Assembly (NCBI RefSeq): GCF_036248255.1
Contig: NZ_CP109178.1
Coordinates: 5,084,001 to 5,148,000, forward strand
Length of the DNA stretch: 64,000 nucleotides
Reading direction: 5' to 3'
From: Streptomyces sp. NBC_01717
GTDB taxonomy: Bacteria > Actinomycetota > Actinomycetes > Streptomycetales > Streptomycetaceae
Part shown: one piece after another, positions 1-64,000 of the stretch
Layout of the letters: every line of letters starts with the position of its first letter
Position numbering within the stretch: the stretch's first letter is position 1
The notes under the pieces: generated by a model
Told to the model about the DNA's origin: nothing
Databases searched by the model: none
The model's input: the letters and a program-made list of their open reading frames with translations, nothing else
Program-made: the position numbers and the translations under genes

Positions 1-820
1 CGGTCGGCAGCCCCTCGGCGGCGAGATGGCGCAGCCCGATCGCGGTGAGCGCCTTGCCGAGGCCGCCGCCCTGCGCGTCGGGCCGGATGCCGAGCACGTA
101 CACCTCGCCGAGCTGCTCCTCGGCGTGCACCTTCGTCCAGTGGAAGCCGATCAGCTCGCCGTCGCGCTCGGCCAGGAAGAAGCCCTTCGGGTCGAACCAC
201 GGCTCAGCCTTGCGGTCGTCCAGGTCGCGCTGGGTGAGCGCCCCCTGCTCGGGGTGGTGGGCGAAGGCGGCACTGTTCACCGCGAGCCAGGCGGCGTCGT
301 CCTGGCCGGGCACGAAGGTGCGGATGGTGACGCCCGGCGGCAGCACGGGCTCCGCCATGTCCAGCGGGCTCAAGGTGCGGCGCAGCTGACGCAGTTCACG
401 GAAGAGGGAGAGGCCGAGGACCTGGGCGAGGTGGCGTGCCGCGGACTTCCCGCCGTGCGCCCAGACGCGCAGCCGCTTCCCGGTCGCGGCGAGCAGGGCG
501 GCACCCAGCGCCCGCCCGTGCCCCTGGCCGCGGTGCGCGGGGTGCACCACCAGTTCGGCGGCCGGTGCCTCGACGGGGTCGGTGTCCTCCAGTTGCGCGT
601 ACCCGACGAGGGTGCCCGAGCTGGTGAGCAGAAGGTGGCGCACACCCTCCCGGCGCCCGCCCCTGAGCTGCAGCCGGCCCTGCTCGGAGACCGCGGGCCT
701 GCCGTCGGCGCGGGTCGCTTCGTCGAGCAGATCGAGGACGGCTCCGGCCTGGTCGGCAGAGAGCACGTCGAGCGTCCGGATCTCACGCCCGGGGGCGGGG
801 AGGGGTACATCAGTCGTCAT
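1..820 (-). CDS. mshD: Mycothiol synthase (MshD), 3' end cut by window edge
   Basis: GNAT-fold enzyme that acetylates Cys-GlcN-Ins with acetyl-CoA, the last step of mycothiol synthesis in the cytoplasm. Two GNAT repeats are visible: the N-terminal acetyl-CoA loop reads VVHPAHRGQGHG (about residues 95-107) and the C-terminal one reads LGIRPDAQGGGLGKAL near the left edge. This double-GNAT layout is the MshD signature. The chosen ATG gives MTTDVPLPAPGREIRTLDV. About 273 codons are present and the family is about 300-320 aa long, so only the last few dozen residues are missing. It is divergent from the downstream 5'-nucleotidase gene, with about 230 bp between them. Confidence 0.93.
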   Translation of the reverse strand, partial: MTTDVPLPAPGREIRTLDVLSADQAGAVLDLLDEATRADGRPAVSEQGRLQLRGGRREGVRHLLLTSSGTLVGYAQLEDTDPVEAPAAELVVHPAHRGQGHGRALGAALLAATGKRLRVWAHGGKSAARHLAQVLGLSLFRELRQLRRTLSPLDMAEPVLPPGVTIRTFVPGQDDAAWLAVNSAAFAHHPEQGALTQRDLDDRKAEPWFDPKGFFLAERDGELIGFHWTKVHAEEQLGEVYVLGIRPDAQGGGLGKALTAIGLRHLAAEGLPT

Positions 821-1053
821 GCGTACGAGCGTACGGCGGGGCGGGGCCGTGAGGGGGGCAGTGAGGTGTCGCGGGGCTCGGCCATTGCCGTGACGTTTTC
901 GACCGGATAGGTGCGAGCTGTGGGCGGTGTGGGCGAGTTGATCCCCTTACCGACCACATGGCAACCGGTTCGTAACGCGAAACACCTGTCGCGCTACGCG
1001 CGTTGACTCTAGGCTGCGGGCCGAAACCTCCCGCTGAACTCACAAGGGGACCG

Positions 1054-2895
1054 ATGTCAGCGACACCGCAGAAGAACCGTGCGTCACGGCGGGTGCTCGC
1101 CGCCGCGGCCGGGCTGGCCACCGTCGGCGCACTCGTCGCGGCGATGCCGGCCGGCGCCCAGGACCGCGGTCACGGCCACGGTCACGGGCACCACACGCCC
1201 GCGCGTACCGTCGACGTCCAGCTGCTGTCCTTCAACGACCTGCACGGCAACCTGGAGCCGCCGGCCGGTTCGGCCGGCAACGTCACCGAGACGCAGGCCG
1301 ACGGCACGACGAAGGCGATACCGGCCGGTGGTGTCGAGTACCTCGCCTCCTCGCTGCGCACCGCGCGCAAGGGCCACCCGTACTCCATCACCGCGGCCGG
1401 CGGCGACATGGTGGGCGCGAGCCCGCTGCTGTCCGGGCTCTTCCACGACGAGCCGACCATCGAGGCGCTCAACAAGATCGACCTCGATGTGACGACCGTC
1501 GGCAACCACGAGTTCGACGAGGGTGCCACCGAGCTGGCCCGCCTCCAGAACGGCGGCTGCCACCCGGTCGAGGGCTGTTACGAGAAGGGCAAGACGTTCC
1601 AGGGCGCCGACTTCCCGTACCTGGCCGCCAACGTGACGGACGAGAAGACCGGCAAGCCGATCCTCAAGCCGTACACGGTGTGGAAGAAGAACGGCGTCAA
1701 GATCGGCTTCATCGGGGTGACCCTGGAGGGCACGCCGAACATCGTCACCGCCAACGGCGTCAAGGGCCTGAAGTTCCACGACGAGATCGAGACGGTCAAC
1801 AAGTACGCCAAGGAGCTCGACCGACAGGGCGTGAAGTCCATCGTCGCGCTCATCCACGAGGGCGGGGCCCCGGCCTCCTCCTCGTACAACTACAACTGCG
1901 ACAGCCCCGGCGCCGGTGACGGCATCTCCGGGCCGATCGTGGACATCGCCAAGGGCATCAGCCCGAAGGTCGACGCGCTGGTCACGGGTCACACGCACCA
2001 GGCGTACGTGTGCACCGTGCCGGACCCGGCGGGCAACCCGCGCCTGGTCACCTCGGCGTCGTCGTTCGGCAAGCTGTACACGGACACGACCCTCACGTAC
2101 GACCGCCGCACCAAGGACATCGTGCGTACGTCGGTGAAGTCGTCGAGCTCCTCGAACCCGACCTCGGCTAACCACATCGTCACCCGGGACCAGCCCAAGG
2201 CCACCGACATGACGGCCCTGATCGCCCGCTGGAACACCCTCGCGGCCCCCATCGCGAGCAAGCCGCAGGGCTTCATCTCCGCCGACATCAACGGCCGCGG
2301 AGCCACGACCCCGGAGCAGCCGCTCGGCGACCTGATCGCCGACGCGCAGCTGGAGGGACTGGCCCCGGCGGACAAGGGCGGGGCGGTCGTCGCCTTCATG
2401 AACCCGGGCGGCATCCGCGCGGACCTGGTGTACAAGTCGACCGGCAGTGAGGGCGACGGGGTGGTGACGTACGGCGAGTCGTTCACCGTGCAGCCCTTCA
2501 CCAACATGATGAATGTCGTCGACCTGACCGGTGCCCAGCTGATCAGCGCGCTCCAGCAGCAGGTCAGCGGCGCCAACGAGGCCAGCCCGAAGATCCTTCA
2601 GGTGTCCAAGGGCCTCACGTACACCCTCGACATGACGAAGACGGGCGCGGCCCGCGTCGTCGTCGACACGATCAAGCTGAACGGTGCGGCGATCGACCCG
2701 GCCAAGACGTACCGCGTCGCGATGAACGAGTTCCTCGCGGGCGGCGGCGACGGCTTCGCGGCGCTCGGACAGGGCACCGACAAGCTGGTCGGCCCGTCCG
2801 ACCTGGACCTGTTCAACGCGTACCTGGCGGCGCACTCTTCGGCCACGGCGCCGCTGGCCCCGCCGGCCACGGACCGGATCACGGTCATCCGGTAG
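1054..2895 (+). CDS. ushA: Secreted bifunctional metallophosphatase/5'-nucleotidase
   Basis: Exported nucleotidase that releases phosphate from extracellular nucleotides. The start at 1054 follows an AAGGGGA ribosome site and gives a 613-aa precursor with a signal peptide (twin Arg near residue 12, hydrophobic core, AGAQ cleavage region). Directly after it lies a His-rich stretch (GHGHGHGHH). The N-terminal calcineurin-like domain shows LLSFNDLHGN, GGDMVGASP, GNHEFDEG and GHTHQ metal-binding blocks. The C-terminal 5'-nucleotidase domain shows FMNPGGIRADL and PFTNMMN. The length is normal for the UshA family. Regulation by phosphate (PhoP) is known for the S. coelicolor relative as I recall, but I see no convincing PHO box here. 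Confidence 0.93.
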   Translation: MSATPQKNRASRRVLAAAAGLATVGALVAAMPAGAQDRGHGHGHGHHTPARTVDVQLLSFNDLHGNLEPPAGSAGNVTETQADGTTKAIPAGGVEYLASSLRTARKGHPYSITAAGGDMVGASPLLSGLFHDEPTIEALNKIDLDVTTVGNHEFDEGATELARLQNGGCHPVEGCYEKGKTFQGADFPYLAANVTDEKTGKPILKPYTVWKKNGVKIGFIGVTLEGTPNIVTANGVKGLKFHDEIETVNKYAKELDRQGVKSIVALIHEGGAPASSSYNYNCDSPGAGDGISGPIVDIAKGISPKVDALVTGHTHQAYVCTVPDPAGNPRLVTSASSFGKLYTDTTLTYDRRTKDIVRTSVKSSSSSNPTSANHIVTRDQPKATDMTALIARWNTLAAPIASKPQGFISADINGRGATTPEQPLGDLIADAQLEGLAPADKGGAVVAFMNPGGIRADLVYKSTGSEGDGVVTYGESFTVQPFTNMMNVVDLTGAQLISALQQQVSGANEASPKILQVSKGLTYTLDMTKTGAARVVVDTIKLNGAAIDPAKTYRVAMNEFLAGGGDGFAALGQGTDKLVGPSDLDLFNAYLAAHSSATAPLAPPATDRITVIR

Positions 2896-2911
2896 GTCCG
2901 GTGATCGGGTG

Positions 2912-2947
2912 AGCGGGGCGGTGGGCCATCCGGCCCACCGCCCCGCT
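2912..2947 (+). terminator. Strong hairpin terminator after 5'-nucleotidase
   Basis: A perfect 16-bp GC-rich stem (AGCGGGGCGGTGGGCC paired with its complement) with an ATCC loop starts 16 bases after the stop codon. There is no T tract, as is usual in Streptomyces. Confidence 0.85.
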
Positions 2948-2990
2948 GTCGTCACGGGTTCGGGCCCGGGCCTCGCCTAGTGTCGGAAAC

Positions 2991-3422
2991 ATGACTGCAG
3001 AAGCCGAAGCAGACGTGGACGACGGCCTGGTCACCGTCGCCTGCAACGGGTCTGTCCGCGAAACGATCGACCGGCTCCAGGAGGCCATCACCGCCTCGGG
3101 CTTCCAGGTGTTCGCGCGGATCGACCATGCGGACCATGCCGCCCGCATCGGCCTGGAACTCAGGCCGACCGAGCTGCTCATCTTCGGTAAGCCCGAGGGC
3201 GGCACGCAGCTGATGCAGGACCGGCAGACCGCCGGCATCGATCTCCCGTCAAAGGCGCTGGCCTGGCAGGATGCCGCCGGCGACACCTGGGTGACCTGCA
3301 ACGACGCCTCATGGCTCGCCGCCCGCCACGGTCTGGGGCCGGCGAGCGAAGCGGGTGTCGCCGCGGTGGAGGCGAGCACGGTGGCGGCGGTTCGTCAGGC
3401 GACGGGCCCGGCCACGGTCTAG
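2991..3422 (+). CDS. DUF302 domain protein
   Basis: A 143-aa soluble protein without signal peptide or membrane segment. The sequence fits the DUF302 fold: an N-terminal VRETIDRLQEAI helix, FARIDHADHA, then ELLIFGKPEGGTQLM and the PSKALAWQD segment. DUF302 proteins are small alpha/beta domains of unknown biochemical function, sometimes linked to redox or metal stress. It lies alone between a terminator and the PI-PLC gene, so context gives no further clue. Confidence 0.85.
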   Translation: MTAEAEADVDDGLVTVACNGSVRETIDRLQEAITASGFQVFARIDHADHAARIGLELRPTELLIFGKPEGGTQLMQDRQTAGIDLPSKALAWQDAAGDTWVTCNDASWLAARHGLGPASEAGVAAVEASTVAAVRQATGPATV

Positions 3423-3529
3423 GGGCGGCCGGGTGCCCGTGTCCCGGCGGTGCGGCCCCGTTCCCGTTGTGGCGTGTACCCGTCATACTCCGAAGGCTGA
3501 CCCCCCACACAGCCGACGGAGGCACCCGC

Positions 3530-4414
3530 ATGAGCACCCGCAGAACCTTCTTAACCGGCGCACTCGCCCTCTCCGCCACCGCTCTCGTCGGGACGGAACC
3601 CGCGACCGCCGCGGCCCACCGGGCAGCTCTCACCACGCAGGACTGGATGGCCGGCCTTGCCGACGCCGTCCCCGTACAGCGCCTGACCATCCCCGGAACA
3701 CACGACTCCGGCGCTCGCTACGGCGGCCCGTGGACCGAGTGCCAGAACACCACCGTCGCCGAGCAGCTGGGCAGCGGCATCCGCTTTCTCGACGTACGGT
3801 GCCGGATCACCGGCGACTCCTTCGCGATCCATCACGGAGCCTCGTACCAGAACCTGATGTTCGGTGACGTCCTGGGCGCCTGCTGGGACTTCCTGGCCGA
3901 GCACCCCACCGAGACCGTGCTGATGCGGGTCAAGCAGGAGTACTCCGAGGAGAGCGACGCCGAGTTCCGGCGGATCTTCGACCTGTACCTCGACGCCAAG
4001 GGCTGGCGGCCGCTGTTCCGGATCGACCCCGCGCTGCCCGCGCTGGGTGAGGCCCGCGGCAAGGTCGTGCTGCTCGCCGACAACGGCGGACTGCCCGGCG
4101 TCCGCTACGCAGATCCCGCACTCTTCGACATCCAGGACGACTACATGGCGGAACCGTTCGCCAAGTATCCGAAGATCGAGTCCCAGTTCCGCAGGGCCGC
4201 TCAGCAGCCCGGGAAGCTGTTCATGAATTACGTGAGCACGGCGGCCCTGATGCCGCCCCGCTGGAACGCGGACCGGCTCAACCCGCAGGTGCAGTCGTTC
4301 CTCGACGGCTCCGAGGCGTCCGGCTGGACGGGGCTCGGGATCGTCCCGCTGGACTTCCCCGCCACCCGCCCCGGCCTGGTCGCATCACTGATCCGGCACA
4401 ATCCCGGGGCCTGA
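3530..4414 (+). CDS. Tat-exported phosphatidylinositol-specific phospholipase C-like protein
   Basis: A secreted 294-aa protein of the bacterial PI-PLC X-domain family, which cleaves phosphatidylinositol or GPI-type lipids by intramolecular phosphotransfer. The start at 3530 is set by GACGGAGG 8 bases upstream. Residues 1-29 form a twin-arginine signal (STRRTFLTG, hydrophobic core, ATAAA). The catalytic blocks are IPGTHDSGA (His58) and FAIHHGASYQN (His101/102), followed by ETVLMRVKQEYS and KVVLLADNGG. Length and order of blocks match Bacillus/Listeria-type PI-PLCs. The actual lipid substrate cannot be told from sequence. Confidence 0.88.
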   Translation: MSTRRTFLTGALALSATALVGTEPATAAAHRAALTTQDWMAGLADAVPVQRLTIPGTHDSGARYGGPWTECQNTTVAEQLGSGIRFLDVRCRITGDSFAIHHGASYQNLMFGDVLGACWDFLAEHPTETVLMRVKQEYSEESDAEFRRIFDLYLDAKGWRPLFRIDPALPALGEARGKVVLLADNGGLPGVRYADPALFDIQDDYMAEPFAKYPKIESQFRRAAQQPGKLFMNYVSTAALMPPRWNADRLNPQVQSFLDGSEASGWTGLGIVPLDFPATRPGLVASLIRHNPGA

Positions 4415-4431
4415 GCGGTCCCCGGGGCGGC

Positions 4432-5856
4432 TCAAGGGGACTCCGGCGGCGGCTGCGGGGCGCCCGGCAGCCGGATCCATGCCTCCGTGCCGGCGCCGGG
4501 CGCCCGGCGCAGCGCGACCTCGCCGCCCGCCTGCTGGACCGTGCGCGCGACGATCGACAGGCCCAGGCCCGAACCCGGCAGCTGGCGGGCGGACGGGGAG
4601 CGCCAGAAGCGTTCGAAGACGTACGGGAGTTCCTCTTCGGGGATGCCCGGGCCCTGGTCCACCACGGTCAGCTCCCCGCCGTGCAGCGCGACGGCGATCG
4701 TGCCGTGCTGCGGGCTGAACTTCACGGCGTTGTCGAGGACGTTGACGACCGCCCGCTCCAGTGCCGCCGGCTCGGCCCGTACGTACCAGGGTTCGAGGTC
4801 CGCCGTGATGGTCAGCTCCGGGCCGCGGAGCCGTGCCCGTTCCAGCGCGGCGGAGGCGATGTCGTGCAGGCCGACGACCTGGAGCGGGCCGGGCTGGGCC
4901 GCGTCCGGGCGGGCCAGTTCCTGGAGGTCGCCGATGAGCGCCGCCAGCTCGGTCATCTGCGCCGTGACCGACTTCATCAGCGCCCTGCGGTCGTCCGGCG
5001 GGATCGGCCGGCCGGTCTCCTCGCTGCGGGCGAGCAGTTCCACGTTCGTACGCAACGAGGTCAGCGGCGTGCGCAGTTCGTGCCCGGCGTCCGCGATCAG
5101 CTGCGCCTGCCGGTCGCGTGAGCTGGCGAGGGCGGCAGTCATCGAGTTGAAGGAGCGGGACAGCCGGGCGATCTCGTCCTCGCCCTCGACCGGGATGCGG
5201 AGCGTGAGGTCCTCGGTGCGGGCGACATGCTCGACGGCCTCGGTGAGCTCGTCGACGGGGCGCAGGCCGGTGCGGGCGACCCACAGCCCGGCGGCGCCCG
5301 CGCCGATGACACCGATGCCGGATACCGCGAGGAGGACGACTGCGAGCTGGTTGAGGGGGGCGGTGACCTGTTCCATGGGCAAGGCCACCGAGACGGCGAG
5401 CCCGGGCCGGACCAGCGGGCCGATGTGGACTTCCGAGGTGTAGACGCGCATCTTGACGCCGTCCTTCGCCTCGGTGGTGTGCACCGCGTCCCGCCGCTCC
5501 CCGGCCGCGACGGCCCGGTCGGCGGACTCCACCGGAATCGCGGACTTGCCCGGCCAGGTGCACGGCTTCGTGCTCGTGGGCGTCACCACCTGGATCGTGT
5601 AGGGGATCTCCGGTCCGCCCGGGTTGTTGTCCTGCGGCAGCCCCTGCAGGCAGGCGACGTTCAGATTCTCGACGATCTGCCGGTCGACATTGACCTGCCG
5701 CAGGCTGCTGTCGAGCTGCTCGATCAGCCGGTCCCGCGTGGTCAGCCAGCAGGCCAGGGCCACCGCCGCCACCGCGACCGCCACCGCGGTAGCGACCAGC
5801 ATCGCCAGCCGGGAGCGCAGCGGCAGCGCGCGGATCCGGTGCAGCGGGCCCGTCAC
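4432..5856 (-). CDS. Membrane sensor histidine kinase (MprB/CseC-like)
   Basis: A 474-aa kinase with an inner-membrane helix at about residues 18-38, a ~130-residue extracytoplasmic sensor, a second helix at about 168-193 and a HAMP linker. The cytoplasmic part carries the phosphoacceptor block [12 protein letters not shown] and an ATPase domain with [11 protein letters not shown] (N box), DQGPGI (G1) and GSGLGLSI (G2). Its start codon overlaps the response-regulator stop by 4 bases, so the two are co-translated. An HtrA protease lies just upstream in the same direction. The M. tuberculosis MprAB-PepD set has the same composition, which suggests an envelope-stress role; the signal is unknown. 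Confidence 0.92.
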
Positions 5857-6584
5857 CCGTCACCCCCGCCGGCCCGCAGCGCGTACCCGACGCCCCGCAC
5901 CGTGTGCACGAGCCGCGGTTCGCCGCCCGCTTCCGTCTTGCGGCGCAGGTACATCACGTACACGTCCAGGGAGTTGGAGCTCGGTTCGAAGTCGAAGCCC
6001 CAGACCGCCTTCAGGATCTGCTCGCGGGTCAGCACCTGCCGCGGGTGGGCCAGGAACATCTCCAGCAGCGTGAATTCGGTCCGGGTCAGCTCGACGCGGC
6101 GGGAGCCGCGGGTGACCTCGCGGGTGGCGAGGTCCATCCGCAGATCGGCGAAGGACAGCACATTGTCGTCGGGGACGTCGCCGCCCGCCGCGGCCGCGTA
6201 CGAGCTGCGGCGCAGCAGGGCCCGGATGCGGGCGAAGAGCTCGTCCAGTTCGAAGGGCTTGACCAGGTAGTCGTCGGCGCCGGCGTCGAGCCCGGTGACG
6301 CGGTCGCCGACCGTGTCGCGGGCGGTGAGCATCAGGATGGGAGTGGTGGCGCCGGTGGAACGGATGCGGCGGGCGGCGGTCAGGCCGTCCATCCGCGGCA
6401 TCTGGATGTCGAGGACGATCAGATCGGGGGCGTACGACTCCGCCCTGGCCAGCGCGTCGATTCCGTCGACGGCGACCTGTGTGCCGTATCCCTCGAAAGC
6501 GAGACTGCGCTGCAGGGCCTCGCGCACGGCCGGCTCGTCGTCGACGATCAGGATGCGCTGCGGATCGTCTTCGGCGGGGCTCAT
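5853..6584 (-). CDS. OmpR/PhoB-family response regulator (MprA/CseB-like)
   Basis: A 243-aa DNA-binding partner of the adjacent kinase. The receiver domain has the acidic pair in [14 protein letters not shown], the phosphoacceptor Asp in [13 protein letters not shown], and the Lys in [11 protein letters not shown]. The C-terminal winged helix contains [13 protein letters not shown] and [21 protein letters not shown]. It overlaps the kinase by 4 bases. It begins 39 bases after the 52-aa gene, so it may share a transcript with the protease upstream. Confidence 0.94.
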
Positions 6585-6623
6585 CGCTCGTCGTCCTCTT
6601 CTCTCTGCTCTGCCGGGATGCCT

Positions 6624-6782
6624 TCAGCCTCGCACGGCTGTGGCGCGGCGTCGCGCGGCCCGGCGTCCGCGGCCGGTGGTGACCGTGGTGGTCGCACGGA
6701 GTTCGGTGGCGCGCCGGGCCGCCGACGCGAGCGGCAGCGCCAGGTCCGCCGGGCCGACGGGGGTGTCGGACGGGTGGTTCAT
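6624..6782 (-). CDS. Small Arg/Thr-rich protein between protease and two-component genes
   Basis: A 52-codon gene starting MNHPSDTPVGPADLAL and ending in a basic tail (GRGRRAARRRATAVRG). It is preceded by GAGGAG, which overlaps the TGA of the protease gene, so translation is probably coupled to HtrA. It ends 39 bases before the response regulator. There is no membrane segment. The basic C-terminus could bind nucleic acid or an acidic partner, but no family is recognised. Placement, ribosome site and high third-position GC support a real gene. Confidence 0.6.
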   Translation of the reverse strand: MNHPSDTPVGPADLALPLASAARRATELRATTTVTTGRGRRAARRRATAVRG

Positions 6783-6793
6783 GGCTGATCTCC

Positions 6794-7918
6794 TCAGGAG
6801 CTGTCGCCGTCCCGCAGTGTGTCGAGGTCGGCCTTGAGCGTGTTCACCGGGATGGCGAAGCCGAGACCGACGCTGCCCGCACCGGAGCTGCTCGATCCGC
6901 CGGACGAACTCGCGGAGTACATGGCCGAGTTGATGCCGATGATCTCGCCGTTCATGTTGATGAGCGCACCGCCGGAGTTGCCGGGGTTGAGCGAGGCGTC
7001 GGTCTGGATGGCCTTGTACGTGGTGGTGGAGTTGCCGGTGTCGCCGTTGAACTGCCGTCCGCCGAACTCGAACGGCCAGTCACTGCCGCCGCCCTGCTGT
7101 CCCTGCTCCTGACCGTTCTCACTGTCCTTGGCGACGGTGACATCGCGGTTCAGCGCGGAGACGATGCCGCTGGTGACGGTGCCGGTGAGGCCCTCGGGCG
7201 AGCCGATCGCGACGACCTGGTCGCCGACCTTGATCCCGGAGGAGTCGCCGAGTGTGGCCGTCTTCAGCCCGCTCGCGCCCTCCAGATCGATCAGCGCCAG
7301 ATCCTTGTCGGCGTCGGTGCCGACGACCTTCGCGGTGTACGTCCTGCCGGTGCTCAGCGTCACCTTGATCGACGAGGCGCCCGCGATGACATGGTTGTTG
7401 GTGATGATCTCGCCGCCGGACGTGATGATCACGCCGGAGCCGGTGGACTCGCCCGCGGTCGACGTCGCACCGATCTCGACGATCGTCGGCGACACCGCCT
7501 TCGCGACACCGGCGACGGTGCCCGTGCTGCTCTGCGAGACGGTCGTGCCGCTGACCACCGAGCTGCTGTCGGTGCCGCTGGAACCGGTGCCGGTGAACTG
7601 ACCGACGGCGGTGGCGGTGATACCGCCGACGACCGCCGCCGCGACCGCCACGGCCGACAGCAGGGCGACCGGCCGCCTGGCCCGGCGCCCGTGCCCGGAC
7701 GGCTGGGGGGCGGGCTGCGGCAGCCCCTGACCGAAGCCGCCGTAGTGGTCGCCACCGCTGTGACCGGCGCCGCCGCTGCCGGGCCACACGGTCGTTCCGG
7801 GGCCCGTCGAGATCGGCTGCGCGGGCTGGTGCGCAGGCGGCGGCGGGTAGGCCGCGTCGCCGTTGCCGTACGAGGGGTACATCGGGTACTCGCCGCTCGG
7901 GCGCTGGCTCTCAGTCAT
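6794..7918 (-). CDS. Membrane-anchored HtrA/PepD-type serine protease lacking PDZ domain
   Basis: A 374-aa S1C protease. The start at 7918 (MTESQRPSGEYPMYP) begins a ~85-residue Pro/Gly-rich cytoplasmic tail. One membrane helix (PVALLSAVAVAAAVVGG) follows, with a Ser/Thr-rich linker outside. The protease domain holds the triad: His in NNHVIAG, Asp in DKDLALIDL, Ser in NPGNSGGAL. The protein stops soon after GLGFAIPVNTLKADLDTL, where HtrA proteins normally enter a PDZ domain; no PDZ is present. It probably degrades misfolded exported proteins and may feed back on the adjacent two-component system. Confidence 0.92.
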   Translation of the reverse strand: MTESQRPSGEYPMYPSYGNGDAAYPPPPAHQPAQPISTGPGTTVWPGSGGAGHSGGDHYGGFGQGLPQPAPQPSGHGRRARRPVALLSAVAVAAAVVGGITATAVGQFTGTGSSGTDSSSVVSGTTVSQSSTGTVAGVAKAVSPTIVEIGATSTAGESTGSGVIITSGGEIITNNHVIAGASSIKVTLSTGRTYTAKVVGTDADKDLALIDLEGASGLKTATLGDSSGIKVGDQVVAIGSPEGLTGTVTSGIVSALNRDVTVAKDSENGQEQGQQGGGSDWPFEFGGRQFNGDTGNSTTTYKAIQTDASLNPGNSGGALINMNGEIIGINSAMYSASSSGGSSSSGAGSVGLGFAIPVNTLKADLDTLRDGDSS

Positions 7919-8021
7919 GTCCCCGACTGTGTCCAGCGAACATGAGAGGAGCCTGAGCACGTCCTGAGAAGCCCGGCAGAACCTCGTATGCCCGATATAA
8001 AGGCCGTACGGGCGTCGCCGC

Positions 8022-9068
8022 CTACCGCCCCTGACCGGCCGCCGGCTCCCCGCACCCGCACGACCGCCGCACCACCAGCGCCGACGGGAACTGCTTCAGC
8101 CGCTCCCGCCGGGACCCCGACACCCGCAGCGAGTCGTCGAGCACCAGGTCCACCGCGGCACGCGCCATCGCCGGGCGGTCCGAGGAGATCGTGGTCAGCG
8201 GCGGATCGGTCAGACCCGCTTCCTTCACGTCGTCGAAGCCCGCCACCGCGAGCTCCCCGGGCACATCGATCCGCAGTTCGCGAGCAGCCCGCAGCACCCC
8301 GATGGCCTGGTCGTCCGTCGAGCAGAAGATCGCCGGCGGGCGGTCCGGGCCGGCGAGCAGCCCGAGCGCCACCCGGTAGGCGTCGTAACGGTTGTACGGG
8401 GCCTGGAAGAGCCGGCCCTCCGTCGACCGTCCCGACTCGTGCATCGCCCGGCGCCAGCCCTCGACGTGGTCGGCGACCGGGTCGCCGACCGCCGGGGTCG
8501 TCTCCATGCCGCCGAGGCACGCCACGTACGCGTTGCCGTGTTCGAGCAGGTGCCGGGTCGCCAGCTGCGCGCCGCCGATGTCGTCCGTGACGACCGCGAC
8601 GTCGTCGATCGCCTCCGGCCGCTCGTGCAGCAGCACGACCCGTGCGTCCCACGCCTCTATCTCGGCCGCCGCCCGCTCGCTGGGCCCCTGGCTGACCAGG
8701 ATCAGCCCGGAGACCCGCATTCCGAGGAAGGCCCGCAGGTAGTGGACCTCGCGTTCGTCGCGGTAGTCGGAATTGCCGACCAGGACCATTTTCCCGCGCT
8801 CCGCCGCGGCCTGTTCGACCGCGTGCGCCATCTCTGCGAAGAACGGCTGCCGGGCGTCCGGAACGATCATTCCTATGAGATCGGTCCGCCGCGACGCCAT
8901 CGCCTGCGCGACCCGGTCGGGCCGGTAACCCAGCTCCTTGATCGCGCCGAGTACCCGCTCGCGCGTGGCCGGGGCAACCGGCCGGGGTCCGTTGTTGATG
9001 ACGTAGCTGACGACCGCGGTCGACGTCCCCGCCAGTCTCGCCACATCGTCCCGCGTCACCTTGGCCAC
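8022..9068 (-). CDS. LacI-family transcriptional regulator
   Basis: A 348-aa repressor. The N-terminal helix-turn-helix is [21 protein letters not shown], followed by the hinge helix ([15 protein letters not shown]). The rest is a periplasmic-binding-protein-like effector domain ([50 protein letters not shown]). The C-terminus carries CGCG. Nearby genes give no sugar operon, so the effector is unknown. It lies 24 bases downstream of glnR in the same direction and could be read through from it. Confidence 0.93.
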
Positions 9069-9092
9069 GCGCGGCAGTCTACGCGGATGGAA

Positions 9093-9908
9093 CTACCTCT
9101 TGGCAGGCCGGACCGGGGCTTCTTCCGTGACCTCGGCTACCTCCGAGTGCTCCGGACGGGTGACGGGTTCGGCCGGTGCGTCCGCCGCGGTCCGGGCCGC
9201 AGCCTGGGCCTTGGCCTCCCCGGCCGCGCGCTCCACCTTTTCCGGCGCGACGAAGCGGTAGCCGACGTTGCGGACCGTGCCGATCAGCGACTCGTGCTCG
9301 GGGCCGAGCTTGGCGCGCAGTCGCCGGACATGGACGTCGACCGTCCGCGTACCGCCGAAGTAGTCGTAGCCCCAGACCTCCTGGAGCAGCTGGGCGCGGG
9401 TGAAGACCCGGCCCGGGTGCTGCGCGAGGTACTTGAGAAGTTCGAATTCCTTGAAGGTCAGGTCGAGGACCCGGCCCTTCAGCTTCGCGCTGTACGTCGC
9501 CTCGTCGACCGAAAGGTCGCCGTTGCGGATCTCCATCGGGGAGTCGTCGGAGGTGAGCTGCTGCCGGCCGGTGGCGAGCCGCAGCCGGGCCTCCACCTCG
9601 GCCGGTCCCGCCGTGTCCAGCAGCACGTCGTCGATGCCCCAGTCGGCGGTGACGGCCGCGAGACCGCCCTCCGTCACGACGAGGATCAGCGGGCAGCCCG
9701 GTCCGGTGGACCGCAGCAGCTGGCACAGCGACCGTACCTGCGGCAGGTCGCGGCGGCCGTCGACCAGGATGACGTCGGCACCTGGGGTGTCGACGAGAGC
9801 GGGTCCTTCGGCGGGAGCCACCCGCACGCTGTGCAAGAGCAGACCGAGGGCGGGAAGCACCTCCGTCGACGGCTGGAGGGCATTCGTCAGAAGCAGCAGT
9901 GAACTCAT
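9093..9908 (-). CDS. glnR: GlnR, global nitrogen response regulator
   Basis: A 271-aa OmpR-type orphan regulator that controls glnA, glnII, amtB, nir and ure genes in actinomycetes. The receiver domain is atypical. The conserved Asp50 is present (ILVDGR), but the acidic pair that binds Mg2+ is replaced by Thr8-Asn9. This agrees with GlnR acting as a dimer without phosphorylation. The winged helix contains [19 protein letters not shown] and [15 protein letters not shown]. An Ala/Glu/Pro-rich tail follows residue 220. No kinase gene is adjacent. Its ATG overlaps the stop of a 22-codon upstream ORF (ATGA), so translation may be coupled to it. Confidence 0.97.
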
Positions 9909-9973
9909 CGCCGCCCACCTGCCTGGGTCGTCGGTCGATGATCGTGCACGTTTTGCTCGCCTTGCTCGCCCAT
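9905..9973 (-). CDS. 22-codon upstream ORF overlapping glnR start
   Basis: A short ORF (starts MGEQGEQN) whose TGA overlaps the glnR ATG in the arrangement ATGA. It has a better ribosome site (GAGGAGG, 9 bases from its ATG) than glnR itself. Six of its 22 residues are Gln, Glu or Asn. Its first two Gln codons are both CAA, the rare Gln codon in Streptomyces. It could be a translational coupler or a nitrogen-responsive leader peptide; both are inference. Confidence 0.45.
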
Positions 9974-10214
9974 TACGTCGGTCCTCCTCGTTCCCTGCGA
10001 GAGGGGCACTCCCGGGCGGGGCCCGGGGGAGTATGCGGCACTTCTTCGTACGGTTCGGTGCGGCCGTACGACATCTGTCATACGGGTTTTACGGTGCGGC
10101 CCCACGCCCTGGGACCGCTGAGCTTGTCGAAACGTCGTTGTAACAACGCGCGGAAAGCACAAAAGGACCCGGGGGCTGCATTGCCCGGATCCTCTTCCCA
10201 GCAGAATAGCCCAC
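9974..10214. promoter_or_regulatory. Divergent glnR/hydrolase intergenic region with two inverted repeats
   Basis: No further gene is seen. Reading toward glnR, a CATACT hexamer (10030-10035) is a possible -10 box. A GC hairpin occupies 10008-10032 (ACTCCCGGGC against GCCCGGGGGAGT). At 10136-10148 lies the palindrome CGTTGTAACAACG, a plausible regulator site between the divergent genes. A weaker GC-rich inverted repeat lies near 10165-10192. Confidence 0.45.
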
Positions 10215-11108
10215 ATGAGTTCTGTGTCCGAGAGTTCGTTTCGGAGTTTTTCTGTTTGCTTGATCACCCCGGGAGCCCGGCGTGCGACATTGCGGACCGA
10301 TGACGGGCTGTCGATCGAGGCGGTGTACGAACCGTGTACGGCCGGTGCCGGGCCCGCCGCCGACCCGGTCGCCGCCGATACGGCGATCGTGATCGCGCAC
10401 GGTTTCACCGGATCGGCGGACCGGCCCGCCGTGCGGCGTGCGGCGCGGGTGTTTTCCCAGCGTGCGGCCGTGATCACGTTCTCCTTCCGGGGGCACGGCG
10501 GGTCCGGCGGGCGGTCGACGGTGGGTGACCGCGAGGTGCTGGACCTGGCCGCCGCGGTGGCCTGGGCGCGCTCCCTCGGGCACCGCCGGGTGGTTACGGT
10601 CGGATTCTCGATGGGTGGTTCTGTCGTGCTTCGGCACGGCGCGCTGTATACGGCGCCCGACACGACTGCGGCCGCGGAACGGCTTCCCCTCACAGTTCCC
10701 GTGCACGGGGGGCGCACGGAAGCGCACGCGGATGCAGTGGTTGCCGTGAGTGCTCCCGCCCGTTGGTACTACCGGGGTACGGCTCCGATGCGACGTCTGC
10801 ACTGGGTGGTGACCCGGCCCACCGGCCGGCTGGTCGGCCGGTACGGCTTCCGCACCCGGATCGACCACAACGAGTGGAACCCCGTGCCGCTCTCCCCGGT
10901 CGATTCGGTCCCGCTCATCGCCCCGGCCCCGCTGCTGGTCGTGCACGGCGACAAGGACCCGTACTTCCCGCTCGACCACCCGCGCATGCTGGTGGACGCG
11001 GCACAGGGCGGCGCCGAGCTGTGGCTGGAGCGGGGCATGGGGCACGCCGAGAACGCGGCGGACGAGAACTTGCTCACCCGTATCGCGGACTGGTCGGTCG
11101 CCGCGTGA
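10215..11108 (+). CDS. Alpha/beta hydrolase
   Basis: A 297-aa cytoplasmic hydrolase. The oxyanion segment is VIAHGFTGSADRP, the nucleophile elbow is VGFSMGGSV, the acid is probably Asp in VVHGDKDPYFP, and the catalytic His is in ERGMGHAENAA. Long unstructured insertions are absent. The start is uncertain because no good ribosome site precedes the ATG; an initiation site 20-30 codons later is possible. It is followed 41 bases later by a MoaD-like gene in the same direction. The substrate is unknown. Confidence 0.82.
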   Translation: MSSVSESSFRSFSVCLITPGARRATLRTDDGLSIEAVYEPCTAGAGPAADPVAADTAIVIAHGFTGSADRPAVRRAARVFSQRAAVITFSFRGHGGSGGRSTVGDREVLDLAAAVAWARSLGHRRVVTVGFSMGGSVVLRHGALYTAPDTTAAAERLPLTVPVHGGRTEAHADAVVAVSAPARWYYRGTAPMRRLHWVVTRPTGRLVGRYGFRTRIDHNEWNPVPLSPVDSVPLIAPAPLLVVHGDKDPYFPLDHPRMLVDAAQGGAELWLERGMGHAENAADENLLTRIADWSVAA

Positions 11109-11149
11109 TTCATGATGGACAGCTGACGCGAGACGAAGGGAGCGCCGCC

Positions 11150-11404
11150 ATGCCAGCGGGAACGATCCGCTACTGGGCAGCCGCCAAGGCGGCTGCCGGA
11201 ACCGCGGAGGAGCCGTACGCGGCTGCGACGCTCGCCGAGGCGCTCGACGCGGTGCGTGAGCGGCACCCCGGTGAGCTCACCCGAGTGCTGCAACGGTGCT
11301 CGTTCCTGATCGACGGTGACCCCGTCGGGACCCGCAGCCATGAGACCGTACGCCTTGCCGAGGGCGGCACGGTCGAGGTGCTCCCGCCGTTCGCAGGAGG
11401 GTGA
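11150..11404 (+). CDS. MoaD/ThiS-family sulfur carrier protein
   Basis: An 84-aa beta-grasp protein with the C-terminal Gly-Gly (PPFAGG) that is adenylated and thiocarboxylated in MoaD, ThiS and CysO proteins. The start follows GAAGGGA. The body shows RYWAAAKAAAG and TLAEALDAVRERH, as in MoaD, and GGTVEVLPPFAGG. It is probably the small subunit of molybdopterin synthase or a related sulfur donor. No moaE is adjacent, so the pathway is not proven by context. Confidence 0.85.
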   Translation: MPAGTIRYWAAAKAAAGTAEEPYAAATLAEALDAVRERHPGELTRVLQRCSFLIDGDPVGTRSHETVRLAEGGTVEVLPPFAGG

Positions 11405-11414
11405 ACCGCAGAAC

Positions 11415-12710
11415 ATGAGCAGCAGCGATCAGCAGCATCCGTACGGACAGGAGTCCGGGTACGGGCACGCGTACGGACACGGGCAGGAGCCGCAGCCGTA
11501 CGGACAGCAGGCCCCGTACGACCCGGACGACCAGGCGTTCCAGGACCCCGGTGCCACGCAGACGTGGGAGGGGCAGACCTGGGACACCCAGTACCAGCCG
11601 ACCGTCCGGCCCGCGCAGCGCCGGCCGCAGTACCAGCAGCCGCCCTACGACCAGCAGCAGTACGACCAGCAGTACGACGAGCAGTACGGGCAGCAGCAGT
11701 ACGAGCAGCCGTATGCCCAGCAGCAGTACGAGCAGCCGTACCCGGGCCGGCCGGCACAGCCGCAGCAGCCGGTCGCCACGGCCGCCGCCGACGCCCGTCC
11801 CGCTCCGCAGGGCGGGTCGGGCTCGTATCCGCTGCCCCCCGAGGTCCCGGCCGTCGCGGTCGCCGAGGCCGCGCCGGCCGATGTCGCCCCGGACACCGCG
11901 ACAGGGCCAGGCACCTCCGGTTACAGCGCGCCCACCACCCTGGGCAACAGCCGCGTCACCGACGCCCAGCGCGCCCGCGCCGAGGGCCGCTCGCCGATCA
12001 TCGCGCCGGGCATGCAGCCGGCCGCGATCACCGCGGGTCTCGGGCTGCTGCTCGCCCTCGGCGCCGCGATCGGGCAGTACGCCCTGTTCGTGCCGCTGGT
12101 GCTGCTCCAGGCCGTGACCGCGGCGGGATGGTTCCGGCTGAACGGCATGTGGCCGGCCCGGCAGGGCATCGCACTCGCCTTCGCCGGTGGGTTCGTCGCC
12201 GATGTCGTGCTGCTCGTCGCCGGGCGGGACAACGCTCCGGCGGCGATTCTCGGCACCCTCGGCATCTGGGTGCTGCTCACCGTCGTCCTTCAGCTCCGCA
12301 GCCACGCGGGCGCCGACGAGCGGATGTACGGGCTGATGGCCACCGTCGCCTCGGCGGCCCTGGCGATCCTCGCCGCCGGGCATCTCGCGGCGGTGCCGGA
12401 CGCGGTGACGGTGGGCGGTGCGGCCGTCGCGGTCGCGGTGCTCGCCCGCGCGCTGCCGCTGCCCGGACCGGTCTCGATCGTGGTGGCGCTGCTCGCCGCC
12501 GCGGGCGCCGGTGTCGCGGCAGGCGGGCTCACCGACCTCGGCGCGAAGGGTGCCCTCCTCGGGCTCGCGGCCGGCGGCTGCGCGCTGATCGGGCTGCGGG
12601 TGGCCAGCTATGACTACCCGTCACGTTTTGTGCACATGACCGCCGGTGTGGCGCTGCCGCTGACCGCAGCGGCGCCCGCCGTCTATCTGATCGGCCGCGC
12701 CCTCTCCTGA
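11415..12710 (+). CDS. QY-rich polytopic membrane protein
   Basis: A 431-aa protein starting 10 bases after the MoaD-like gene. Residues 1-120 are low complexity, dominated by Gln, Tyr, Gly and Pro. Then comes an Ala/Pro linker, and from about residue 195 eight to ten short hydrophobic helices (for example AAITAGLGLLLALGAAIG and LIGALTLGA-like Ala/Gly/Leu segments to the end). The architecture resembles many actinobacterial envelope proteins with prion-like N-termini. No enzyme motif is seen and function is unknown. Confidence 0.78.
   Translation: MSSSDQQHPYGQESGYGHAYGHGQEPQPYGQQAPYDPDDQAFQDPGATQTWEGQTWDTQYQPTVRPAQRRPQYQQPPYDQQQYDQQYDEQYGQQQYEQPYAQQQYEQPYPGRPAQPQQPVATAAADARPAPQGGSGSYPLPPEVPAVAVAEAAPADVAPDTATGPGTSGYSAPTTLGNSRVTDAQRARAEGRSPIIAPGMQPAAITAGLGLLLALGAAIGQYALFVPLVLLQAVTAAGWFRLNGMWPARQGIALAFAGGFVADVVLLVAGRDNAPAAILGTLGIWVLLTVVLQLRSHAGADERMYGLMATVASAALAILAAGHLAAVPDAVTVGGAAVAVAVLARALPLPGPVSIVVALLAAAGAGVAAGGLTDLGAKGALLGLAAGGCALIGLRVASYDYPSRFVHMTAGVALPLTAAAPAVYLIGRALS
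11629..11745 (+). repeat. CAG/TAC-rich coding repeat (QQY units)
   Basis: Imperfect tandem repeats of the type (Gln)2-3-Tyr-(Asp/Glu)-Gln encoded mostly by CAGCAGTACGA-like units. They make up the core of the low-complexity N-terminus of the membrane protein at 11415-12710. Confidence 0.8.
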
Positions 12711-12893
12711 CCCGGCACGATCCCTGCGCCCCATCCGCCCCGGCCCTCCCGGTCCGACACCCGTGCATCGGCCCGGGAACCGGGGCGGCCCCCGGGCTCG
12801 TCGATCACCCCGGGGGTGCCGTGCAGCCGCAGTAGGCTCACGGACACCAGGCGGGTCCGGCCGGATCGGGTGCAGGGTGGGGGAAGAACGGGC

Positions 12894-13583
12894 ATGCGCG
12901 CACTGCGAATACTGCTGATCATGGTGGTGGTTCTGGGCGGCGTCTTCATCGCCGTCGACCGGGCGGCGGTGTACTTCGCCGAGTCGGAGGCCGAGGGCAG
13001 GGTCGAGATCAGCGGCTCCACGATCGGCTCGACGGACATCTCCATCAAGGGGTTCCCGTTCCTGACGCAGGTCGCCGGATCCTCGCTCGACGAGGTCGAC
13101 ATCGAGCTCACCGGCATCGAGACCGACGCCGGCGGCCGCAGGATCCGGATCAGCGAGATGAACGCGGAACTCCACGACGTCACGCTGGCCGACGGCTTCT
13201 CCAGCGCCACCGCCGCCCGGGCCACGGGCACGGCGACCGTCTCGTACGAGGACCTGACGCACGCGGCCGACGACGGCGTCGTCGTCCAGTACGGCGGCAA
13301 CGGCAAGGTGAAGGTGACCGGCGCCGTCGAGATCCTCGGCCGCACGCTCAAGCGCAGCGTGACCTCGACCGTCACCCTGGTCGACGGCCACACCATTCGG
13401 GTGCACGCGGACAAGGTGCCGGGCGAGGGCATCCCCGGCCTCGAAGGCCTGGTGCGCAGGAAGACCGACTTCGAGCGGGAGATCGGGGCCCTGCCGAACG
13501 GCCTGAAGCTGCAGAGGATCGAGCCGACGAAGAACGGCCTGGAGATCTCCGTGACGGGTTCGGACATCCCGCTCGGCGGATAG
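12894..13583 (+). CDS. LmeA/DUF2993-family phospholipid-binding protein
   Basis: A 229-aa exported protein. An N-terminal hydrophobic segment (ILLIMVVVLGGVFIAVD) is a signal or anchor. The mature part fits DUF2993 (LmeA), which binds phospholipid and supports lipomannan maturation in mycobacteria. Visible features are SEAEGRVEISGSTIGS, IKGFPFLTQV and SLDEVDIELTGI, and the ending ISVTGSDIPLGG. The start at 12894 fits GGGGGAAG upstream. Its substrate in Streptomyces is not established. Confidence 0.85.
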   Translation: MRALRILLIMVVVLGGVFIAVDRAAVYFAESEAEGRVEISGSTIGSTDISIKGFPFLTQVAGSSLDEVDIELTGIETDAGGRRIRISEMNAELHDVTLADGFSSATAARATGTATVSYEDLTHAADDGVVVQYGGNGKVKVTGAVEILGRTLKRSVTSTVTLVDGHTIRVHADKVPGEGIPGLEGLVRRKTDFEREIGALPNGLKLQRIEPTKNGLEISVTGSDIPLGG

Positions 13584-13751
13584 GCGGCCCGATACGTAAG
13601 GCGTGCCGCGGCTGGGTAGGAGCCTCGACAGCCACTGCGCCACATAATGAGACGGACGCGTCCGACCCGTAGATGACCGAGGGACCCGATCGACCCCGGT
13701 CCGGCCCGCGCGGCGCGGCAAGCTTGCTCTCGTCCCGTATTGTGGACGATC

Positions 13752-13770
13752 GTGTCTCAATATACGACAC
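13752..13770. promoter_or_regulatory. Interrupted palindrome upstream of cys leader promoter
   Basis: GTGTC and GACAC arms flank the AT-rich core TCAATATAC, just upstream of the predicted -35 box. This could be the binding site of a sulfur-status regulator; the protein is unknown. Confidence 0.35.
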
Positions 13771-13774
13771 AACG

Positions 13775-13804
13775 GTGACATGCCCGCCCGTACGTCCCTA
13801 CGAT
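13775..13804 (+). promoter_or_regulatory. Predicted leaderless promoter of the cysteine leader peptide
   Basis: GTGACA (-35) and TACGAT (-10) are separated by 18 bases. The -10 box ends 7 bases before the leader-peptide ATG, so the transcript would start at or next to the start codon. Confidence 0.5.
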
Positions 13805-13811
13805 CGGACCC

Positions 13812-13892
13812 ATGAAGCGACAGGCGGATCTCACGAAGCGGCGGGCAGTAGACCTGTGCCGCATCGCCGCCATGCTCTGTCGCACCGTCTGA
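13812..13892 (+). CDS. Cysteine-containing leader peptide (attenuator) upstream of cysA
   Basis: A 26-aa ORF beginning MKRQADLTKRRAVDL, with Cys at positions 16 and 23 and ending CRTV. It matches the conserved actinobacterial leader peptides found upstream of sulfur-metabolism genes, in which ribosome stalling at Cys codons is thought to report Cys-tRNA supply. It precedes the thiosulfate sulfurtransferase gene by 144 bases. It is probably translated from a leaderless mRNA. Confidence 0.8.
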   Translation: MKRQADLTKRRAVDLCRIAAMLCRTV

Positions 13893-14036
13893 GCTGGATC
13901 GTCGCATCCCGCGTTCCCGGCCCTTCGACCACTGTCAGGGCCCACCCCCGTGCATGTGTGTACGCGCAAATACCGCGCCCCCGTACATCTCGCATCACGC
14001 ACCATCTCGCCGCAGACTGCCCCGGAGGAGAACAGA

Positions 14037-14882
14037 ATGAGCCGCAGTGACGTCCTGGTAGACGCCGACTGGGTCGAGGCCCACATCGACGACCCGAAGG
14101 TCGCCCTCGTCGAGGTCGACGAGGACACCTCGGCATACGAGAAGAACCACATCAAGAACGCCATCCGGATCGACTGGACCAAGGACCTCCAGGACCCGGT
14201 CCGCCGTGACTTCATCGACCAGGCCGGCTTCGAGAAGCTGCTGTCCGAGAAGGGCATCGGGAACGACACCACGGTCGTCCTCTACGGCGGCAACAACAAC
14301 TGGTTCGCGTCCTACGCGTTCTGGTACTTCAAGCTCTACGGTCACCAGGACGTCCGCCTGCTCGACGGCGGCCGCAAGAAGTGGGAGCTGGACTCCCGCG
14401 ACCTGGTCGACGGCGACGAGATCCCGTCCCGCCCGGCCACCGAGTACAAGGCCCAGGCCCAGGACGAGTCGATCCGCGCCTACCGCGACGACGTCGTGGC
14501 CGCGATCGGCAACCAGAACCTGGTCGACGTGCGTTCGCCCGACGAGTTCAGCGGCAAGCTGCTCGCCCCGGCGCACCTCCCGCAGGAGCAGTCGCAGCGT
14601 CCCGGCCACGTGCCGAGCGCCCGCAACATCCCGTGGTCGAAGAACGCCAACGACGACGGCACGTTCAAGTCGGACGTAGAGCTCAAGGCGCTCTACGAGG
14701 CCGAGCAGGTCGACCTGGCGAAGGACACCATCGCTTACTGCCGCATCGGTGAGCGTTCCGCGCTCACGTGGTTCGTGCTGCACCAGCTGCTCGGAGTCGA
14801 GAACGTCAAGAACTACGACGGCTCGTGGACCGAGTACGGCTCCCTCGTGGGTGTGCCGATCGAGCTCGGCGCCAACAAGTAA
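14037..14882 (+). CDS. cysA: Thiosulfate sulfurtransferase (CysA/SseA-type rhodanese)
   Basis: A 281-aa two-domain rhodanese that moves sulfane sulfur from thiosulfate to cyanide or thiol acceptors. The catalytic Cys235 sits in the loop IAYCRIGERSALTWF. The N-terminal inactive rhodanese domain starts DVLVDADWVEAHIDDP. The ribosome site CGGAGGAG precedes the ATG. The preceding leader peptide links expression to cysteine status. The downstream DUF1416 gene lies 50 bases away, as in M. tuberculosis cysA2-sseC2. Confidence 0.95.
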   Translation: MSRSDVLVDADWVEAHIDDPKVALVEVDEDTSAYEKNHIKNAIRIDWTKDLQDPVRRDFIDQAGFEKLLSEKGIGNDTTVVLYGGNNNWFASYAFWYFKLYGHQDVRLLDGGRKKWELDSRDLVDGDEIPSRPATEYKAQAQDESIRAYRDDVVAAIGNQNLVDVRSPDEFSGKLLAPAHLPQEQSQRPGHVPSARNIPWSKNANDDGTFKSDVELKALYEAEQVDLAKDTIAYCRIGERSALTWFVLHQLLGVENVKNYDGSWTEYGSLVGVPIELGANK

Positions 14883-14932
14883 CTCCGGACGACCTGGACC
14901 AGCACGACCCCCGACCAGAAGGACAGAACGCC

Positions 14933-15220
14933 ATGTGTGGAGCAAAGGCCGGCGGCCCCGACGCTTCGACCATCAAGCCCGGTGAGACCACCATCCAGGG
15001 CAGCGTGACCCGCGACGGCGAGCCCGTCACCGGCTACGTCCGCCTCCTGGACTCGACCGGCGAGTTCACCGCGGAGGTCCCGACGTCGGCGACCGGACAG
15101 TTCCGCTTCTACGCGGCCGAGGGCACCTGGACGGTACGCGCCCTCGTCCCGGGCGGCAGCGCCGACCGCACAGTCGTCGCACAGACCGGTGGCCTCTCCG
15201 AGGTGGCCATCGCCGTCTGA
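14933..15220 (+). CDS. sseC: DUF1416 (SseC-like) protein
   Basis: A 95-aa protein with an N-terminal Cys (MCGAKAGGPDAS) and a transthyretin-like beta-sandwich pattern (GSVTRDGEPVTGYVRLLDS, TGQFRFYAAEGTWTVRAL). DUF1416 proteins are almost always encoded beside CysA-type sulfurtransferases, so a role as sulfur acceptor or partner is plausible. No enzymatic activity has been shown for the family as far as I know. Confidence 0.88.
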   Translation: MCGAKAGGPDASTIKPGETTIQGSVTRDGEPVTGYVRLLDSTGEFTAEVPTSATGQFRFYAAEGTWTVRALVPGGSADRTVVAQTGGLSEVAIAV

Positions 15221-15244
15221 TCCGCGGCACACAGATCGGCCGGA

Positions 15245-15292
15245 GGGCCGTACCCCAGGGGGTTGGACGCCTTCTGAACCGGGGTACGGCCC
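15245..15292 (+). terminator. Terminator of the cysA-DUF1416 transcript
   Basis: Twelve-base arms GGGCCGTACCCC and GGGGTACGGCCC are separated by a 24-base loop. They lie 25 bases after the DUF1416 stop. Confidence 0.7.
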
Positions 15293-15423
15293 TTCGCGCC
15301 GTTCACGGTGGTGTCGACGGTGGCAGCCAGTGCGCGGTGGCGCTCGCAGGGGGTGTGCGCAGTGCGGTCCGCGGGGCCGTCCACGCCGTTCGCGTGCGCC
15401 CGGATCGGGCCTACGCTTGAGGC

Positions 15424-15681
15424 ATGTACGCCCGGCGCCGTCGCGGCTATTTCCTGATGATGGGCGGATGCATCGTCCTGTTCGTGTCCGCCTGGGCCGT
15501 CGTACGGCTCTGGTCGATGCCCGTCGCCATAGGGATGTGCGTCGTCGCCATGGTCATCCCGCCGATCGCGGCGATGGTCGCCAACCGGCGGGGGCCGGAG
15601 GACCGCTGGTGGGACGACCCCTCCGGCGACCCGAAGTCGGACGAATGGTGGGACGAGCTCGACGGCAAGAAGCGCCGGTAG
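15424..15681 (+). CDS. DUF3099 small membrane protein
   Basis: An 85-aa protein with two membrane helices (about residues 9-28 and 32-52), a basic N-terminus (YARRRRGYF) and an acidic, Trp-rich tail (RWWDDPSGD, DEWWDEL). This layout is typical of the actinobacterial DUF3099 family, whose function is unknown. It is convergent with the DsrE-like gene 9 bases downstream. Confidence 0.8.
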   Translation: MYARRRRGYFLMMGGCIVLFVSAWAVVRLWSMPVAIGMCVVAMVIPPIAAMVANRRGPEDRWWDDPSGDPKSDEWWDELDGKKRR

Positions 15682-15690
15682 GAAGCTGCT

Positions 15691-16053
15691 TCAGTAGACG
15701 AGGGCCTGGACGCCGTCGGCCATGATCTCGCTGACGAAGACCTGGGCACCGGCGATCCGCACGCCTTCGAGGACGTCGCGCTCGGTGATGTCGCGGCGCG
15801 CGGCGCACTGCGTGCAGAGGGTGATCAGGCCGGCCGCCTGAATCGACTCGATCAGATCCGGCAGGGGTGCGGCGTGCGGCAGTTCGAACTCGGCGGCGCG
15901 GCCCGGCAGCGAGAACCACGAGGATTCGCCGGTCAGCCAGAGCGAGACCTCCACACCGCTGGCGACGGCGACCGCCGCCACCGTGAACGCCTGTGAGCAG
16001 CGCTCGGGGGAGTCGGCACCTGCGGTCACCTTGATCACGAGCTTCTTCTGCAT
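15691..16053 (-). CDS. DsrE/DsrF-like family protein
   Basis: A 120-aa alpha/beta protein of the DsrE fold, a family that includes sulfur-relay carriers such as TusD and DsrE. It starts QKKLVIKVTAGADSPERC and contains a CTQC motif in ITLCTQCAARRDI that may be redox or sulfur active. The nearby sulfur genes (leader peptide, rhodanese, DUF1416) make a sulfur-transfer role attractive, but it is on the opposite strand. Confidence 0.8.
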   Translation of the reverse strand: MQKKLVIKVTAGADSPERCSQAFTVAAVAVASGVEVSLWLTGESSWFSLPGRAAEFELPHAAPLPDLIESIQAAGLITLCTQCAARRDITERDVLEGVRIAGAQVFVSEIMADGVQALVY

Positions 16054-16158
16054 ATGCCGAACTGTAATCGTCGCCGGTACAACCCCACCCCCTTGCGAGG
16101 GGTCAGTTGTGTGCGCAGGTAATGGAATCTGCGCCTCAGGTCTCGTGGGGGGACCCTC

Positions 16159-17061
16159 TTGGAACCGAAAGACACCATTCCTGACGGGCCGGCCGAGCCG
16201 ACCGTGCAGGTCGAGGCGCAGGTTCAGGCCGCGGAGCCGCCCGCGCCGATGGTCGCGCCCGTGACCGAGCCGGTCGCCGGGCCCGCGGCCGCTCCGGAGG
16301 CCGAGCCCGATGCGCCGGCGACGCCGGTCAAGCCGCGGCCGCGTGGCCGTACCGCACTGCTGATCGCCGCCGCCGCGGTGCTCGGGATCGCGGGTGGCAC
16401 CGCCGTCGGTTACGGCGTGCAGGCCGACCGCGCCCCGACCCCGCTGCCCGCCCTGTCGCAGCCGAACCTCGCCTACCCGGCGAAGGCGCTGCCCGCGGAC
16501 AAGGTTCCGGACCCGCTGCCCGTGCCGCAGGACCGGCAGCGGAAGACGGAGGGCGATCTGCGCGAGCTGCTCGTCAGCAAGCCCTCAGGGGCGCGCCGCC
16601 CTGTCTTCCCGCTGCAGGAGAACGGGTGGAGGTCTCTTGACGAGTACGCGACGGAGTTCAAGAGCGAGGACTACATGTTCGAAACGCTCGCGGAGGCCGA
16701 CGTCCGCCGGATCGCGGCCGTCAACTGGTCGCAGGGGCAGTACCGCGATGTGAGCATCCGCCTCGTGCAGTTCCGCTCCGGCGCAGAGCTCGGGGCGTCC
16801 GACCATGCGAACGGCCAGCTGGGTTACATGCCCTACGCCAAGGACGGCGCAGGCAACGAGGGCGATCCGATCAAGGGCAGCGGCAACGGCCGCTACTTCC
16901 TGTACAAGGCCGTGAACAAGCCGGGCTACCTGCCTGTCCACCAGGCGCGGGCTATCGCCCAGCGCGGCGACGTCATGCTCGACATCCACATCTTCGACAC
17001 CGTGCCGATCAGCAAGAAGGACATCCGGACCCTGGCCGAGCGACAGCTGGAGCGGCTGTGA
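16159..17061 (+). CDS. Membrane-anchored extracytoplasmic protein, paralogue 1 of 3
   Basis: A 300-aa protein with a TTG start supported by GGGGGGAC. It has a Pro/Ala/Glu-rich cytoplasmic tail, one membrane helix at about residues 56-78 (TALLIAAAAVLGIAGGTAVG) and an external domain. The outer domain contains DLRELLVSKPSGA, then ADVRRIAAVNWSQG and IRLVQF. The same blocks recur in the next two genes, so the three are divergent tandem paralogues. It ends in a 4-base overlap with the next gene. No known family is recognised. Confidence 0.75.
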   Translation: MEPKDTIPDGPAEPTVQVEAQVQAAEPPAPMVAPVTEPVAGPAAAPEAEPDAPATPVKPRPRGRTALLIAAAAVLGIAGGTAVGYGVQADRAPTPLPALSQPNLAYPAKALPADKVPDPLPVPQDRQRKTEGDLRELLVSKPSGARRPVFPLQENGWRSLDEYATEFKSEDYMFETLAEADVRRIAAVNWSQGQYRDVSIRLVQFRSGAELGASDHANGQLGYMPYAKDGAGNEGDPIKGSGNGRYFLYKAVNKPGYLPVHQARAIAQRGDVMLDIHIFDTVPISKKDIRTLAERQLERL

Positions 17062-17876
17062 ACGACGACATGACACCCGACACCGCCCCGCCCGCCGAGC
17101 CGGCCCTGCCGGCCGAGTCGACCCCGCGCGCCCCGAAGGGCCGAGCCCGGCGCGTGGTGCTCGCCGTGCTCCCCGCCGTCCTGGTCCTCGGCGCCGTCGG
17201 CGGTGCGGCCGCCTACACCAAGGTGACCGTGGACAGCGCCGACCGCACCGTCACCACCAAGGTCTGGGGCGAGGGTGCGCACAAGCCCGCCAAGGACCCC
17301 GCCGGGGACGTGGGCCGGGGCAGGGCCGATACCGAGCTCAGCAAGCTGCTGCTGCCGGTCCCGGAGAACTACCGGCTCGGCCCGGACATGGGTGAGTACG
17401 GAAACGACGACGAGATCAGTGGCAAGAAGGCCACGGCCCAGATGAAGGAGAGCGGCCGGGGGATCGCGGGCAGGCAGCGCCGCGAACGGGACCAGCGCAT
17501 CGACCGGCTCCATCTTCAGGGCATCGCGCAGCGCTCGTACACCTCGGACGACAACGATCTGACGGTCGAGATCCAGATTGTGAAGATGAAGGACAAGAGG
17601 GCCGTTTATGACCTGTACGGCTTCCAGACGGGCCTGATGGACACCTACGTCGGCCTCCGCAAGGGGCCGAAGATCGACGGCCACAAGAAGGCCAGGTGCG
17701 TCCGGGATCCCGAGCGGACCAAGGTGAAGCTCGACGGCCTGTCCTGCGTCGCGTACGACGGGGAGCTGTTCGTCACCGTCGAGGCGTACGGCACCAAGCC
17801 GTTCAGCGCGTCCGCTGTCGCCGATCTCGTGAAGGACCAGCTCGACCACATCGAGTCCCCGGGGGAGTACGTATGA
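17058..17876 (+). CDS. Membrane-anchored extracytoplasmic protein, paralogue 2 of 3
   Basis: A 272-aa protein with GTG start overlapping the previous stop (GTGA). One membrane helix lies at about residues 33-53 (VVLAVLPAVLVLGAVGG). The external domain has TELSKLLLPVPENY and IAQRSYTSDDNDLTVEIQIV, which align with the blocks in its two neighbours. It contains two Cys (CVRDPE and LSCVAYDG) that may form a disulfide. It overlaps the third gene by ATGA. Function unknown. Confidence 0.75.
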   Translation: MNDDMTPDTAPPAEPALPAESTPRAPKGRARRVVLAVLPAVLVLGAVGGAAAYTKVTVDSADRTVTTKVWGEGAHKPAKDPAGDVGRGRADTELSKLLLPVPENYRLGPDMGEYGNDDEISGKKATAQMKESGRGIAGRQRRERDQRIDRLHLQGIAQRSYTSDDNDLTVEIQIVKMKDKRAVYDLYGFQTGLMDTYVGLRKGPKIDGHKKARCVRDPERTKVKLDGLSCVAYDGELFVTVEAYGTKPFSASAVADLVKDQLDHIESPGEYV

Positions 17877-18925
17877 CCGAGCAGACGGCGGCCCCGATCG
17901 CCGCGACCGAGGAGCCCACCGCTCCGGAGCAGGAGCTGCCGCCGACGGGAGCGGAGCCCGCAGCGGCTGCCGAACCCGTCCCGGCCACGGAGCCTGTAAC
18001 GGCCACGGAGCCCATAGCGGCCACGGAGCCCGCCCCGGCCACGGTTGTCCCGGCCACGGAGCCCGCCCCGGCCACGGTTGTCCCGGCCACGGAGCCCGCA
18101 GCGGTCACCGAGCCCCTGGTTGCCCCCGATCAGGCACCCGCGGTGGCGGAGCCCGTCCCGGCTTCGAAGTCGTCCCGCCGCGTCCTGCGGGCCGTCGCCC
18201 GCTGGACCGCCGCCGTGCTGGTGCTCGGCGGTCTCGGCACCGGTACGGCCCTCGGCATCACCTCGATGGAGCGCACCGACGTACCGGGCCTGGCCACCGA
18301 GGGCGACGGGCGCTGGGACTACCCGGAGCTCAGCCTGCCCGCGCTGCCGGCCGGTTCGCCGCGCCCGTTCAACGAGGCCAATGTCGCCGAGATCCACCAC
18401 GCCGACCTGCGGAAGCTGCTGATCCCCGCCCCGGCCGGAGCAACCGCGGACAAGAAGCTGACGGGCGACTGGGTGAGCACCGCGCAGTTCGTCGGCGAGT
18501 TCCGCAAGGACAAGCGCGGCGAGCTCACGCAGCTGCTCGACGACTCGGCCCTGCGCCACATCGCGGCGCGCGGCTGGACCATGCCGGACGGCACGAGGTC
18601 CAGGGTCTATCTGCTGCAGTTCAACTCGACGGCGTACGCCCAAGGGCTCCGGGACGACACCTATGTGAGCAGCACCCCGGGCATACCGCTCGACTGGCCG
18701 ACGGATCTGCAGTTGGACGAGAGCTGGAACGCCGGCGGCAAGGTGCCGGAGACCGTGGTCTACGCGTTCGGCGAGACGAAGACCGGGAAGGGGCGGATCC
18801 ACGAGGCCTACATCCAGGCCGGTGACACGCTCGCCCTGGTCATCCACTCGCAGCAGGGCAAGAAGATCGCCGAGCAGATCCCGTTCCGCCAGACGCTGAT
18901 CCTGCAGAACCAGCTGCTGGGCTGA
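17873..18925 (+). CDS. Membrane-anchored extracytoplasmic protein, paralogue 3 of 3
   Basis: A 350-aa protein with a long repetitive cytoplasmic tail (ATEP units, about residues 20-90) and one membrane helix (AVLVLGGLGTGTALGI). The external domain holds DLRKLLIPAPAGA, then ALRHIAARGW and VYLLQF, matching the two preceding genes. Tight ATGA overlap with paralogue 2 indicates an operon of three subunits or variants. No enzymatic motif is visible. A heteromeric surface complex is an inference only. Confidence 0.75.
   Translation: MTEQTAAPIAATEEPTAPEQELPPTGAEPAAAAEPVPATEPVTATEPIAATEPAPATVVPATEPAPATVVPATEPAAVTEPLVAPDQAPAVAEPVPASKSSRRVLRAVARWTAAVLVLGGLGTGTALGITSMERTDVPGLATEGDGRWDYPELSLPALPAGSPRPFNEANVAEIHHADLRKLLIPAPAGATADKKLTGDWVSTAQFVGEFRKDKRGELTQLLDDSALRHIAARGWTMPDGTRSRVYLLQFNSTAYAQGLRDDTYVSSTPGIPLDWPTDLQLDESWNAGGKVPETVVYAFGETKTGKGRIHEAYIQAGDTLALVIHSQQGKKIAEQIPFRQTLILQNQLLG
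18029..18094 (+). repeat. Two exact 33-bp tandem copies inside paralogue 3
   Basis: Two identical in-frame 33-base units encode PAPATVVPATE twice. They are preceded by shorter 18-base ATEP-coding units from about 17983. The array lengthens the cytoplasmic Ala/Pro/Thr/Glu tail and may vary between strains. Confidence 0.9.
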
Positions 18926-19053
18926 TCCGCACGCCGGGGAGCCCGCTTCCTCGGCAAGCCCCGAACCATCGCGCCGGGCCCCTACCCATTAGGCTGGGGC
19001 CCGGCCCTGTACTGCCGCCATACCGCTCGTTATCGCTCGTCCGAGGAGCTCCC

Positions 19054-19155
19054 GTGCTTGAGGCATTCTTCTCCACCCTGCTGGTCCTGGTCTGCGTCGG
19101 TGTTCTCGCCTTCGCCGGCCTGACCGTGAAGAAGCTGTACCAGGGCCAGCGCTGA
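19054..19155 (+). CDS. 33-aa single-helix membrane peptide
   Basis: A GTG-start ORF with GAGGAG 7 bases upstream. It encodes LEAFFSTLLVLVCVGVLAF and continues to a basic end (VKKLYQGQR). One transmembrane helix with a positive C-terminus is predicted. It lies 49 bases before the nitrobindin gene. The ribosome site and amino-acid pattern support a real gene; function unknown. Confidence 0.65.
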   Translation: MLEAFFSTLLVLVCVGVLAFAGLTVKKLYQGQR

Positions 19156-19204
19156 CCCGCGTCCGCACCGCTCACCACCCCCTCACAGATCGTCTGAGCC
19201 GCTC

Positions 19205-19777
19205 ATGATCGAGATCCCGTCCGACCTCCACCCGGACCTCGTCCCGCTTGCCTTCCTGCTCGGCAACTGGACGGGCGCGGGCGTGTCCGACTTCCCCGGC
19301 GCCGAGAAGTGCAACTTCGGCCAGGAAGTCTCCTTCAGCCACGACGGCCGGGACTTCCTGGAATACGTCTCGCACTCCTGGGTGCTCGACGCCGAGGGCA
19401 ACAAGGTCAAGCCGCTGGAGACCGAGTCCGGCTACTGGCGCATCGACAAGGACCGCAAGGTCGAGGTCGTCATGGTCCGCGACCAGGGCGTCATCGAGAT
19501 CTGGTACGGCGAGCTCGCCCACCAGAAGCCGCAGATCGACCTGGTCACCGACGCGGTGGCCCGGACCGCGGCCTCCGGCCCGTACAACGGCGGCAAGCGC
19601 CTCTACGGCTATGTGAACAGCGACCTGATGTGGGTCGGCGAGAAGGCCACCCCCGAGGTGGAGCTGCGCCCGTACATGTCGGCACACCTGAAGAAGGTCG
19701 TCACCCCCGAAGAGGTCGAGGAGATGGCCAAGGGGCTCGGCGACCTGCCGGACGACGGCATCGCGTTCTTCAAGTAG
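19205..19777 (+). CDS. FABP-like/nitrobindin heme-binding protein
   Basis: A 190-aa beta-barrel protein of the DUF1794 (nitrobindin) family. The diagnostic strand-1 motif is LLGNWTGAGV. The conserved His near the C-terminus (SAHLKKVV) corresponds to the heme-ligand position in nitrobindins. Family members bind ferric heme and can isomerise peroxynitrite. Its next neighbour is the nickel regulator Nur; a functional link between them is not shown. Confidence 0.85.
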   Translation: MIEIPSDLHPDLVPLAFLLGNWTGAGVSDFPGAEKCNFGQEVSFSHDGRDFLEYVSHSWVLDAEGNKVKPLETESGYWRIDKDRKVEVVMVRDQGVIEIWYGELAHQKPQIDLVTDAVARTAASGPYNGGKRLYGYVNSDLMWVGEKATPEVELRPYMSAHLKKVVTPEEVEEMAKGLGDLPDDGIAFFK

Positions 19778-19858
19778 GCCCACCACCCGCACGCAGCCGG
19801 ACGGCCGAGTGGTCGTGCGGCCTGCGGGCGGGCGCTCGTCCGGTCCTACACTGGGCCT

Positions 19859-20320
19859 GTGGTGAGCACCGACTGGAAGAGCGACCTTCGGCAGCGCGGC
19901 TACCGGCTGACGCCGCAGCGGCAGCTTGTCCTCGAAGCGGTCGACAGACTGGAACACGCGACGCCGGACGACATCCTCTGCGAGGTGCGCAGGACGGCGT
20001 CCGGCGTGAACATCTCCACGGTCTACCGGACTCTGGAGCTCCTGGAGGAGCTGGGGCTGGTCAGCCACGCCCACCTGGGGCACGGGGCACCGACGTACCA
20101 CCTGGCCGACCGCCATCACCACATCCATCTGGTCTGCCGGGACTGCACGAACGTCATCGAGGCCGATGTCGACGTCGTCGCCGAGTTCACCACGAAGCTG
20201 CGGGACACGTTCGGGTTCGAGACCGATATGAAGCACTTCGCGATCTTCGGCCGCTGTGCCGACTGCACGACGAAGGCGGCGGCGGCCGGACCGGCCCCCG
20301 CTCCTGGTTCCGAGCAGTAA
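19859..20320 (+). CDS. nur: Nur, nickel-responsive Fur-family repressor
   Basis: The 153-aa orthologue of S. coelicolor Nur, which represses the iron SOD gene (sodF) and nickel uptake genes when Ni2+ is bound. The start is one of two adjacent GTG codons. All metal ligands of the known structure are in place: His33, His70, His72, His86, His88, His90 and His126. CxxC pairs occur at Cys93/96 and Cys133/136. The DNA-binding half starts RQRGYRLTPQRQLVLEAV. A short Ala/Pro-rich tail follows residue 138. Confidence 0.96.
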   Translation: MVSTDWKSDLRQRGYRLTPQRQLVLEAVDRLEHATPDDILCEVRRTASGVNISTVYRTLELLEELGLVSHAHLGHGAPTYHLADRHHHIHLVCRDCTNVIEADVDVVAEFTTKLRDTFGFETDMKHFAIFGRCADCTTKAAAAGPAPAPGSEQ

Positions 20321-20341
20321 ATCGAGTCGTACGCTGGTCGC

Positions 20342-21307
20342 ATGAAGAGCCCTCTGCTGTCCCTGCCCGGCGCCGTTCCCGCCGAAGGCCGCGACGAAGG
20401 TGTCGCCGCGCACTACGGCGACCTGTTCCGCGAGCAGCGCGCCCTCGCCGACGGCACCGGCCTCGTCGACCTCTCGCACCGCGGCGTCGTCACCGTCACC
20501 GGAAGCGACCGGCTGGCCTGGCTGCACCTGCTGCTCACCCAGCACGTCAGCGAACTCGCCCCCGGCCAGGCCACCGAGGCGCTGATTCTCACCGCGAACG
20601 GGCACATCGAGCACGCCCTCTACCTCGTCGACGACGGCGAGACGGTGTGGGCGCACGTCGAACCGGACACCCAGGGTGAACTGGTCGCCTATCTGGAGTC
20701 GATGAAGTTCTTCTACCAGGTCGAAGTCGCCGACCGTACCGAGGACTTCGCCGTCGTGCACCTGCCGGCCGGCTCCATCGAAGAGGTGCCGGAAGGTGTC
20801 GTCGTGCGGGAGGCGCCGCACGGCCGCGATCTGTTCCTGCCCCGCGCCGACCTGGAGCAGTACGCCGCCGAGCACGGCCCGGTGGCCGGCATCCTGGCGT
20901 ACGAGGCGCTGCGCGTCGAGGCGCACCGCCCCCGGCTCGGCTTCGAGACCGACCACCGCACCATCCCGCACGAGCTGGGCTGGATCGGCACCGCCGTCCA
21001 CCTCCAGAAGGGCTGCTACCGCGGTCAGGAGACCGTGGCCCGGGTGCAGAACCTGGGGAAGCCGCCGCGTCGGCTGGTCTTCCTGCACCTGGACGGCAGC
21101 GATGTGCTGCTGCCCGGGCACGGGACGCCGGTACGGCTCGCCGCGGACGGCGCGGACGGCCGCCAGCTCGGCTTCATCACCACGTCCGCCCGCCACCACG
21201 AGCTGGGCCCGATCGCACTGGCGTTGGTCAAGCGGAACGTGGCGGTGGACGCGGAACTGCTCGCCGGGGACACGGCTGCGGCCCAGGAGACGGTCGTCGA
21301 GCCGTAG
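20342..21307 (+). CDS. ygfZ: YgfZ/GcvT-like folate-binding iron-sulfur repair protein
   Basis: A 321-aa protein of the COG0354 family, which uses tetrahydrofolate and helps the assembly or repair of certain Fe-S enzymes. The signature KGCYRGQE is present at about residue 222, with the catalytic Cys. The N-terminal GcvT fold shows GLVDLSHRGVVTVTGSDRLAWLHLLLT. It starts 21 bases after nur, so the two may be co-transcribed. Confidence 0.92.
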   Translation: MKSPLLSLPGAVPAEGRDEGVAAHYGDLFREQRALADGTGLVDLSHRGVVTVTGSDRLAWLHLLLTQHVSELAPGQATEALILTANGHIEHALYLVDDGETVWAHVEPDTQGELVAYLESMKFFYQVEVADRTEDFAVVHLPAGSIEEVPEGVVVREAPHGRDLFLPRADLEQYAAEHGPVAGILAYEALRVEAHRPRLGFETDHRTIPHELGWIGTAVHLQKGCYRGQETVARVQNLGKPPRRLVFLHLDGSDVLLPGHGTPVRLAADGADGRQLGFITTSARHHELGPIALALVKRNVAVDAELLAGDTAAAQETVVEP

Positions 21308-21356
21308 ATCCTCCGCGGTCCTCGGAGCGCGCGTCCGGCTCCCCGCCGGACTCCGC

Positions 21357-21806
21357 TCAGACCTCGACGAGGACGGTGAACGGGCCATGGTTCGTGAGCG
21401 AGACCCGCATGTCCGCTCCGAACCGGCCCGTCTCCACATGCGCCCCCAGCGCCCGCAGCTGCGCCACCACCTCGTCGACCAGCGGTTCGGCGATCTCGCC
21501 GGGTGCCGCGGCGTTCCAGGTGGGCCTGCGGCCCTTCCGGGCGTCCCCGTAGAGAGTGAACTGCGAAATCACCAGAAGCGGTGCATTCACGTCGGAGCAG
21601 GACTTCTCGCCCTCCAGAATGCGGACCGACCAGAGCTTGCGGGCGAGCTGCGCCGCCTTCTCCACGGTGTCCCCATGGGTGACTCCGACCAGCACACACA
21701 GTCCCTCGCCGACGATTTCGCCCACCACCGCGGGCCCGCTTCCGTCGCCCGCGCCGTCGGCCACCGTGACGCTCGCGCCGTACACCCTCTGTATCACTGC
21801 ACGCAT
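21357..21806 (-). CDS. dtd: D-aminoacyl-tRNA deacylase
   Basis: A 149-aa DTD enzyme that hydrolyses D-amino acids (and Gly) mischarged on tRNA. The start [13 protein letters not shown] is the conserved N-terminus; upstream in-frame codons are ignored. Motifs SQFTLYGD (with catalytic Thr) and [12 protein letters not shown] (with the Gly-Pro cross-subunit motif) are intact. It is convergent with ygfZ; a small GTCCGG/CCGGAC inverted repeat at about 21333-21352 lies between them. Confidence 0.95.
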
Positions 21807-21922
21807 ACAGACCAACCTATCTTGGGCTGAACGGGTACAGAGCACCTGCGTAGTCACCGTACGGAATGGCACGATGCACGGAGGCGGTGTGCCGACGCAC
21901 CGGTCGAGGGGATGGACAAAGC

Positions 21923-22543
21923 ATGAGTACATATGGAGCCGGGCACCCAGCCGGTGCCGTACCGGTCACGCGTGCCACAACCAGTACCGATACCACCGCC
22001 GGCGCCATGCGGCCACCCGTGCAGCGGACCGGTCCAGGCATCGGCGAGCGACTGCCGGGGCAGTCGCCGCCCGAGCTGGGCGCCCTGCGGCTGCCGGAGC
22101 TGCGCAACCTGCGCCGTGACTCGCAGCGCGACGAGGCCGACCTCAGTTACGTGCGCCGCCTGGTCCAGGGCCGCATCGACATCCTTCGGGCCGAGCTGGC
22201 CCGCCGTCGGGATCCCGAGACGCCGGTCGTGGACCGGCTCTCCGAGATCCTCGCCGACACCCCGTCCCGGCACCGTTCCTCCGCCCGGCACGTCACGCTC
22301 ACCACGCCGCGCAGCGACGAGTTCCGCCGGCTGGCGGCCGAAACGCTCGCCGAGGTCGAACTCTCCGACCTCGACGCCCGCACCGACGAAGAGCTGTACA
22401 CCGCGATGGGGCGGCTCGTCCGCTACGAGCAGCAGGTCTCCCGCCGCCGTCACCAGCTGCAACGTACCGCTGACGATTGCAGCGCCGAGATCGCCCGCAG
22501 GTACCGTGATGGGGAAGCACAAGTAGACGACCTGCTCGCCTGA
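21923..22543 (+). CDS. rsiG: RsiG, c-di-GMP-armed anti-sigma factor for WhiG
   Basis: A 206-aa protein whose helical hairpin binds partially intercalated c-di-GMP and then sequesters the sporulation sigma factor WhiG. Both copies of the E-x3-S-x2-R-x3-Q-x3-D ligand motif are perfect: [16 protein letters not shown] (about residues 72-87) and [16 protein letters not shown] (about 172-187). The ~45-residue N-terminus is disordered. The start at 21923 follows GAGGGGA. Older annotation may call such genes amfC. A terminator follows. No whiG lies in this window. Confidence 0.92.
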
Positions 22544-22549
22544 AGCGAT

Positions 22550-22588
22550 CCTTCCGGGCGGGGCGGGTCACTCGCCCCGCCCGGAAGG
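22550..22588 (+). terminator. Terminator after rsiG
   Basis: A perfect 16-bp stem (CCTTCCGGGCGGGGCG and complement) with a 7-base loop begins 7 bases after the rsiG stop. It ends 9 bases before the asparaginase ATG, so the next gene must use an internal promoter, read-through or a start within the hairpin. Confidence 0.85.
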
Positions 22589-22597
22589 CCGCCCCCC

Positions 22598-23581
22598 ATG
22601 ACCTCCACACCTCACATATCCCCGGCGTCCCCCGCCGGCCCTGCCCTTCCCGTTCTGGCCGAGGTCGTACGGTCCGGCTTCGTGGAGGGCCACCACCGGG
22701 GCTCCCTGGTCATGCTGGCAGCGGACGGCAGTGTGGAGCGGACCCTCGGAGACCCGGACGCGCCGGTCTTCCCCCGCTCCTCCAACAAGCCGATGCAGGC
22801 CGCCGCCGTGCTGCGGGCCGGCCTCGACCTCTCCGGGGAACGGCTGGCGCTGGCCGCCGCGAGCCACTCGGGCGAGGTGTTCCACCTCGACCTCGTACGC
22901 AAGATGCTCGCCGACCACGGACTGACGCCGGAGGATCTGCAGACCCCGCCCGATCTGCCGCTGGACCCGACCGAGGCGGAGACGTATCTCGCCGCAGGCC
23001 AGGTCCGTGAGCGGATCACCATGAACTGCTCCGGCAAGCACGCCGCCATGCTCGCGGTGTGCGCCCTCAACGGCTGGGACCGGGCGACCTATCTGGACCC
23101 GGCGCACCCGCTCCAGCAGCTGGTCCACCAGGTGGTCGAGGAGGCGGCGGGCGAACGTGTCGCGGCGGTCGGTACGGACGGCTGCGGGGCGCCGCTGATG
23201 GCGATCAGCCTGGTGGGTCTGGCGCGGGCGTTCCGCTCGTTCGTGCGGGCGGAGGAGGGCACCGCCGAGCGCCGGGTGGCGGACGCGATGCGTGCCCACC
23301 CCGAGTACGTCGCGGGCACCCGGCGCCCCGACACCTGGCTGATGCGCGAGGTGCCGGGCACGCTCTCCAAGATGGGCGCCGAGGCGGTCCAGGCGGTGGC
23401 GCTGCCGGACGGCCGGGCGCTGGCATTCAAGATCACCGACGGCGGGGGCCGGGCGCTCGGCCCGGTGCTCGCCAGGGCGCTGGAGCTGCTCGGCGTCGAC
23501 GCCCCGGTGGTGGGCCGGATCGGACGGGCGCCGCTGCTGGGCGGCAGCGCGGAGGTGGGCGAGATCCGGGCGGCATTCTGA
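22598..23581 (+). CDS. Type II-like asparaginase (Asparaginase_II family)
   Basis: A 327-aa member of the Rhizobium etli-type thermolabile asparaginase family, which hydrolyses L-asparagine to aspartate and ammonia. Conserved blocks are FPRSSNKPMQA, SHSGE and ITMNCSGKHAAML (the Ser-Lys-containing active-site segment). GTDGCGAP is also present. No signal peptide is seen, so it acts in the cytoplasm. It starts only 9 bases after the rsiG terminator hairpin. Confidence 0.9.
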   Translation: MTSTPHISPASPAGPALPVLAEVVRSGFVEGHHRGSLVMLAADGSVERTLGDPDAPVFPRSSNKPMQAAAVLRAGLDLSGERLALAAASHSGEVFHLDLVRKMLADHGLTPEDLQTPPDLPLDPTEAETYLAAGQVRERITMNCSGKHAAMLAVCALNGWDRATYLDPAHPLQQLVHQVVEEAAGERVAAVGTDGCGAPLMAISLVGLARAFRSFVRAEEGTAERRVADAMRAHPEYVAGTRRPDTWLMREVPGTLSKMGAEAVQAVALPDGRALAFKITDGGGRALGPVLARALELLGVDAPVVGRIGRAPLLGGSAEVGEIRAAF

Positions 23582-23644
23582 CCGGATCCGTGGCGGCGGA
23601 AAACCGGGCGACATTCCACGGACCACATGCCTAGCGTGGGGCAC

Positions 23645-24898
23645 ATGAGCCTTGAGGTCCGTCCCGTCACCGCATCGGAGTTCCCCGACTGGCTGCGCGC
23701 CTTGAACACCGGCTTTCTGCGCCCGCCGACGGTGACGGAGGGGGAGGTCGCGAGCCGCCTCCCGCACATGGACCTGTCCCGGACCCAAGGGGTGTTCGAC
23801 GCCGGCCGGTGTGTGGCGACGTTCCGCTCGTTCGCGCAGGAGCTGACGGTGGTCGGAGGCGCCACGGTGCCGTCCGACGCGGTCACCAACGTCACGGTGT
23901 CGCCCACGCACCGCCGGCGCGGGCTGCTCACCCGGATGATGGCCACGGACCTGGCGGCCGCCAAGGACCGCGGTGACGTGGTCGCCACGCTGATCGCCGC
24001 CGAGTACCCGATCTACGGGCGGTACGGGTTCGGCCCGGCCGCCTGGACCACCGAGTGGGAGATCGACGTCCCCCGGGCGGGTCTGGACCCGCGCTGGTCG
24101 GGCCCGTCCGCTGCGGACGGCGGCGGTCGGATCGACCTGGTGGACGGCGCGGAGGTACGCAAGCTCGGCCCGGCCCTGCACGACCGGCTGCGCGCCCGGC
24201 AACACGGCGTGGTCAGCCGTGGCGACCGCTGGTGGCAGCTGAACACCGGCGAGGACGTGCCCGTGCCGGGATCGTGGACGGAACCGTTCCACGCGGTGTA
24301 CCGCAACGCGGACGGTGCGGTCGACGGTCTGCTCGTCTACCGCGCCGACGACAAGTGGGGCGATGCGAAGCAGCCGCTGAACCGGGCGTCCGTCCTCGGT
24401 CTGATCGCCGAGACCCCGGCGGCGGAACGGGCGCTGTGGCATTACGTCTGCTCGATCGACTGGATCACCACGGTCCGCTCGGGCCACCGCGCCCCCGACG
24501 ACCTGCTCCCCCTTCTCCTCCCGGACCCGCGCGCGGCCCGCGTCGTGACGCAGGCGGACTGGATGTGGGTGCGGGTGCTGGACGTCGTACGAGCCCTGGA
24601 GGCCCGCACCTACGCGGTCCCGGCCTCCCTGACCCTGGACATCCACGACCCGGAGGGTCTCGCCGGCGGCCGGTTCCGCCTGGACGCATCCCCGGACGGC
24701 GCCTCGTGCGCAGCGACGACGCGTAGCGCGGATCTGTCCCTGGACGTACGGGAGCTGGGGACGCTCTGTCTCGGCGACGAATCGACGCTGCGGCTGGCTG
24801 CGCTGGGCCGGGTCGAGGAGCTCACGCCGGGTGCAGCGGCGGTGGCGGACAGGGTGTTCCGGGCGGGACGGCGGGCCTGGTGCCCGGATGTGTTCTGA
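23645..24898 (+). CDS. Eis-like GNAT N-acetyltransferase
   Basis: A 417-aa protein with the three-part Eis layout: an N-terminal GNAT domain with the acetyl-CoA loop [17 protein letters not shown], a second GNAT-like region, and a C-terminal SCP-like domain. The [14 protein letters not shown] segment is typical of Eis, and the chain ends in a free carboxylate after CPDVF, the proposed base in Eis. Mycobacterial Eis acetylates aminoglycosides and lysines; the substrate here is unknown. An ATG six codons earlier lacks a ribosome site. Confidence 0.88.
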
Positions 24899-25066
24899 TC
24901 AGGAATCGGTCGGGACGAGGAGCAGCGCGAGGATGAGGGCTCCTGCCCCCGCACAGTTGGAGCTGCCGGTCTTGAGGCCCAGGGTCAGCAGGGTGAAGCC
25001 CACCGTGCCCATGAGGCCGTACTTCCACTGAACGAACTGCTCGAGTCCCAGCGTGATGAATGGCAT
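24899..25066 (-). CDS. Small membrane protein (55 aa)
   Basis: A 55-aa ORF starting MPFITLGLEQFVQWKYGLM with GGAGGAG 8 bases upstream. Two hydrophobic stretches (MGTVGFTLLTLGL and GAGALILALLLV) suggest two short membrane helices. It is convergent with the Eis-like gene, whose stop it abuts. No family is recognised. Confidence 0.6.
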   Translation of the reverse strand: MPFITLGLEQFVQWKYGLMGTVGFTLLTLGLKTGSSNCAGAGALILALLLVPTDS

Positions 25067-25323
25067 GGCGGTCACTCCTCCGTCGGTGAAGGGGCGTCTG
25101 CGCATGCACACCTTTGTGCCGCTCGGACGCGATACCTGTGACTCCCGGCAACCACTCAACTCCCCTATGAATTTGACTGGTTGGCCTGTTGGTATGGTTC
25201 CCTGCGGAGTGGAGTTCGCAAACTTGTCTGGTTGTGTAGGTAAGTTGATGGCACTGCGATGACGATTCAGTTGGTTGCGAGCTCCATCTCTTGTTGTGCA
25301 CCTGGTAGTTGTATGGTTGAGAG
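25067..25323. promoter_or_regulatory. AT-rich control region upstream of the GntR gene
   Basis: This stretch is clearly less GC-rich than its surroundings and TTG-rich. It contains AACTT...AAGTT half sites around 25218-25246 and the box CACCTGGTAGTTGTA (25299-25313). TATGGT at 25312-25317 sits 6 bases before the GTG start, so a leaderless transcript is likely. The same 15-base box occurs upstream of the phosphotransferase gene. Confidence 0.5.
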
Positions 25324-26289
25324 GTGACGAGCCATGGACCTGTGCCAGGTGGCAACAGTGCGCATCAGTACAAGCGGATCGCCGATGAGCTGCTGAAAGG
25401 GATCAACAGCGAGGTGTGGCGGCCCGGCGACCGGCTGCCCACGCATGAGCAGCTTGCAGACCGTTTCGACGTCTCGCGTGCGACGGTCAAAGAAGCGCTG
25501 AAGCTGCTCAGCAGCAAGGGGCTGATCGTCACCCGGCAGGGCAGCGGGACGTTCGTCAGCCAAGGGCCGAAGTCCGATGTCGTCCCGCAACGCAACAGCC
25601 CCTCCGTCGAGAACCGGGACGACGGCGGGGACGACGACGGCGACGACGTGTGGGCGGTCGTCTCGGAGCGCGTCCCTCCGGTGCTGCTGAAGCCCTACCT
25701 GGAAGAGGCGTTCGAGGCCACGCAGGTGAAGCTCGATGTCTTCTCGATGACCACGGAGTCGCTGGCGGCCCGGGTGTCGGACCAGAAGAACCGCATCATG
25801 ACCGGGGAGATCAGGCCGCCCCGAAGCATCACGGCCCGGCTGATGCTCCCCGACTGCGACTTCCCTCATCTCGCCATCCCCCGCCCGGTGGACGGGACGG
25901 ACGATCCGCGGGTGCGGCGGCGGCTGAAGGGGATCCTGCAGAGCCACGCGACCATGCTCCGGGAGGCCCTGTTCGAACTCCGCTACCAGGGGTTCGTGCC
26001 CGAAGTCGATGTCGAGGTGCGGTTGGTGCCGTTCGCACCGCAGATGAAGCTGTACATTCTGAACCGCCGACTGGCGCTGCAGGGCTTCTACGTGACCGAA
26101 GAGGGCACCATCCCGCTCCCTCCGGACCGCGAGGAAGTCGCGATCTACGACGCCTACGGTACGGGGGCCACCCTCTTTCCGTATCGCGCCTCGGCCGACT
26201 CCACACCCGACCAAGTCGGCATCGTGCGCACGTTTCAGGCATTTTTTGACTCGAACTGGGACAAACTAGCCACAAGGGCGGATTTCTGA
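25324..26289 (+). CDS. GntR-family transcriptional regulator
   Basis: A 321-aa regulator with GTG start. The N-terminal winged helix is classic GntR (QYKRIADELLKGINSEVWRPG, then RATVKEALKLLSSKGLIVTRQGSGTFVS). After an Asp-rich linker, the ~200-residue C-terminal domain is not a common FCD or UTRA domain. It contains SMTTESLAARVSDQKNRI and a Pro-rich TIPLPPDREEV segment, and its ligand is unknown. It is followed 2 bases later by a HAD hydrolase and then a phosphotransferase-like gene. Confidence 0.88.
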   Translation: MTSHGPVPGGNSAHQYKRIADELLKGINSEVWRPGDRLPTHEQLADRFDVSRATVKEALKLLSSKGLIVTRQGSGTFVSQGPKSDVVPQRNSPSVENRDDGGDDDGDDVWAVVSERVPPVLLKPYLEEAFEATQVKLDVFSMTTESLAARVSDQKNRIMTGEIRPPRSITARLMLPDCDFPHLAIPRPVDGTDDPRVRRRLKGILQSHATMLREALFELRYQGFVPEVDVEVRLVPFAPQMKLYILNRRLALQGFYVTEEGTIPLPPDREEVAIYDAYGTGATLFPYRASADSTPDQVGIVRTFQAFFDSNWDKLATRADF

Positions 26290-26291
26290 TC

Positions 26292-27098
26292 GTGCCGCAC
26301 GCCACGACCACCCCTACGTCTCCCCGGAACAAGACGGTCCCGCCGGCCGTGTCCGTCGAGAGAGCGACGGACCTGCTGTCCCGCGCCACCTGCGTCGTGC
26401 TCGACTTCGACGGACCCGTCGCCCGGCTCTTCGCCGGTGGCCATGAAGGCAAGGAGAGCGTGGCCGGCCGCATTGCCGAAGAGCTGCTGGACATCGCCGC
26501 ATCGCACCGTCTGGAAGTGGACGAGGTGCACGGATGCACCGACCCCCACGCGATCTTCAGCTGCTACGCGGAGCGCGCCGCCCACCGCGGCGAGTCCGGG
26601 GCGTGGGGCTCTGCCGCCGCGGAGATGCAGGGCGTCCTCACCGCCTGGGAGATCAAGTCGGCCGAGCATGCAGAGCCGACACCGGGTGCCGCGGAGTTCA
26701 TGAAGGCATGGGCCGGAGTGGGCGGGCGGCTGGCGGTGGCGTCCAACAATCACCCGGACGCCATCAAGCGCTACCTCGAGCGTGAGTCGCTGTCGAAGTA
26801 CTTCGCACCATCCTCGGTGATCGGCAGGAACGAGCGGGACGCTGCGCTCATGAAGCCGAATCCATGGGCTCTGAACGAGGTCATGCGGGACTCGGCAGCC
26901 GAGGTCGCGGCGCACTTGATGATCGGCGACTCGGCCACCGACTGGCAGACCGCGAACGCGGTCGGGATGCCCTTCGTCGGCTTCCACCGCAAGCCCGAGA
27001 AGCGAATGGCGCTGTCGCGGGGCGGAGTGGTTCCCGTCCTCGACTCGATGCAGGTGCTCGCCGATGCGGCGAACGGGCTGCAGGCACAAGTGCGGTAG
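26292..27098 (+). CDS. HAD-superfamily hydrolase
   Basis: A 268-aa phosphatase-like protein with GTG start immediately after the GntR gene. Motif I is VVLDFDGPVARLF (nucleophile Asp), motif II is VASNNHPDAI, motif III Lys is in LMKPNPWALNEV, and motif IV is MIGDSATDWQTANAVG. Together these form the standard HAD active site with an alpha-helical cap. The substrate is unknown. Context with a GntR regulator and a kinase-like gene suggests a small phosphorylated metabolite. Confidence 0.88.
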   Translation: MPHATTTPTSPRNKTVPPAVSVERATDLLSRATCVVLDFDGPVARLFAGGHEGKESVAGRIAEELLDIAASHRLEVDEVHGCTDPHAIFSCYAERAAHRGESGAWGSAAAEMQGVLTAWEIKSAEHAEPTPGAAEFMKAWAGVGGRLAVASNNHPDAIKRYLERESLSKYFAPSSVIGRNERDAALMKPNPWALNEVMRDSAAEVAAHLMIGDSATDWQTANAVGMPFVGFHRKPEKRMALSRGGVVPVLDSMQVLADAANGLQAQVR

Positions 27099-27100
27099 CA

Positions 27101-27120
27101 CACCAGGAAGTTGTACCTTC
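27101..27120 (+). promoter_or_regulatory. Second copy of the CACCWGGWAGTTGTA box
   Basis: CACCAGGAAGTTGTA (27101-27115) matches the box before the GntR gene at 13 of 15 bases. It is at the same distance (10 bases) from the next start codon. TACCTT at 27114-27119 takes the -10 position. Confidence 0.5.
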
Positions 27121-27125
27121 CTTGT

Positions 27126-27209
27126 ATGGATCGCGACGAGTTGGCCGCGCCGGGCTGCGGGGCCCACGGCAGGCGCACCGCAGCCGCGACGGGCCGGGCC
27201 CTCCCATGA
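27126..27209 (+). CDS. 27-codon ORF coupled to the phosphotransferase gene
   Basis: An ORF starting MDRDELAAPGCGAHGRRT, predicted to be read from a leaderless transcript. Its TGA overlaps the ATG of the following gene (ATGA), so it may serve to load ribosomes onto that gene. The peptide itself looks unremarkable. Confidence 0.35.
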   Translation: MDRDELAAPGCGAHGRRTAAATGRALP

Positions 27210-28357
27210 CGGCGCTCCCGGTTTCCGTCGCCGCGCAGCCGTCGGACCGGGCAGCCGCGGGGCAGGTGCCCCCGGCGCGGGCGTCCGAGGCCCGGATGCG
27301 TGCTGCCGCGCTCGTCTCGGACGAGAGCCTGCTGGTGGGCCCATTGAAGGGTTACCACCACGAGACGTATGCCTTTCCGCTTCCGGCGGGCGGCGGTTCG
27401 ACCGCGCAGACCTGGTGGAAGTGCCGGGATCCGCGGGCGGGGCTGTTCTGGTTCGATCTGCGCTGGTTCCCTTCGGAGAAGGAACTCGTCCGGGCCCTTC
27501 AGGGGTGCATCACCCGTATCCCCGCGGTCGTCGAGCGCGAGACCGTCTCCCTCTACACATTCATCGAGGGGCGGACGCTCGGCGAGATCTGCCCTCCCGG
27601 GCGACCGCTGTCCGCGCGCCATGTGCGTCAACTAGGGCTGCTGTTCCGCGAACTGGTCTCGGTCGACCCCGACCGGATCAGCCGGGCGGACGGCCCGGGG
27701 CAGGGTCGGCGGCCCGAAGGCCCAGGCGACGACTCCACCGCCTTTCTGATGCGCCTGATCCAGTTCACCGAGCACCAGGTCTACCGTCGGCACGCACCGC
27801 GCTACGGCTCTCTCTTCCGGGAACTCGGCCTCCGCGACGACGGACTGGACCGGCTGCGGCGGGTGGGCGGTGGGCTGACGCCACGCCCGTTCGCCCTCAT
27901 CCACGGTGATCTGCACCGGGAGAACTTCATCGTCGACCCGGATGGCGATCTGTGGACCATCGACTGGGAGCTGGCGATGGTCGGCGACCCGTTGTACGAC
28001 CTGGCGACACACCTTCATCTGATGCGCTACCCGGCGGTGGAGCAGGGGCGGATCGCAGCGATCTGGCGGGACGCGGTCGAGTGCGCCCGGCCCGGCAGCT
28101 CGGACGGATGGGAGCGAGACCTACCGGTGCTTCTCGCTTACAAGCGGGCGCAGTCCGTCTACACGGATGTGATCCGCACCGCGCTGGCCCTGGGCCCGGG
28201 ACCGGAGCCGCAGTGGCGGCTGCTGTCGCAGGCGGCCCGACGGATACGGAAGGTGCTGGCGGCGGCCGCGGAGCCACTGGGGCTGCCCCGCATGCCGACG
28301 GTCCAGGAAGTCGGTGGTGCGTATGTCCACTGGTTCGCCGCGAACCGGCCGGCGTAA
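27206..28357 (+). CDS. Aminoglycoside phosphotransferase (APH)-family kinase
   Basis: A 383-aa protein with the APH/choline-kinase fold. The catalytic loop is LIHGDLHRENFIVD (Asp and Asn) and the metal-binding motif is WTIDWELAMVGDPLYD. An N-terminal ATP-binding lobe holds GYHHETYAFPL, WWKCRDP and TFIEGRTLGEI. No close aminoglycoside-resistance enzyme is recognised, so a metabolite kinase is equally likely. It shares an upstream box with the GntR gene and probably belongs to the same regulon. Confidence 0.82.
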   Translation: MTALPVSVAAQPSDRAAAGQVPPARASEARMRAAALVSDESLLVGPLKGYHHETYAFPLPAGGGSTAQTWWKCRDPRAGLFWFDLRWFPSEKELVRALQGCITRIPAVVERETVSLYTFIEGRTLGEICPPGRPLSARHVRQLGLLFRELVSVDPDRISRADGPGQGRRPEGPGDDSTAFLMRLIQFTEHQVYRRHAPRYGSLFRELGLRDDGLDRLRRVGGGLTPRPFALIHGDLHRENFIVDPDGDLWTIDWELAMVGDPLYDLATHLHLMRYPAVEQGRIAAIWRDAVECARPGSSDGWERDLPVLLAYKRAQSVYTDVIRTALALGPGPEPQWRLLSQAARRIRKVLAAAAEPLGLPRMPTVQEVGGAYVHWFAANRPA

Positions 28358-28465
28358 ACCTACTGCGTAGGGCGCCGGTCCGAGGGCAGGCGGGGAGAGG
28401 CAGTACGGAGTGGGCGGGGGAGTCCGGGCGCCGCTCTCCTGCGTTCCGGTTCCCGCCCCGGCCGG

Positions 28466-29452
28466 TCACTCCTCCCGCGCGCTCAGCAGCACCTTGCCCA
28501 GCAGGCTGCGTTCCTCGATCGCCGTATGCGCTTCGGCCGCCTGCTCCAGCGGGTAGACACGGCCGATCACCGGACGCAGCCGTCCGGCCGCTGCCTCACC
28601 CAGTGCGTGTCCGGCCAGGCGTACGTACTCCGCGTCGGTCAGTTGTACGTCCCCGATGCCGCGCAGCGTGACGCCGCGCCGCGCCGCCTCCTGCGGGTCG
28701 ATCGGGGCGAAGCCGCCTGTCGATGCTCCGTGGGCGGAGAAGCGACCGCCGTCGGCGGTCAGGGTGAAGGCGGCGGCTCCGATTGCGCCGCCGACCCCGT
28801 CGAGGACCACATCGGCCGGGCCGCCCGCCGCTTCCAGGGCCGCATGCGCCTGTTCCACCCACCCCGCCTCCGCTCCGTCGATCACGTCGTCGGCGCCCAA
28901 CTCCTTTACCAGCGCCGTCTTCCGGTCGCCGCGGGCCACCGCGACGACATGGGCGCCTGCAGCGTGCGTCAGCTGCACGAGGAGGGTTCCCATACCGCCG
29001 GAGGCGCCGAGGATCAGCACGCGTTCGCCGGGTCCGGGGGCGGTCGCCTGCATCAGCGCGGTGGCCGTCACCCCGTCGTGCACGAGGGCGGCTGCCTCGC
29101 GCAGCCCCAGTCCGTCCGGTACCGGCACCAGGTGGTCGGCGGTGGTCGCCGCCTGCTCGGCGTAGCCGCCGGTGAAACCGACGGAGGCGATGACCCGGCG
29201 GCCTGCCCATCCCGCGTCGACGCCCTCCCCGACCGCGCGCACCGTCCCGGCGATCCCGCCTCCCGGAACGTACGGGGGCCGGACCGGAAAGTAGTCACTG
29301 AACGCACCCGACCGGATCTGGGTCTCCACGTAGATCGTGTCAACGTGGCTCACGTCGATCACCACCTCGCCGGGCCCCGGCACCGGGTCGGGCATCTCGG
29401 CCGGAACCAGTGCCTCCGGGCCGCCCAGCTCCCTGACCAGCGCCACACGCAT
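28466..29452 (-). CDS. Zinc-type quinone oxidoreductase (MDR family)
   Basis: A 328-aa NADPH-dependent oxidoreductase of the QOR-like medium-chain family. It has the N-terminal VVIDVSHVDTIYVETQIRSG segment, a nucleotide-binding motif LILGASGGMGTLLVQ and VDAGWAGRRVIASVG. It lacks the structural-zinc Cys cluster, as QOR enzymes do. It is divergent from a TetR regulator 99 bp away, which probably controls it. The MRVALVRELGG start is preferred over the ATG three codons upstream. Confidence 0.9.
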   Translation of the reverse strand: MRVALVRELGGPEALVPAEMPDPVPGPGEVVIDVSHVDTIYVETQIRSGAFSDYFPVRPPYVPGGGIAGTVRAVGEGVDAGWAGRRVIASVGFTGGYAEQAATTADHLVPVPDGLGLREAAALVHDGVTATALMQATAPGPGERVLILGASGGMGTLLVQLTHAAGAHVVAVARGDRKTALVKELGADDVIDGAEAGWVEQAHAALEAAGGPADVVLDGVGGAIGAAAFTLTADGGRFSAHGASTGGFAPIDPQEAARRGVTLRGIGDVQLTDAEYVRLAGHALGEAAAGRLRPVIGRVYPLEQAAEAHTAIEERSLLGKVLLSAREE

Positions 29453-29516
29453 GCGGATCACACCTCTCCGTCACCGGGTGGCCGGCGTGTCCGGCGCCCG
29501 TGCGGCCACTCTCGGA

Positions 29517-29534
29517 CGTCAAGTCCGGTTGAGG
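29517..29534. promoter_or_regulatory. SoxR-like inverted repeat in the oxidoreductase/TetR gap
   Basis: CGTCAA-GTCCGG-TTGAGG; read toward the oxidoreductase gene it is CCTCAA-N6-TTGACG, one base off the perfect CCTCAA-N6-TTGAGG arms of SoxR operators. It could instead be the site of the adjacent TetR protein. Confidence 0.35.
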
Positions 29535-29551
29535 TCAAGGGCGTACCCTTC

Positions 29552-30208
29552 ATGGTCATGAGCGGAGAGAAGACCGGAACCGGGCCGGCTGCGCAGGCGC
29601 CGATCAGTCTGCGTGAGCGGAAGAAGCAGCTGACGTACCAGGCGGTCTCCGATGCCGCGATCGCCATGTTCCTGGAACGGGGCTTCGACAAGGTGTCGGT
29701 GGCGGAGGTGGCGGCCGCTGCCGACATCTCCAAGCCGACGCTGTTCCGGTACTTCCCGGCGAAGGAGGACCTGGCGCTGCACCGGTTCGCCGACCACGAG
29801 GACGAGGCGGCCCGGGTGGTCGCGGCCCGTGGCCAGGACGAGTCACCGCTGGACGCCCTCCGCCGCCACTTCCTGGAGGGTCTGGAGCGCCGCGACCCGG
29901 TGACCGGGCTCTGCGATCACCCGCAGGTGCTGGCGTTCCACCGGATGCTGTACGGGACACCGTCGTTGGTGGCCCGCATGTACGGATACCAGGGCCGCTC
30001 GGAGGCGGCGCTCGCCCGCGCGTTGGGCGACGCCGTACCGGACCGGCTGGCGGCGGGCCAGATCATCGCCGTACAGCGGATCCTGGCGTTGGAGAACTGG
30101 CGGCGCATCGACGCGGGGGAGAGCGCGGACGAGGTGTACGACGACGCGGTGCGGGCGGCCGAACTGGGCTTCGTACAACTGAGGTCGGGGCTGGAGAGGG
30201 AACGGTAG
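29552..30208 (+). CDS. TetR-family transcriptional regulator
   Basis: A 218-aa regulator. The N-terminal helix-turn-helix reads AVSDAAIAMFLERGFDKVSVAEVAAAADISKPTLFRYFPAKEDL, here quoted in two parts: FDKVSVAEVAAAADISKPT and LFRYFPAKEDL. The all-helical C-terminal domain is of the MftR type. It is transcribed away from the quinone oxidoreductase and likely represses that gene and itself. The start could also be the second ATG two codons later. Confidence 0.9.
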   Translation: MVMSGEKTGTGPAAQAPISLRERKKQLTYQAVSDAAIAMFLERGFDKVSVAEVAAAADISKPTLFRYFPAKEDLALHRFADHEDEAARVVAARGQDESPLDALRRHFLEGLERRDPVTGLCDHPQVLAFHRMLYGTPSLVARMYGYQGRSEAALARALGDAVPDRLAAGQIIAVQRILALENWRRIDAGESADEVYDDAVRAAELGFVQLRSGLERER

Positions 30209-30294
30209 GACAGCCGGCCGCGCGAGTCCGCCAGGCCGTTCGCCGGCCGCGCTGTCAGCCGATGCGCTGGAGGTCGTCCCGTACGGGGTGGCAG

Positions 30295-30456
30295 TTATGA
30301 CCTGGGCATTATGCCCAGCCCTTGTGCGAGTCCCTGATCCGCTGCCCCGCGCTGAAGTGCCCCGTTTTCCCCCGAGCCGCCTCTGCGCCGCAGGACGACC
30401 AAGCACACCCCGACCGTGGCCGCGAACACAGCCGCTGTGGAAACAATGAAGATCAT
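30295..30456 (-). CDS. Small single-helix membrane protein (53 aa)
   Basis: An ORF with start MIFIVSTAAVFAATVGVCLVV, a basic RRR stop-transfer and a ~25-residue Gly/Gln-rich tail. GGGGGA lies 3 bases upstream of the ATG. Its last codons contain a 17-bp palindrome (CTGGGCAT-T-ATGCCCAG, 30302-30318). No family is recognised. Confidence 0.5.
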   Translation of the reverse strand: MIFIVSTAAVFAATVGVCLVVLRRRGGSGENGALQRGAADQGLAQGLGIMPRS

Positions 30457-30806
30457 GAGTCCCCCGCTTGTCCGGCGGAACCGTTGTGCGGTCCCTTGTC
30501 GATCCATCACTGTCAGTATCGGCGCGATCGCGGAGTTTGTGAATACAGCTGCGATGACCGGGGCACGCGTCCTGGTGCAGAGCGGCACCTGTCGCTGTCG
30601 CCGCCTTCGGAGGGTGAGCGGAGTACGTGAGCTGGTGCACGGCGCTCCCGTACTCAATCTTCGATGAGATTGCTCAAGCTCCAGTGAGACGGGACAGCAA
30701 CCGCGGACGCATCCGGCCGACCCAGGTGCACGGGTCCCGGTCCGGCGTGAGGATCGGTGTACCGGTGGTCGCTCAGATCCCTTCGACTGGACCGCAGCCG
30801 GACCAC
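30457..30806. other. Intergenic region without a convincing gene
   Basis: About 350 bases with mixed codon signal in all frames. The only structure seen is a CAATCT-TCGATG-AGATTG hairpin at 30655-30672. It begins the accessory segment and may be decayed sequence. Confidence 0.4.
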
Positions 30807-31036
30807 CTACCCGAGCACGCCAAGTTCAGCGTCGGGTCGGCAGTGGATGCAGGCCTGGATCCCGTCGGCGAGGGCGGCGAGTGCTTGCTCGCGGGTGATG
30901 GCGCGTTGGCGCTTTCCAGCGGCGTAGCACCCGCCGACGTGAACCTCGATGGGACGGGCGCCTATGCCGATGCTGAGCTCAACGATCCAGTCCGGTGTGG
31001 GCGGCCGCCGCTCCTCGGCCTGCTGCCGCTGGCCCG
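30807..31036 (-). pseudogene. C-terminal relic of a DUF6233 protein
   Basis: The last ~76 codons carry the conserved end of the Streptomyces DUF6233 family: PPTPDWIVELSIGIG, PIEVHVGGCYAAGKR, REQALAALADGIQAC and IHCRPDAELGVL. The usual N-terminal helical half (about 60 residues) is missing because the frame runs into the 3' end of phosphomannomutase. No start codon with a ribosome site is visible. Confidence 0.6.
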
Positions 31037-31066
31037 GTGCGGCGCCGTGCCACCGGGGACTGCGCG

Positions 31067-32443
31067 TCAGCTGCCGCGGACCAGGTCCAGGATCTCGTCG
31101 CGGATCGCGATCATGGTGAGTTCGTCGCGGGCCTCGACGTTGAGGCGGAGGAGGGGTTCGGTGTTGGAGGGGCGGAGATTGAACCACCAGTCGGGGGTGG
31201 CGATCGTCAGGCCGTCGAGTTCGTCGACGGTGGCGTCCTCGCGGTCGGCGAAGACCCGGCGGACCGCCGCCGTGCGGGCCGTCTGGTCGTCGACGGTGGA
31301 GTTGATCTCGCCGGACCCCCGGTAGCGGTCGTAGCCGGCGACGAGGGCCGACAGGGTGCCGTCCTGGGTGCCGAGGGCGGCGAGGACGTGGAGGGCGGCG
31401 AGCATGCCCGTGTCGGCGTTCCAGAAGTCGCGGAAGTAGTAGTGGGCGGAGTGCTCCCCGCCGAAGATCGCGCCCGTGCGGGCCATCTCCTCCTTGATGA
31501 AGGAGTGGCCGACGCGGGTACGGACCGGGGTGCCGCCGTGCTCGCGTACGACCTCCGGGACCGACCACGACGTGATCAGGTTGTGGATGACCGTGCCGCC
31601 GGGGTGCTTCTCCAGTTCCCGCGCGGCGACCAGTGCCGTGATCGCCGACGGCGAGATCCCCTCGCCGCGCTCGTCGACGACGAAGCAGCGGTCGGCGTCG
31701 CCGTCGAAGGCGAGGCCGATGTCCGCGCCCTCGGCGCGCACGCGGGCCCGGAGGTCGACGATGTTCTTCGGGTCCAGAGGGTTGGCCTCGTGGTTCGGGA
31801 AGGTGCCGTCGAGCTCGAAGTACATCGGTACGAGCTCGATCGGCAACGACGCGAAGACCGTCGGGACCGTGTGGCCGCCCATGCCGTTGCCCGCGTCCAC
31901 GACGACCTTGAGCGGACGGATCGACGCGACGTCGACGAGGGAGCGCAGGTGGGCCGCGTAGTCCGTGAGCGTGTCGCGCTCGGTGACCCGGCCGGGGGCC
32001 GCGACCGGGGCCGGCGCCCCGTCCGCGAGCCATCCCTCGACGAGCCCGCGGATCTCCCCCAGTCCCGAGTCCTGGCCCACGGGCGCAGCCCCGGCCCGGC
32101 ACATCTTGATGCCGTTGTACTGCGCGGGATTGTGCGAGGCCGTGAACATCGCGCCCGGCAGCCCCAGCTCCCCCGAGGCGAAGTACAGCTGGTCCGTGGA
32201 GCAGAGCCCGATCAGGGTCACGTCCGCGCCCTGGCCCGCGGCGCCGCGCGCGAAGGCGGCCGAGAGGCCGGGCGACGACGGGCGCATGTCGTGGCCGACG
32301 ACGATCGAGTCCGCTGCTGTCACCTTCACGAAGGCGGCGCCGAGCAGCTCCGCCAGTGGCTCGTCCCACTGATCGGGCACCACCCCGCGGATGTCGTACG
32401 CCTTGATGATCTGCGACAGATCAGCAGCAACAGATGCAGCCAC
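31067..32443 (-). CDS. manB: Phosphomannomutase/phosphoglucomutase (ManB)
   Basis: A 458-aa alpha-D-phosphohexomutase that interconverts mannose-6-P and mannose-1-P, supplying GDP-mannose. The GTG start is set by AGGAGG 9 bases upstream. All four loops are intact: phosphoserine loop TASHNPAQYNGIK, metal loop DGDADRC, sugar loop GEHSAHYYF and phosphate loop RPSNTEPLLRL. It lies 250 bp downstream of the glycan operon terminator, in the same direction. Its likely role is feeding the neighbouring pyrophosphorylase. Confidence 0.93.
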   Translation of the reverse strand: MAASVAADLSQIIKAYDIRGVVPDQWDEPLAELLGAAFVKVTAADSIVVGHDMRPSSPGLSAAFARGAAGQGADVTLIGLCSTDQLYFASGELGLPGAMFTASHNPAQYNGIKMCRAGAAPVGQDSGLGEIRGLVEGWLADGAPAPVAAPGRVTERDTLTDYAAHLRSLVDVASIRPLKVVVDAGNGMGGHTVPTVFASLPIELVPMYFELDGTFPNHEANPLDPKNIVDLRARVRAEGADIGLAFDGDADRCFVVDERGEGISPSAITALVAARELEKHPGGTVIHNLITSWSVPEVVREHGGTPVRTRVGHSFIKEEMARTGAIFGGEHSAHYYFRDFWNADTGMLAALHVLAALGTQDGTLSALVAGYDRYRGSGEINSTVDDQTARTAAVRRVFADREDATVDELDGLTIATPDWWFNLRPSNTEPLLRLNVEARDELTMIAIRDEILDLVRGS

Positions 32444-32474
32444 GGCCCAACCCTCCTGAAGTCTCTGCGGTCGC

Positions 32475-32642
32475 CTCAAACTACCCGCCGAGACCACGCA
32501 AGGTGCCATCGGGTACGGCCCTGCGCAGGCCCGCACAACCGCCGGCCTCGGCCGCGCGTTCGAGGAGTTCGCCTACTCGGCCGACGACCAGTTCGCGGAG
32601 AAACAGCGGCAGGCTCGGCGGGTCCGGGGTACGGCGAGCTGA
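32475..32642 (+). pseudogene. Orphan coding tail (about 55 codons)
   Basis: An open frame with high third-position GC reads GLGRAFEEFAYSADDQF and ends AEKQRQARRVRGTAS-stop. It has no start codon or ribosome site and begins inside the manB leader. It looks like the 3' end of a lost gene. The family is not recognised. Confidence 0.35.
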
Positions 32643-32647
32643 AGACG

Positions 32648-32686
32648 AAAGGGGGCTCCGCGGTGATCACCGCGGAGCCCCCCTTT
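32648..32686 (-). terminator. Terminator of the glycan operon
   Basis: A perfect 14-bp GC stem with GATC loop, flanked by AAA and TTT, lies 8 bases beyond the acyltransferase stop. It is one of the strongest hairpins in the window. Confidence 0.9.
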
Positions 32687-32693
32687 CCTCGGC

Positions 32694-34715
32694 TCAGTCA
32701 GCCAGGACCTGCTCCAGGGCCGGCTTGAGGAAGGGCTTCAGGGTCTTCGAGTACGACGATGTGATGTGGCTGTTGTCGAAGTAGACAACCTGGTCGCCGA
32801 TGACCGCCGGGCACACGTCCGCGGCGCAGAACGCGGGCGTCGTGTCGATGATGTCCGCGCCGTACTTCTCGGCCACTTCCCGCTCCATGGCGCGGAACTC
32901 CGTGTACTCCAGCGCCTGCCACTGCTTGCGGTTGCAGGGGGTGATGTTGTCGATGTGCGTGGCGAGACAGTCGGGGATGTTCTGACCGGGCTCCGGGGTG
33001 TCCGTCATGTAGACGAGCTTGGCGCCGGTCTCCTTGAACACCTTGAACGAGGCCTCGGCGCCGGCCCGGTTCGCCTCACGGCGCGCTCGGTCGGCGATGA
33101 CAAGGACGTCCGGGTGGATCTTCTTGAGCTCCGCGAAGGCCGACTGGCGCCAGCTGTCGCACTCGGTGTACTCGCGGTTCACCTGGGGGTTGACGATGCG
33201 ATAGATCTGAGGCGAGCATCCGCCCTTCGACAGGGTCACCACCCGTACGCCGAGTTCCTTGCCGATCTCGTGGTAGACGTCGTTCCACTGCCAGGCGTGG
33301 GAGTCCCCCATGAGGACAAGGGTCTTCGAGCCCTTCGGGTCGCCGGCGACACAGCCGTCGCGCATCACGAACTTCGTGACGTCGAAGTTGTCGATGCAGC
33401 CGTGCTTGGCGGAGTTCTTGGGCGCGCTCTGCAGAGCGCCCTGCACGGCCGCGGAGAGCTGCGTGCGGTGCACGGCGTCCTCGACCGACGCCTCGCTGGT
33501 GAATCCGACCGCGACCGTGCTCGACGACGACGTCGCCAGGTGCAGCGGGACGATCGTGGCCAGGACCATCGCCCCTGCCGTGCCCGCGGTGGTGAATCCG
33601 CCGGTGAAGACGCCCTTCCACGGGCGGGCCACCAGCGACACGTTCTTCTTGAACTTGCGCTCGACGGCGTAGTGCAGGGCGACGGCGACCACGAACGAGA
33701 GGACGACGACGCGCATCCGCTCCTCGAACGTGAAATCCCGGTCGGTGATGGACGGCCAGAGCACCAGGAGCGGCCAGTGGGTCAGATACCAGCCGTAGCT
33801 GACGTTTCCGACGAAGTCGAGGACGGGATTGTCGAGCAGCCGCTCCGCGCCGAACCGGGGATTGGCGCAGCCACCAGCGATGACCATGACGGCGCCGATG
33901 ACCGGGCCGGCCACCGCGTAGCCGGGCAGTGGCGTCTCGGCGGAGATGAGCATCGCGGTGACGAGCGCGGTGCCGAGCCCCAGCCACGAGACGACCGCGG
34001 CCAGGCCGGTGTTCATGCGGGAGACGAGCGGAGCGGCGAGGGCGAGCAGAACGCCGCAGGTGATCTCCCAGATCCGGGTGTGGGTGCTGAAGTACGCGAG
34101 CGGCTGGTTCACGGGGGTCTTCGACCAGCCCAGATAGAACGATCCGGCGATCGCGGCCATCAGGAACAGCGCGACCAGGGCACGGTTGCGGAAGATCTTT
34201 CGGCTGACCCAGACGATCACGACGAGGACGATCGGGGCGGCGACGTAGAACTGTTCCTCGATGCCCAGCGACCAGAAGTGCTGATACGGGGACTGCGACC
34301 CGTCGTTGGCGAAGTAGTCGGTGCCGTTCTCGACCAGGCGCCAGTTCAGGAAGCTGAGAGAGGCGCTGAGACCGTCCTCGATATAGGCACGGAACCTGAG
34401 CGGGCTGCCGTACATCCATGCCAGGACCGCGGTGCCGACGATGACGAGAGCCATGGGCGGCGCGAGCCGTCGGAAGCGGCGCGCCCAGAACTTGGTCAGG
34501 GACACCTTGCCGGTCTTGTCGATCTCGGCAAAGAGCTGGCCGCCGATGAGGAAGCCGCTCAGGACGAAGCTCACGTCCACGCCACCGTGGATGTCGAGTA
34601 TGCCGCAGTGCATGCTGACCACCATCATGATGGCTACGGCACGCAGGCCCTGAATGTCGGGCCGGTACTTGCGAAGACGCTCTGTCTCCACGGCCGATGT
34701 GCGATGGCGGGGCAT
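32694..34715 (-). CDS. Membrane acyltransferase-3 with C-terminal SGNH domain (OafA-like)
   Basis: A 673-aa integral membrane enzyme that O-acylates cell-surface glycans. The acyltransferase-3 domain starts YRPDIQGLRAVAIMMVVSMHC, with the conserved His/Arg motifs FARRFRRLAPP-like segment (WARRFRRLAPPM) and about ten helices up to residue ~380. The external SGNH domain follows: GDSHAWQWND (Ser-His block I), GGCSP, and the C-terminal DNSHITSSY that supplies the Asp-His pair. It is the last gene of a four-gene operon. The natural substrate is probably the polysaccharide made by the upstream genes. Confidence 0.9.
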   Translation of the reverse strand: MPRHRTSAVETERLRKYRPDIQGLRAVAIMMVVSMHCGILDIHGGVDVSFVLSGFLIGGQLFAEIDKTGKVSLTKFWARRFRRLAPPMALVIVGTAVLAWMYGSPLRFRAYIEDGLSASLSFLNWRLVENGTDYFANDGSQSPYQHFWSLGIEEQFYVAAPIVLVVIVWVSRKIFRNRALVALFLMAAIAGSFYLGWSKTPVNQPLAYFSTHTRIWEITCGVLLALAAPLVSRMNTGLAAVVSWLGLGTALVTAMLISAETPLPGYAVAGPVIGAVMVIAGGCANPRFGAERLLDNPVLDFVGNVSYGWYLTHWPLLVLWPSITDRDFTFEERMRVVVLSFVVAVALHYAVERKFKKNVSLVARPWKGVFTGGFTTAGTAGAMVLATIVPLHLATSSSSTVAVGFTSEASVEDAVHRTQLSAAVQGALQSAPKNSAKHGCIDNFDVTKFVMRDGCVAGDPKGSKTLVLMGDSHAWQWNDVYHEIGKELGVRVVTLSKGGCSPQIYRIVNPQVNREYTECDSWRQSAFAELKKIHPDVLVIADRARREANRAGAEASFKVFKETGAKLVYMTDTPEPGQNIPDCLATHIDNITPCNRKQWQALEYTEFRAMEREVAEKYGADIIDTTPAFCAADVCPAVIGDQVVYFDNSHITSSYSKTLKPFLKPALEQVLAD

Positions 34716-34766
34716 GTTTCTCCAGTGACTGACTGTCCGGTCGAGCCGTGCGGCAGGTAGGTGACT

Positions 34767-35864
34767 TCAGTGGGCCGTCAGGCATGCGGCAGCCGTACCG
34801 CTGACGCGTACCCCTTGGGCAGGAATGCGGATGCCGCACGACAGCCGTAGCTGGGCGGGTAGTTCGTTCTCCGCGCCGATCTGCGCATGGCAGCCCACCA
34901 CGGCCTCACGGAGGAAGGATTCGCCGCCGATCGAGGAGTCGTGGTCCACCACGGACTCGTGGATCCGGGCGCCCTCGGCCACGGTGACGCTCCCGCCGAG
35001 GATGGAGCGATCGACGACCACGCGCGGGCCGATGACGGTGTGTGGACCGATCGTCGAGCCTCCCGTGATGCGGGCGGTCGGGTCGACGGTGGCTGTGGGA
35101 TGGATCAGGGCCTCGGTCGACCGCTCCACGAGGGGCGAGGCCACCTTGCCGGTGACCAGGTCGGCGGACCCATGGACGAATGCCAGCGGTGTGCCGAGGT
35201 CACGCCAGTAGTCCTGCGTGGTGTGGCCGAACACGCGCCGCCCCTGGGCGACGAGCTCCGGGAAGGTCTCCTGCTCGACGGAGACTTCGCGGTCGGCCGG
35301 GATGGCGTCAAGGACGGACCGGCGGAAGACGTAGCAGCCGGCGTTGATCTGGTCGGTGACGCACTCCTCCGGGGTCTTCGGCTTCTCCAGGAAGGACAGC
35401 ACCCTTCCGCCATCGTCGGTGGGTACGAGGCCGAAGGCACGAGGGTCGGCAACGCGGGTGAGATGCAGTGTCACGTCCGCTTCCCGCGCCGCGTGCTGCT
35501 CCAGGACGTCACGCAGGTCGAGGCCGGACAGGATGTCGCCGTTGAGGATCAGGACAGGTGCGTCCGCCGAACCGCGCAGCATGCGGCCGGCGTTGCGGAT
35601 CGCACCTCCCGTGCCGAGCGGGATGCTCTCGACCGCGTAGGAGATCTCCAGGTCCTGGGAGAAGTCCTTGAACTCCTCCTCGAAGAGGCTGGCGAGATAT
35701 GAGGTGGCGAACACCACGTGCTCGACCCCCGCGTCCATCAGCTTGGCAATCTGGTGCCGGATGAAGGACGATCCCGCGACATTGAGCAGCGGTTTCGGGG
35801 TGTGGTTGGTCAGCGGGCGCAAGCGAGTCCCCTTGCCGCCCACCAGGATGATGGCTTCTTGCAT
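34767..35864 (-). CDS. Mannose-1-phosphate guanylyltransferase-type nucleotidyltransferase
   Basis: A 365-aa sugar-nucleotide pyrophosphorylase. The N-terminal Rossmann domain has VGGKGTRLRPLT (residues 8-19), KPLLNVAGSSF, LGTGGAIRNAG and LILNGDILSGLDL. The C-terminal third is a left-handed beta-helix (TATVDPTARI, STIGPHTVIG, GARIHESVVD). This resembles actinobacterial GDP-mannose pyrophosphorylases, but UDP- or dTDP-sugar specificity cannot be excluded. It lies 15 bases after the glycosidase and 51 bases before the acyltransferase, in one operon. Linkage to a phosphomannomutase favours GDP-mannose. Confidence 0.88.
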   Translation of the reverse strand: MQEAIILVGGKGTRLRPLTNHTPKPLLNVAGSSFIRHQIAKLMDAGVEHVVFATSYLASLFEEEFKDFSQDLEISYAVESIPLGTGGAIRNAGRMLRGSADAPVLILNGDILSGLDLRDVLEQHAAREADVTLHLTRVADPRAFGLVPTDDGGRVLSFLEKPKTPEECVTDQINAGCYVFRRSVLDAIPADREVSVEQETFPELVAQGRRVFGHTTQDYWRDLGTPLAFVHGSADLVTGKVASPLVERSTEALIHPTATVDPTARITGGSTIGPHTVIGPRVVVDRSILGGSVTVAEGARIHESVVDHDSSIGGESFLREAVVGCHAQIGAENELPAQLRLSCGIRIPAQGVRVSGTAAACLTAH

Positions 35865-35879
35865 GATTGCCTCGCTCGG

Positions 35880-37112
35880 TCAGCTAGCGGTGTCGGTGCC
35901 AGGGCCTGCGTAGTCAGAGGTGAAGCAGGATTTGATGGCCTTCTCGGTGAGAGGGCGACCGGCGAAGTCCAGGCGGGACGCGGTCTTGTCGTCCGGTGGC
36001 GTGTTCGGATCGTCGTCGAACCACATGGACCACCAGTAGACGCCCTGCATCTGGCGTTCCCGGACGACCTGGCAGACGGCGGTGTACCAGTTGGCCTGCA
36101 CCTGGGGGTTGAGGGCGCGCTTGGTGTAGAAGTCGCCCGGTGCGTGGTAGGCGCGGTCCATGGCGCCGATGCCGGCCTCGGCGACGGTGATGTTGGGCAG
36201 CTTTCCGGGTGACTTCTTGTCCAGCCACTCGTTCCAGCCCTGCACCAGCCGCTCGACGGGCGCGGTGTCCGGCACCTTGACAGGGAAGTAGGCGTCGATA
36301 CCGAGGTGGTTGACCGGCATGTTGATGCGACCGGAGACGTAGTTGTCCCAGTTTGCGTCGTAGGCGACCTCGCCGGAGAAGGTCTTCTCGGCGGAGTCGA
36401 CCAGGCTGTCCCAGCCTGCGTCGCCCTCCATGGAGTTGAGCTCGGTGCCGATCACGAAGGTGGCGGCCTTCTCTTTTTTGGCCACTTCGAGGTATGGCGT
36501 GAGGAACTGCTTGTACGACGCGAACCAGGCCGAGCGCGAGGCCGGTTCGATGTTGCCGCGCCAGCCGTCCGGTGGGTTCAGGGACGCCTCGTCCATGATC
36601 GGGCGCAGCGTGGTGCGGAAACCGGCGTCCTTGAACACCTTCAGCACCCGCTGGAGGCGTTCCGGGGACGGCGTCTTGGCACCGTCCGAGACCTCGTTGG
36701 AGGTGATGCCCTCGGTGAAGAAGGGGAAGGAGATGGACACCGAGTTCGCGCCCAGGCCGACGAGGTACTCGGCGTGCTTGCGGGCCTGGTCCTCGATGAA
36801 CGTGCCGGAACGTTTCTTCTTCTCCTCCTCCCAGTAGAGCTGTACGCCCCACTGCGCCATGCCGGGCTTCCAGGGCTTGGCGACCTTGAGGGCGCCGGCG
36901 GAGGAGGGGGGAGCGGAGGATGGCGCGGACGTCGCTCCGGTGGCGTCGTCGGCAGGGGTGCGGGAGTCCTCGGAGTCGCCCCTGACGATTCTGGGCAGGG
37001 CCGAACCCGACTCCCAGCGCACCGGGTGGTTGCCGAGCGCGAAGGGGGTGCCCAGCACGATGGTGAGGACGGACACCGGGAAAATGGCAAGCAGGGGCAG
37101 TCTCGAGCGCAT
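35880..37112 (-). CDS. Secreted GH113-like glycosidase (probable beta-mannanase type)
   Basis: A 410-aa exported TIM-barrel enzyme. Residues 1-27 form a signal peptide or anchor, then a Ser/Thr/Pro-rich linker to about residue 80. The catalytic domain begins AQWGVQLYWEEE. The acid/base is Glu224 (IGTELNSMEG) and the nucleophile is Glu312 (TVAEAGIG). YDANWDNY and LGIDAYFPV are typical of GH113, a family of beta-1,4-mannanases. It is encoded between the glycosyltransferase and pyrophosphorylase with short gaps. It probably trims or releases the nascent polysaccharide. Confidence 0.82.
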   Translation of the reverse strand: MRSRLPLLAIFPVSVLTIVLGTPFALGNHPVRWESGSALPRIVRGDSEDSRTPADDATGATSAPSSAPPSSAGALKVAKPWKPGMAQWGVQLYWEEEKKKRSGTFIEDQARKHAEYLVGLGANSVSISFPFFTEGITSNEVSDGAKTPSPERLQRVLKVFKDAGFRTTLRPIMDEASLNPPDGWRGNIEPASRSAWFASYKQFLTPYLEVAKKEKAATFVIGTELNSMEGDAGWDSLVDSAEKTFSGEVAYDANWDNYVSGRINMPVNHLGIDAYFPVKVPDTAPVERLVQGWNEWLDKKSPGKLPNITVAEAGIGAMDRAYHAPGDFYTKRALNPQVQANWYTAVCQVVRERQMQGVYWWSMWFDDDPNTPPDDKTASRLDFAGRPLTEKAIKSCFTSDYAGPGTDTAS

Positions 37113-37132
37113 GTCAGTTGTCTTCCGGGCGG

Positions 37133-38584
37133 TCAGACGGGCTTGGCGATCACGACGAACTTGTTCTCCTCGCGCCGGACGAACCTCAGGAAGCCCTTGA
37201 AGCCGCCGAGTCCTTCGAGGACGGAGAAGACGGGGATGAGTGCGACCACCACGATCGGCTCCCACCACTTGCGCCGGCCGCCGACCGACGCGAGCGCGTT
37301 CAGCCGCAGCCCCTCCCAGTAGGTCCAGACGACGTAGGCGAAGTTGAGGGCCCACAGGATGACCACGGACTGGGTCACGGGCGAGGTGTTCATGTCGTTG
37401 ATGAGCCAGCCCAGGAGCAGCACGGCGGCGATGTGCTGGAGCGGGCCGAGGATCCAGGTGGCCACGCAGATGGAGAGGAACCAGCGGTAGCGCAAGGGCA
37501 CGGCCCGGTTGAAGCAGAGCGCCACCAGTCCCCAGGCCCACCGCTCGCGCTGCTTGACGAAGTCCTGCGAGCTGGCGGGGGAGGCGCCGTAGCAGCGGCC
37601 GTTGAACCAGTCGCTGCGGCCCGGGTAGCGGCGGCAGAAGGTCAGGGCGAGGCGGGCGTCCTCGACGATCTCCTTGGGACCGAAGTCCCAGCCGATGGTG
37701 GCCTCGATGGACGCGCGCAGCACCAAGAGCTCGCCGTGCACACCGGCGGCCGGGGTGCCCATGCCGGTCAGGGCCCGGAAGCGGGCGATGTCGTCGGCGG
37801 GGCGTACCGCGTCGGCGAGCCAGGTGAAGAGATTGGCCGCGTTCTCGCGGGGGTAGGTCAGGATGCCCTGGGCCATGTGCTTGGCCTCGTCGGGGTGGGC
37901 GCGGCGCTGCCGGTTGATGAACTGGGCGAGCGAGGAAGCGGTGTCGGGGCCGACGCCGGTGTCGTCGTCCATGTGCAGCACCCACACATAGTCGAGGGCC
38001 TCGCCCTCCTCGATGCGCAGCTCGTGAGCGTAGTGGTTGGCGCGGGCCTTGAAACGGGTGCCGTTGGCCGGGACGTAGTCCTTGGGGACGGTGATCACCC
38101 GGATCAGCGGGTGGGAGTCGGCGAGCCTGTCGATGTCCGCCGCCGCCTCGCAGCCCTCCTCGGTGAGGATGTCGACCCGCATGTACGGGAACCACTCCGG
38201 CAGGTGCTCGACGTAGGAGAGGACCGATCGCTCCAGGGCCGGGTAGGTGTCGTGCCGTCCGATCGTGGGGCAGAGGATGATCAGGAAGTCCTGCTCGGCC
38301 GGCACGGGAGGGGCCATCCGGTCGCTCTTGCGGACCCGGCGGCGGATCAGCAGGGCACCCTGGATACCGACCATCACGCCGACCACCGGCAGGGACCACA
38401 CGACGGTCAGGGCCCAGCTCAGCGTCGACGAACTGGGCCGGTAGGTCCACAGGCCGAAGGCGACCAGGAGGAAGAAGGGCAGCAGGAACGGCAGGATGCC
38501 CGGCTTCCAGGTCGAGGTGCGCTTGGCCAGCTTCTGATTGTGCCGCGAATGCGGCATGCCCCCGTCTACCAGTGTCGATGCCAT
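37133..38584 (-). CDS. Membrane GT2 glycosyltransferase (Egghead-like)
   Basis: A 483-aa processive-type inverting glycosyltransferase. Two N-terminal helices (about 28-47 and 56-80) precede the GT-A domain, with HMDDDTG (Asp206-208), the acceptor-site pair VEDARL (Glu308-Asp309) and the QRERW motif (345-349). Three to four helices follow at the C-terminus. The block GRCYGASPASSQDFVKQRE resembles Drosophila Egghead and C. elegans BRE-3, which are GDP-mannose beta-1,4-mannosyltransferases. It is the first gene of the operon. A beta-mannan product is inferred, not shown. Confidence 0.85.
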   Translation of the reverse strand: MASTLVDGGMPHSRHNQKLAKRTSTWKPGILPFLLPFFLLVAFGLWTYRPSSSTLSWALTVVWSLPVVGVMVGIQGALLIRRRVRKSDRMAPPVPAEQDFLIILCPTIGRHDTYPALERSVLSYVEHLPEWFPYMRVDILTEEGCEAAADIDRLADSHPLIRVITVPKDYVPANGTRFKARANHYAHELRIEEGEALDYVWVLHMDDDTGVGPDTASSLAQFINRQRRAHPDEAKHMAQGILTYPRENAANLFTWLADAVRPADDIARFRALTGMGTPAAGVHGELLVLRASIEATIGWDFGPKEIVEDARLALTFCRRYPGRSDWFNGRCYGASPASSQDFVKQRERWAWGLVALCFNRAVPLRYRWFLSICVATWILGPLQHIAAVLLLGWLINDMNTSPVTQSVVILWALNFAYVVWTYWEGLRLNALASVGGRRKWWEPIVVVALIPVFSVLEGLGGFKGFLRFVRREENKFVVIAKPV

Positions 38585-38969
38585 GACGACTGCGAAACTC
38601 CCGTGAATCGGGGATGCGTTGAGGCAGCGACAGAGATCGACCGCGGCACGACGGAGCGCGCCACGGCACTTTCACTCTGGGTTGGATGCCCCCAACGCCT
38701 TCCCTGGCGTTCTCGGCCACTCGCCCTTCAGAACCCCCCCGAGCTCTCGAACTACCGGCCGAACAGGAGCACAACACTCGCATGTTTGCCAGATACATGG
38801 AACTGGCGTGAAGAAGATGTGTTTAAGGTTCAAGTAGATGTGTCTAAAAGTTCACACCCGAAATCTTGCGCCGTTATGGAGCGGGAAGAGTAATACGTCT
38901 GTTTCACGTCGTTCGTGGGTCCCGCCACACGTCGCGGTATGGCGATCTGCTCGACGGCACGGGGAGAGC
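38585..38969. other. Control region between glycan operon and integrase relic
   Basis: No convincing gene. The part at 38760-38900 is unusually AT-rich for this genome and holds two phased direct repeats (38815-38854). It is the likely promoter region of the leftward glycan operon. Confidence 0.5.
38815..38854. promoter_or_regulatory. Two direct repeats phased 21 bp apart
   Basis: AGATGTGTTTAAGGTTCA (38815-) and AGATGTGTCTAAAAGTTCA (38836-) are nearly identical and start exactly 21 bases apart, two turns of the helix. This fits two protein molecules binding on the same DNA face. They lie about 230 bp upstream of the glycosyltransferase start. Confidence 0.45.
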
Positions 38970-39385
38970 CGGCGGACGATTGCCCTGCCGAAGCAGGTGG
39001 TGGAAGTCCTCGAAGAGCACCTGCGCTGGCAGAAGCAGGAGCGGGCATCCCATGGGATCGAGCGGAGCCCCGCGGGTCGCGTCTTCACCACCAGAAGTGG
39101 CGAGCCCCTCGACGCCGCCAACGTGCGCCGTGACTTCCGGGCCATCGTGGTGAAGGCGGGCCTTGAGTCAGAGTGGACGCCCCGGGAGCTTCGGCATAGC
39201 AGCGTGTCGCTGTTCTCCGGCCATGGCATTCCGCTGGAACGGATCGCGCTGCTGGTGGGACACAGCAGCCGGGCGACCGCAGAGGCCGTCTGTCGCAAAC
39301 AGCTCCGCCCCGTGATCACGCAGGGGCTGAGGCGATGGACGAGATCTTCGAGTTCGGGGGGACGCGCTCCAACAGCAAGGCTTGA
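38970..39385 (+). pseudogene. Dead tyrosine recombinase (integrase) C-terminal fragment
   Basis: The fragment starts RRTIALPKQVVEVLEEHL and includes WTPRELRHSSVSLFSGHG (catalytic HxxR box) and IALLVGHSS. It is broken in three ways. The N-terminal arm and core-binding domains are missing. The catalytic Tyr is Cys (EAVCRKQLRPVI, TGT at 39291). A frameshift near 39318 moves the normal ending (AEAMDEIFEFGG) to another frame. It lies next to the 3' end of tRNA-Pro, the usual position for an integrase at an attachment site. Confidence 0.8.
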
Positions 39386-39424
39386 TCAAAAGCCTTTGGC
39401 CCCCGGTTTGGCCCCCAGGCATGA

Positions 39425-39460
39425 CAAAGGGCACGTACGAAATTTCGTACGTGCCCTTTG
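39425..39460. terminator. 36-bp perfect palindrome beside tRNA-Pro
   Basis: Two 18-base arms (CAAAGGGCACGTACGAAA and its exact complement) meet without a spacer. It lies 17 bases beyond the 3' end of the tRNA gene and about 40 bases after the integrase relic. It can end transcription from both sides; a cruciform or protein-binding role is also possible. Confidence 0.75.
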
Positions 39461-39477
39461 ACCTGGTGTTTCAGCTG

Positions 39478-39551
39478 TCGGGGTGGCGGGATTTGAACCC
39501 ACGACCTCTTCGTCCCGAACGAAGCGCGCTGCCAAGCTGCGCTACACCCCG
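39478..39551 (-). tRNA. tRNA-Pro (CGG anticodon)
   Basis: A 74-nt cloverleaf. The acceptor stem is CGGGGTG/CACCCCG with discriminator A, the D stem is GCGC/GCGC, and the anticodon stem is CTTCG/CGAAG around loop TTCGGGA (anticodon CGG). The T arm is GTGGG-TTCAAAT-CCCGC. CCA is not encoded. The 3' end faces the integrase relic. Confidence 0.95.
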
Positions 39552-39661
39552 ATCGCCGCCGGTGTCCTGGCGACATCGATTACTTTAGCCCACCCACGCC
39601 CGGAGACGAAATCCGGTTTCTGCCCCGGCACGCGCCACGTCCCGGGAGGCGGTGTGGGCCG

Positions 39662-40600
39662 TCAGTCGCGGGGTGTCAGCGTCAGCAGGGTCGCCTCGGG
39701 CGGGCAGGCGAAGCGGACCGGGGTGTAGCGGTTGGTGCCGCAGCCTGCCGAGACGTGGAGGTAGGCGCGCCGGTCGCCGACCATGTGGCCGGAGAGGCCC
39801 TTGACCCGGTCCGTGTCCAGGTCGCAGTTGGTGACCAGGGCCCCGTAGAAGGGGATGCAGAGCTGGCCGCCGTGCGTGTGGCCCGCCAGGATCAGGGGGT
39901 AGCCGTCGGCGGTGAAGGCGTCGAGGGAGCGCAGGTACGGGGCGTGCACCACGCCGATCGAGAGGTCGGCGCCCGTCTCCGGGCCGCCCGCGACCTCCGC
40001 GTACCTGTCCCGCTTGATGTGCGGGTCGTCGAGGCCGGTGAAGGCGATCTCCAGGCCGTCGACCTTGAGGCGGCCCCGGGTGTTGCTCAGCCCCAGCCAG
40101 CCGGCCTCGTCGAACGCGTCGCGCATCGGCTCCCACGGGTTGTGCACGACGCCGACCGCCGGGGCATTCCCGTTGAGACCGTGCTTTCCCTGGGTCTTCT
40201 CGAGGAGGTAGAGGGCCGGGTTGCGGAGCTTGGGGCCGTAGTAGTCGTTGGAGCCGAAGACGTACACGCCCGGGAACTCCATCAGCGGGCCGAGTGCGTC
40301 CAGCAGCTCCGGTACGGCCTTCGGGTCGGACAGGTTGTCGCCGGTGTTCACGACGAAGTCGGGGCGCAGGCCGGCCAGCGAGTGCAGCCAGCCGCGCTTC
40401 TTGCGCTGGCCGCTCACCATGTGGATGTCGGAGACCTGCAGTACGCGCAACGGACGTGCCCCGCGCGGGAGTACGGGGATCGTGACGCGGCGGAGCCGGA
40501 ACGATCGGGCCTCGAAACCTGCCGCGTAGACGAGACCGGCGGCGCCGACCGCTGCGCCGACTGCCGTGACTTTCAGGGGTACTCCGTAGCGTGCGCGCAT
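39662..40600 (-). CDS. Membrane-anchored metallophosphoesterase
   Basis: A 312-aa calcineurin-like phosphoesterase of the YkuE/YaeI type. A short N-terminal hydrophobic segment (VTAVGAAVGAAGLVYAAGF) anchors it. Metal ligands are in VLQVSDIHMVSG, VVNTGDNLSD, VFGSNDYYG (GN[D/H] position) and LAGHTHGGQLCIP. Relatives hydrolyse UDP-sugar lipids or phosphodiesters; the substrate here is unknown. The MRARYGVPLK start is chosen over an upstream ATG 24 codons earlier. It is divergent from the YqeY gene by 79 bases. Confidence 0.88.
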   Translation of the reverse strand: MRARYGVPLKVTAVGAAVGAAGLVYAAGFEARSFRLRRVTIPVLPRGARPLRVLQVSDIHMVSGQRKKRGWLHSLAGLRPDFVVNTGDNLSDPKAVPELLDALGPLMEFPGVYVFGSNDYYGPKLRNPALYLLEKTQGKHGLNGNAPAVGVVHNPWEPMRDAFDEAGWLGLSNTRGRLKVDGLEIAFTGLDDPHIKRDRYAEVAGGPETGADLSIGVVHAPYLRSLDAFTADGYPLILAGHTHGGQLCIPFYGALVTNCDLDTDRVKGLSGHMVGDRRAYLHVSAGCGTNRYTPVRFACPPEATLLTLTPRD

Positions 40601-40679
40601 GCGCCCATCGTCGCAGACACCGTGCGGTCCGCGGAAAACCGGCGGGCGTTCCGCACCCCGCACCTGCCACAATCAGCAC

Positions 40680-41144
40680 ATGACCACGCTCAAGTCCAAG
40701 CTCAAGGAAGACCTCACGACGGCCATGAAGGCGCGTGACGAGCTGACCTCGTCGACGCTCCGGCTGACCCTCACCGCGATCACGAAGGAGGAGGTCAGCG
40801 GCAAGACGGCGCGCGAGCTCTCCGACGACGAGGTGCAGAAGGTGATCGCCAAGGAGGCGAAGAAGCGCCGCGAGGCGGCCGAGGCCTTCGCCCAGGGCGG
40901 CCGGACGGAGCAGGCCGAGCGCGAGCGGGCGGAGGGCGAGCTGCTCGATGCCTACCTGCCGAAGCAGCTGAGCGACGACGAGCTGGGTGCGATCGTGGCG
41001 GCGGCCGTCGACGAGGCGAAGGCCGCCGGCGCCGAGGGGCCGCGAGCCATGGGCGCCGTCATGAAGATTGTGAACCCGAAGGTCGCGGGGCTTGCCGACG
41101 GCGGCCGGGTGGCGGCCACGGTGAAGAAGCTCCTAGCGGGCTGA
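40680..41144 (+). CDS. GatB/YqeY domain protein
   Basis: A 154-aa protein starting TTLKSKLKEDLTTAMKARDEL, with IAKEAKKRREAAEAF and the C-terminal GAVMKIVNPKVAGLADGGRV helix bundle. The family matches the tRNA-binding tail of the GatB amidotransferase subunit as a stand-alone protein; its role is not settled. It ends just before a strong terminator shared with the convergent PBP gene. Confidence 0.92.
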   Translation: MTTLKSKLKEDLTTAMKARDELTSSTLRLTLTAITKEEVSGKTARELSDDEVQKVIAKEAKKRREAAEAFAQGGRTEQAERERAEGELLDAYLPKQLSDDELGAIVAAAVDEAKAAGAEGPRAMGAVMKIVNPKVAGLADGGRVAATVKKLLAG

Positions 41145-41158
41145 GGCACCTGCGCGAA

Positions 41159-41193
41159 GGCGGGGTGGACCGGATGTTCCGGTCCACCCCGCC
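41159..41193. terminator. Bidirectional terminator between yqeY and PBP genes
   Basis: A perfect 15-bp stem GGCGGGGTGGACCGG with 5-base loop, flanked by AA and TT, serves both convergent genes. Confidence 0.88.
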
Positions 41194-41230
41194 TTCTGTC
41201 TTCTGCGTGGACGGGTGCTGCGTCCAGAGG

Positions 41231-43492
41231 TCAGGGGCCGGTCTGGCCGCCGTTCGTCTGGCCGCGAGGGGTCCCGTCGTTTCCGCCGATCGTGCCCGGC
41301 GTGATGGTGATGCCGGGGAACGGGGTGGTGTTGCCGGGCTTGTTCTTGCCGTCATCGAAGTCGTCGTGCCGGCCGCCCCGGCCCCTGCCTCTGCCTCTGC
41401 CTTCGTCGTCGCCCTCGTCCCTCGGGGCGTCCGGGATGTCGACCGTGTTGAAGGGCGGTGCGGGCTGGCCGTTGAGGGCGTTCGTCATGGCGTCGCGCCA
41501 GATCGGTCCGGGGACCTCACCGCCGTACACCTTGTCCCGGTACACGCCACCGATGGTGATCTGCTCCATCTCGACGCTCTGGGACGGGCTGCCCACCCAG
41601 ACCGCACCGGACATGTTCGGCGTGTAGCCGACGAACCAGGCGTTCTTACGGGCGTCGGTCGTACCCGTCTTGCCCGCGTTGTCGCGGCTCTGGAGACCGG
41701 CCTCACGGCCCGTACCCGAGTCGACCACGCCGCGCAGCAGGGTGTTGATGGTGTCGGCCGTCGTCTGCGACATCGCCTGCGTGCAGGTGGACTTCGGCAC
41801 GGCGAGGGAGTCGCCGTTCGCCGTCTTCACCGACTCGATGGCGATCGGCGTGCAGTACGTGCCGCGGTTGGCGAACGCGGCGTATGCGCTGGCCATCGTC
41901 AGGGGTGAGAGACCGTTGGAGCCGAGGGTCAGCGTGGACGGGTTCTGCGGCAGCTTGGTGCCGTCGCCCTGCACCACACCGAGCTTGTCGGTCATGTGCG
42001 AGACCGGGCACATGCCGATGTCCTGGAGCATCTGGACGAAGTAGGTGTTGACCGACATCTCCATCGCGTCCTTCAGCGCGTACGGCCCCTCTTCCGACTC
42101 GCTCTCGTTCTCCAGGTGATACTTCGGCACGCTGTTGTTGACCCACGGCTTGCCGCAGGTCTGGACCGTGTCCGGGTAGTCCATCTCGTACGGCGCCGAG
42201 TACATCTGCGTCGGCGGCGTGCCACCCTCTATGGCCGCGGCGGCGAGGAACGGCTTGAACGTCGATCCGGTCGGGAAGCCGAAGTTCGAGCCACCCATGC
42301 CCTTGTTGACCGAGTAGTTGTACTGGGTCTCGTTCTGTCCGAGGCCGTACGGCTTGGACTGGCCCATGCCCATGATCTTGCCGGTGCCCGGCTGGACCAG
42401 TGTCACGGCGGTGGCGACCTTGTCCGTCTTGTAGACGTGACTCTTGATCGAGTCCTGCACACCCTGCTGCGCCTGCGGGTCGAGCGTGGTGCGGACCGTG
42501 AGCCCGCCCCTGTTCCAGATCTTGGCGCGGTCCTCCTTGGTCTTGCCGAAGGCCGGGTCGGTGAGGAAGACCTGGCGTACGTAGTCACAGAAGAAACCGG
42601 CCCCGCTGACGGCGGTGATGCAACCGTTCTGCGGCTTGCTGACCTTCAGCTTGATCGGCGTCGACTGCGCCTTCTTCGCCGTGGCCCGCGAGATGTCCCC
42701 GACATCGGCCATGCGCTGGAGGACGGTGTTGCGGCGCTTGGTCGCCTCCTCCGTGTCATTGACCGGGTCGTAGCGGCTCGGCGACTGCACGAGGCCGGCC
42801 AGCAGCGCGGCCTCCTCCAACTTCAGGTCCTTCGCCGACTTGGAGAAGTACCGGTGGGAGGCGGCCTCGATGCCGTACGCCTGCTGTCCGAAGAAGGTGA
42901 TGTTGAGGTAGTTCTCCAGGATCTTCTTCTTGCCGAGCTCTTCCTCGACCTGGATCGCGTACTTCAGCTCCTGGACCTTGCGGCCGATCGTCTGCTGGGT
43001 GGCCTGCGCGACCTTGTCCGGGTCGTCGCCCGCCTCCTCGACGAAGACGTTCTTCACGTACTGCTGGGTGAGGGTCGACGCGCCCTGCGCGGTCCCGCCC
43101 GACTGCACGTTGCGGTTCATCGCGCGCAGGATGCCCTTGAGGTCGACCGCCCCGTGCTGGTAGAAGCGCGCGTCCTCGATCGCGACGATCGCCTTCTGCA
43201 TGTACGGGGAGACGTCCTTCAGCGGGACGACGGTGCGGTCGCGCGAGTAGACCGTGGCGATCGCGCCGCCCTTGCTGTCCAGGATGGTGGTGCGCTGGCT
43301 CAGCGGCGGCGTCTTGAGATTGGCCGGGATCTCGTCGAATCCCTCGACCGTTCCCTTGGCGGCGAGCCCCAGAGCCCCGGCGGCCGGCAGCGCGATGCCC
43401 GCGAGCACGACTCCGGAGAGTGCGGCGACACCGAGAAACTTGGCGGCCTGCTGGGTCGCGGTGAGACCCCCGCCCGAGCGGTTCTTTGGCAT
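41231..43492 (-). CDS. Class A penicillin-binding protein (PonA2-like)
   Basis: A 753-aa bifunctional peptidoglycan synthase. A short cytoplasmic tail and one membrane helix (about 17-45) are followed by the GT51 glycosyltransferase domain (AIVAIEDARFYQHGAVDLKG, GASTLTQQYVKN, RKVQELKYAIQVEEEL). The transpeptidase domain has GSTFKPF (catalytic Ser), SVN and AGKTGTT. The C-terminus is a long Gly/Arg/Asp/Pro-rich tail without a PASTA domain. It is divergent from wblA, as ponA2 is from whiB4 in M. tuberculosis. Confidence 0.95.
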   Translation of the reverse strand: MPKNRSGGGLTATQQAAKFLGVAALSGVVLAGIALPAAGALGLAAKGTVEGFDEIPANLKTPPLSQRTTILDSKGGAIATVYSRDRTVVPLKDVSPYMQKAIVAIEDARFYQHGAVDLKGILRAMNRNVQSGGTAQGASTLTQQYVKNVFVEEAGDDPDKVAQATQQTIGRKVQELKYAIQVEEELGKKKILENYLNITFFGQQAYGIEAASHRYFSKSAKDLKLEEAALLAGLVQSPSRYDPVNDTEEATKRRNTVLQRMADVGDISRATAKKAQSTPIKLKVSKPQNGCITAVSGAGFFCDYVRQVFLTDPAFGKTKEDRAKIWNRGGLTVRTTLDPQAQQGVQDSIKSHVYKTDKVATAVTLVQPGTGKIMGMGQSKPYGLGQNETQYNYSVNKGMGGSNFGFPTGSTFKPFLAAAAIEGGTPPTQMYSAPYEMDYPDTVQTCGKPWVNNSVPKYHLENESESEEGPYALKDAMEMSVNTYFVQMLQDIGMCPVSHMTDKLGVVQGDGTKLPQNPSTLTLGSNGLSPLTMASAYAAFANRGTYCTPIAIESVKTANGDSLAVPKSTCTQAMSQTTADTINTLLRGVVDSGTGREAGLQSRDNAGKTGTTDARKNAWFVGYTPNMSGAVWVGSPSQSVEMEQITIGGVYRDKVYGGEVPGPIWRDAMTNALNGQPAPPFNTVDIPDAPRDEGDDEGRGRGRGRGGRHDDFDDGKNKPGNTTPFPGITITPGTIGGNDGTPRGQTNGGQTGP

Positions 43493-43889
43493 GGGGGCAG
43501 CCTACGTTCTCATTCGCCGGACAGGCGTATATGCATTGGCCTAAGCTGCTCACAACTGTCACAGCAGTCCCGTTCCGTATCAACCCCCGTGCACGACCCG
43601 GCGTTGGTCCGTTCGCGACCCGAGGCGCTCCCGAATTCGCCTGGTGTGTCATCGAACGTCCGTTGTGACCCAGGCGAACTGTCCTGATTTTGGCGGGATA
43701 GTCACGGATGTCGCCACCTCACTCCCCTGGGTGATCTGCCGCGTACGCATAGTCCGTTCGGGCCATTCAAGATTGGGCCCGAAGGGGGTGTTGTGCTGTC
43801 ACCACTTTCCGTAACGTCCTCAACTGGCAGCGGTGAATATGCCGCTACCGCCGTGGGGGAGCCTCGATTCGGGAGAGGACGGCGCCGTG
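43493..43889. promoter_or_regulatory. Long divergent region between PBP and wblA
   Basis: About 400 bases without a gene. At 43757-43783 lies an inverted repeat TTCGGGCC-N11-GGCCCGAA, about 110 bases upstream of wblA. AT-richer patches occur at 43520-43570 and 43700-43720. This fits a developmental gene with a long leader and several regulators. Confidence 0.5.
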
Positions 43890-44240
43890 ATGGGCTGGGT
43901 AACCGACTGGAGTGCGCAGGCAGCCTGCCGCACTACCGATCCGGATGAACTGTTCGTACAAGGGGCAGCGCAGAACAGGGCCAAGGCGGTGTGCACCGGA
44001 TGCCCGGTGCGGACCGAATGCCTGGCCGATGCGCTGGACAATCGCGTCGAGTTCGGCGTGTGGGGCGGAATGACCGAGCGGGAGCGCCGCGCGCTGTTGC
44101 GCAGACGGCCCACCGTCACGTCCTGGCGCCGGCTGCTGGAGACCGCTCGCAGTGAGTACGAGCGGTCCACGGGCATCCTGCCGGTGGCCATCGGTCTGGA
44201 TGACGACGAACTGCACGAGACGTACGCCGCCGTGGGGTAG
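43890..44240 (+). CDS. wblA: WblA, WhiB-like iron-sulfur regulator
   Basis: A 116-aa WhiB-family protein, orthologue of Streptomyces WblA, which represses antibiotic production and is needed for sporulation. It is also the positional counterpart of M. tuberculosis WhiB4. The four cluster ligands are Cys13, Cys35, Cys38 and Cys44, and the turn GVWGG is at residues 56-60, followed by the basic RERRALLRRR. The start at 43890 (MGWVTDWSAQAAC) follows GGGAGAGG; an in-frame ATG 19 codons upstream is less likely. Confidence 0.95.
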   Translation: MGWVTDWSAQAACRTTDPDELFVQGAAQNRAKAVCTGCPVRTECLADALDNRVEFGVWGGMTERERRALLRRRPTVTSWRRLLETARSEYERSTGILPVAIGLDDDELHETYAAVG

Positions 44241-44270
44241 TCGGCGAGGGCGACTAGGCCTTTCAGGTGG

Positions 44271-45656
44271 TCACGCAGCTCCGGCCGGAGCAGAACCGGT
44301 CGCGAGCCGATCACCGATGGCCCGCAGCCCTGCGAGGTCATGGACATCACCGGGCAGCGCGGCGACTTCGGTCACGGCGACCTCGGGGTGCAGTGCGGTG
44401 AAGCGGTCGCGGGTGCGTTGCTCGCGTGCGACGACCTGCATGCGTTCAGCATGCAGTCGCAGCAGGCCTGCGGTCAGCTGCTCCACGGAGACGGCTTCAG
44501 CCTCGGGCTCGGGTTCGGACGCGGGTTCGTGCTCAGGGGCTTCGGTGTGCGCGGAACGGGCGGGGGAGGGCGGCGACTCGGGATCTTCGGGAGAGGTGAC
44601 TGCCGAGCCGTCCGGGTCACGAAGTCCAGCCTTCCCGGCCGTCTGATCCACAATGCCGATGTCGTCAAGATTTTCTGCGGCCGCCAGGGCGCGCTCGGCC
44701 GAGAGCCGGGCGGCGTCGCTGCCATGGACCCGGTTGAGGACCAGACCGGCCAGCGGCATCTCCTCCGCGGCCAGCCGTTCCACGAAGTACGCGGCCTCGC
44801 GCAGCGCATCGCGCTCCGGTGTCGCGACGACGAGGAACGCCGTGCCGGGGGCCTGCAGCAGCTTGTACGTGGCATCGGCCCGGGTCCGGAAGCCGCCGAA
44901 CATGGTGTCCATCGCCGCGACGAACGTCTGTACGTCACGCAGGAACTGACCGCCCAGCAGCTTGCCGAGGGTCCCGGTCATCATCGACATGCCGACGTTG
45001 AGGAACTTCATCCCGGCCCGGCCGCCCATCTTCGCCGGAGCCATCAGCAGCTTGATGAACTTCCCGTCCAGGAACGAGCCGAGACGTTTCGGCGCGTCCA
45101 GGAAGTCCAGCGCGGAACGCGACGGCGGAGTGTCGACGATGATCAGGTCCCACTCGTTGCGCGCCCGCAGCTGCCCGAGCTTCTCCATCGCCATGTACTC
45201 CTGCGTGCCCGCGAAACCGGCCGACAGGGACTGGTAGAAGGGGTTCTCCAGGATCGCGCGGGCCCGCTCGCCGTCCGCGTGCGCCTCGACGATCTCGTCG
45301 AAGGTCCGCTTCATGTCGAGCATCATGGCGTGCAGTTCCCCGGCGCCCTCGCCGTCGATGCCCGGCACCCGGCGGGGGATGTTGTCCAGTGAGTCGATGC
45401 CCATGGACTGGGCGAGCCTGCGGGCCGGGTCGATGGTGAGGACGACGACCTTGCGGCCGCGCTCGGCCGCCCGTACGCCCAGCGCCGCCGCGGTCGTCGT
45501 CTTGCCGACTCCGCCCGAACCGCAGCACACGATGATCCGGATGTCCTGGTCGTCGAGCAGCGCGTCGGCGTCCAGGGCGGGGGCGGCCGGAACGGGCGCG
45601 GCTGCTGTGCCCGTGTCCGTGTCCTTGGCGGCACCCGTCTTCGTACTCGCTGTCAT
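44271..45656 (-). CDS. ArsA/Get3-like ATPase, larger subunit (BagB-like)
   Basis: A 461-aa P-loop ATPase, counterpart of M. tuberculosis Rv3680. The nucleotide loop is CCGSGGVGKTTTA; the deviant-Walker signature Lys (KGGxGKT) is replaced by Ser. Switch motifs include TIDPARRLAQ and VDTPPSRSAL. A Pro/Glu-rich insertion (about residues 345-400) separates the core from the last helices. It overlaps the upstream ATPase gene by 4 bases. It probably pairs with that protein, which keeps the signature Lys. Confidence 0.9.
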   Translation of the reverse strand: MTASTKTGAAKDTDTGTAAAPVPAAPALDADALLDDQDIRIIVCCGSGGVGKTTTAAALGVRAAERGRKVVVLTIDPARRLAQSMGIDSLDNIPRRVPGIDGEGAGELHAMMLDMKRTFDEIVEAHADGERARAILENPFYQSLSAGFAGTQEYMAMEKLGQLRARNEWDLIIVDTPPSRSALDFLDAPKRLGSFLDGKFIKLLMAPAKMGGRAGMKFLNVGMSMMTGTLGKLLGGQFLRDVQTFVAAMDTMFGGFRTRADATYKLLQAPGTAFLVVATPERDALREAAYFVERLAAEEMPLAGLVLNRVHGSDAARLSAERALAAAENLDDIGIVDQTAGKAGLRDPDGSAVTSPEDPESPPSPARSAHTEAPEHEPASEPEPEAEAVSVEQLTAGLLRLHAERMQVVAREQRTRDRFTALHPEVAVTEVAALPGDVHDLAGLRAIGDRLATGSAPAGAA

Positions 45657-46639
45657 GAACCCACCCCTTGCCCCGCCCCTTCGCCCACGCCCTGTTTGCG
45701 GAGTTCGACCGCCAGGTCGTACAGCCCGGCCAGGTCCACGCCCTCGCCGATCAGCGGGAGTTCGTTCGTCGGCAGATCGAGACCCGCGAGCACCGCACGT
45801 TGCTCGCGCTCCAGCTCCACCCGCTGGGCATGCTCGGCAGCCTGCTCGACCAACGGCCTCACGAGCGCCGCGGAACCGGTCACACCGGCCCGGGTGAGTG
45901 TCTTCGCGATCTCCCTGCGGCGGCCGCCCGACGCGGTACGCAGTGCGTCCTCGTCCAGGAGATGCGGCCGCACCATGTTCACGATGACCCTGCCCACCGG
46001 CAGTTCGGCCGCCTGCAGCTCCGCGATGCCGTCCGAGGTCTCCTGGACCGGCATCTCCTCCAGCAGCGTCACCAGATGGACCGCCGTCTCGGGAGACTTC
46101 AGGACCCGCATCACGGCCTGCGCCTGATTGTGTATCGGACCGATCCGGGCCAGCCCCGCCACCTCGTCGTTCACATTGAGGAAGCGCGTGATGCGGCCGG
46201 TCGGCGGCGCATCCATGATCACGTAGTCGTAGCTGTACCGGCCCTGCTTGTCCTTGCGGCGTACGGCTTCGCAGGCCTTGCCGGTCAGCAGCACGTCCCG
46301 CACACCGGGCGCGATGGTGGTGGCGAAGTCGATCGCGCCGAGCTTCTTGAGCGCCCGCCCCGCGCTGCCGAGTTTGTAGAACATCTGGAGGTAGTCGAGG
46401 AGGGCGCGCTCCGCGTCGATCGCGAGGGCGTACACCTCGCCGCCGCCCGGCGCGACGGCGATCTTGCGCTCCTCGTACGGAAGGGACTCCGCCTCGAAGA
46501 GCTGGGCGATGCCCTGCCTGCCCTCGACCTCGACGAGGAGGGTGCGCTTGCCCTCGGTCGCGAGGGCGAGCGCGAGTGCGGCGGCGACCGTGGTCTTACC
46601 GGTACCACCCTTGCCGCTGACGACCTGGAACCTGCTCAC
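45653..46639 (-). CDS. ArsA/Get3-like ATPase, smaller subunit (BagA-like)
   Basis: A 328-aa ATPase, counterpart of M. tuberculosis Rv3679. The deviant Walker A is intact: SGKGGTGKTTVA. YVIMDAPPTGRITRFL supplies the switch II Asp. No membrane helix is present. Get3 relatives bind tail-anchored proteins or anions; in mycobacteria the pair has been linked to redox and glycerol stress. It is the first gene of a two-gene operon and divergent from DUF4177-RidA. Confidence 0.92.
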   Translation of the reverse strand: MSRFQVVSGKGGTGKTTVAAALALALATEGKRTLLVEVEGRQGIAQLFEAESLPYEERKIAVAPGGGEVYALAIDAERALLDYLQMFYKLGSAGRALKKLGAIDFATTIAPGVRDVLLTGKACEAVRRKDKQGRYSYDYVIMDAPPTGRITRFLNVNDEVAGLARIGPIHNQAQAVMRVLKSPETAVHLVTLLEEMPVQETSDGIAELQAAELPVGRVIVNMVRPHLLDEDALRTASGGRRREIAKTLTRAGVTGSAALVRPLVEQAAEHAQRVELEREQRAVLAGLDLPTNELPLIGEGVDLAGLYDLAVELRKQGVGEGAGQGVGS

Positions 46640-46710
46640 GTATTCGAGCCTAACCAGTCGAGCCGTGGGCTACGCACGAGGTCGTGCGTGCCAGGCATTA
46701 CAGTCGGCCT

Positions 46711-46869
46711 ATGACCAAGTGGGAATACGCGACCGTGCCCCTTCTCGTGCACGCGACCAAGCAGATTCTGGACACCTGGGGCGAGGACGGCTGGGAGCTG
46801 GTCCAGGTCGTTCCCGGCCCGAACAACCCCGAGCAGCTCGTGGCGTACCTGAAGCGGGAGAAGGCGTAG
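46711..46869 (+). CDS. DUF4177 small protein
   Basis: A 52-aa protein (TKWEYATVPLLVHATKQIL, then WGEDGWELVQVVPG). The WExxxVPL and DGWELVxV blocks define DUF4177. Function unknown. Its TAG overlaps the GTG of the following RidA gene by one base, so they are translated together. The small gene is also kept at this position in mycobacteria. Confidence 0.85.
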   Translation: MTKWEYATVPLLVHATKQILDTWGEDGWELVQVVPGPNNPEQLVAYLKREKA

Positions 46870-47339
46870 TGGCGAGTGCAGTCGAGGCGAAGCTCGCCGA
46901 ACTCGGACTGACACTGCCGGACGTCGTACCGCCGCTCGCCTCGTACCAGCCGGCCGTCCAGTCCGGGGTGTACGTGTACACATCGGGCCAGCTGCCCATG
47001 GTGGACGGAAAGCTTTCGGTCACCGGCAAGGTCGGTGCGGAGGTCACGCCGGACGAGGCCAAGGAGCTGGCGAAGACCTGCGCGCTCAACGCACTGGCCG
47101 CCGTGAAGTCGGTCGCCGGCGACCTGGACCGGATCAAGCGGGTCGTGAAGGTCGTGGGCTTCGTCGCCTCGGCCACCGACTTCACCGGGCAGCCCGCTGT
47201 GATCAACGGCGCGAGTGAGCTGCTGGGCGCGGTGCTCGGCGACAAGGGCGTGCACGCGCGCAGCGCGGTGGGCGTCGCGGTGCTGCCGCTGGACGCACCG
47301 GTCGAGGTCGAGGTCCAGGTCGAGCTGACCGGGGCCTGA
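46869..47339 (+). CDS. RidA-family (YjgF/UK114) protein
   Basis: A 156-aa protein of the RidA superfamily, which hydrolyses reactive enamine/imine intermediates of PLP enzymes. GTG start at 46869. Visible are YVYTSGQLPMVDGKL, NALAAVKSVAGDLDRI, and VGVAVLPLDAPVEVEVQVEL. The catalytic Arg of true RidA (R-S in xxRxxV near the C-terminus) appears as ARSAVGV. It is the Rv3678c counterpart. Confidence 0.88.
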   Translation: MASAVEAKLAELGLTLPDVVPPLASYQPAVQSGVYVYTSGQLPMVDGKLSVTGKVGAEVTPDEAKELAKTCALNALAAVKSVAGDLDRIKRVVKVVGFVASATDFTGQPAVINGASELLGAVLGDKGVHARSAVGVAVLPLDAPVEVEVQVELTGA

Positions 47340-47430
47340 GCCGCCACGGCGTGGGACGAGCGTTTCCGTAATCCCGTCCGGTCGATGCGACCGGGCGGGA
47401 TCGTGCGTATGGGCCGCATCGTGGGCGGTG

Positions 47431-47464
47431 TGCGTACGGGGCAGGGGTGCGTACGGGGCAGGGG
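47431..47464 (+). repeat. 17-bp tandem duplication in the gap before the Nudix gene
   Basis: TGCGTACGGGGCAGGGG occurs twice in direct succession, followed by a partial third copy. It lies in the 220-bp non-coding gap between RidA and Nudix genes. Confidence 0.85.
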
Positions 47465-47559
47465 TGCGCCGGGCCGGAAGGCGGGCCCGCCCGGGGGGAT
47501 CGCGGGATGCGTGATCGGCACCTCTCGAACATCGGCGCGGTTCCGGATAGCCTCCGGCC

Positions 47560-48450
47560 ATGTCCAATGGTCAGTGGTACCCACCGGAATGGCCCGATCG
47601 GATCCGGGCGCTCGCCGCGGGCGAGCTGACGGCCGCGACTCCCCGGCGGGCCGCCACCGTGATGCTGCTCCGGGACCCCGCTGACACCGGAGGCCTGGCC
47701 GACGTCCACATGCTGCGTCGCCGCGCCTCCATGGCCTTTGCCGGGGGCGCGTACGCCTATCCGGGGGGCGGGGTCGACCCGCGCGACGACGACCGCCTCG
47801 TCGAGTGGGCCGGACCCACGCTGGAGAGCTGGGCCGAGCGGCTCGGTGTCGGCACGGCGGCCGAGGCGCAGGCCATCGTCTGTGCGGCCGTTCGCGAGAC
47901 GTACGAGGAGGCAGGCGTGCTCCTTGCCGGGCCGACCGCCGACACGGTCGTCAGCGACACCACGGGCGCCGACTGGGAGGCCGACCGCGAGGCCCTGGTC
48001 GCCCGCGAGCTGTCCTTCGCCGAGTTCCTGGACCGGCGGGGCCTGGTGCTGCGGTCCGATCTGCTCGGGGCGTGGGCGCGCTGGATCACGCCCGAGTTCG
48101 AGCCGCGCCGCTACGACACCTGGTTCTTCGTCGCCGCGCTCCCCGAGGGCCAACGCACCCGCAACGCGTCCACCGAGGCCGACCGCACGGTGTGGATCGC
48201 CGCCGGGGACGCCGCCGACGGGTACGACCGGGGCGAGCTGCTGATGATGCCGCCGACCGTGTCGACGCTGCGTCAGCTGCGGCCGTACGGGACCGCCGCC
48301 GAGGCCCTGAAGGCCGCGTCCTCCCAGGACCTCACCCCCGTACTCGCACAGGCCAGGCTCGACGGCGACGAGTTGGTGCTGAGCTGGCCGGGGCACGACG
48401 AGTTCACCAAACACATTCCGGCCGGCAGCGCGGGCGGTGAGGCCGTATGA
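47560..48450 (+). CDS. Nudix hydrolase, NUDT19-like
   Basis: A 296-aa Nudix protein. The box is split: the Gly part is AYPGGGVDPRDDD and the catalytic REtyEEAGV part comes about 35 residues later (AAVRETYEEAGVLLAG). Such an insertion is typical of NUDT19-like CoA diphosphatases. It overlaps the MBL gene by 4 bases (ATGA). The substrate may be a CoA ester but is not proven. Confidence 0.87.
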   Translation: MSNGQWYPPEWPDRIRALAAGELTAATPRRAATVMLLRDPADTGGLADVHMLRRRASMAFAGGAYAYPGGGVDPRDDDRLVEWAGPTLESWAERLGVGTAAEAQAIVCAAVRETYEEAGVLLAGPTADTVVSDTTGADWEADREALVARELSFAEFLDRRGLVLRSDLLGAWARWITPEFEPRRYDTWFFVAALPEGQRTRNASTEADRTVWIAAGDAADGYDRGELLMMPPTVSTLRQLRPYGTAAEALKAASSQDLTPVLAQARLDGDELVLSWPGHDEFTKHIPAGSAGGEAV

Positions 48451-49277
48451 GCGAGGCAGCAACCCTTCCGGGACAGCCGCGCGGCGGCGTCCAGTCCGGG
48501 CCCGCCACCACCCGTGCCGTCAACGTCCTCGCGCCCAACGCCTCGGCGATGACGCTCGACGGAACCAACACCTGGATCGTCGCCGAACCCGACTCCGACC
48601 TCGCGGTCGTCATCGATCCGGGCCCGCTGGACGACGGCCATCTGCGGGCCGTCATCGACTCCGCCGAGCGCGCGGGCCGGCGGATCGCGCTCACCCTGCT
48701 CACCCACGGACACCCCGACCATGCCGAGGGCGCGGCGCGCTTCGCCGAGCTGACACGCACGAAGGTGCGTGCCCTGGACCCGGCGCTGCGGCTCGGCGAC
48801 GAGGGACTGTCCACCGGCGATGTGATCACGGTCGGCGGCCTGGAGATGCACGTCGTGCCGACCCCCGGGCACACCGCGGACTCGCTCTCCTTCCATCTGC
48901 CCGCCGACCGGGCGGTGCTGACGGGGGACACCATCCTCGGGCGAGGCACGACGGTCGTCGCGCATCCGGACGGGCGGCTCGGCGACTACCTCGACTCGCT
49001 ACGGCGGCTGCGCTCGCTGACGGTCGACGACGGGGTGCACACGGTGCTGCCGGGGCACGGGCCGGTGCTGGACGACGCGCAGGGCGCGGTCGAGTTCTAC
49101 CTGGCGCACCGCGCGCACCGGCTGGCGCAGGTGGAGACGGCGGTGGAGGCGGGGCACCGTACGGCGCCGGAGGTGGTGGCGCAGGTCTACGCGGACGTGG
49201 ACCGGACGCTGTGGCCGGCGGCGGAGCTCTCGGTGCTGGCTCAGCTGGAGTACCTGGGCGAGCACGGGCTGATCTGA
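48447..49277 (+). CDS. MBL-fold metallohydrolase (LACTB2-like)
   Basis: A 276-aa metallo-beta-lactamase-fold enzyme. The metal-binding motif is LLTHGHPDHAEGAARF (HxHxDH). Other ligands are in VPTPGHTADSLSF, LTGDTILGRG and VLPGHGPVL. The C-terminal helical domain (EAGHRTAPEVVAQVY) matches LACTB2-like nucleases, so an RNase activity is possible. It is the Rv3677c counterpart and is divergently placed relative to crp. Confidence 0.9.
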   Translation: MSEAATLPGQPRGGVQSGPATTRAVNVLAPNASAMTLDGTNTWIVAEPDSDLAVVIDPGPLDDGHLRAVIDSAERAGRRIALTLLTHGHPDHAEGAARFAELTRTKVRALDPALRLGDEGLSTGDVITVGGLEMHVVPTPGHTADSLSFHLPADRAVLTGDTILGRGTTVVAHPDGRLGDYLDSLRRLRSLTVDDGVHTVLPGHGPVLDDAQGAVEFYLAHRAHRLAQVETAVEAGHRTAPEVVAQVYADVDRTLWPAAELSVLAQLEYLGEHGLI

Positions 49278-49328
49278 CGCGCGGATGCGACACGGTCGTG
49301 CGCGGGCCTGATAGGCGGCCCTGACACG

Positions 49329-49364
49329 CGTGGAGGGCCCCGCCTGGCGGCGGGGCCCTCCACG
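49329..49364. terminator. Bidirectional terminator between MBL and crp genes
   Basis: A perfect 16-bp stem (CGTGGAGGGCCCCGCC) with TGGC loop lies between the two convergent genes. Confidence 0.88.
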
Positions 49365-49386
49365 TCGTGAGGAGAAAGGTGGCCGG

Positions 49387-50061
49387 CTAGCGCGAACGCT
49401 TCGCCAGGCGCTCCACGTCCAGCAGGATCACGGCGCGCGCCTCCAGGCGCAGCCAGCCGCGGCCCGCGAAGTCGGCGAGCGCCTTGTTGACCGTCTCGCG
49501 GGAGGCGCCGACCAACTGGGCCAGCTCTTCCTGGGTCAGGTCGTGGACGACGTGAATGCCTTCCTCCGACTGGACGCCGAACCGGCGCGACAGGTCGAGG
49601 AGGGCGCGGGCGACACGGCCCGGCACGTCGGAGAAGACCAGGTCGGACATCTGGTCGTTGGTCTTGCGCAGTCGGCGGGCGACCGCGCGCAGCAGGGCCG
49701 TGGCCACCTCGGGGCGGACGTTCAGCCAGGGCTGCAGGTCGCCGTGACCGAGGCCGAGGAGCTTGACCTCGGTGAGCGCGGTGGCGGTGGCGGTGCGAGG
49801 GCCGGGGTCGAAGAGCGACAGCTCACCGATCAGCTCGCCGGGGCCGAGGACCGCGAGCATGTTCTCGCGTCCGTCGGGGGACGTGCGGTGGAGCTTCACC
49901 TTGCCCTCGGTGACCACATACAGCCGGTCACCCTGGTCGCCCTCGTGGAAGAGAGCGTCGCCGCGTGCGAGGGTCACCTCACTCATCGAGGCGCGGAGCT
50001 CCGCGGCCTGCTCATCATCGAGCGCCGCGAAAAGCGGGGCGCGCCGCAGAACGTCGTCCAC
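49387..50061 (-). CDS. crp: Crp, cAMP receptor protein
   Basis: A 224-aa Crp/Fnr regulator, needed in Streptomyces for spore germination, development and antibiotic control. The cyclic-nucleotide pocket is LFHEGDQGDRLYVVTEGKVKL, here seen in two parts ending with GPGELIGELSLFDPGPRTATA (Arg and Thr that bind cAMP). The recognition helix is GASRETVNKALADF. It is in the same genomic position as M. tuberculosis Rv3676. About 185 bp separate it from the divergent endonuclease III gene. Confidence 0.96.
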   Translation of the reverse strand: MDDVLRRAPLFAALDDEQAAELRASMSEVTLARGDALFHEGDQGDRLYVVTEGKVKLHRTSPDGRENMLAVLGPGELIGELSLFDPGPRTATATALTEVKLLGLGHGDLQPWLNVRPEVATALLRAVARRLRKTNDQMSDLVFSDVPGRVARALLDLSRRFGVQSEEGIHVVHDLTQEELAQLVGASRETVNKALADFAGRGWLRLEARAVILLDVERLAKRSR

Positions 50062-50245
50062 GAGTTCTCTCCTTGTCGGCCTGTTCAGGGAACCGTGGTC
50101 CCCATCATGCCGGACGGTAAAACAGTGCGATCAATCACAAACCAGTTTGACGCACGGGCGCAGCTCACCGTGCGGCAGGGGGCCGATTGGGGGTGGATCC
50201 GCAGTGACCGGGGCGGATGTCAGTGCCTGGCTCTAGGCTGGCCGG

Positions 50246-51262
50246 GTGTCCAAATCGCCGGTGAGAGCGCAGGCCAAGGGGGCTGATGGGGTGTCGGAAG
50301 GCCGAAATTCCGCTGTGGGCGAACAGGCTATCAGTCGCCCGACAAAAGCGACAAAACGTCCGTCGGGGGAGTCGGTGAAACAGGGGAAGCCGGTGAAGTC
50401 GGCCGGGTCGGGGAAGCCCGCGAAAGCAGCCGCGGCGGCGAAGTCCGCGAAGCCCGGGAAGGCAGCCGCGGCCGCGAAGCCCGGGAAGCCCGCGAAGGCG
50501 GAATCCCACCTCGCGATGGTCCGCCGCGCCCGCCGGATCAACCGCGAGCTCGCCGAGATCTACCCGTACGCCCACCCGGAGCTGGACTTCAGGAACCCCT
50601 TCGAGCTCCTCGTCGCCACGGTCCTGTCCGCCCAGACCACCGACCTGAGGGTCAACCAGACCACCCCAGCGCTGTTCGCCGCCTACCCCACCCCCGAGGA
50701 CATGGCGGCGGCCGTCCCGGAGGCGCTGGAGGAGCTCATCCGGCCGACCGGTTTCTTCCGGGCCAAGGCCAAGTCGCTGATAGGCCTCTCCGCGTCGATC
50801 AGGGACAACTTCGGCGGTGAGGTACCGGGCAGGCTGGCGGATCTCGTCACGCTGCCCGGTGTGGGCCGCAAGACCGCCAACGTCGTCCTCGGCAATGCCT
50901 TCGGCGTCCCCGGCATCACGGTCGACACCCACTTCGGCCGACTGGTCCGCCGCTGGAAGTGGACGGAGCAGGAGGACCCGGAGAAGGTCGAGGCGGAGAT
51001 CGCCGCGATCTTCCCCAAGAGCGAGTGGACGATGCTCTCGCACCGCGTCGTCTTCCACGGCCGCCGTATCTGCCACGCCCGCAGGCCCGCCTGCGGCGCC
51101 TGTCCGATCGCCCCGCTCTGCCCCTCGTACGGTGAGGGCGAGACGGACCCGGAAAAGGCCCGGAAGCTCCTGAAGTACGAGATGGGCGGCCAGCCGGGTC
51201 AGCGGCTCAGCCCGCCGCCGGACTACCCGGGCAGGCCCGCGCCCGCGCTGGGAGCCGGGTGA
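50246..51262 (+). CDS. nth: Endonuclease III with basic N-terminal extension
   Basis: A 338-aa DNA glycosylase/AP-lyase for oxidised pyrimidines. The core has [19 protein letters not shown] (helix-hairpin-helix with catalytic Lys) and VDTHFGRL (catalytic Asp). The 4Fe-4S loop is C-x6-C-x2-C-x5-C ([17 protein letters not shown]). About 85 residues precede the conserved core, rich in Lys, Ala and Pro ([17 protein letters not shown]), like a histone H1 tail. The GTG start at 50246 has no clear ribosome site, so the extension could be shorter. Confidence 0.92.
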
Positions 51263-51346
51263 CACAGGCGGTGGCCGGCTGACGGGGGCGCCCGCTCCGG
51301 AACGAAAGGTGTGGCGACAGGCGTTGTGGGACGACGAGGGGTGCCT

Positions 51347-52120
51347 ATGAAGACGCACGAACAGAGCCACGCCCGGGCGGACGGGCAGACGCCCGACCGG
51401 AGCGACGTGGAGAAGCGCGAACACGACCACACCGCCGGCGCGGGTCGTGACGACGCGATCGCCGTCACGACCGAAGGGCTGCCCGGCTGGCTCGACCCTG
51501 TCGTCCGCGCCGCGCGGACCATCGAGCCCCGGCAGCTCAGCCGCTTCCTGCCGCCCGAGAACGGCGCCGGGCGCCAGTCCGCGGTGCTGATCCTGTTCGG
51601 CGAGGGCGAGCGCGGCCCCGAGCTGCTCCTGATGGAGCGCTCCGGATCCCTGCGTTCCCACGCAGGGCAGCCTTCCTTCCCCGGTGGCGCCCTGGACCCC
51701 GAGGACGGCGATCAGGCGACCACAGGGCCGCTGAGGGCCGCTCTGCGGGAGGCCGAGGAGGAGACAGGCCTCGATCCGCGCGGCGTCCAGCTCTTCGGCG
51801 TGCTGCCCCGGCTCTACATTCCGGTGAGCAGCTTCGTGGTGACGCCGGTCCTCGGCTGGTGGCGGGTGCCCAGCCCGGTCGGAGTCGTCGATCCGGCGGA
51901 GACGGCCCGGGTCTTCACGGTTCCCGTGGCGGATCTCACGGATCCGGCCAATAGAGTGACGACGGTGCACCCCAGCGGTCATCTGGGTCCGGCATTTCTG
52001 GTCGAATCGGCCCTCGTCTGGGGTTTCACGGCCGGGGTCATCGACCGCATTCTGCACTTCGCAGGGTGGGAGCTCCCCTGGGACAGGTCCAGACAGGTGC
52101 CGCTCGACTGGCGCGCATGA
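51347..52120 (+). CDS. Nudix CoA pyrophosphatase (NudL-like)
   Basis: A 257-aa Nudix hydrolase. The box is complete: GGALDPEDGD then AALREAEEETGLD. The SHAGQPSFPGGAL segment is the UPF0035/CoA-specific motif. An ~40-residue disordered N-terminus precedes the domain. The ATG at 51347 with GAGGGG is preferred over a GTG 12 codons upstream. It is the Rv3672c counterpart, between nth and the MarP-like gene. Confidence 0.9.
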   Translation: MKTHEQSHARADGQTPDRSDVEKREHDHTAGAGRDDAIAVTTEGLPGWLDPVVRAARTIEPRQLSRFLPPENGAGRQSAVLILFGEGERGPELLLMERSGSLRSHAGQPSFPGGALDPEDGDQATTGPLRAALREAEEETGLDPRGVQLFGVLPRLYIPVSSFVVTPVLGWWRVPSPVGVVDPAETARVFTVPVADLTDPANRVTTVHPSGHLGPAFLVESALVWGFTAGVIDRILHFAGWELPWDRSRQVPLDWRA

Positions 52121-52210
52121 CAGGCTGACTCCCGTGCCGGGCCCTTCCGGGCCCGCCCGGCCTCAGCCGAACGAACGGGTCCGGCGACGAATCTGCGAGG
52201 GCAATAGACG

Positions 52211-53416
52211 GTGAACGTGCTGGACATCCTGCTGCTGGCCGGCGCCGTGTGGTTCGCAGTGATCGGCTACCGCCAGGGCTTCGTCGTCGGCATCCTGTCG
52301 GTGATCGGGTTCCTCGGCGGCGGCCTTGTCGCCATCTATCTGCTGCCGGTCCTGTGGGACCAGTTGACGGACAACTCGGAAGTCTCCTCGACTGCCGCGG
52401 TCGTCGCGGTCATAATCGTGATCGTGTGCGCGTCCGTCGGCCAGGCCTTCACTACACATCTCGGCAACAAACTCCGCCGCTACATCACGTGGTCGCCTGC
52501 GCGCGCACTCGACGCGACCGGCGGCGCGCTGGTCAATGTGGTCGCGATGCTGCTGGTGGCCTGGCTGATCGGGTCAGCCCTCGCGGGTACGTCGCTGCCG
52601 ACGCTGGGCAAGGAGGTCCGTAACTCCTCGGTGCTGCTCGGCGTCTCCCGGGTGATGCCCTCCCAGGCCTCCACCTGGTTCACGGACTTCTCCTCGGTCC
52701 TCGCGCAGAACGGCTTCCCGCAGGTCTTCAGCCCCTTCGCCAACGAACCGATCACCGAGGTCAGGGCCCCGGACCCGGCTCTGGCCGGCAGCCCGGTCGC
52801 GACGCGCGCCAAGCAGTCCATCGTCAAGGTCGTCGGTACGGCTCCGAGCTGCGGCAAGGTCCTCGAAGGCACCGGCTTCGTCTTCTCCGACCGCCGGGTG
52901 ATGACCAACGCGCATGTCGTCGGCGGCGTCGACGAGCCGACCGTCCAGATCGGCGGCCAGGGGCGGTTGTACGACGCGAAGGTCGTCCTCTACGACTGGC
53001 AGCGCGACATCGCCGTACTCGACGTCCCGGGTCTCGACGCGAAGCCGCTGAAGTTCACCGACACCAACCACGACGCGGCCTCGGGGAACAGCGCCATCGT
53101 CGCGGGCTTCCCGGAGAACGGCGCCTACGACGTACGCGCCGCGCGTGTCCGCGGCCGCATCGACGCCAACGGCCCGGACATCTACCACCGGGGCACGGTC
53201 CGCCGCGACGTGTACTCGCTCTACGCGACGGTCCGTCAGGGCAACTCAGGCGGCCCGCTGCTGACCCCCGACGGCAAGGTGTACGGAGTCGTGTTCGCGA
53301 AGTCGCTGGACGACCCCCAGACGGGCTACGCCCTGACGGCCGACGAGATCCGCCAGGACATCACGACCGGCCGCACCGCCAACCAGCAGGTCGACAGCCA
53401 GGCGTGCGCGTTGTAA
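52211..53416 (+). CDS. marP: MarP-like membrane serine protease
   Basis: A 401-aa protease. Four N-terminal helices (CvpA-like, about residues 5-125) precede a chymotrypsin-like external domain. The triad is His235, Asp266 and Ser346 (QGNSGGPL). Cys214 and Cys399 match the pair that forms the activity-controlling disulfide in M. tuberculosis MarP (Rv3671c), a protease needed for acid and oxidative stress tolerance. GTG start. A terminator follows at 53435. Confidence 0.92.
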   Translation: MNVLDILLLAGAVWFAVIGYRQGFVVGILSVIGFLGGGLVAIYLLPVLWDQLTDNSEVSSTAAVVAVIIVIVCASVGQAFTTHLGNKLRRYITWSPARALDATGGALVNVVAMLLVAWLIGSALAGTSLPTLGKEVRNSSVLLGVSRVMPSQASTWFTDFSSVLAQNGFPQVFSPFANEPITEVRAPDPALAGSPVATRAKQSIVKVVGTAPSCGKVLEGTGFVFSDRRVMTNAHVVGGVDEPTVQIGGQGRLYDAKVVLYDWQRDIAVLDVPGLDAKPLKFTDTNHDAASGNSAIVAGFPENGAYDVRAARVRGRIDANGPDIYHRGTVRRDVYSLYATVRQGNSGGPLLTPDGKVYGVVFAKSLDDPQTGYALTADEIRQDITTGRTANQQVDSQACAL

Positions 53417-53434
53417 GTCGCGGAGACGGCGAGG

Positions 53435-53460
53435 GAGTGCGGGGCAACTGCCCCGCACTC
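53435..53460 (+). terminator. Terminator after marP
   Basis: A perfect 12-bp stem (GAGTGCGGGGCA/TGCCCCGCACTC) with a two-base loop lies 18 bases after the stop. Confidence 0.82.
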
Positions 53461-53873
53461 ACCTCCTGGAGTCTTTCTCCGCGTGATCAGGTGAGGGGCG
53501 GCGGGTCATCCGCGGGGATGCCGCAGCCGCGCCGAGACCCAGCGGGCCCGGCGGCGGAGGATGCGCGGAATGCCCAGCCGGGGATCATGCAGATCATGCG
53601 CACTGCGCACCCGGCCCTGGGGGCCGTCCCCCTCATGAGTGCTCGGATCCGCCGTAGCGGTCGAGCGTCGATTGCGTGCTGCGTCACCGAAGTCGTGCGT
53701 CCAGCCCATACCCCGACGTCTGCCCGTGCCTCATGGTCGGTAATCGCCCATGCGTCAGCCAATTGGCCTATGCGCCGGGCAATTGGCTGTTCGTCGGACA
53801 ACTGTGCTCTTCCGGCCACCGGTTGGCCGCGCCGGAGCACCGGCCCGGGCCGCCCGCAGGGCCGGTCGCGGGC
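53461..53873. other. Intergenic stretch with an AGCCAATTG inverted repeat
   Basis: No convincing gene in either strand. At 53757-53788, AGCCAATTG and CAATTGGCT face each other across 14 bases. CCAATTGGC-type sequence is rare in this GC-rich context, so it may be a protein-binding site. It lies downstream of the EphE-like gene, about 85 bases past its stop. Confidence 0.45.
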
Positions 53874-54836
53874 CTACCGGTCCGGCTCGGGATCCTTGAG
53901 CCAGTTGATGAGTTCGGTCGAGAAACCGACCGGATCCTCCTCGTGCGGGAAGTGCCCCAGACCATCGAAAAGTCGCCAACGGTACGGCGCTTCGACGTAC
54001 TGGCCGGACCCCGCCGCACTCCGCGTACGGACCGCCGGATCGAGCGAACCGTGCAGATGCAGTGTGGGCACCCGCACCGGGCGCTTCATCCTGCGGTTGA
54101 ACTGGATGCCGTCCGGGCGCGCCATGGACCGCACCATCCAGCGGTACGGCTCGATCGAGCAGTGCGCCGTCGACGGGATGCACATCGCGCGCCGGTAGAC
54201 GTCCACCGCCGCGTCGTCGGGGAACTCCGCCGCCCGCGGCCCCGACCAGTCGCGGATCAGCCGGCCGACCAACGCCGCGTCGTCCGCGACGAGCTGACGC
54301 TCCGGCACCCAAGGCCGCTGGAAGCCCCAGATGTACGAGCCCGCCCGGGACTGTGCGAAGTCGGAGAGCATGGAGGACCGCCAACGGCGCGGGTGCGGCA
54401 TCGAGGAGACCGCCAGCCGGCGCACCAGCTTCGGCCGCATCACCGCGGCCGTCCAGGCGAGGTAGCCGCCCATGTCGTGGCCGACCAGCGCGGCGTCCGG
54501 CTCGCCGAGCGAGCGGATCACGCCGGTGATGTCGAGGGCGAGGTTGGCGGGGTCGTAACCCCGAGGCGTACGGTCGCTGCCGCCCACTCCGCGCAGATCC
54601 ATCGCGACGGCACGGAAGCCGGCGTCGGCGAGTGCGGTCAGCTGATGGCGCCAGGTCCACCAGAACTGCGGGAAGCCGTGCAACAGCAGTACGAGCGGCC
54701 CGTCCCCCAGCTCGGCGATGTGGAAGCGGGCCCCGTTGGCTGCCACGTCGCGGTGGGTCCAGGGGCCGTCGAGGCGTACGGGACTGCCTGAGCCGGGGCC
54801 GGTGGGGCCGAATGCGCTGGAATCGGGGACGGTCAT
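53874..54836 (-). CDS. EphE-like alpha/beta hydrolase (epoxide hydrolase family)
   Basis: A 320-aa hydrolase. HGFPQFWWTWRHQL provides the oxyanion hole, GHDMGGYLAW holds the Asp nucleophile (not Ser), and LGHFPHEED holds the catalytic His. An Asp nucleophile with an HGFP motif is characteristic of epoxide hydrolases and haloalkane dehalogenases. It overlaps the DUF1469 gene by 4 bases. It is the Rv3670 counterpart. Confidence 0.87.
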   Translation of the reverse strand: MTVPDSSAFGPTGPGSGSPVRLDGPWTHRDVAANGARFHIAELGDGPLVLLLHGFPQFWWTWRHQLTALADAGFRAVAMDLRGVGGSDRTPRGYDPANLALDITGVIRSLGEPDAALVGHDMGGYLAWTAAVMRPKLVRRLAVSSMPHPRRWRSSMLSDFAQSRAGSYIWGFQRPWVPERQLVADDAALVGRLIRDWSGPRAAEFPDDAAVDVYRRAMCIPSTAHCSIEPYRWMVRSMARPDGIQFNRRMKRPVRVPTLHLHGSLDPAVRTRSAAGSGQYVEAPYRWRLFDGLGHFPHEEDPVGFSTELINWLKDPEPDR

Positions 54837-55372
54837 GCGGACGAGCGTGCCACAGCGGACGCCTGGTCCTGGACCGCGGACTTCGTCAGGGCCTTGTCCG
54901 TCGGGGTGCTACCCGAGGCTGTGACGGCCGGACGGCTCGTACCCGCGGTGACGGCGGGCCGCGGATGCGGCTTGACGCCCTGCAGCACGGCCGCCGTCTG
55001 CTTGGCCGAGGCGATGGACTTCTCCGGCGGCTTGACCTTCTTGAACTTGGCGATGGCGATCAGCGCGAGCAGGATCGCCAGCACGATGAACGCGGCGCCG
55101 ACGATCAGGAACGACCACGCGAGCCCGAGTCCCAGGTTGTGGATTCCGTACGCCGCCGCGAAGCTCAGCACGGGCAGCGCGAACAGAATCAGCACGCCTG
55201 CGACGATGAACGCCACACTGCCGGCCACACCCCGCTTGACGTCCTGCCGCACCTCTGCCTTGGCCAGGGCGATCTCGTCGTGCACCAGTGCGGACACCTC
55301 GGCCGTCGCCGAGGCGACCAGCTGCCCGAGACTGCGGTCGGCGCTGCCCGCGTAGTTGCCGGGGTCGCTCAT
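54833..55372 (-). CDS. Phage holin-like superfamily III/DUF1469 membrane protein
   Basis: A 179-aa membrane protein. The N-terminal amphipathic segment (SLGQLVASATAEVSALVHDEI) precedes two helices (VAFIVAGVLILFALPVL and FLIVGAAFIVLAILLALIAI). The C-terminus is long and Ala/Thr/Ser-rich. Despite the family name it is a chromosomal membrane protein, not a phage relic. It is the Rv3669 counterpart. Confidence 0.85.
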   Translation of the reverse strand: MSDPGNYAGSADRSLGQLVASATAEVSALVHDEIALAKAEVRQDVKRGVAGSVAFIVAGVLILFALPVLSFAAAYGIHNLGLGLAWSFLIVGAAFIVLAILLALIAIAKFKKVKPPEKSIASAKQTAAVLQGVKPHPRPAVTAGTSRPAVTASGSTPTDKALTKSAVQDQASAVARSSA

Positions 55373-55417
55373 CCCTGACTCCCTCTTCTGCTCCTGCTCG
55401 ACACATCTGGTGTCAGA

Positions 55418-56827
55418 TCATGCCGGACTGTCCGGCTTGCTGCTCGCTGCCCCCGCCAGTTCGGCAAGGCGGCGGTGCTCCGCGGCCTTCTTCTCGTAGA
55501 TCGCGGCCATCCGAAGGTGGTACGCGGGATTGTCCTGCTCGTAGATGTCGGGAACGCCGTCCTGGTCCTCGTCGAGCTCCTCCGCCTCGTAGAGCGTCCG
55601 GTATCTGCGTACCCGGAGTTTGAGCAATGCACCGGAGAACACGGCCGCGATCAGGGAGCCCATCAGCACTGCGGCCTTGATCTCGTTGGTGAGGGTGGCG
55701 TTCCCTTCGAATGCGAGCTCGCCGATGAGCAGCGAGACGGTGAAGCCGATCCCGGCGAGCGAGGCGACCGCGAAGACGTCCGCCCATGCCAGGTCCTTGT
55801 TCAGCTCCGCCTTGGTGAATCGGGCGGCCAGCCAGGTACCGCCGAAGATGCCGACCGTCTTGCCGACGACGAGCCCCAGCACGACACCGAGCGTCTCGGG
55901 CCGGGTGAAGACCCCTGCCAGTGCGTTGCCGGAGAGCGAGACCCCGGCCGAGAAGAGCGCGAACAGCGGCACGGCGAGACCGGCCGACAGCGGGCGTATC
56001 AGGTGTTCGATGTGCTCGCCGGGAGAGTGCTGCTCGCCCTCGCGCCGGGTGCAGCGCAGCATCAGGCCCATGGCGACACCGGCGATGGTGGCGTGGATGC
56101 CGCTGTTGTACATCAGTCCCCAGATGACCAGGGCGAGCGGTACGTAGACGTACCAACCGCGCACGTTCTTGCGCAGCAGCAGACAGAAGACGGCGAGGCC
56201 GACGACGGCGCCGATGAGCGCCATGAAGTCGATGTCCTCGGTGAAGAAGATGGCGATGATCAGGATCGCGAAGAGGTCGTCGACGACGGCAAGGGTGAGC
56301 AGGAAGGCGCGGAGCGCGGACGGCAGCGAGGTGCCGATGACCGCGAGGACGGCGAGCGCGAAGGCGATGTCGGTGGCGGTCGGGACGGCCCAGCCGTCCG
56401 TGGAACCGCCGCCGACCACAGTCGCCAGTGTGTAGACGACGGCCGGCGCGGCCATGCCGCAGACGGCGGCGATGACCGGTAGGACGGCGGCCTTGGGGTC
56501 GCGCAGGTCACCCGCTACCAGTTCTCGCTTGAGCTCGACACCCGCGACGAAGAAGAAGATCGCGAGCAGCCCGTCGGCCGCCCAGTGCTGCACGGAGAGG
56601 TCCAGCCCCAGGAACTGCGGCCCGAGGTGGAAGTCGCTGACGGCCCGGTAACTGGACCCGAGAGTGTTCGCCCAGGTCAGCGCGGCGACGGCGGCGACCA
56701 GCAGGATGACTCCGCCGACGGTCTCGGTGCGCAGGGCGTCCGTGAGGTAGTTCCGCTCGGGGAGGGAGAGACGCCCGAGAAAGGTGCGGCGGGACGGAGA
56801 GGGGGGTGTGGGGGCGGGCGCGGCCAC
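55418..56827 (-). CDS. nhaA: NhaA-family Na+/H+ antiporter
   Basis: A 469-aa antiporter with about 12 helices. Conserved features are GVELKRELV, ATDIAFALAVLA and LAVVDDLFAILIIA (the essential Asp pair). The C-terminal ~60 residues form a charged cytoplasmic tail (EELDEDQDGVPDIY and EKKAAEHRRL). The GTG start at 56827 is supported by CGGAGG. It exports Na+ in exchange for H+ at alkaline pH. Confidence 0.94.
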   Translation of the reverse strand: MAAPAPTPPSPSRRTFLGRLSLPERNYLTDALRTETVGGVILLVAAVAALTWANTLGSSYRAVSDFHLGPQFLGLDLSVQHWAADGLLAIFFFVAGVELKRELVAGDLRDPKAAVLPVIAAVCGMAAPAVVYTLATVVGGGSTDGWAVPTATDIAFALAVLAVIGTSLPSALRAFLLTLAVVDDLFAILIIAIFFTEDIDFMALIGAVVGLAVFCLLLRKNVRGWYVYVPLALVIWGLMYNSGIHATIAGVAMGLMLRCTRREGEQHSPGEHIEHLIRPLSAGLAVPLFALFSAGVSLSGNALAGVFTRPETLGVVLGLVVGKTVGIFGGTWLAARFTKAELNKDLAWADVFAVASLAGIGFTVSLLIGELAFEGNATLTNEIKAAVLMGSLIAAVFSGALLKLRVRRYRTLYEAEELDEDQDGVPDIYEQDNPAYHLRMAAIYEKKAAEHRRLAELAGAASSKPDSPA

Positions 56828-56990
56828 GAGTGGAGACCTCCGGGTCGGTACGGCAGCAATGGCATGGCTGATGCACTTGCCGACCAGACTTCCCGGCACA
56901 CCCTGTGGAGATTTATTGATGAGTTATTGATGCAGCTGCCACTGTACCCGGGGTGTGCGGGGCCGTATCCGGTGATCTTCACCTTAAATG

Positions 56991-57029
56991 CCCGAGGGGC
57001 ACCCGGCGCGTTGCCGGATGCCCCTCGGG
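56991..57029 (-). terminator. Terminator after acetyl-CoA synthetase
   Basis: Eleven-base arms CCCGAGGGGCA and TGCCCCTCGGG enclose a second CCGGC/GCCGG stem. It lies 32 bases past the acs stop. Confidence 0.82.
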
Positions 57030-57061
57030 GTCGTATCTGCTCGTGCCTGTTGCCGCCGGTC

Positions 57062-59017
57062 TCAGTCCTCGGAGGACGACGACGGCAGCTGCGTCTGGAT
57101 GAGATCCATGACCGAGGAGTCGGTGAGCGTGGTGACATCACCCAGCTCGCGGTTCTCCGCGACATCGCGCAGCAGGCGGCGCATGATCTTGCCGGATCGG
57201 GTCTTCGGCAGCTCGGCGACCGGCAGGATCCGCTTGGGCTTGGCGATCGGGCCGAGCGTGGCGCCGACGTGGTTGCGCAGATCGGCGACGAGGCTGTCGG
57301 AGGCGGATGCCGAACCGCGCAGTATCACGAACGCGACAATGGCCTGGCCGGTCGTCTCGTCGGCCGCGCCGACCACGGCGGCCTCGGCGACCGACGGGTG
57401 CGACACGAGCGCCGACTCGACCTCGGTGGTCGAGATGTTGTGCCCGGACACGAGCATCACGTCGTCGACCCGGCCGAGCAGCCAGATGTCGCCGTCCTCG
57501 TCCTTCTTGGCGCCGTCGCCCGCGAAGTACTTGCCCTCGAAGCGCGCCCAGTAGGTGTCGATGAAGCGCTGGTCGTCGCCCCAGATGGTGCGGAGCATCG
57601 ACGGCCACGGCTCGGTGAGGACGAGGTAGCCGCCCCCGCCGTTCGCCACCTCGTTGGCCTCGTCGTCGACGACGGTGGCGGAGATACCGGGCAGGGCGCG
57701 CTGGGCGGAACCGGGCTTGGTCTCCGTGACACCGGGAAGCGGCGAGATCATCATCGCGCCGGTCTCGGTCTGCCACCAGGTGTCCACGATCGGGCACTTG
57801 TCGGCGCCGATGTGCTTGCGGTACCAGATCCACGCCTCGGGGTTGATCGGCTCACCGACCGAACCGAGAATCCGCAGCGACGACAGGTCGAACTTGGCGG
57901 GGATGTCGTCGCCCCACTTCATGAACGTACGGATCGCGGTGGGCGCGGTGTAGAGGATCGTGACGCCGTACTTCTGGATGATCTCCCAGAAGCGGCCCTG
58001 GTGAGGCGTGTCGGGCGTGCCCTCGTACATCACCTGCGTCGCGCCGTTGGCCAGCGGTCCGTACACGATGTACGAGTGCCCGGTCACCCAGCCGATGTCG
58101 GCGGTGCACCAGTAGACGTCGGTCTCCGGCTTGAGGTCGAAGACGGCGTGGTGGGTGTACGCCGCCTGCGTGAGGTAGCCGCCGGAGGTGTGCAGGATGC
58201 CCTTCGGCTTACCCGTCGTACCCGAGGTGTAGAGGATGAAGAGCGGATGCTCGGCGTCGAATGCCTCGGGGGTGTGCTCGGTGGGCTGGCGGCCGGTGAT
58301 CTCGTGCCACCAGACGTCGCGGCCCTCGGTCCACGGGGTGTCCTGGCCGGTGCGCCGCACCACGAGGACATGCTCGACGGTGTCGAAGCGGGAGACGGCG
58401 TCGTCCACGGCGGGCTTCAGCGCGGACGGTTTGCCGCGGCGGTAGCCACCGTCGGCGGTGATGACGACCTTGGCGTCCGCGTCCTGGATGCGGGCGGCGA
58501 TGGCGTCGGCGGAGAAGCCGCCGAAGACCACCGAGTGCGCGGCGCCGATGCGGGCGCAGGCCAGCATCGCGACGGCGGCCTCGGGGATCATCGGCAGGTA
58601 GACGGCGACCCGGTCGCCCTTGCCGACACCGAGCTCGGCGAGGGCGTTGGCGGCGCGGGAGACCTCGTCCTTCAGTTCCGCGTACGTGATTGCGCGGCTG
58701 TCGCCGGGCTCGCCCTCGAAGTGGATGGCGACACGGTCGCCGTGACCCGCTTCGACGTGACGGTCCACGCAGTTGTACGCGACGTTCAGCTTGCCGTCCG
58801 CGAACCACTTGGCGAAGGGCGGGGTGCTCCAGTCGAGCGTCTCGGTCGGCTCCGTGGCCCAGGTCAGGCGCCGGGCCTGCTCGGCCCAGAAGCCCAGCCG
58901 ATCCGCCTCGGCCTGCTCGTACGCCTCGGCTGTGACGTTGGCGTCGGCGGCCAGATCGGCGGGTGGTGCGAACCGACGATCTTCCCGAAGCAGATTGGCC
59001 AAGCTTTCGTTGCTCAC
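57062..59017 (-). CDS. acs: Acetyl-CoA synthetase
   Basis: A 651-aa AMP-forming enzyme: acetate + ATP + CoA to acetyl-CoA. ATP-binding motif [11 protein letters not shown] and the C-terminal [10 protein letters not shown] (Lys acetylated by Pat-type enzymes to switch activity off) are intact. The GTG start ([10 protein letters not shown]) fits GGGAG upstream; an ATG 14 codons earlier is weaker. It is the Rv3667 counterpart. Crp, encoded nearby, may regulate it. Confidence 0.95.
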
Positions 59018-59167
59018 GACATCTCCCATTCCCAGGGTGTCCGTTGTGTCCCGGGGCATAGCTCATCAGGCCCAGGGCCGGGTGACAAGTGTCTGCCGGG
59101 AATTGGTTTAGACCTGTGTTTCGTGTAAGGAGGAACGATCACAAGGTCTCACGGACCCGAGGCGCAC

Positions 59168-59192
59168 GTGGTTCAGGTGCGCGTGGTTCAGG
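59168..59192 (-). repeat. Near-exact 15-bp tandem repeat across the SulP-CA stop codon
   Basis: GTGGTTCAGG occurs at 59168 and 59183, exactly 15 bases apart, within a slightly longer imperfect repeat. On the coding strand this yields a second in-frame TGA five codons after the real stop. Confidence 0.7.
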
Positions 59193-61911
59193 CGCTCGTA
59201 CGTTCCAACTCGCCGGAACCAGGCGGATCGGCGGGGCCGGCCGTGGTGGTGGGGGCGGAAACAGAGGCGTGATCACCGGGATCACTGAGCTCGGTGTGAC
59301 CGGTCGGATCACTGAGGTCGGTGATGTCGTACGGACGGGAGTGGTTCGGGTCGCAAGGGCCCACTCGGTCGAAGACCTCGTCGACCCCGCTACCGGCGCT
59401 CGCGCCCTCGGCCAGCAGATACGCCTGCGCCTCGCCGACATGGAAGTACATCCCGTGCAACTGGAGCGCACCCTCGGCGAGTCTCCGCGCCACCGATTCA
59501 TGGGCCCGCAGATGGTCCAACTGCTGGACCACATTGGTGAGGCAGAGCTGCTCCACCTCATCGGCGGGCAACCGGCCGGAGATCCGCGCCCAGGCGTGAT
59601 GCCGGGACTTCATCCGTTCCAGGCTCGGCAGGCCGTGCCGCAGCCAGCGCCACAGAGATGTCCGCGGGGTGTCCGGTTCGGTGCTCATCAGCGCCTGCAT
59701 CGCGCCGCAGCCGGAGTGGCCGCAGACGGTGATGGACTCGACCTTGAGCACATCCACCGCGTACTCGATCGCGGCGCCCACCGAGTCGTCACCGGCCTCC
59801 GCGCCCGGCGGGGGCACGAGGTTGCCGACATTCCGAACGGTGAACAGGTCGCCCGGGCCGCTCGCCGTGATCATGCTGGTGACCAGGCGGGAGTCCGCGC
59901 AGGTGATGAAGAGCTGGGAGGGACGCTGACCTTCGCGGGCCAGCCGGGCCAGCTCGTCGCGCACCAGCGGAGCCGTATTGCGCTGGAACGAACTGAGCCC
60001 GCTGGCCAGCCGGTGCGCGCCGGTCCGGCGCGGAACAGCGGCACTGTCGCCGGGGGTGTCCAACCGGCCGGTGCGGCCGGCGGTGGCGTCGGCCGCCCTG
60101 GCCGCCCGGGCGTCGGCCTTGGCGCCGCCGCCTGAGCCTGTGGGTCCCTGGTCGGCGGTGAAGCTTTCGCCGGGGGCGAAGGCCGCCCTGGTGCGGTGGG
60201 CGTCGACCGGCCGGCCGGGCTGGTCGGGCCGGTCGTGGCAGTGATGGTTGCGCCACGGTGTCCAGGGGCGGCAGCAGGAGTGGGCCGCCGAGGCGGGCTC
60301 AGCGATCCGGCCACCGGACCTGCCGGTGAAGACGACCCGGCCGCCCTGCGCGGTCTGGGCATCGCTCCAGTCCTGGATCGTCTCGTACGCCGCGTGGTCC
60401 ATGAAGAAGCCGTCCAACTCGACCACCGCGTCCCCGCCTCGGGGCAACTGGCCGAGTGCCCGGCTGAGTCGCGGCACCGCGAGGAACGTCAGTTGCCCTC
60501 GTACGACCACCAGATGCTGGCCGTCCTGATCGGTGACCGTGATCCTGGTGCGGGCCAGCCGGTGCAGAGCGACGGCCACAGCCACGGCGATACCGATGGC
60601 CACACCTTCCAGCACGCCGAAGAGCACCACGCCGGTGATCGTCGCCCCGTACACCAGGAATTCGCGATGCCTGTGGACATTGCGGATGTGGGCATAGTTC
60701 ACCATCTGGAAGCCGACCACCATCACCAGAGCGGCGAGCGCGGCCAGCGGGATCCACTCCAGGGCCGTGACCAGCAGTCCGGCGGCGAGCAGCACCCAGA
60801 CGCCGTGCAGCACGGTGGCGGCTCGGCTGGTGGCCCCGGCCCGTACGTTCGCCGAACTCCGCACCGCGCCACCGGACACCGGCAGCCCGCCGAGCAACCC
60901 GGACAGTACGTTGGCGATGCCCTGGCCGCGCAGTTCGCGGTCGAGATCGGAGCGCCGGACCGGCGGGGCGGCGGGGCTGACCGGGACCGGAGAGGCGGAA
61001 TCAGCGGTTCGGCCGGCGGCACGGTCGGCGGTCAGCTTGTCCACCGCCACCGCGGCGAGCAGCGATTCGAGGCTGGCCACCAACAGCACCGTGAACACGG
61101 CGGTGGCCAGGGCCAGGACGGGGCCCTGCGGCATCTCGGGCAAGGCGTGCGAGCGCCAGGAGGGCAGGTCGACCCGGGCGATCCCGGGCGCCGCAACCGC
61201 GGCCACCGCCGTTGCGATCGCCACCGAGGCCAGGGCCGCGGGCAGCCGTCGCACCGCTCGCCCGATCCGCCCGGGGAGCCGCGGCCACACCACCAGTACG
61301 GCGATGGTCAGTGCGCCGATCAGCGGCGCGGCCGGGCTCATCCGGCCCAACTGCTCCGGAAGTGCGAGGGCGTTGGCGGCCGCCGAGCTCTGGGGCGAAC
61401 TGCCGAGCACGATGTGCAACTGGGCGAGCGCGATGGCCACGCCGATACCGGCGAGGGTGCCGTGCACGATGGCCGGGCTGACAGCGAGGGCGCCGCGCGC
61501 CGCGCGCAGCGAACCCAGCAGGATCTGCAGAAGTCCGGCGCCGATGGTGATCGCGCAGGTGGTGCGCCAGCCGTAGATCTGGATCAACTCGGCTGTGACC
61601 ACGGTCAGACCGGCGGACGGGCCGCTGACCTGGAGGGGAGTGCCGCCGAGCAGTCCGGCGACGATGCCGCCGATCGCGGCGGAGATGAGTCCGGCTTCCA
61701 GCGGGGCGTCCATGGCGACGGCCAGGCCGAGCGACATGGGGACGGCGATGAGAAAGACAGTGATGGACGCGGAGAGGTCGGCGCCCGCGACGCGGAATCG
61801 TCCGCCGCGGCGCGGCGGTGGCGGGCTGTGAGGTCGCTTGATTCCCGAGGCGCGGGAAGGTGGCGAACTGTGGGCTGTGTGGTCATGACGGATGCGGACG
61901 CAAGCAGACAT
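59188..61911 (-). CDS. SulP anion transporter fused to beta-carbonic anhydrase
   Basis: A 907-aa fusion. The N-terminal two-thirds is a SulP transporter (about 12 helices; FLIAVPMSLGLAVAMDAPL and SGPSAGLTVVTAE) with a STAS domain (VELDGFFMDHAAYET). A Cys/His-rich stretch (HSCCRPWTPW) and a ~90-residue disordered linker follow. The C-terminal beta-carbonic anhydrase has Zn ligands in ITCADSRLV and CGHSGCGAM. A bicarbonate importer coupled to CO2 hydration is the likely function. ATG at 61911 with GGAGGAG. Confidence 0.9.
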   Translation of the reverse strand: MSACVRIRHDHTAHSSPPSRASGIKRPHSPPPPRRGGRFRVAGADLSASITVFLIAVPMSLGLAVAMDAPLEAGLISAAIGGIVAGLLGGTPLQVSGPSAGLTVVTAELIQIYGWRTTCAITIGAGLLQILLGSLRAARGALAVSPAIVHGTLAGIGVAIALAQLHIVLGSSPQSSAAANALALPEQLGRMSPAAPLIGALTIAVLVVWPRLPGRIGRAVRRLPAALASVAIATAVAAVAAPGIARVDLPSWRSHALPEMPQGPVLALATAVFTVLLVASLESLLAAVAVDKLTADRAAGRTADSASPVPVSPAAPPVRRSDLDRELRGQGIANVLSGLLGGLPVSGGAVRSSANVRAGATSRAATVLHGVWVLLAAGLLVTALEWIPLAALAALVMVVGFQMVNYAHIRNVHRHREFLVYGATITGVVLFGVLEGVAIGIAVAVAVALHRLARTRITVTDQDGQHLVVVRGQLTFLAVPRLSRALGQLPRGGDAVVELDGFFMDHAAYETIQDWSDAQTAQGGRVVFTGRSGGRIAEPASAAHSCCRPWTPWRNHHCHDRPDQPGRPVDAHRTRAAFAPGESFTADQGPTGSGGGAKADARAARAADATAGRTGRLDTPGDSAAVPRRTGAHRLASGLSSFQRNTAPLVRDELARLAREGQRPSQLFITCADSRLVTSMITASGPGDLFTVRNVGNLVPPPGAEAGDDSVGAAIEYAVDVLKVESITVCGHSGCGAMQALMSTEPDTPRTSLWRWLRHGLPSLERMKSRHHAWARISGRLPADEVEQLCLTNVVQQLDHLRAHESVARRLAEGALQLHGMYFHVGEAQAYLLAEGASAGSGVDEVFDRVGPCDPNHSRPYDITDLSDPTGHTELSDPGDHASVSAPTTTAGPADPPGSGELERTSA

Positions 61912-62613
61912 GTTCCCGTCTCCTCCGGGGCAGCGCGGTCGCGGAACGTGGGGACGCGGCCGTGGGTCACGGCGTGCAGCGGCGGGATTTCTCAACTCTC
62001 AGTAAATGAATCGTAATGGAGAGTAAAGATTTGTGTCCATCATTTAGGGCAAATGGGTCATTGAATCACTCCTTCAAGTGAATAGGCAGCTTTTTATGCG
62101 GTCTGTCATGCCGCAACTTTCAGGGCTGCCTGTGATCTCAGCCGTGCCGCGGCCGCAGATTCGGTACAAATTATCTGAAAAGGAAGCGGGTGGGATGGCG
62201 GCCGCCACGAAGGGGCTGCCGGGCCCAAGCGGAACGCGCCCGAAGCCGCCCTCGGGAGCCGCGTCCGCCTCGTGGGCGACGGCTCCTCCTTCTTCACCGG
62301 AAGTCGGGCCGAAGCGCCCCCGGTCGAAGCGCCTGTCGTCTGGTCAGAAGCCGCCGCAGTGCGTGGTGTTCTCCCGGGACGGTACGGGTGAGGGTGTACG
62401 CGGCATCGGCGAGACACCGTGGGGTGGGGAGGGGCTGCCTGCCTCGCCCCCGGGCCCCGGACGAGCCCGACGGGAAGCGGATGCGGCGCGAGGGGGTGTC
62501 CGGCCCCGTCACCGCGCCGGTCGCCGAGTCGTGGGCGACCGGTTGGATCGCAGATCAGGGGCCGGGCGGATCAAGGGCCCGGGCGATCGAGGGGGCGGGG
62601 CGTCGCAACCTGC
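61912..62613. other. Long region with an AT-rich half and no clear gene
   Basis: 61990-62190 is strikingly AT-rich for this genome and probably holds the SulP-CA promoter. The rest is GC-rich with weak coding signal in several frames. A 182-aa plus-strand frame and a 103-aa minus-strand frame exist but have low-complexity Pro/Arg content and no good ribosome site. Confidence 0.45.
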
Positions 62614-63609
62614 TCACACGGGCTGAGCGGCGCCGGCCCGCGTGTTCCGCTCGTCGAGCACGAAGGAGGGGTCGACCTGAGCAGCCAGGTCGGCGCCCGT
62701 CTTTTCGTTGCCCCAGCTCTCTGCGTTCTTCAGATGGAAGTGCACCATCTGCCGCGTGTAGCGCTCCCAGTCGCGTTGCCCGTACGAATCCTCCGCCGCG
62801 TCCTGCAGGGCCTGAAGAGCCATCCGGTTGTCCGCCTCCAGCAGCTCGAAGCGGGCCGGTCGGCCCTTTTCCATCGCCCGCACCCAGTCGGAGTGACCGA
62901 CGCCGACCAGCAGGTCGTCGCCGACCTCGGCCCGCAGGAAGTCCAGGTCGTCCTGACCCTGCACCTTGTTGCCGACGACCTTCAGAGCGACCCCGAAGTC
63001 CCGTGCGTACTCCTTGTACTGGCGGTAGACCGAAACGCCCTTGCGGGTCGGCTCGGCAACCAGGAACGTCATGTCGAAGCGGGTGAACATTCCCGACGCG
63101 AAGGAGTCCGAGCCCGCGGTCATGTCGACGACCACGTAGTCGTCGGGACCGTCGACGAGATGGTTGAGGCAGAGCTCGACCGCGCCGACCTTGGAGTGGT
63201 AGCACGCCACCCCCAGATCCGATTCGGTGAACGGTCCGGTGGCCATCAGCCGGATGTCCCCGTCGTCCAGCGTGATCGTGCGGGCGCACGCGTCGTAGAC
63301 CGGGTTGTCCTCGCGGACGCGGAGCAGCCGCGAGCCCTCGCCGGGCGGAGTCGTCTTGATCATCGTCTCGACGGAGGCGATACGGGAGTTGCTGCCTCGT
63401 AGATACTCCTTGATCAGCGGCAGCTGCGCCCCCATGGCGGGCAGCGCCGCCGCCTCCTCGTCATCGAGGCCGAGTGCGGCCCCCAGGTGCTGGTTGATGT
63501 CGGCGTCCACCGCGACCACATGGGCTTCATTGGCGGCAAGGTGACGAATGAAGAGCGAGGACAGCGTGGTCTTGCCGCTGCCGCCCTTCCCTACGAAAGC
63601 GATCTTCAT
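62614..63609 (-). CDS. CooC/MinD-like P-loop ATPase
   Basis: A 331-aa SIMIBI ATPase. The deviant Walker A is FVGKGGSGKTTLSS; VVVDMTAGSDSF corresponds to switch II; VAVDADINQHLG supplies the Walker A' Asp. CooC relatives insert nickel into CO dehydrogenase. MinD/ParA relatives position proteins. The substrate here is unknown. The ATG at 63609 with AGGTGA is chosen, two codons after a GTG. Confidence 0.88.
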   Translation of the reverse strand: MKIAFVGKGGSGKTTLSSLFIRHLAANEAHVVAVDADINQHLGAALGLDDEEAAALPAMGAQLPLIKEYLRGSNSRIASVETMIKTTPPGEGSRLLRVREDNPVYDACARTITLDDGDIRLMATGPFTESDLGVACYHSKVGAVELCLNHLVDGPDDYVVVDMTAGSDSFASGMFTRFDMTFLVAEPTRKGVSVYRQYKEYARDFGVALKVVGNKVQGQDDLDFLRAEVGDDLLVGVGHSDWVRAMEKGRPARFELLEADNRMALQALQDAAEDSYGQRDWERYTRQMVHFHLKNAESWGNEKTGADLAAQVDPSFVLDERNTRAGAAQPV

Positions 63610-63711
63610 GTTCACCTAGAGTAGCTGCATAACTGCGCTCCGCTGTCGAACTTCGTGAAGAAGGCCACTCCGGGGCGGTATGGGTGTAGGGGGCGCGTAG
63701 CCTCGCTACCT

Positions 63712-64000
63712 ATGAGTACGACTGCCCCAGACCCGCTCGCCGCCCTGGGCGCCCTGCCGGGGGTCGCCGACGCGGTGGACTCCGTACGCAAGGCCGTCGA
63801 CCGTGTCTACGGCCACCGAGTCATGCGGCGCCGCAGCAACGAGGTCACCGGGGAGGCGGCGCTGCGCGGCGCCCGTGGCTCCGCCGCGCTCTCCGGCGCC
63901 GACTGGAACCTGGAGGAGGTGCGTCGGCGCACCGACTTCAGCGGTGACGACGAGGCGCAGGTGATCGGAGCCGCCCTCCGGCTCACCGCGGAAGCAGGTC
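63712..64000 (+). CDS. N-terminus of a conserved Streptomyces protein, cut by window edge
   Basis: The first 96 codons (starts STTAPDPLAALGALPGVAD; then VYGHRVMRRRSNEVTGEAAL and VRRRTDFSGDDEAQVIGAAL). Similar genes are often annotated as oxidoreductases or Fic-like proteins; I cannot confirm either from this part. It is divergent from the CooC-like ATPase, 102 bases away. Confidence 0.7.
   Translation, partial: MSTTAPDPLAALGALPGVADAVDSVRKAVDRVYGHRVMRRRSNEVTGEAALRGARGSAALSGADWNLEEVRRRTDFSGDDEAQVIGAALRLTAEAG

Follow-up and report, generated by a model that had tools for sequence, protein, structure and literature searches.

The locus described here raises two questions: what is made by a compact set of genes that places a membrane glycosyltransferase (GT) next to a glycoside hydrolase, and how did this set come to lie beside a tRNA gene of Streptomyces sp. 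NBC_01717? Within the 64,000-nucleotide stretch that was analysed (hereafter, the window), the genes are read from the minus strand in the order GT2, GH113, pyrophosphorylase and acyltransferase, followed by a strong hairpin at the operon end (32647..32688, identified by folding energy) and then by a phosphomannomutase (31067..~32440; four PGM_PMM domains), the start of which is uncertain, with a long GTG frame running from 32536. The first gene encodes a membrane GT2 polysaccharide synthase of 483 aa, a putative beta-mannan synthase (37133..38584; PF13632, 79.7 bits), and the second an exported or anchored GH113 glycosidase of 410 aa with a hydrophobic N-terminus (35880..37112; PF22612). These are followed by a mannose-1-phosphate guanylyltransferase (GDP-mannose pyrophosphorylase) of 365 aa (34767..35864; PF00483, 169 bits; NF052502) and an AT3-SGNH O-acyltransferase of 673 aa (32694..34715; PF01757 and PF19040). 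With the GH113 start taken as the ATG at 37112, the intergenic gaps are 20, 15 and 51 bp. A sequence-only reading of this DNA had proposed a tight minus-strand operon of four genes closed by a strong terminator. All four genes, and the mutase behind them, are indeed present close to the positions originally assigned to them, the four being separated by 15-51 bp, and the hairpin is real by folding energy: the region 32600-32693 has a minimum free energy of -51.1 kcal/mol (z = -3.97), with none of 200 shuffled sequences being equally stable. The hairpin has no run of T and is absent from the output of the consensus terminator scan, and a promoter scan, uninformative at this G+C, found no promoter.

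The DxD, ED and Q(Q/R)xRW motifs, hallmarks of processive GT2 synthases, are invariant in an alignment of 55 GT rows. The GT-A domain sits between N-terminal and C-terminal membrane helices (hydrophobic segments at residues 25-49, 54-80, 369-396 and 440-464), the architecture of processive GT2 synthases. The nearest structures to the GT model are PcManGT, which is the best structural match, and cellulose and hyaluronan synthases. The model aligns with BcsA over model residues 27-471 (381 aligned), a span that takes in the N-terminal membrane pair, and the ED and QRxRW segments align with those of BcsA. By sequence, a profile search of solved structures gave credible matches to cellulose synthases only (E 0.011), and a single-sequence search of the same structures returned no credible match. 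Motifs, fold and BcsA alignment thus agree with the initial assignment of the GT to the polymer-synthase type, and the link to Egghead stems only from the names given to relatives by their sources. For PcManGT, activity was never confirmed, according to the available text of its description (PMC8993221). We treat the GT as a putative membrane polysaccharide synthase, for which genomic context suggests GDP-mannose as a candidate donor.

The glycosidase matches the GH113 profile with 104.3 bits against a cut-off of 27 (PF22612), and its structure model is a barrel nearest to GH113 enzymes in which both catalytic Glu are present (residues 224 and 312 of the 410-aa form, corresponding to 203 and 291 in the 389-aa reading). 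In the latter numbering, E203 and E291, which we take to be the catalytic residues, are invariant in 36 aligned rows; E203 aligns with a Glu of 4cd6 and 5ylh, and E291 with a Glu of 5ylh, both being solved GH113 mannanases. Profile, fold and alignment therefore all agree with the secreted GH113-like glycosidase carrying both catalytic Glu that had been noticed at the outset. Both GH26 and GH113 comprise beta-mannanases, as stated in the available text of a comparative study, which also includes a Streptomyces GH113 enzyme, S. davawensis CCK30803 (no signal peptide predicted), that proved soluble and showed no activity on the mannans tried (PMC9032380); we liken CCK30803 to the window enzyme at the family level only.

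To place the operon among its relatives, we used the GH113 alignment search of named genomes, which yielded 53 loci, 48 of which were examined; the five left out (L056-L060) lie outside Actinomycetota and show 24-28% identity. The GT was found in 46 of the 48 loci, the two lacking it being a contig that starts inside the GH (L052) and a true exception in which GH113 occurs without GT (L055). Short flanks in eight loci reduced the set for counting to 40 fully flanked loci, of which 39 contain the GT, 35 GH26, 33 the guanylyltransferase, 28 an AT3-SGNH protein of either of two types, and none the phosphomannomutase. GT and GH113 occur together in 39 of these 40, and in 35 a secreted GH26 is encoded close to the GT, usually immediately upstream; the synthase therefore generally has mannanases of two families on either side, which strengthens the synthase-hydrolase pairing recognized in the sequence-only reading. 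The GH26 assignment held for all three members tested with Pfam among 39 (97, 84.6 and 85.2 bits versus a cut-off of 20.2), and HEMN and ESFH stand out as conserved segments in the consensus of all 39. The best solved relatives are mostly named beta-mannanases, and endoglucanase H is also among the solved matches (E 6e-4). In the named loci, the operon mostly lies between truA and rplM; a second site, between valS and folC, is used by one tree clade of six (support 99/98), and further sites were seen once or are unresolved. Five of the six valS-site loci have no guanylyltransferase and all six no acyltransferase, absences by which these two genes look like additions to a GH26-GT-GH113 core. 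One relative (G103) carries a polysaccharide-lyase-like beta-helix protein in the usual place of GH26, and another (G008) a UDP-glucose/GDP-mannose dehydrogenase-family gene beside the operon; both neighbours would fit an acidic polymer. The identities of the genes and their conserved linkage are established.

The pyrophosphorylase exceeds the cut-off of the mannose-1-phosphate guanylyltransferase model (NF052502, 451 bits versus 440), as do all six further proteins compared with it, namely, five operon guanylyltransferases of relatives (of 33 or more) and the second copy of the genome. Another 40 models also matched the window protein, the 24 listed all scoring below their own cut-offs, and among PDB entries it matches mannose-1-phosphate guanylyltransferases best (E 1.6e-50). 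The phosphomannomutase scored 766.5 bits against a cut-off of 618 (PRK09542), and with both enzymes above their cut-offs the supply of GDP-mannose proposed earlier is upheld. The inclusion of the mutase in the operon was rejected: the gene lies beyond the truA scar described below, outside the conserved block, and none of the 40 fully flanked relatives has a mutase in the fetched locus, so that this part of the sequence-only reading was abandoned. A second phosphomannomutase is encoded elsewhere in the genome (C1:5694117, 84% identical), and among the matches listed for 61 genomes only G000 and G012 have two at 75% identity or more. The acyltransferase combines an AT3 domain (PF01757, 95.2 bits), with hydrophobic segments in the N-terminal half of the protein, and a fused SGNH domain (PF19040, 110.4 bits). 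It shares this two-domain architecture with SucT and other AT3-SGNH acyltransferases and matches the SucT profile along its length; because it reaches only 238.2 bits against the equivalog cut-off of 1275, it is not SucT.

Across the genus, the GT was found in 29 of 295 Streptomyces genomes, in one of them (G014) in fragments, and a close GH113 in 28, all within the 29; a further 19 of the 47 GH113-positive genomes contain only a distant GH113 (27-31% identity) and were not counted as close. For this association (28/29 versus 0/266), a one-sided Fisher test that ignores relatedness and assumes the same 295 genomes in both searches gave a P-value of 2e-38. In the 29th GT genome (G310), GH113 is absent and GH26 is oriented divergently from the GT. 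The truA-site operon of G014 has decayed to three GT fragments and part of GH113. Of the 29 GT genomes, 22 have GH26 next to the GT; of the 266 GT-free genomes, 18 were tested, being the first listed with no random draw, and a strong GH26 was present anywhere in two and a weak one in three. The four-gene block occurs in roughly one in ten of the Streptomyces genomes that were searched.

The copy in the window is displaced. Positions 32704-38768 are 90% identical in nucleotide sequence to positions 7283-13350 of a relative's locus (L008) over 6.07 kb, and the block is bounded on both sides by remnants of genes. Downstream, a truA scar on the plus strand (32562..32642), recognized by its match to the truA tails of relatives, retains the last codons of a foreign truA: 66 of its 81 positions are identical to the truA tail of L020, and of the truA tails of 24 relatives, 16 match it more closely than does the genome's own truA (22/26, over 26 positions only). 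Upstream, a GH26 scar on the minus strand (38857..38910) retains the last 18 codons of GH26; its peptide, DVKQTYYSSRSITAQDFG, corresponds to DVKRTYHSSRMITAQDFG at the GH26 end in L012, and the nucleotide match to L012 (79.5%, 83 positions) is continuous with a 6.2-kb match of the block to the same locus. The genome's own truA-rplM site holds no operon, the interval being occupied by an ABC protein, a conserved gene without a Pfam family and a 631-aa frame, and the window GT falls inside a 24-row clade (support 100/96) 19 rows of which represent copies at the truA site. The position of the GT within this mostly truA-site clade, both scars and the operon-free truA site of the genome are established, and because of them the block was most likely taken from the truA-rplM locus of another streptomycete. 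GH26 was most likely cut off during the transfer, leaving only its last codons; a search that found GH26 in the positive genomes detected none of the operon type elsewhere in this one. The block ends 0.6 kb from tRNA-Pro(CGG) (39477..39551, minus strand; ARAGORN), a likely integration site, and the C-terminal fragment of an integrase lies between them (38838..39461, plus strand; PF00589, 47.7 bits, frame residues 39-148 only). From this arrangement we infer that the block was inserted by an integrase; no flanking repeat was found around it. The open frame of the integrase fragment overlaps the GH26 scar at the start of the frame.

We consider it probable that the genes form a synthase-dependent exopolysaccharide operon, through which a chain of beta-mannan type is made, exported, trimmed and given O-acyl groups; the donor, linkage, export, acylation and polymer are what we infer from gene content and context. 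In the scheme that would follow, mannose-1-phosphate, supplied by either of the genome's two phosphomannomutases, would be converted by the guanylyltransferase to GDP-mannose, which the GT2 would polymerise on the cytoplasmic side, with the chain leaving through the enzyme's own transmembrane part. Outside, the exported GH113, together with the secreted GH26 in most relatives, would cut or trim the chain, and the AT3-SGNH protein would add O-acyl groups to it. The four genes of the window copy would have originated as a block at a truA-rplM-type locus in a different streptomycete, settled beside tRNA-Pro and lost GH26.

Several observations were counted against the beta-mannan reading: the two genes lacking at the valS site, GH113 without GT in L055, the neighbours in G103 and G008, and the lack of GH26 in the window genome. 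Others, likewise counted against it, favour the same kind of operon making a different beta-linked polymer, such as glucomannan, a ManNAc-containing or partly acidic chain, or beta-glucan, with GH113 and GH26 adapted to it, an alternative that we regard as rather unlikely. Cellulose synthases are the GT's only credible sequence matches in the PDB, GH26 includes enzymes acting on other beta-glycans, as exemplified by endoglucanase H, and the lyase-like and dehydrogenase-family genes, each in a single relative, could belong with such a chain. In the available texts, a GH113-GT2 operon of C. difficile is read as ManNAc-rich (PMC7710045) and the Streptomyces GH113 is inactive on standard mannans (PMC9032380). 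Against a different polymer stand the guanylyltransferase in 33 of the 40 fully flanked loci, the co-occurrence of two mannanase families at the same loci, and the five window genes themselves, among which Pfam identified no epimerase, dehydrogenase or UDP-sugar enzyme.

Egghead adds a single beta-mannose, and the GT might in the same manner decorate a lipid or glycan while the hydrolases act elsewhere. We find this improbable, given that the ED and QRxRW segments align with those of BcsA, that the alignment of the model to BcsA takes in the N-terminal membrane pair, and that one or two endo-glycanase families constantly accompany the GT. That the locus serves to scavenge mannan, its hydrolases digesting plant material and the GT being adjacent by chance, would be compatible with GH26 and GH113 being beta-mannanase families (PMC9032380, available text); it is nevertheless highly improbable, considering the joint presence of GT and GH113 in 39 of 40 loci and recurrent neighbours that, on inspection by eye or, for eight frames, by scanning, showed no transporter, mannosidase or sugar regulator.

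The known sources of beta-mannan are mainly plants and algae. An operon in which a cellulose-synthase-like GT2 is combined with an enzyme of GDP-mannose synthesis and with mannanases of two families offers a bacterial candidate for a dedicated beta-mannan synthase that lends itself directly to testing. Its product would be a further component of the streptomycete surface, which is poorly understood, and could provide the natural substrate so far missing for those actinobacterial GH113 enzymes that do not act on plant mannans. Tentatively, and with less confidence than in the reading of the operon itself, it can be proposed that roughly one in ten Streptomyces species, along with certain other actinomycetes, produce a linear beta-1,4-mannan with O-acyl groups, at the surface or in the matrix, through a dedicated synthase and their own GH26 and GH113 mannanases, and that the operon moves as a block between species and sites. 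From the scars in the window it can be seen how operons of this kind spread and how parts of them are lost.

Novelty of the GT2/GH113 combination as such is not supported: the available texts already predict it for C. difficile (PMC7710045) and point it out in Bacteroidetes (PMC9032380). No description of a Streptomyces mannan synthase operon was found among the matches listed in a literature search beyond whose reach most subscription papers lie. In the C. difficile BcsA-like/GH113 operon, a GT2 closest to mannosyltransferases lies beside GH113 and is read, as here, as devoted to exopolysaccharide synthesis; that operon differs in its BcsB-like partner, epimerase and deacetylase and in the ManNAc-rich product ascribed to it, and the available text mentions no guanylyltransferase, GH26 or AT3-SGNH protein (PMC7710045). 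In Bacteroidetes, GH113 genes of clade 5 lie beside GT2 mannosyltransferase-like genes, for which synthesis or remodelling of the cell's own polysaccharide was likewise suggested; this is a different clade, with no operon described in the text available, and the seven soluble enzymes were inactive on all substrates tried (PMC9032380). Within the same genus, the CslA-GlxA-CslZ cellulose system resembles the window operon in having a membrane GT2 and an exported hydrolase encoded nearby, but it makes cellulose in vitro and involves a copper oxidase partner, with no mannanase, guanylyltransferase or acyltransferase in the available account (PMC11022532). No BcsB- or GlxA-type partner or PilZ domain was detected in the five window genes (Pfam, E 1e-3). 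Finally, the wps-1 cluster of Actinoplanes missouriensis serves exopolysaccharide synthesis in an actinomycete and contains wpsE, a putative GH26 gene; unlike the operon described here, it is Wzx/Wzy-dependent and thought to make a sulfated polymer, GH113 being absent from the available text, and it is needed for normal sporangium formation (PMC13390465).

The operon block of the window is followed on the right by an integrase C-terminal fragment that directly adjoins a tRNA-Pro(CGG) gene (window 38838-39551), and an accessory segment probably has its right border here. The frames neighbouring this border resemble a metallophosphoesterase, YqeY and a penicillin-binding protein, all three named by eye. 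To the left of the operon segment lie consecutive frames for a GntR regulator, a HAD hydrolase and an APH-like phosphotransferase (window 25324-28357). The phosphomannomutase gene at window 31067-32440 is the second of this genome, with 84% identity to the copy at C1:5694117; among the matches listed for 61 genomes, only G000 and G012 had two phosphomannomutase matches of at least 75% identity.

A conserved gene near rplM (L008 4582-5751 and L105 5928-6851) was found in 23 loci and is retained in the window genome, where the operon is missing beside it; the one member scanned matched no Pfam family. The truA-rplM-site operon of genome G014 (L113 6710-7738) is decayed, with the glycosyltransferase gene (GT) in three separate pieces, a partial GH113 gene, and neither the guanylyltransferase nor the acyltransferase gene. 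Locus L055 carries a GH113 of the operon group (9001-9878) and no GT; its gene order resembles the one at L054, a locus with the GT.

Among the relatives, a UDP-glucose/GDP-mannose dehydrogenase-family gene stands at the operon end in G008 (L107 1747-3033), convergent with the guanylyltransferase gene. Between GH26 and GT, valS-site operons and some others contain a conserved frame (L037 6420-7364 and five others in the cluster) with hydrophobic stretches recognized by eye and, in the one member scanned, no Pfam family; this frame may encode an export partner. In G103, the usual GH26 position is occupied by a 675-aa frame (L108 3838-5865) combining a pectate-lyase-like beta-helix with K1-lyase C-terminal domains.
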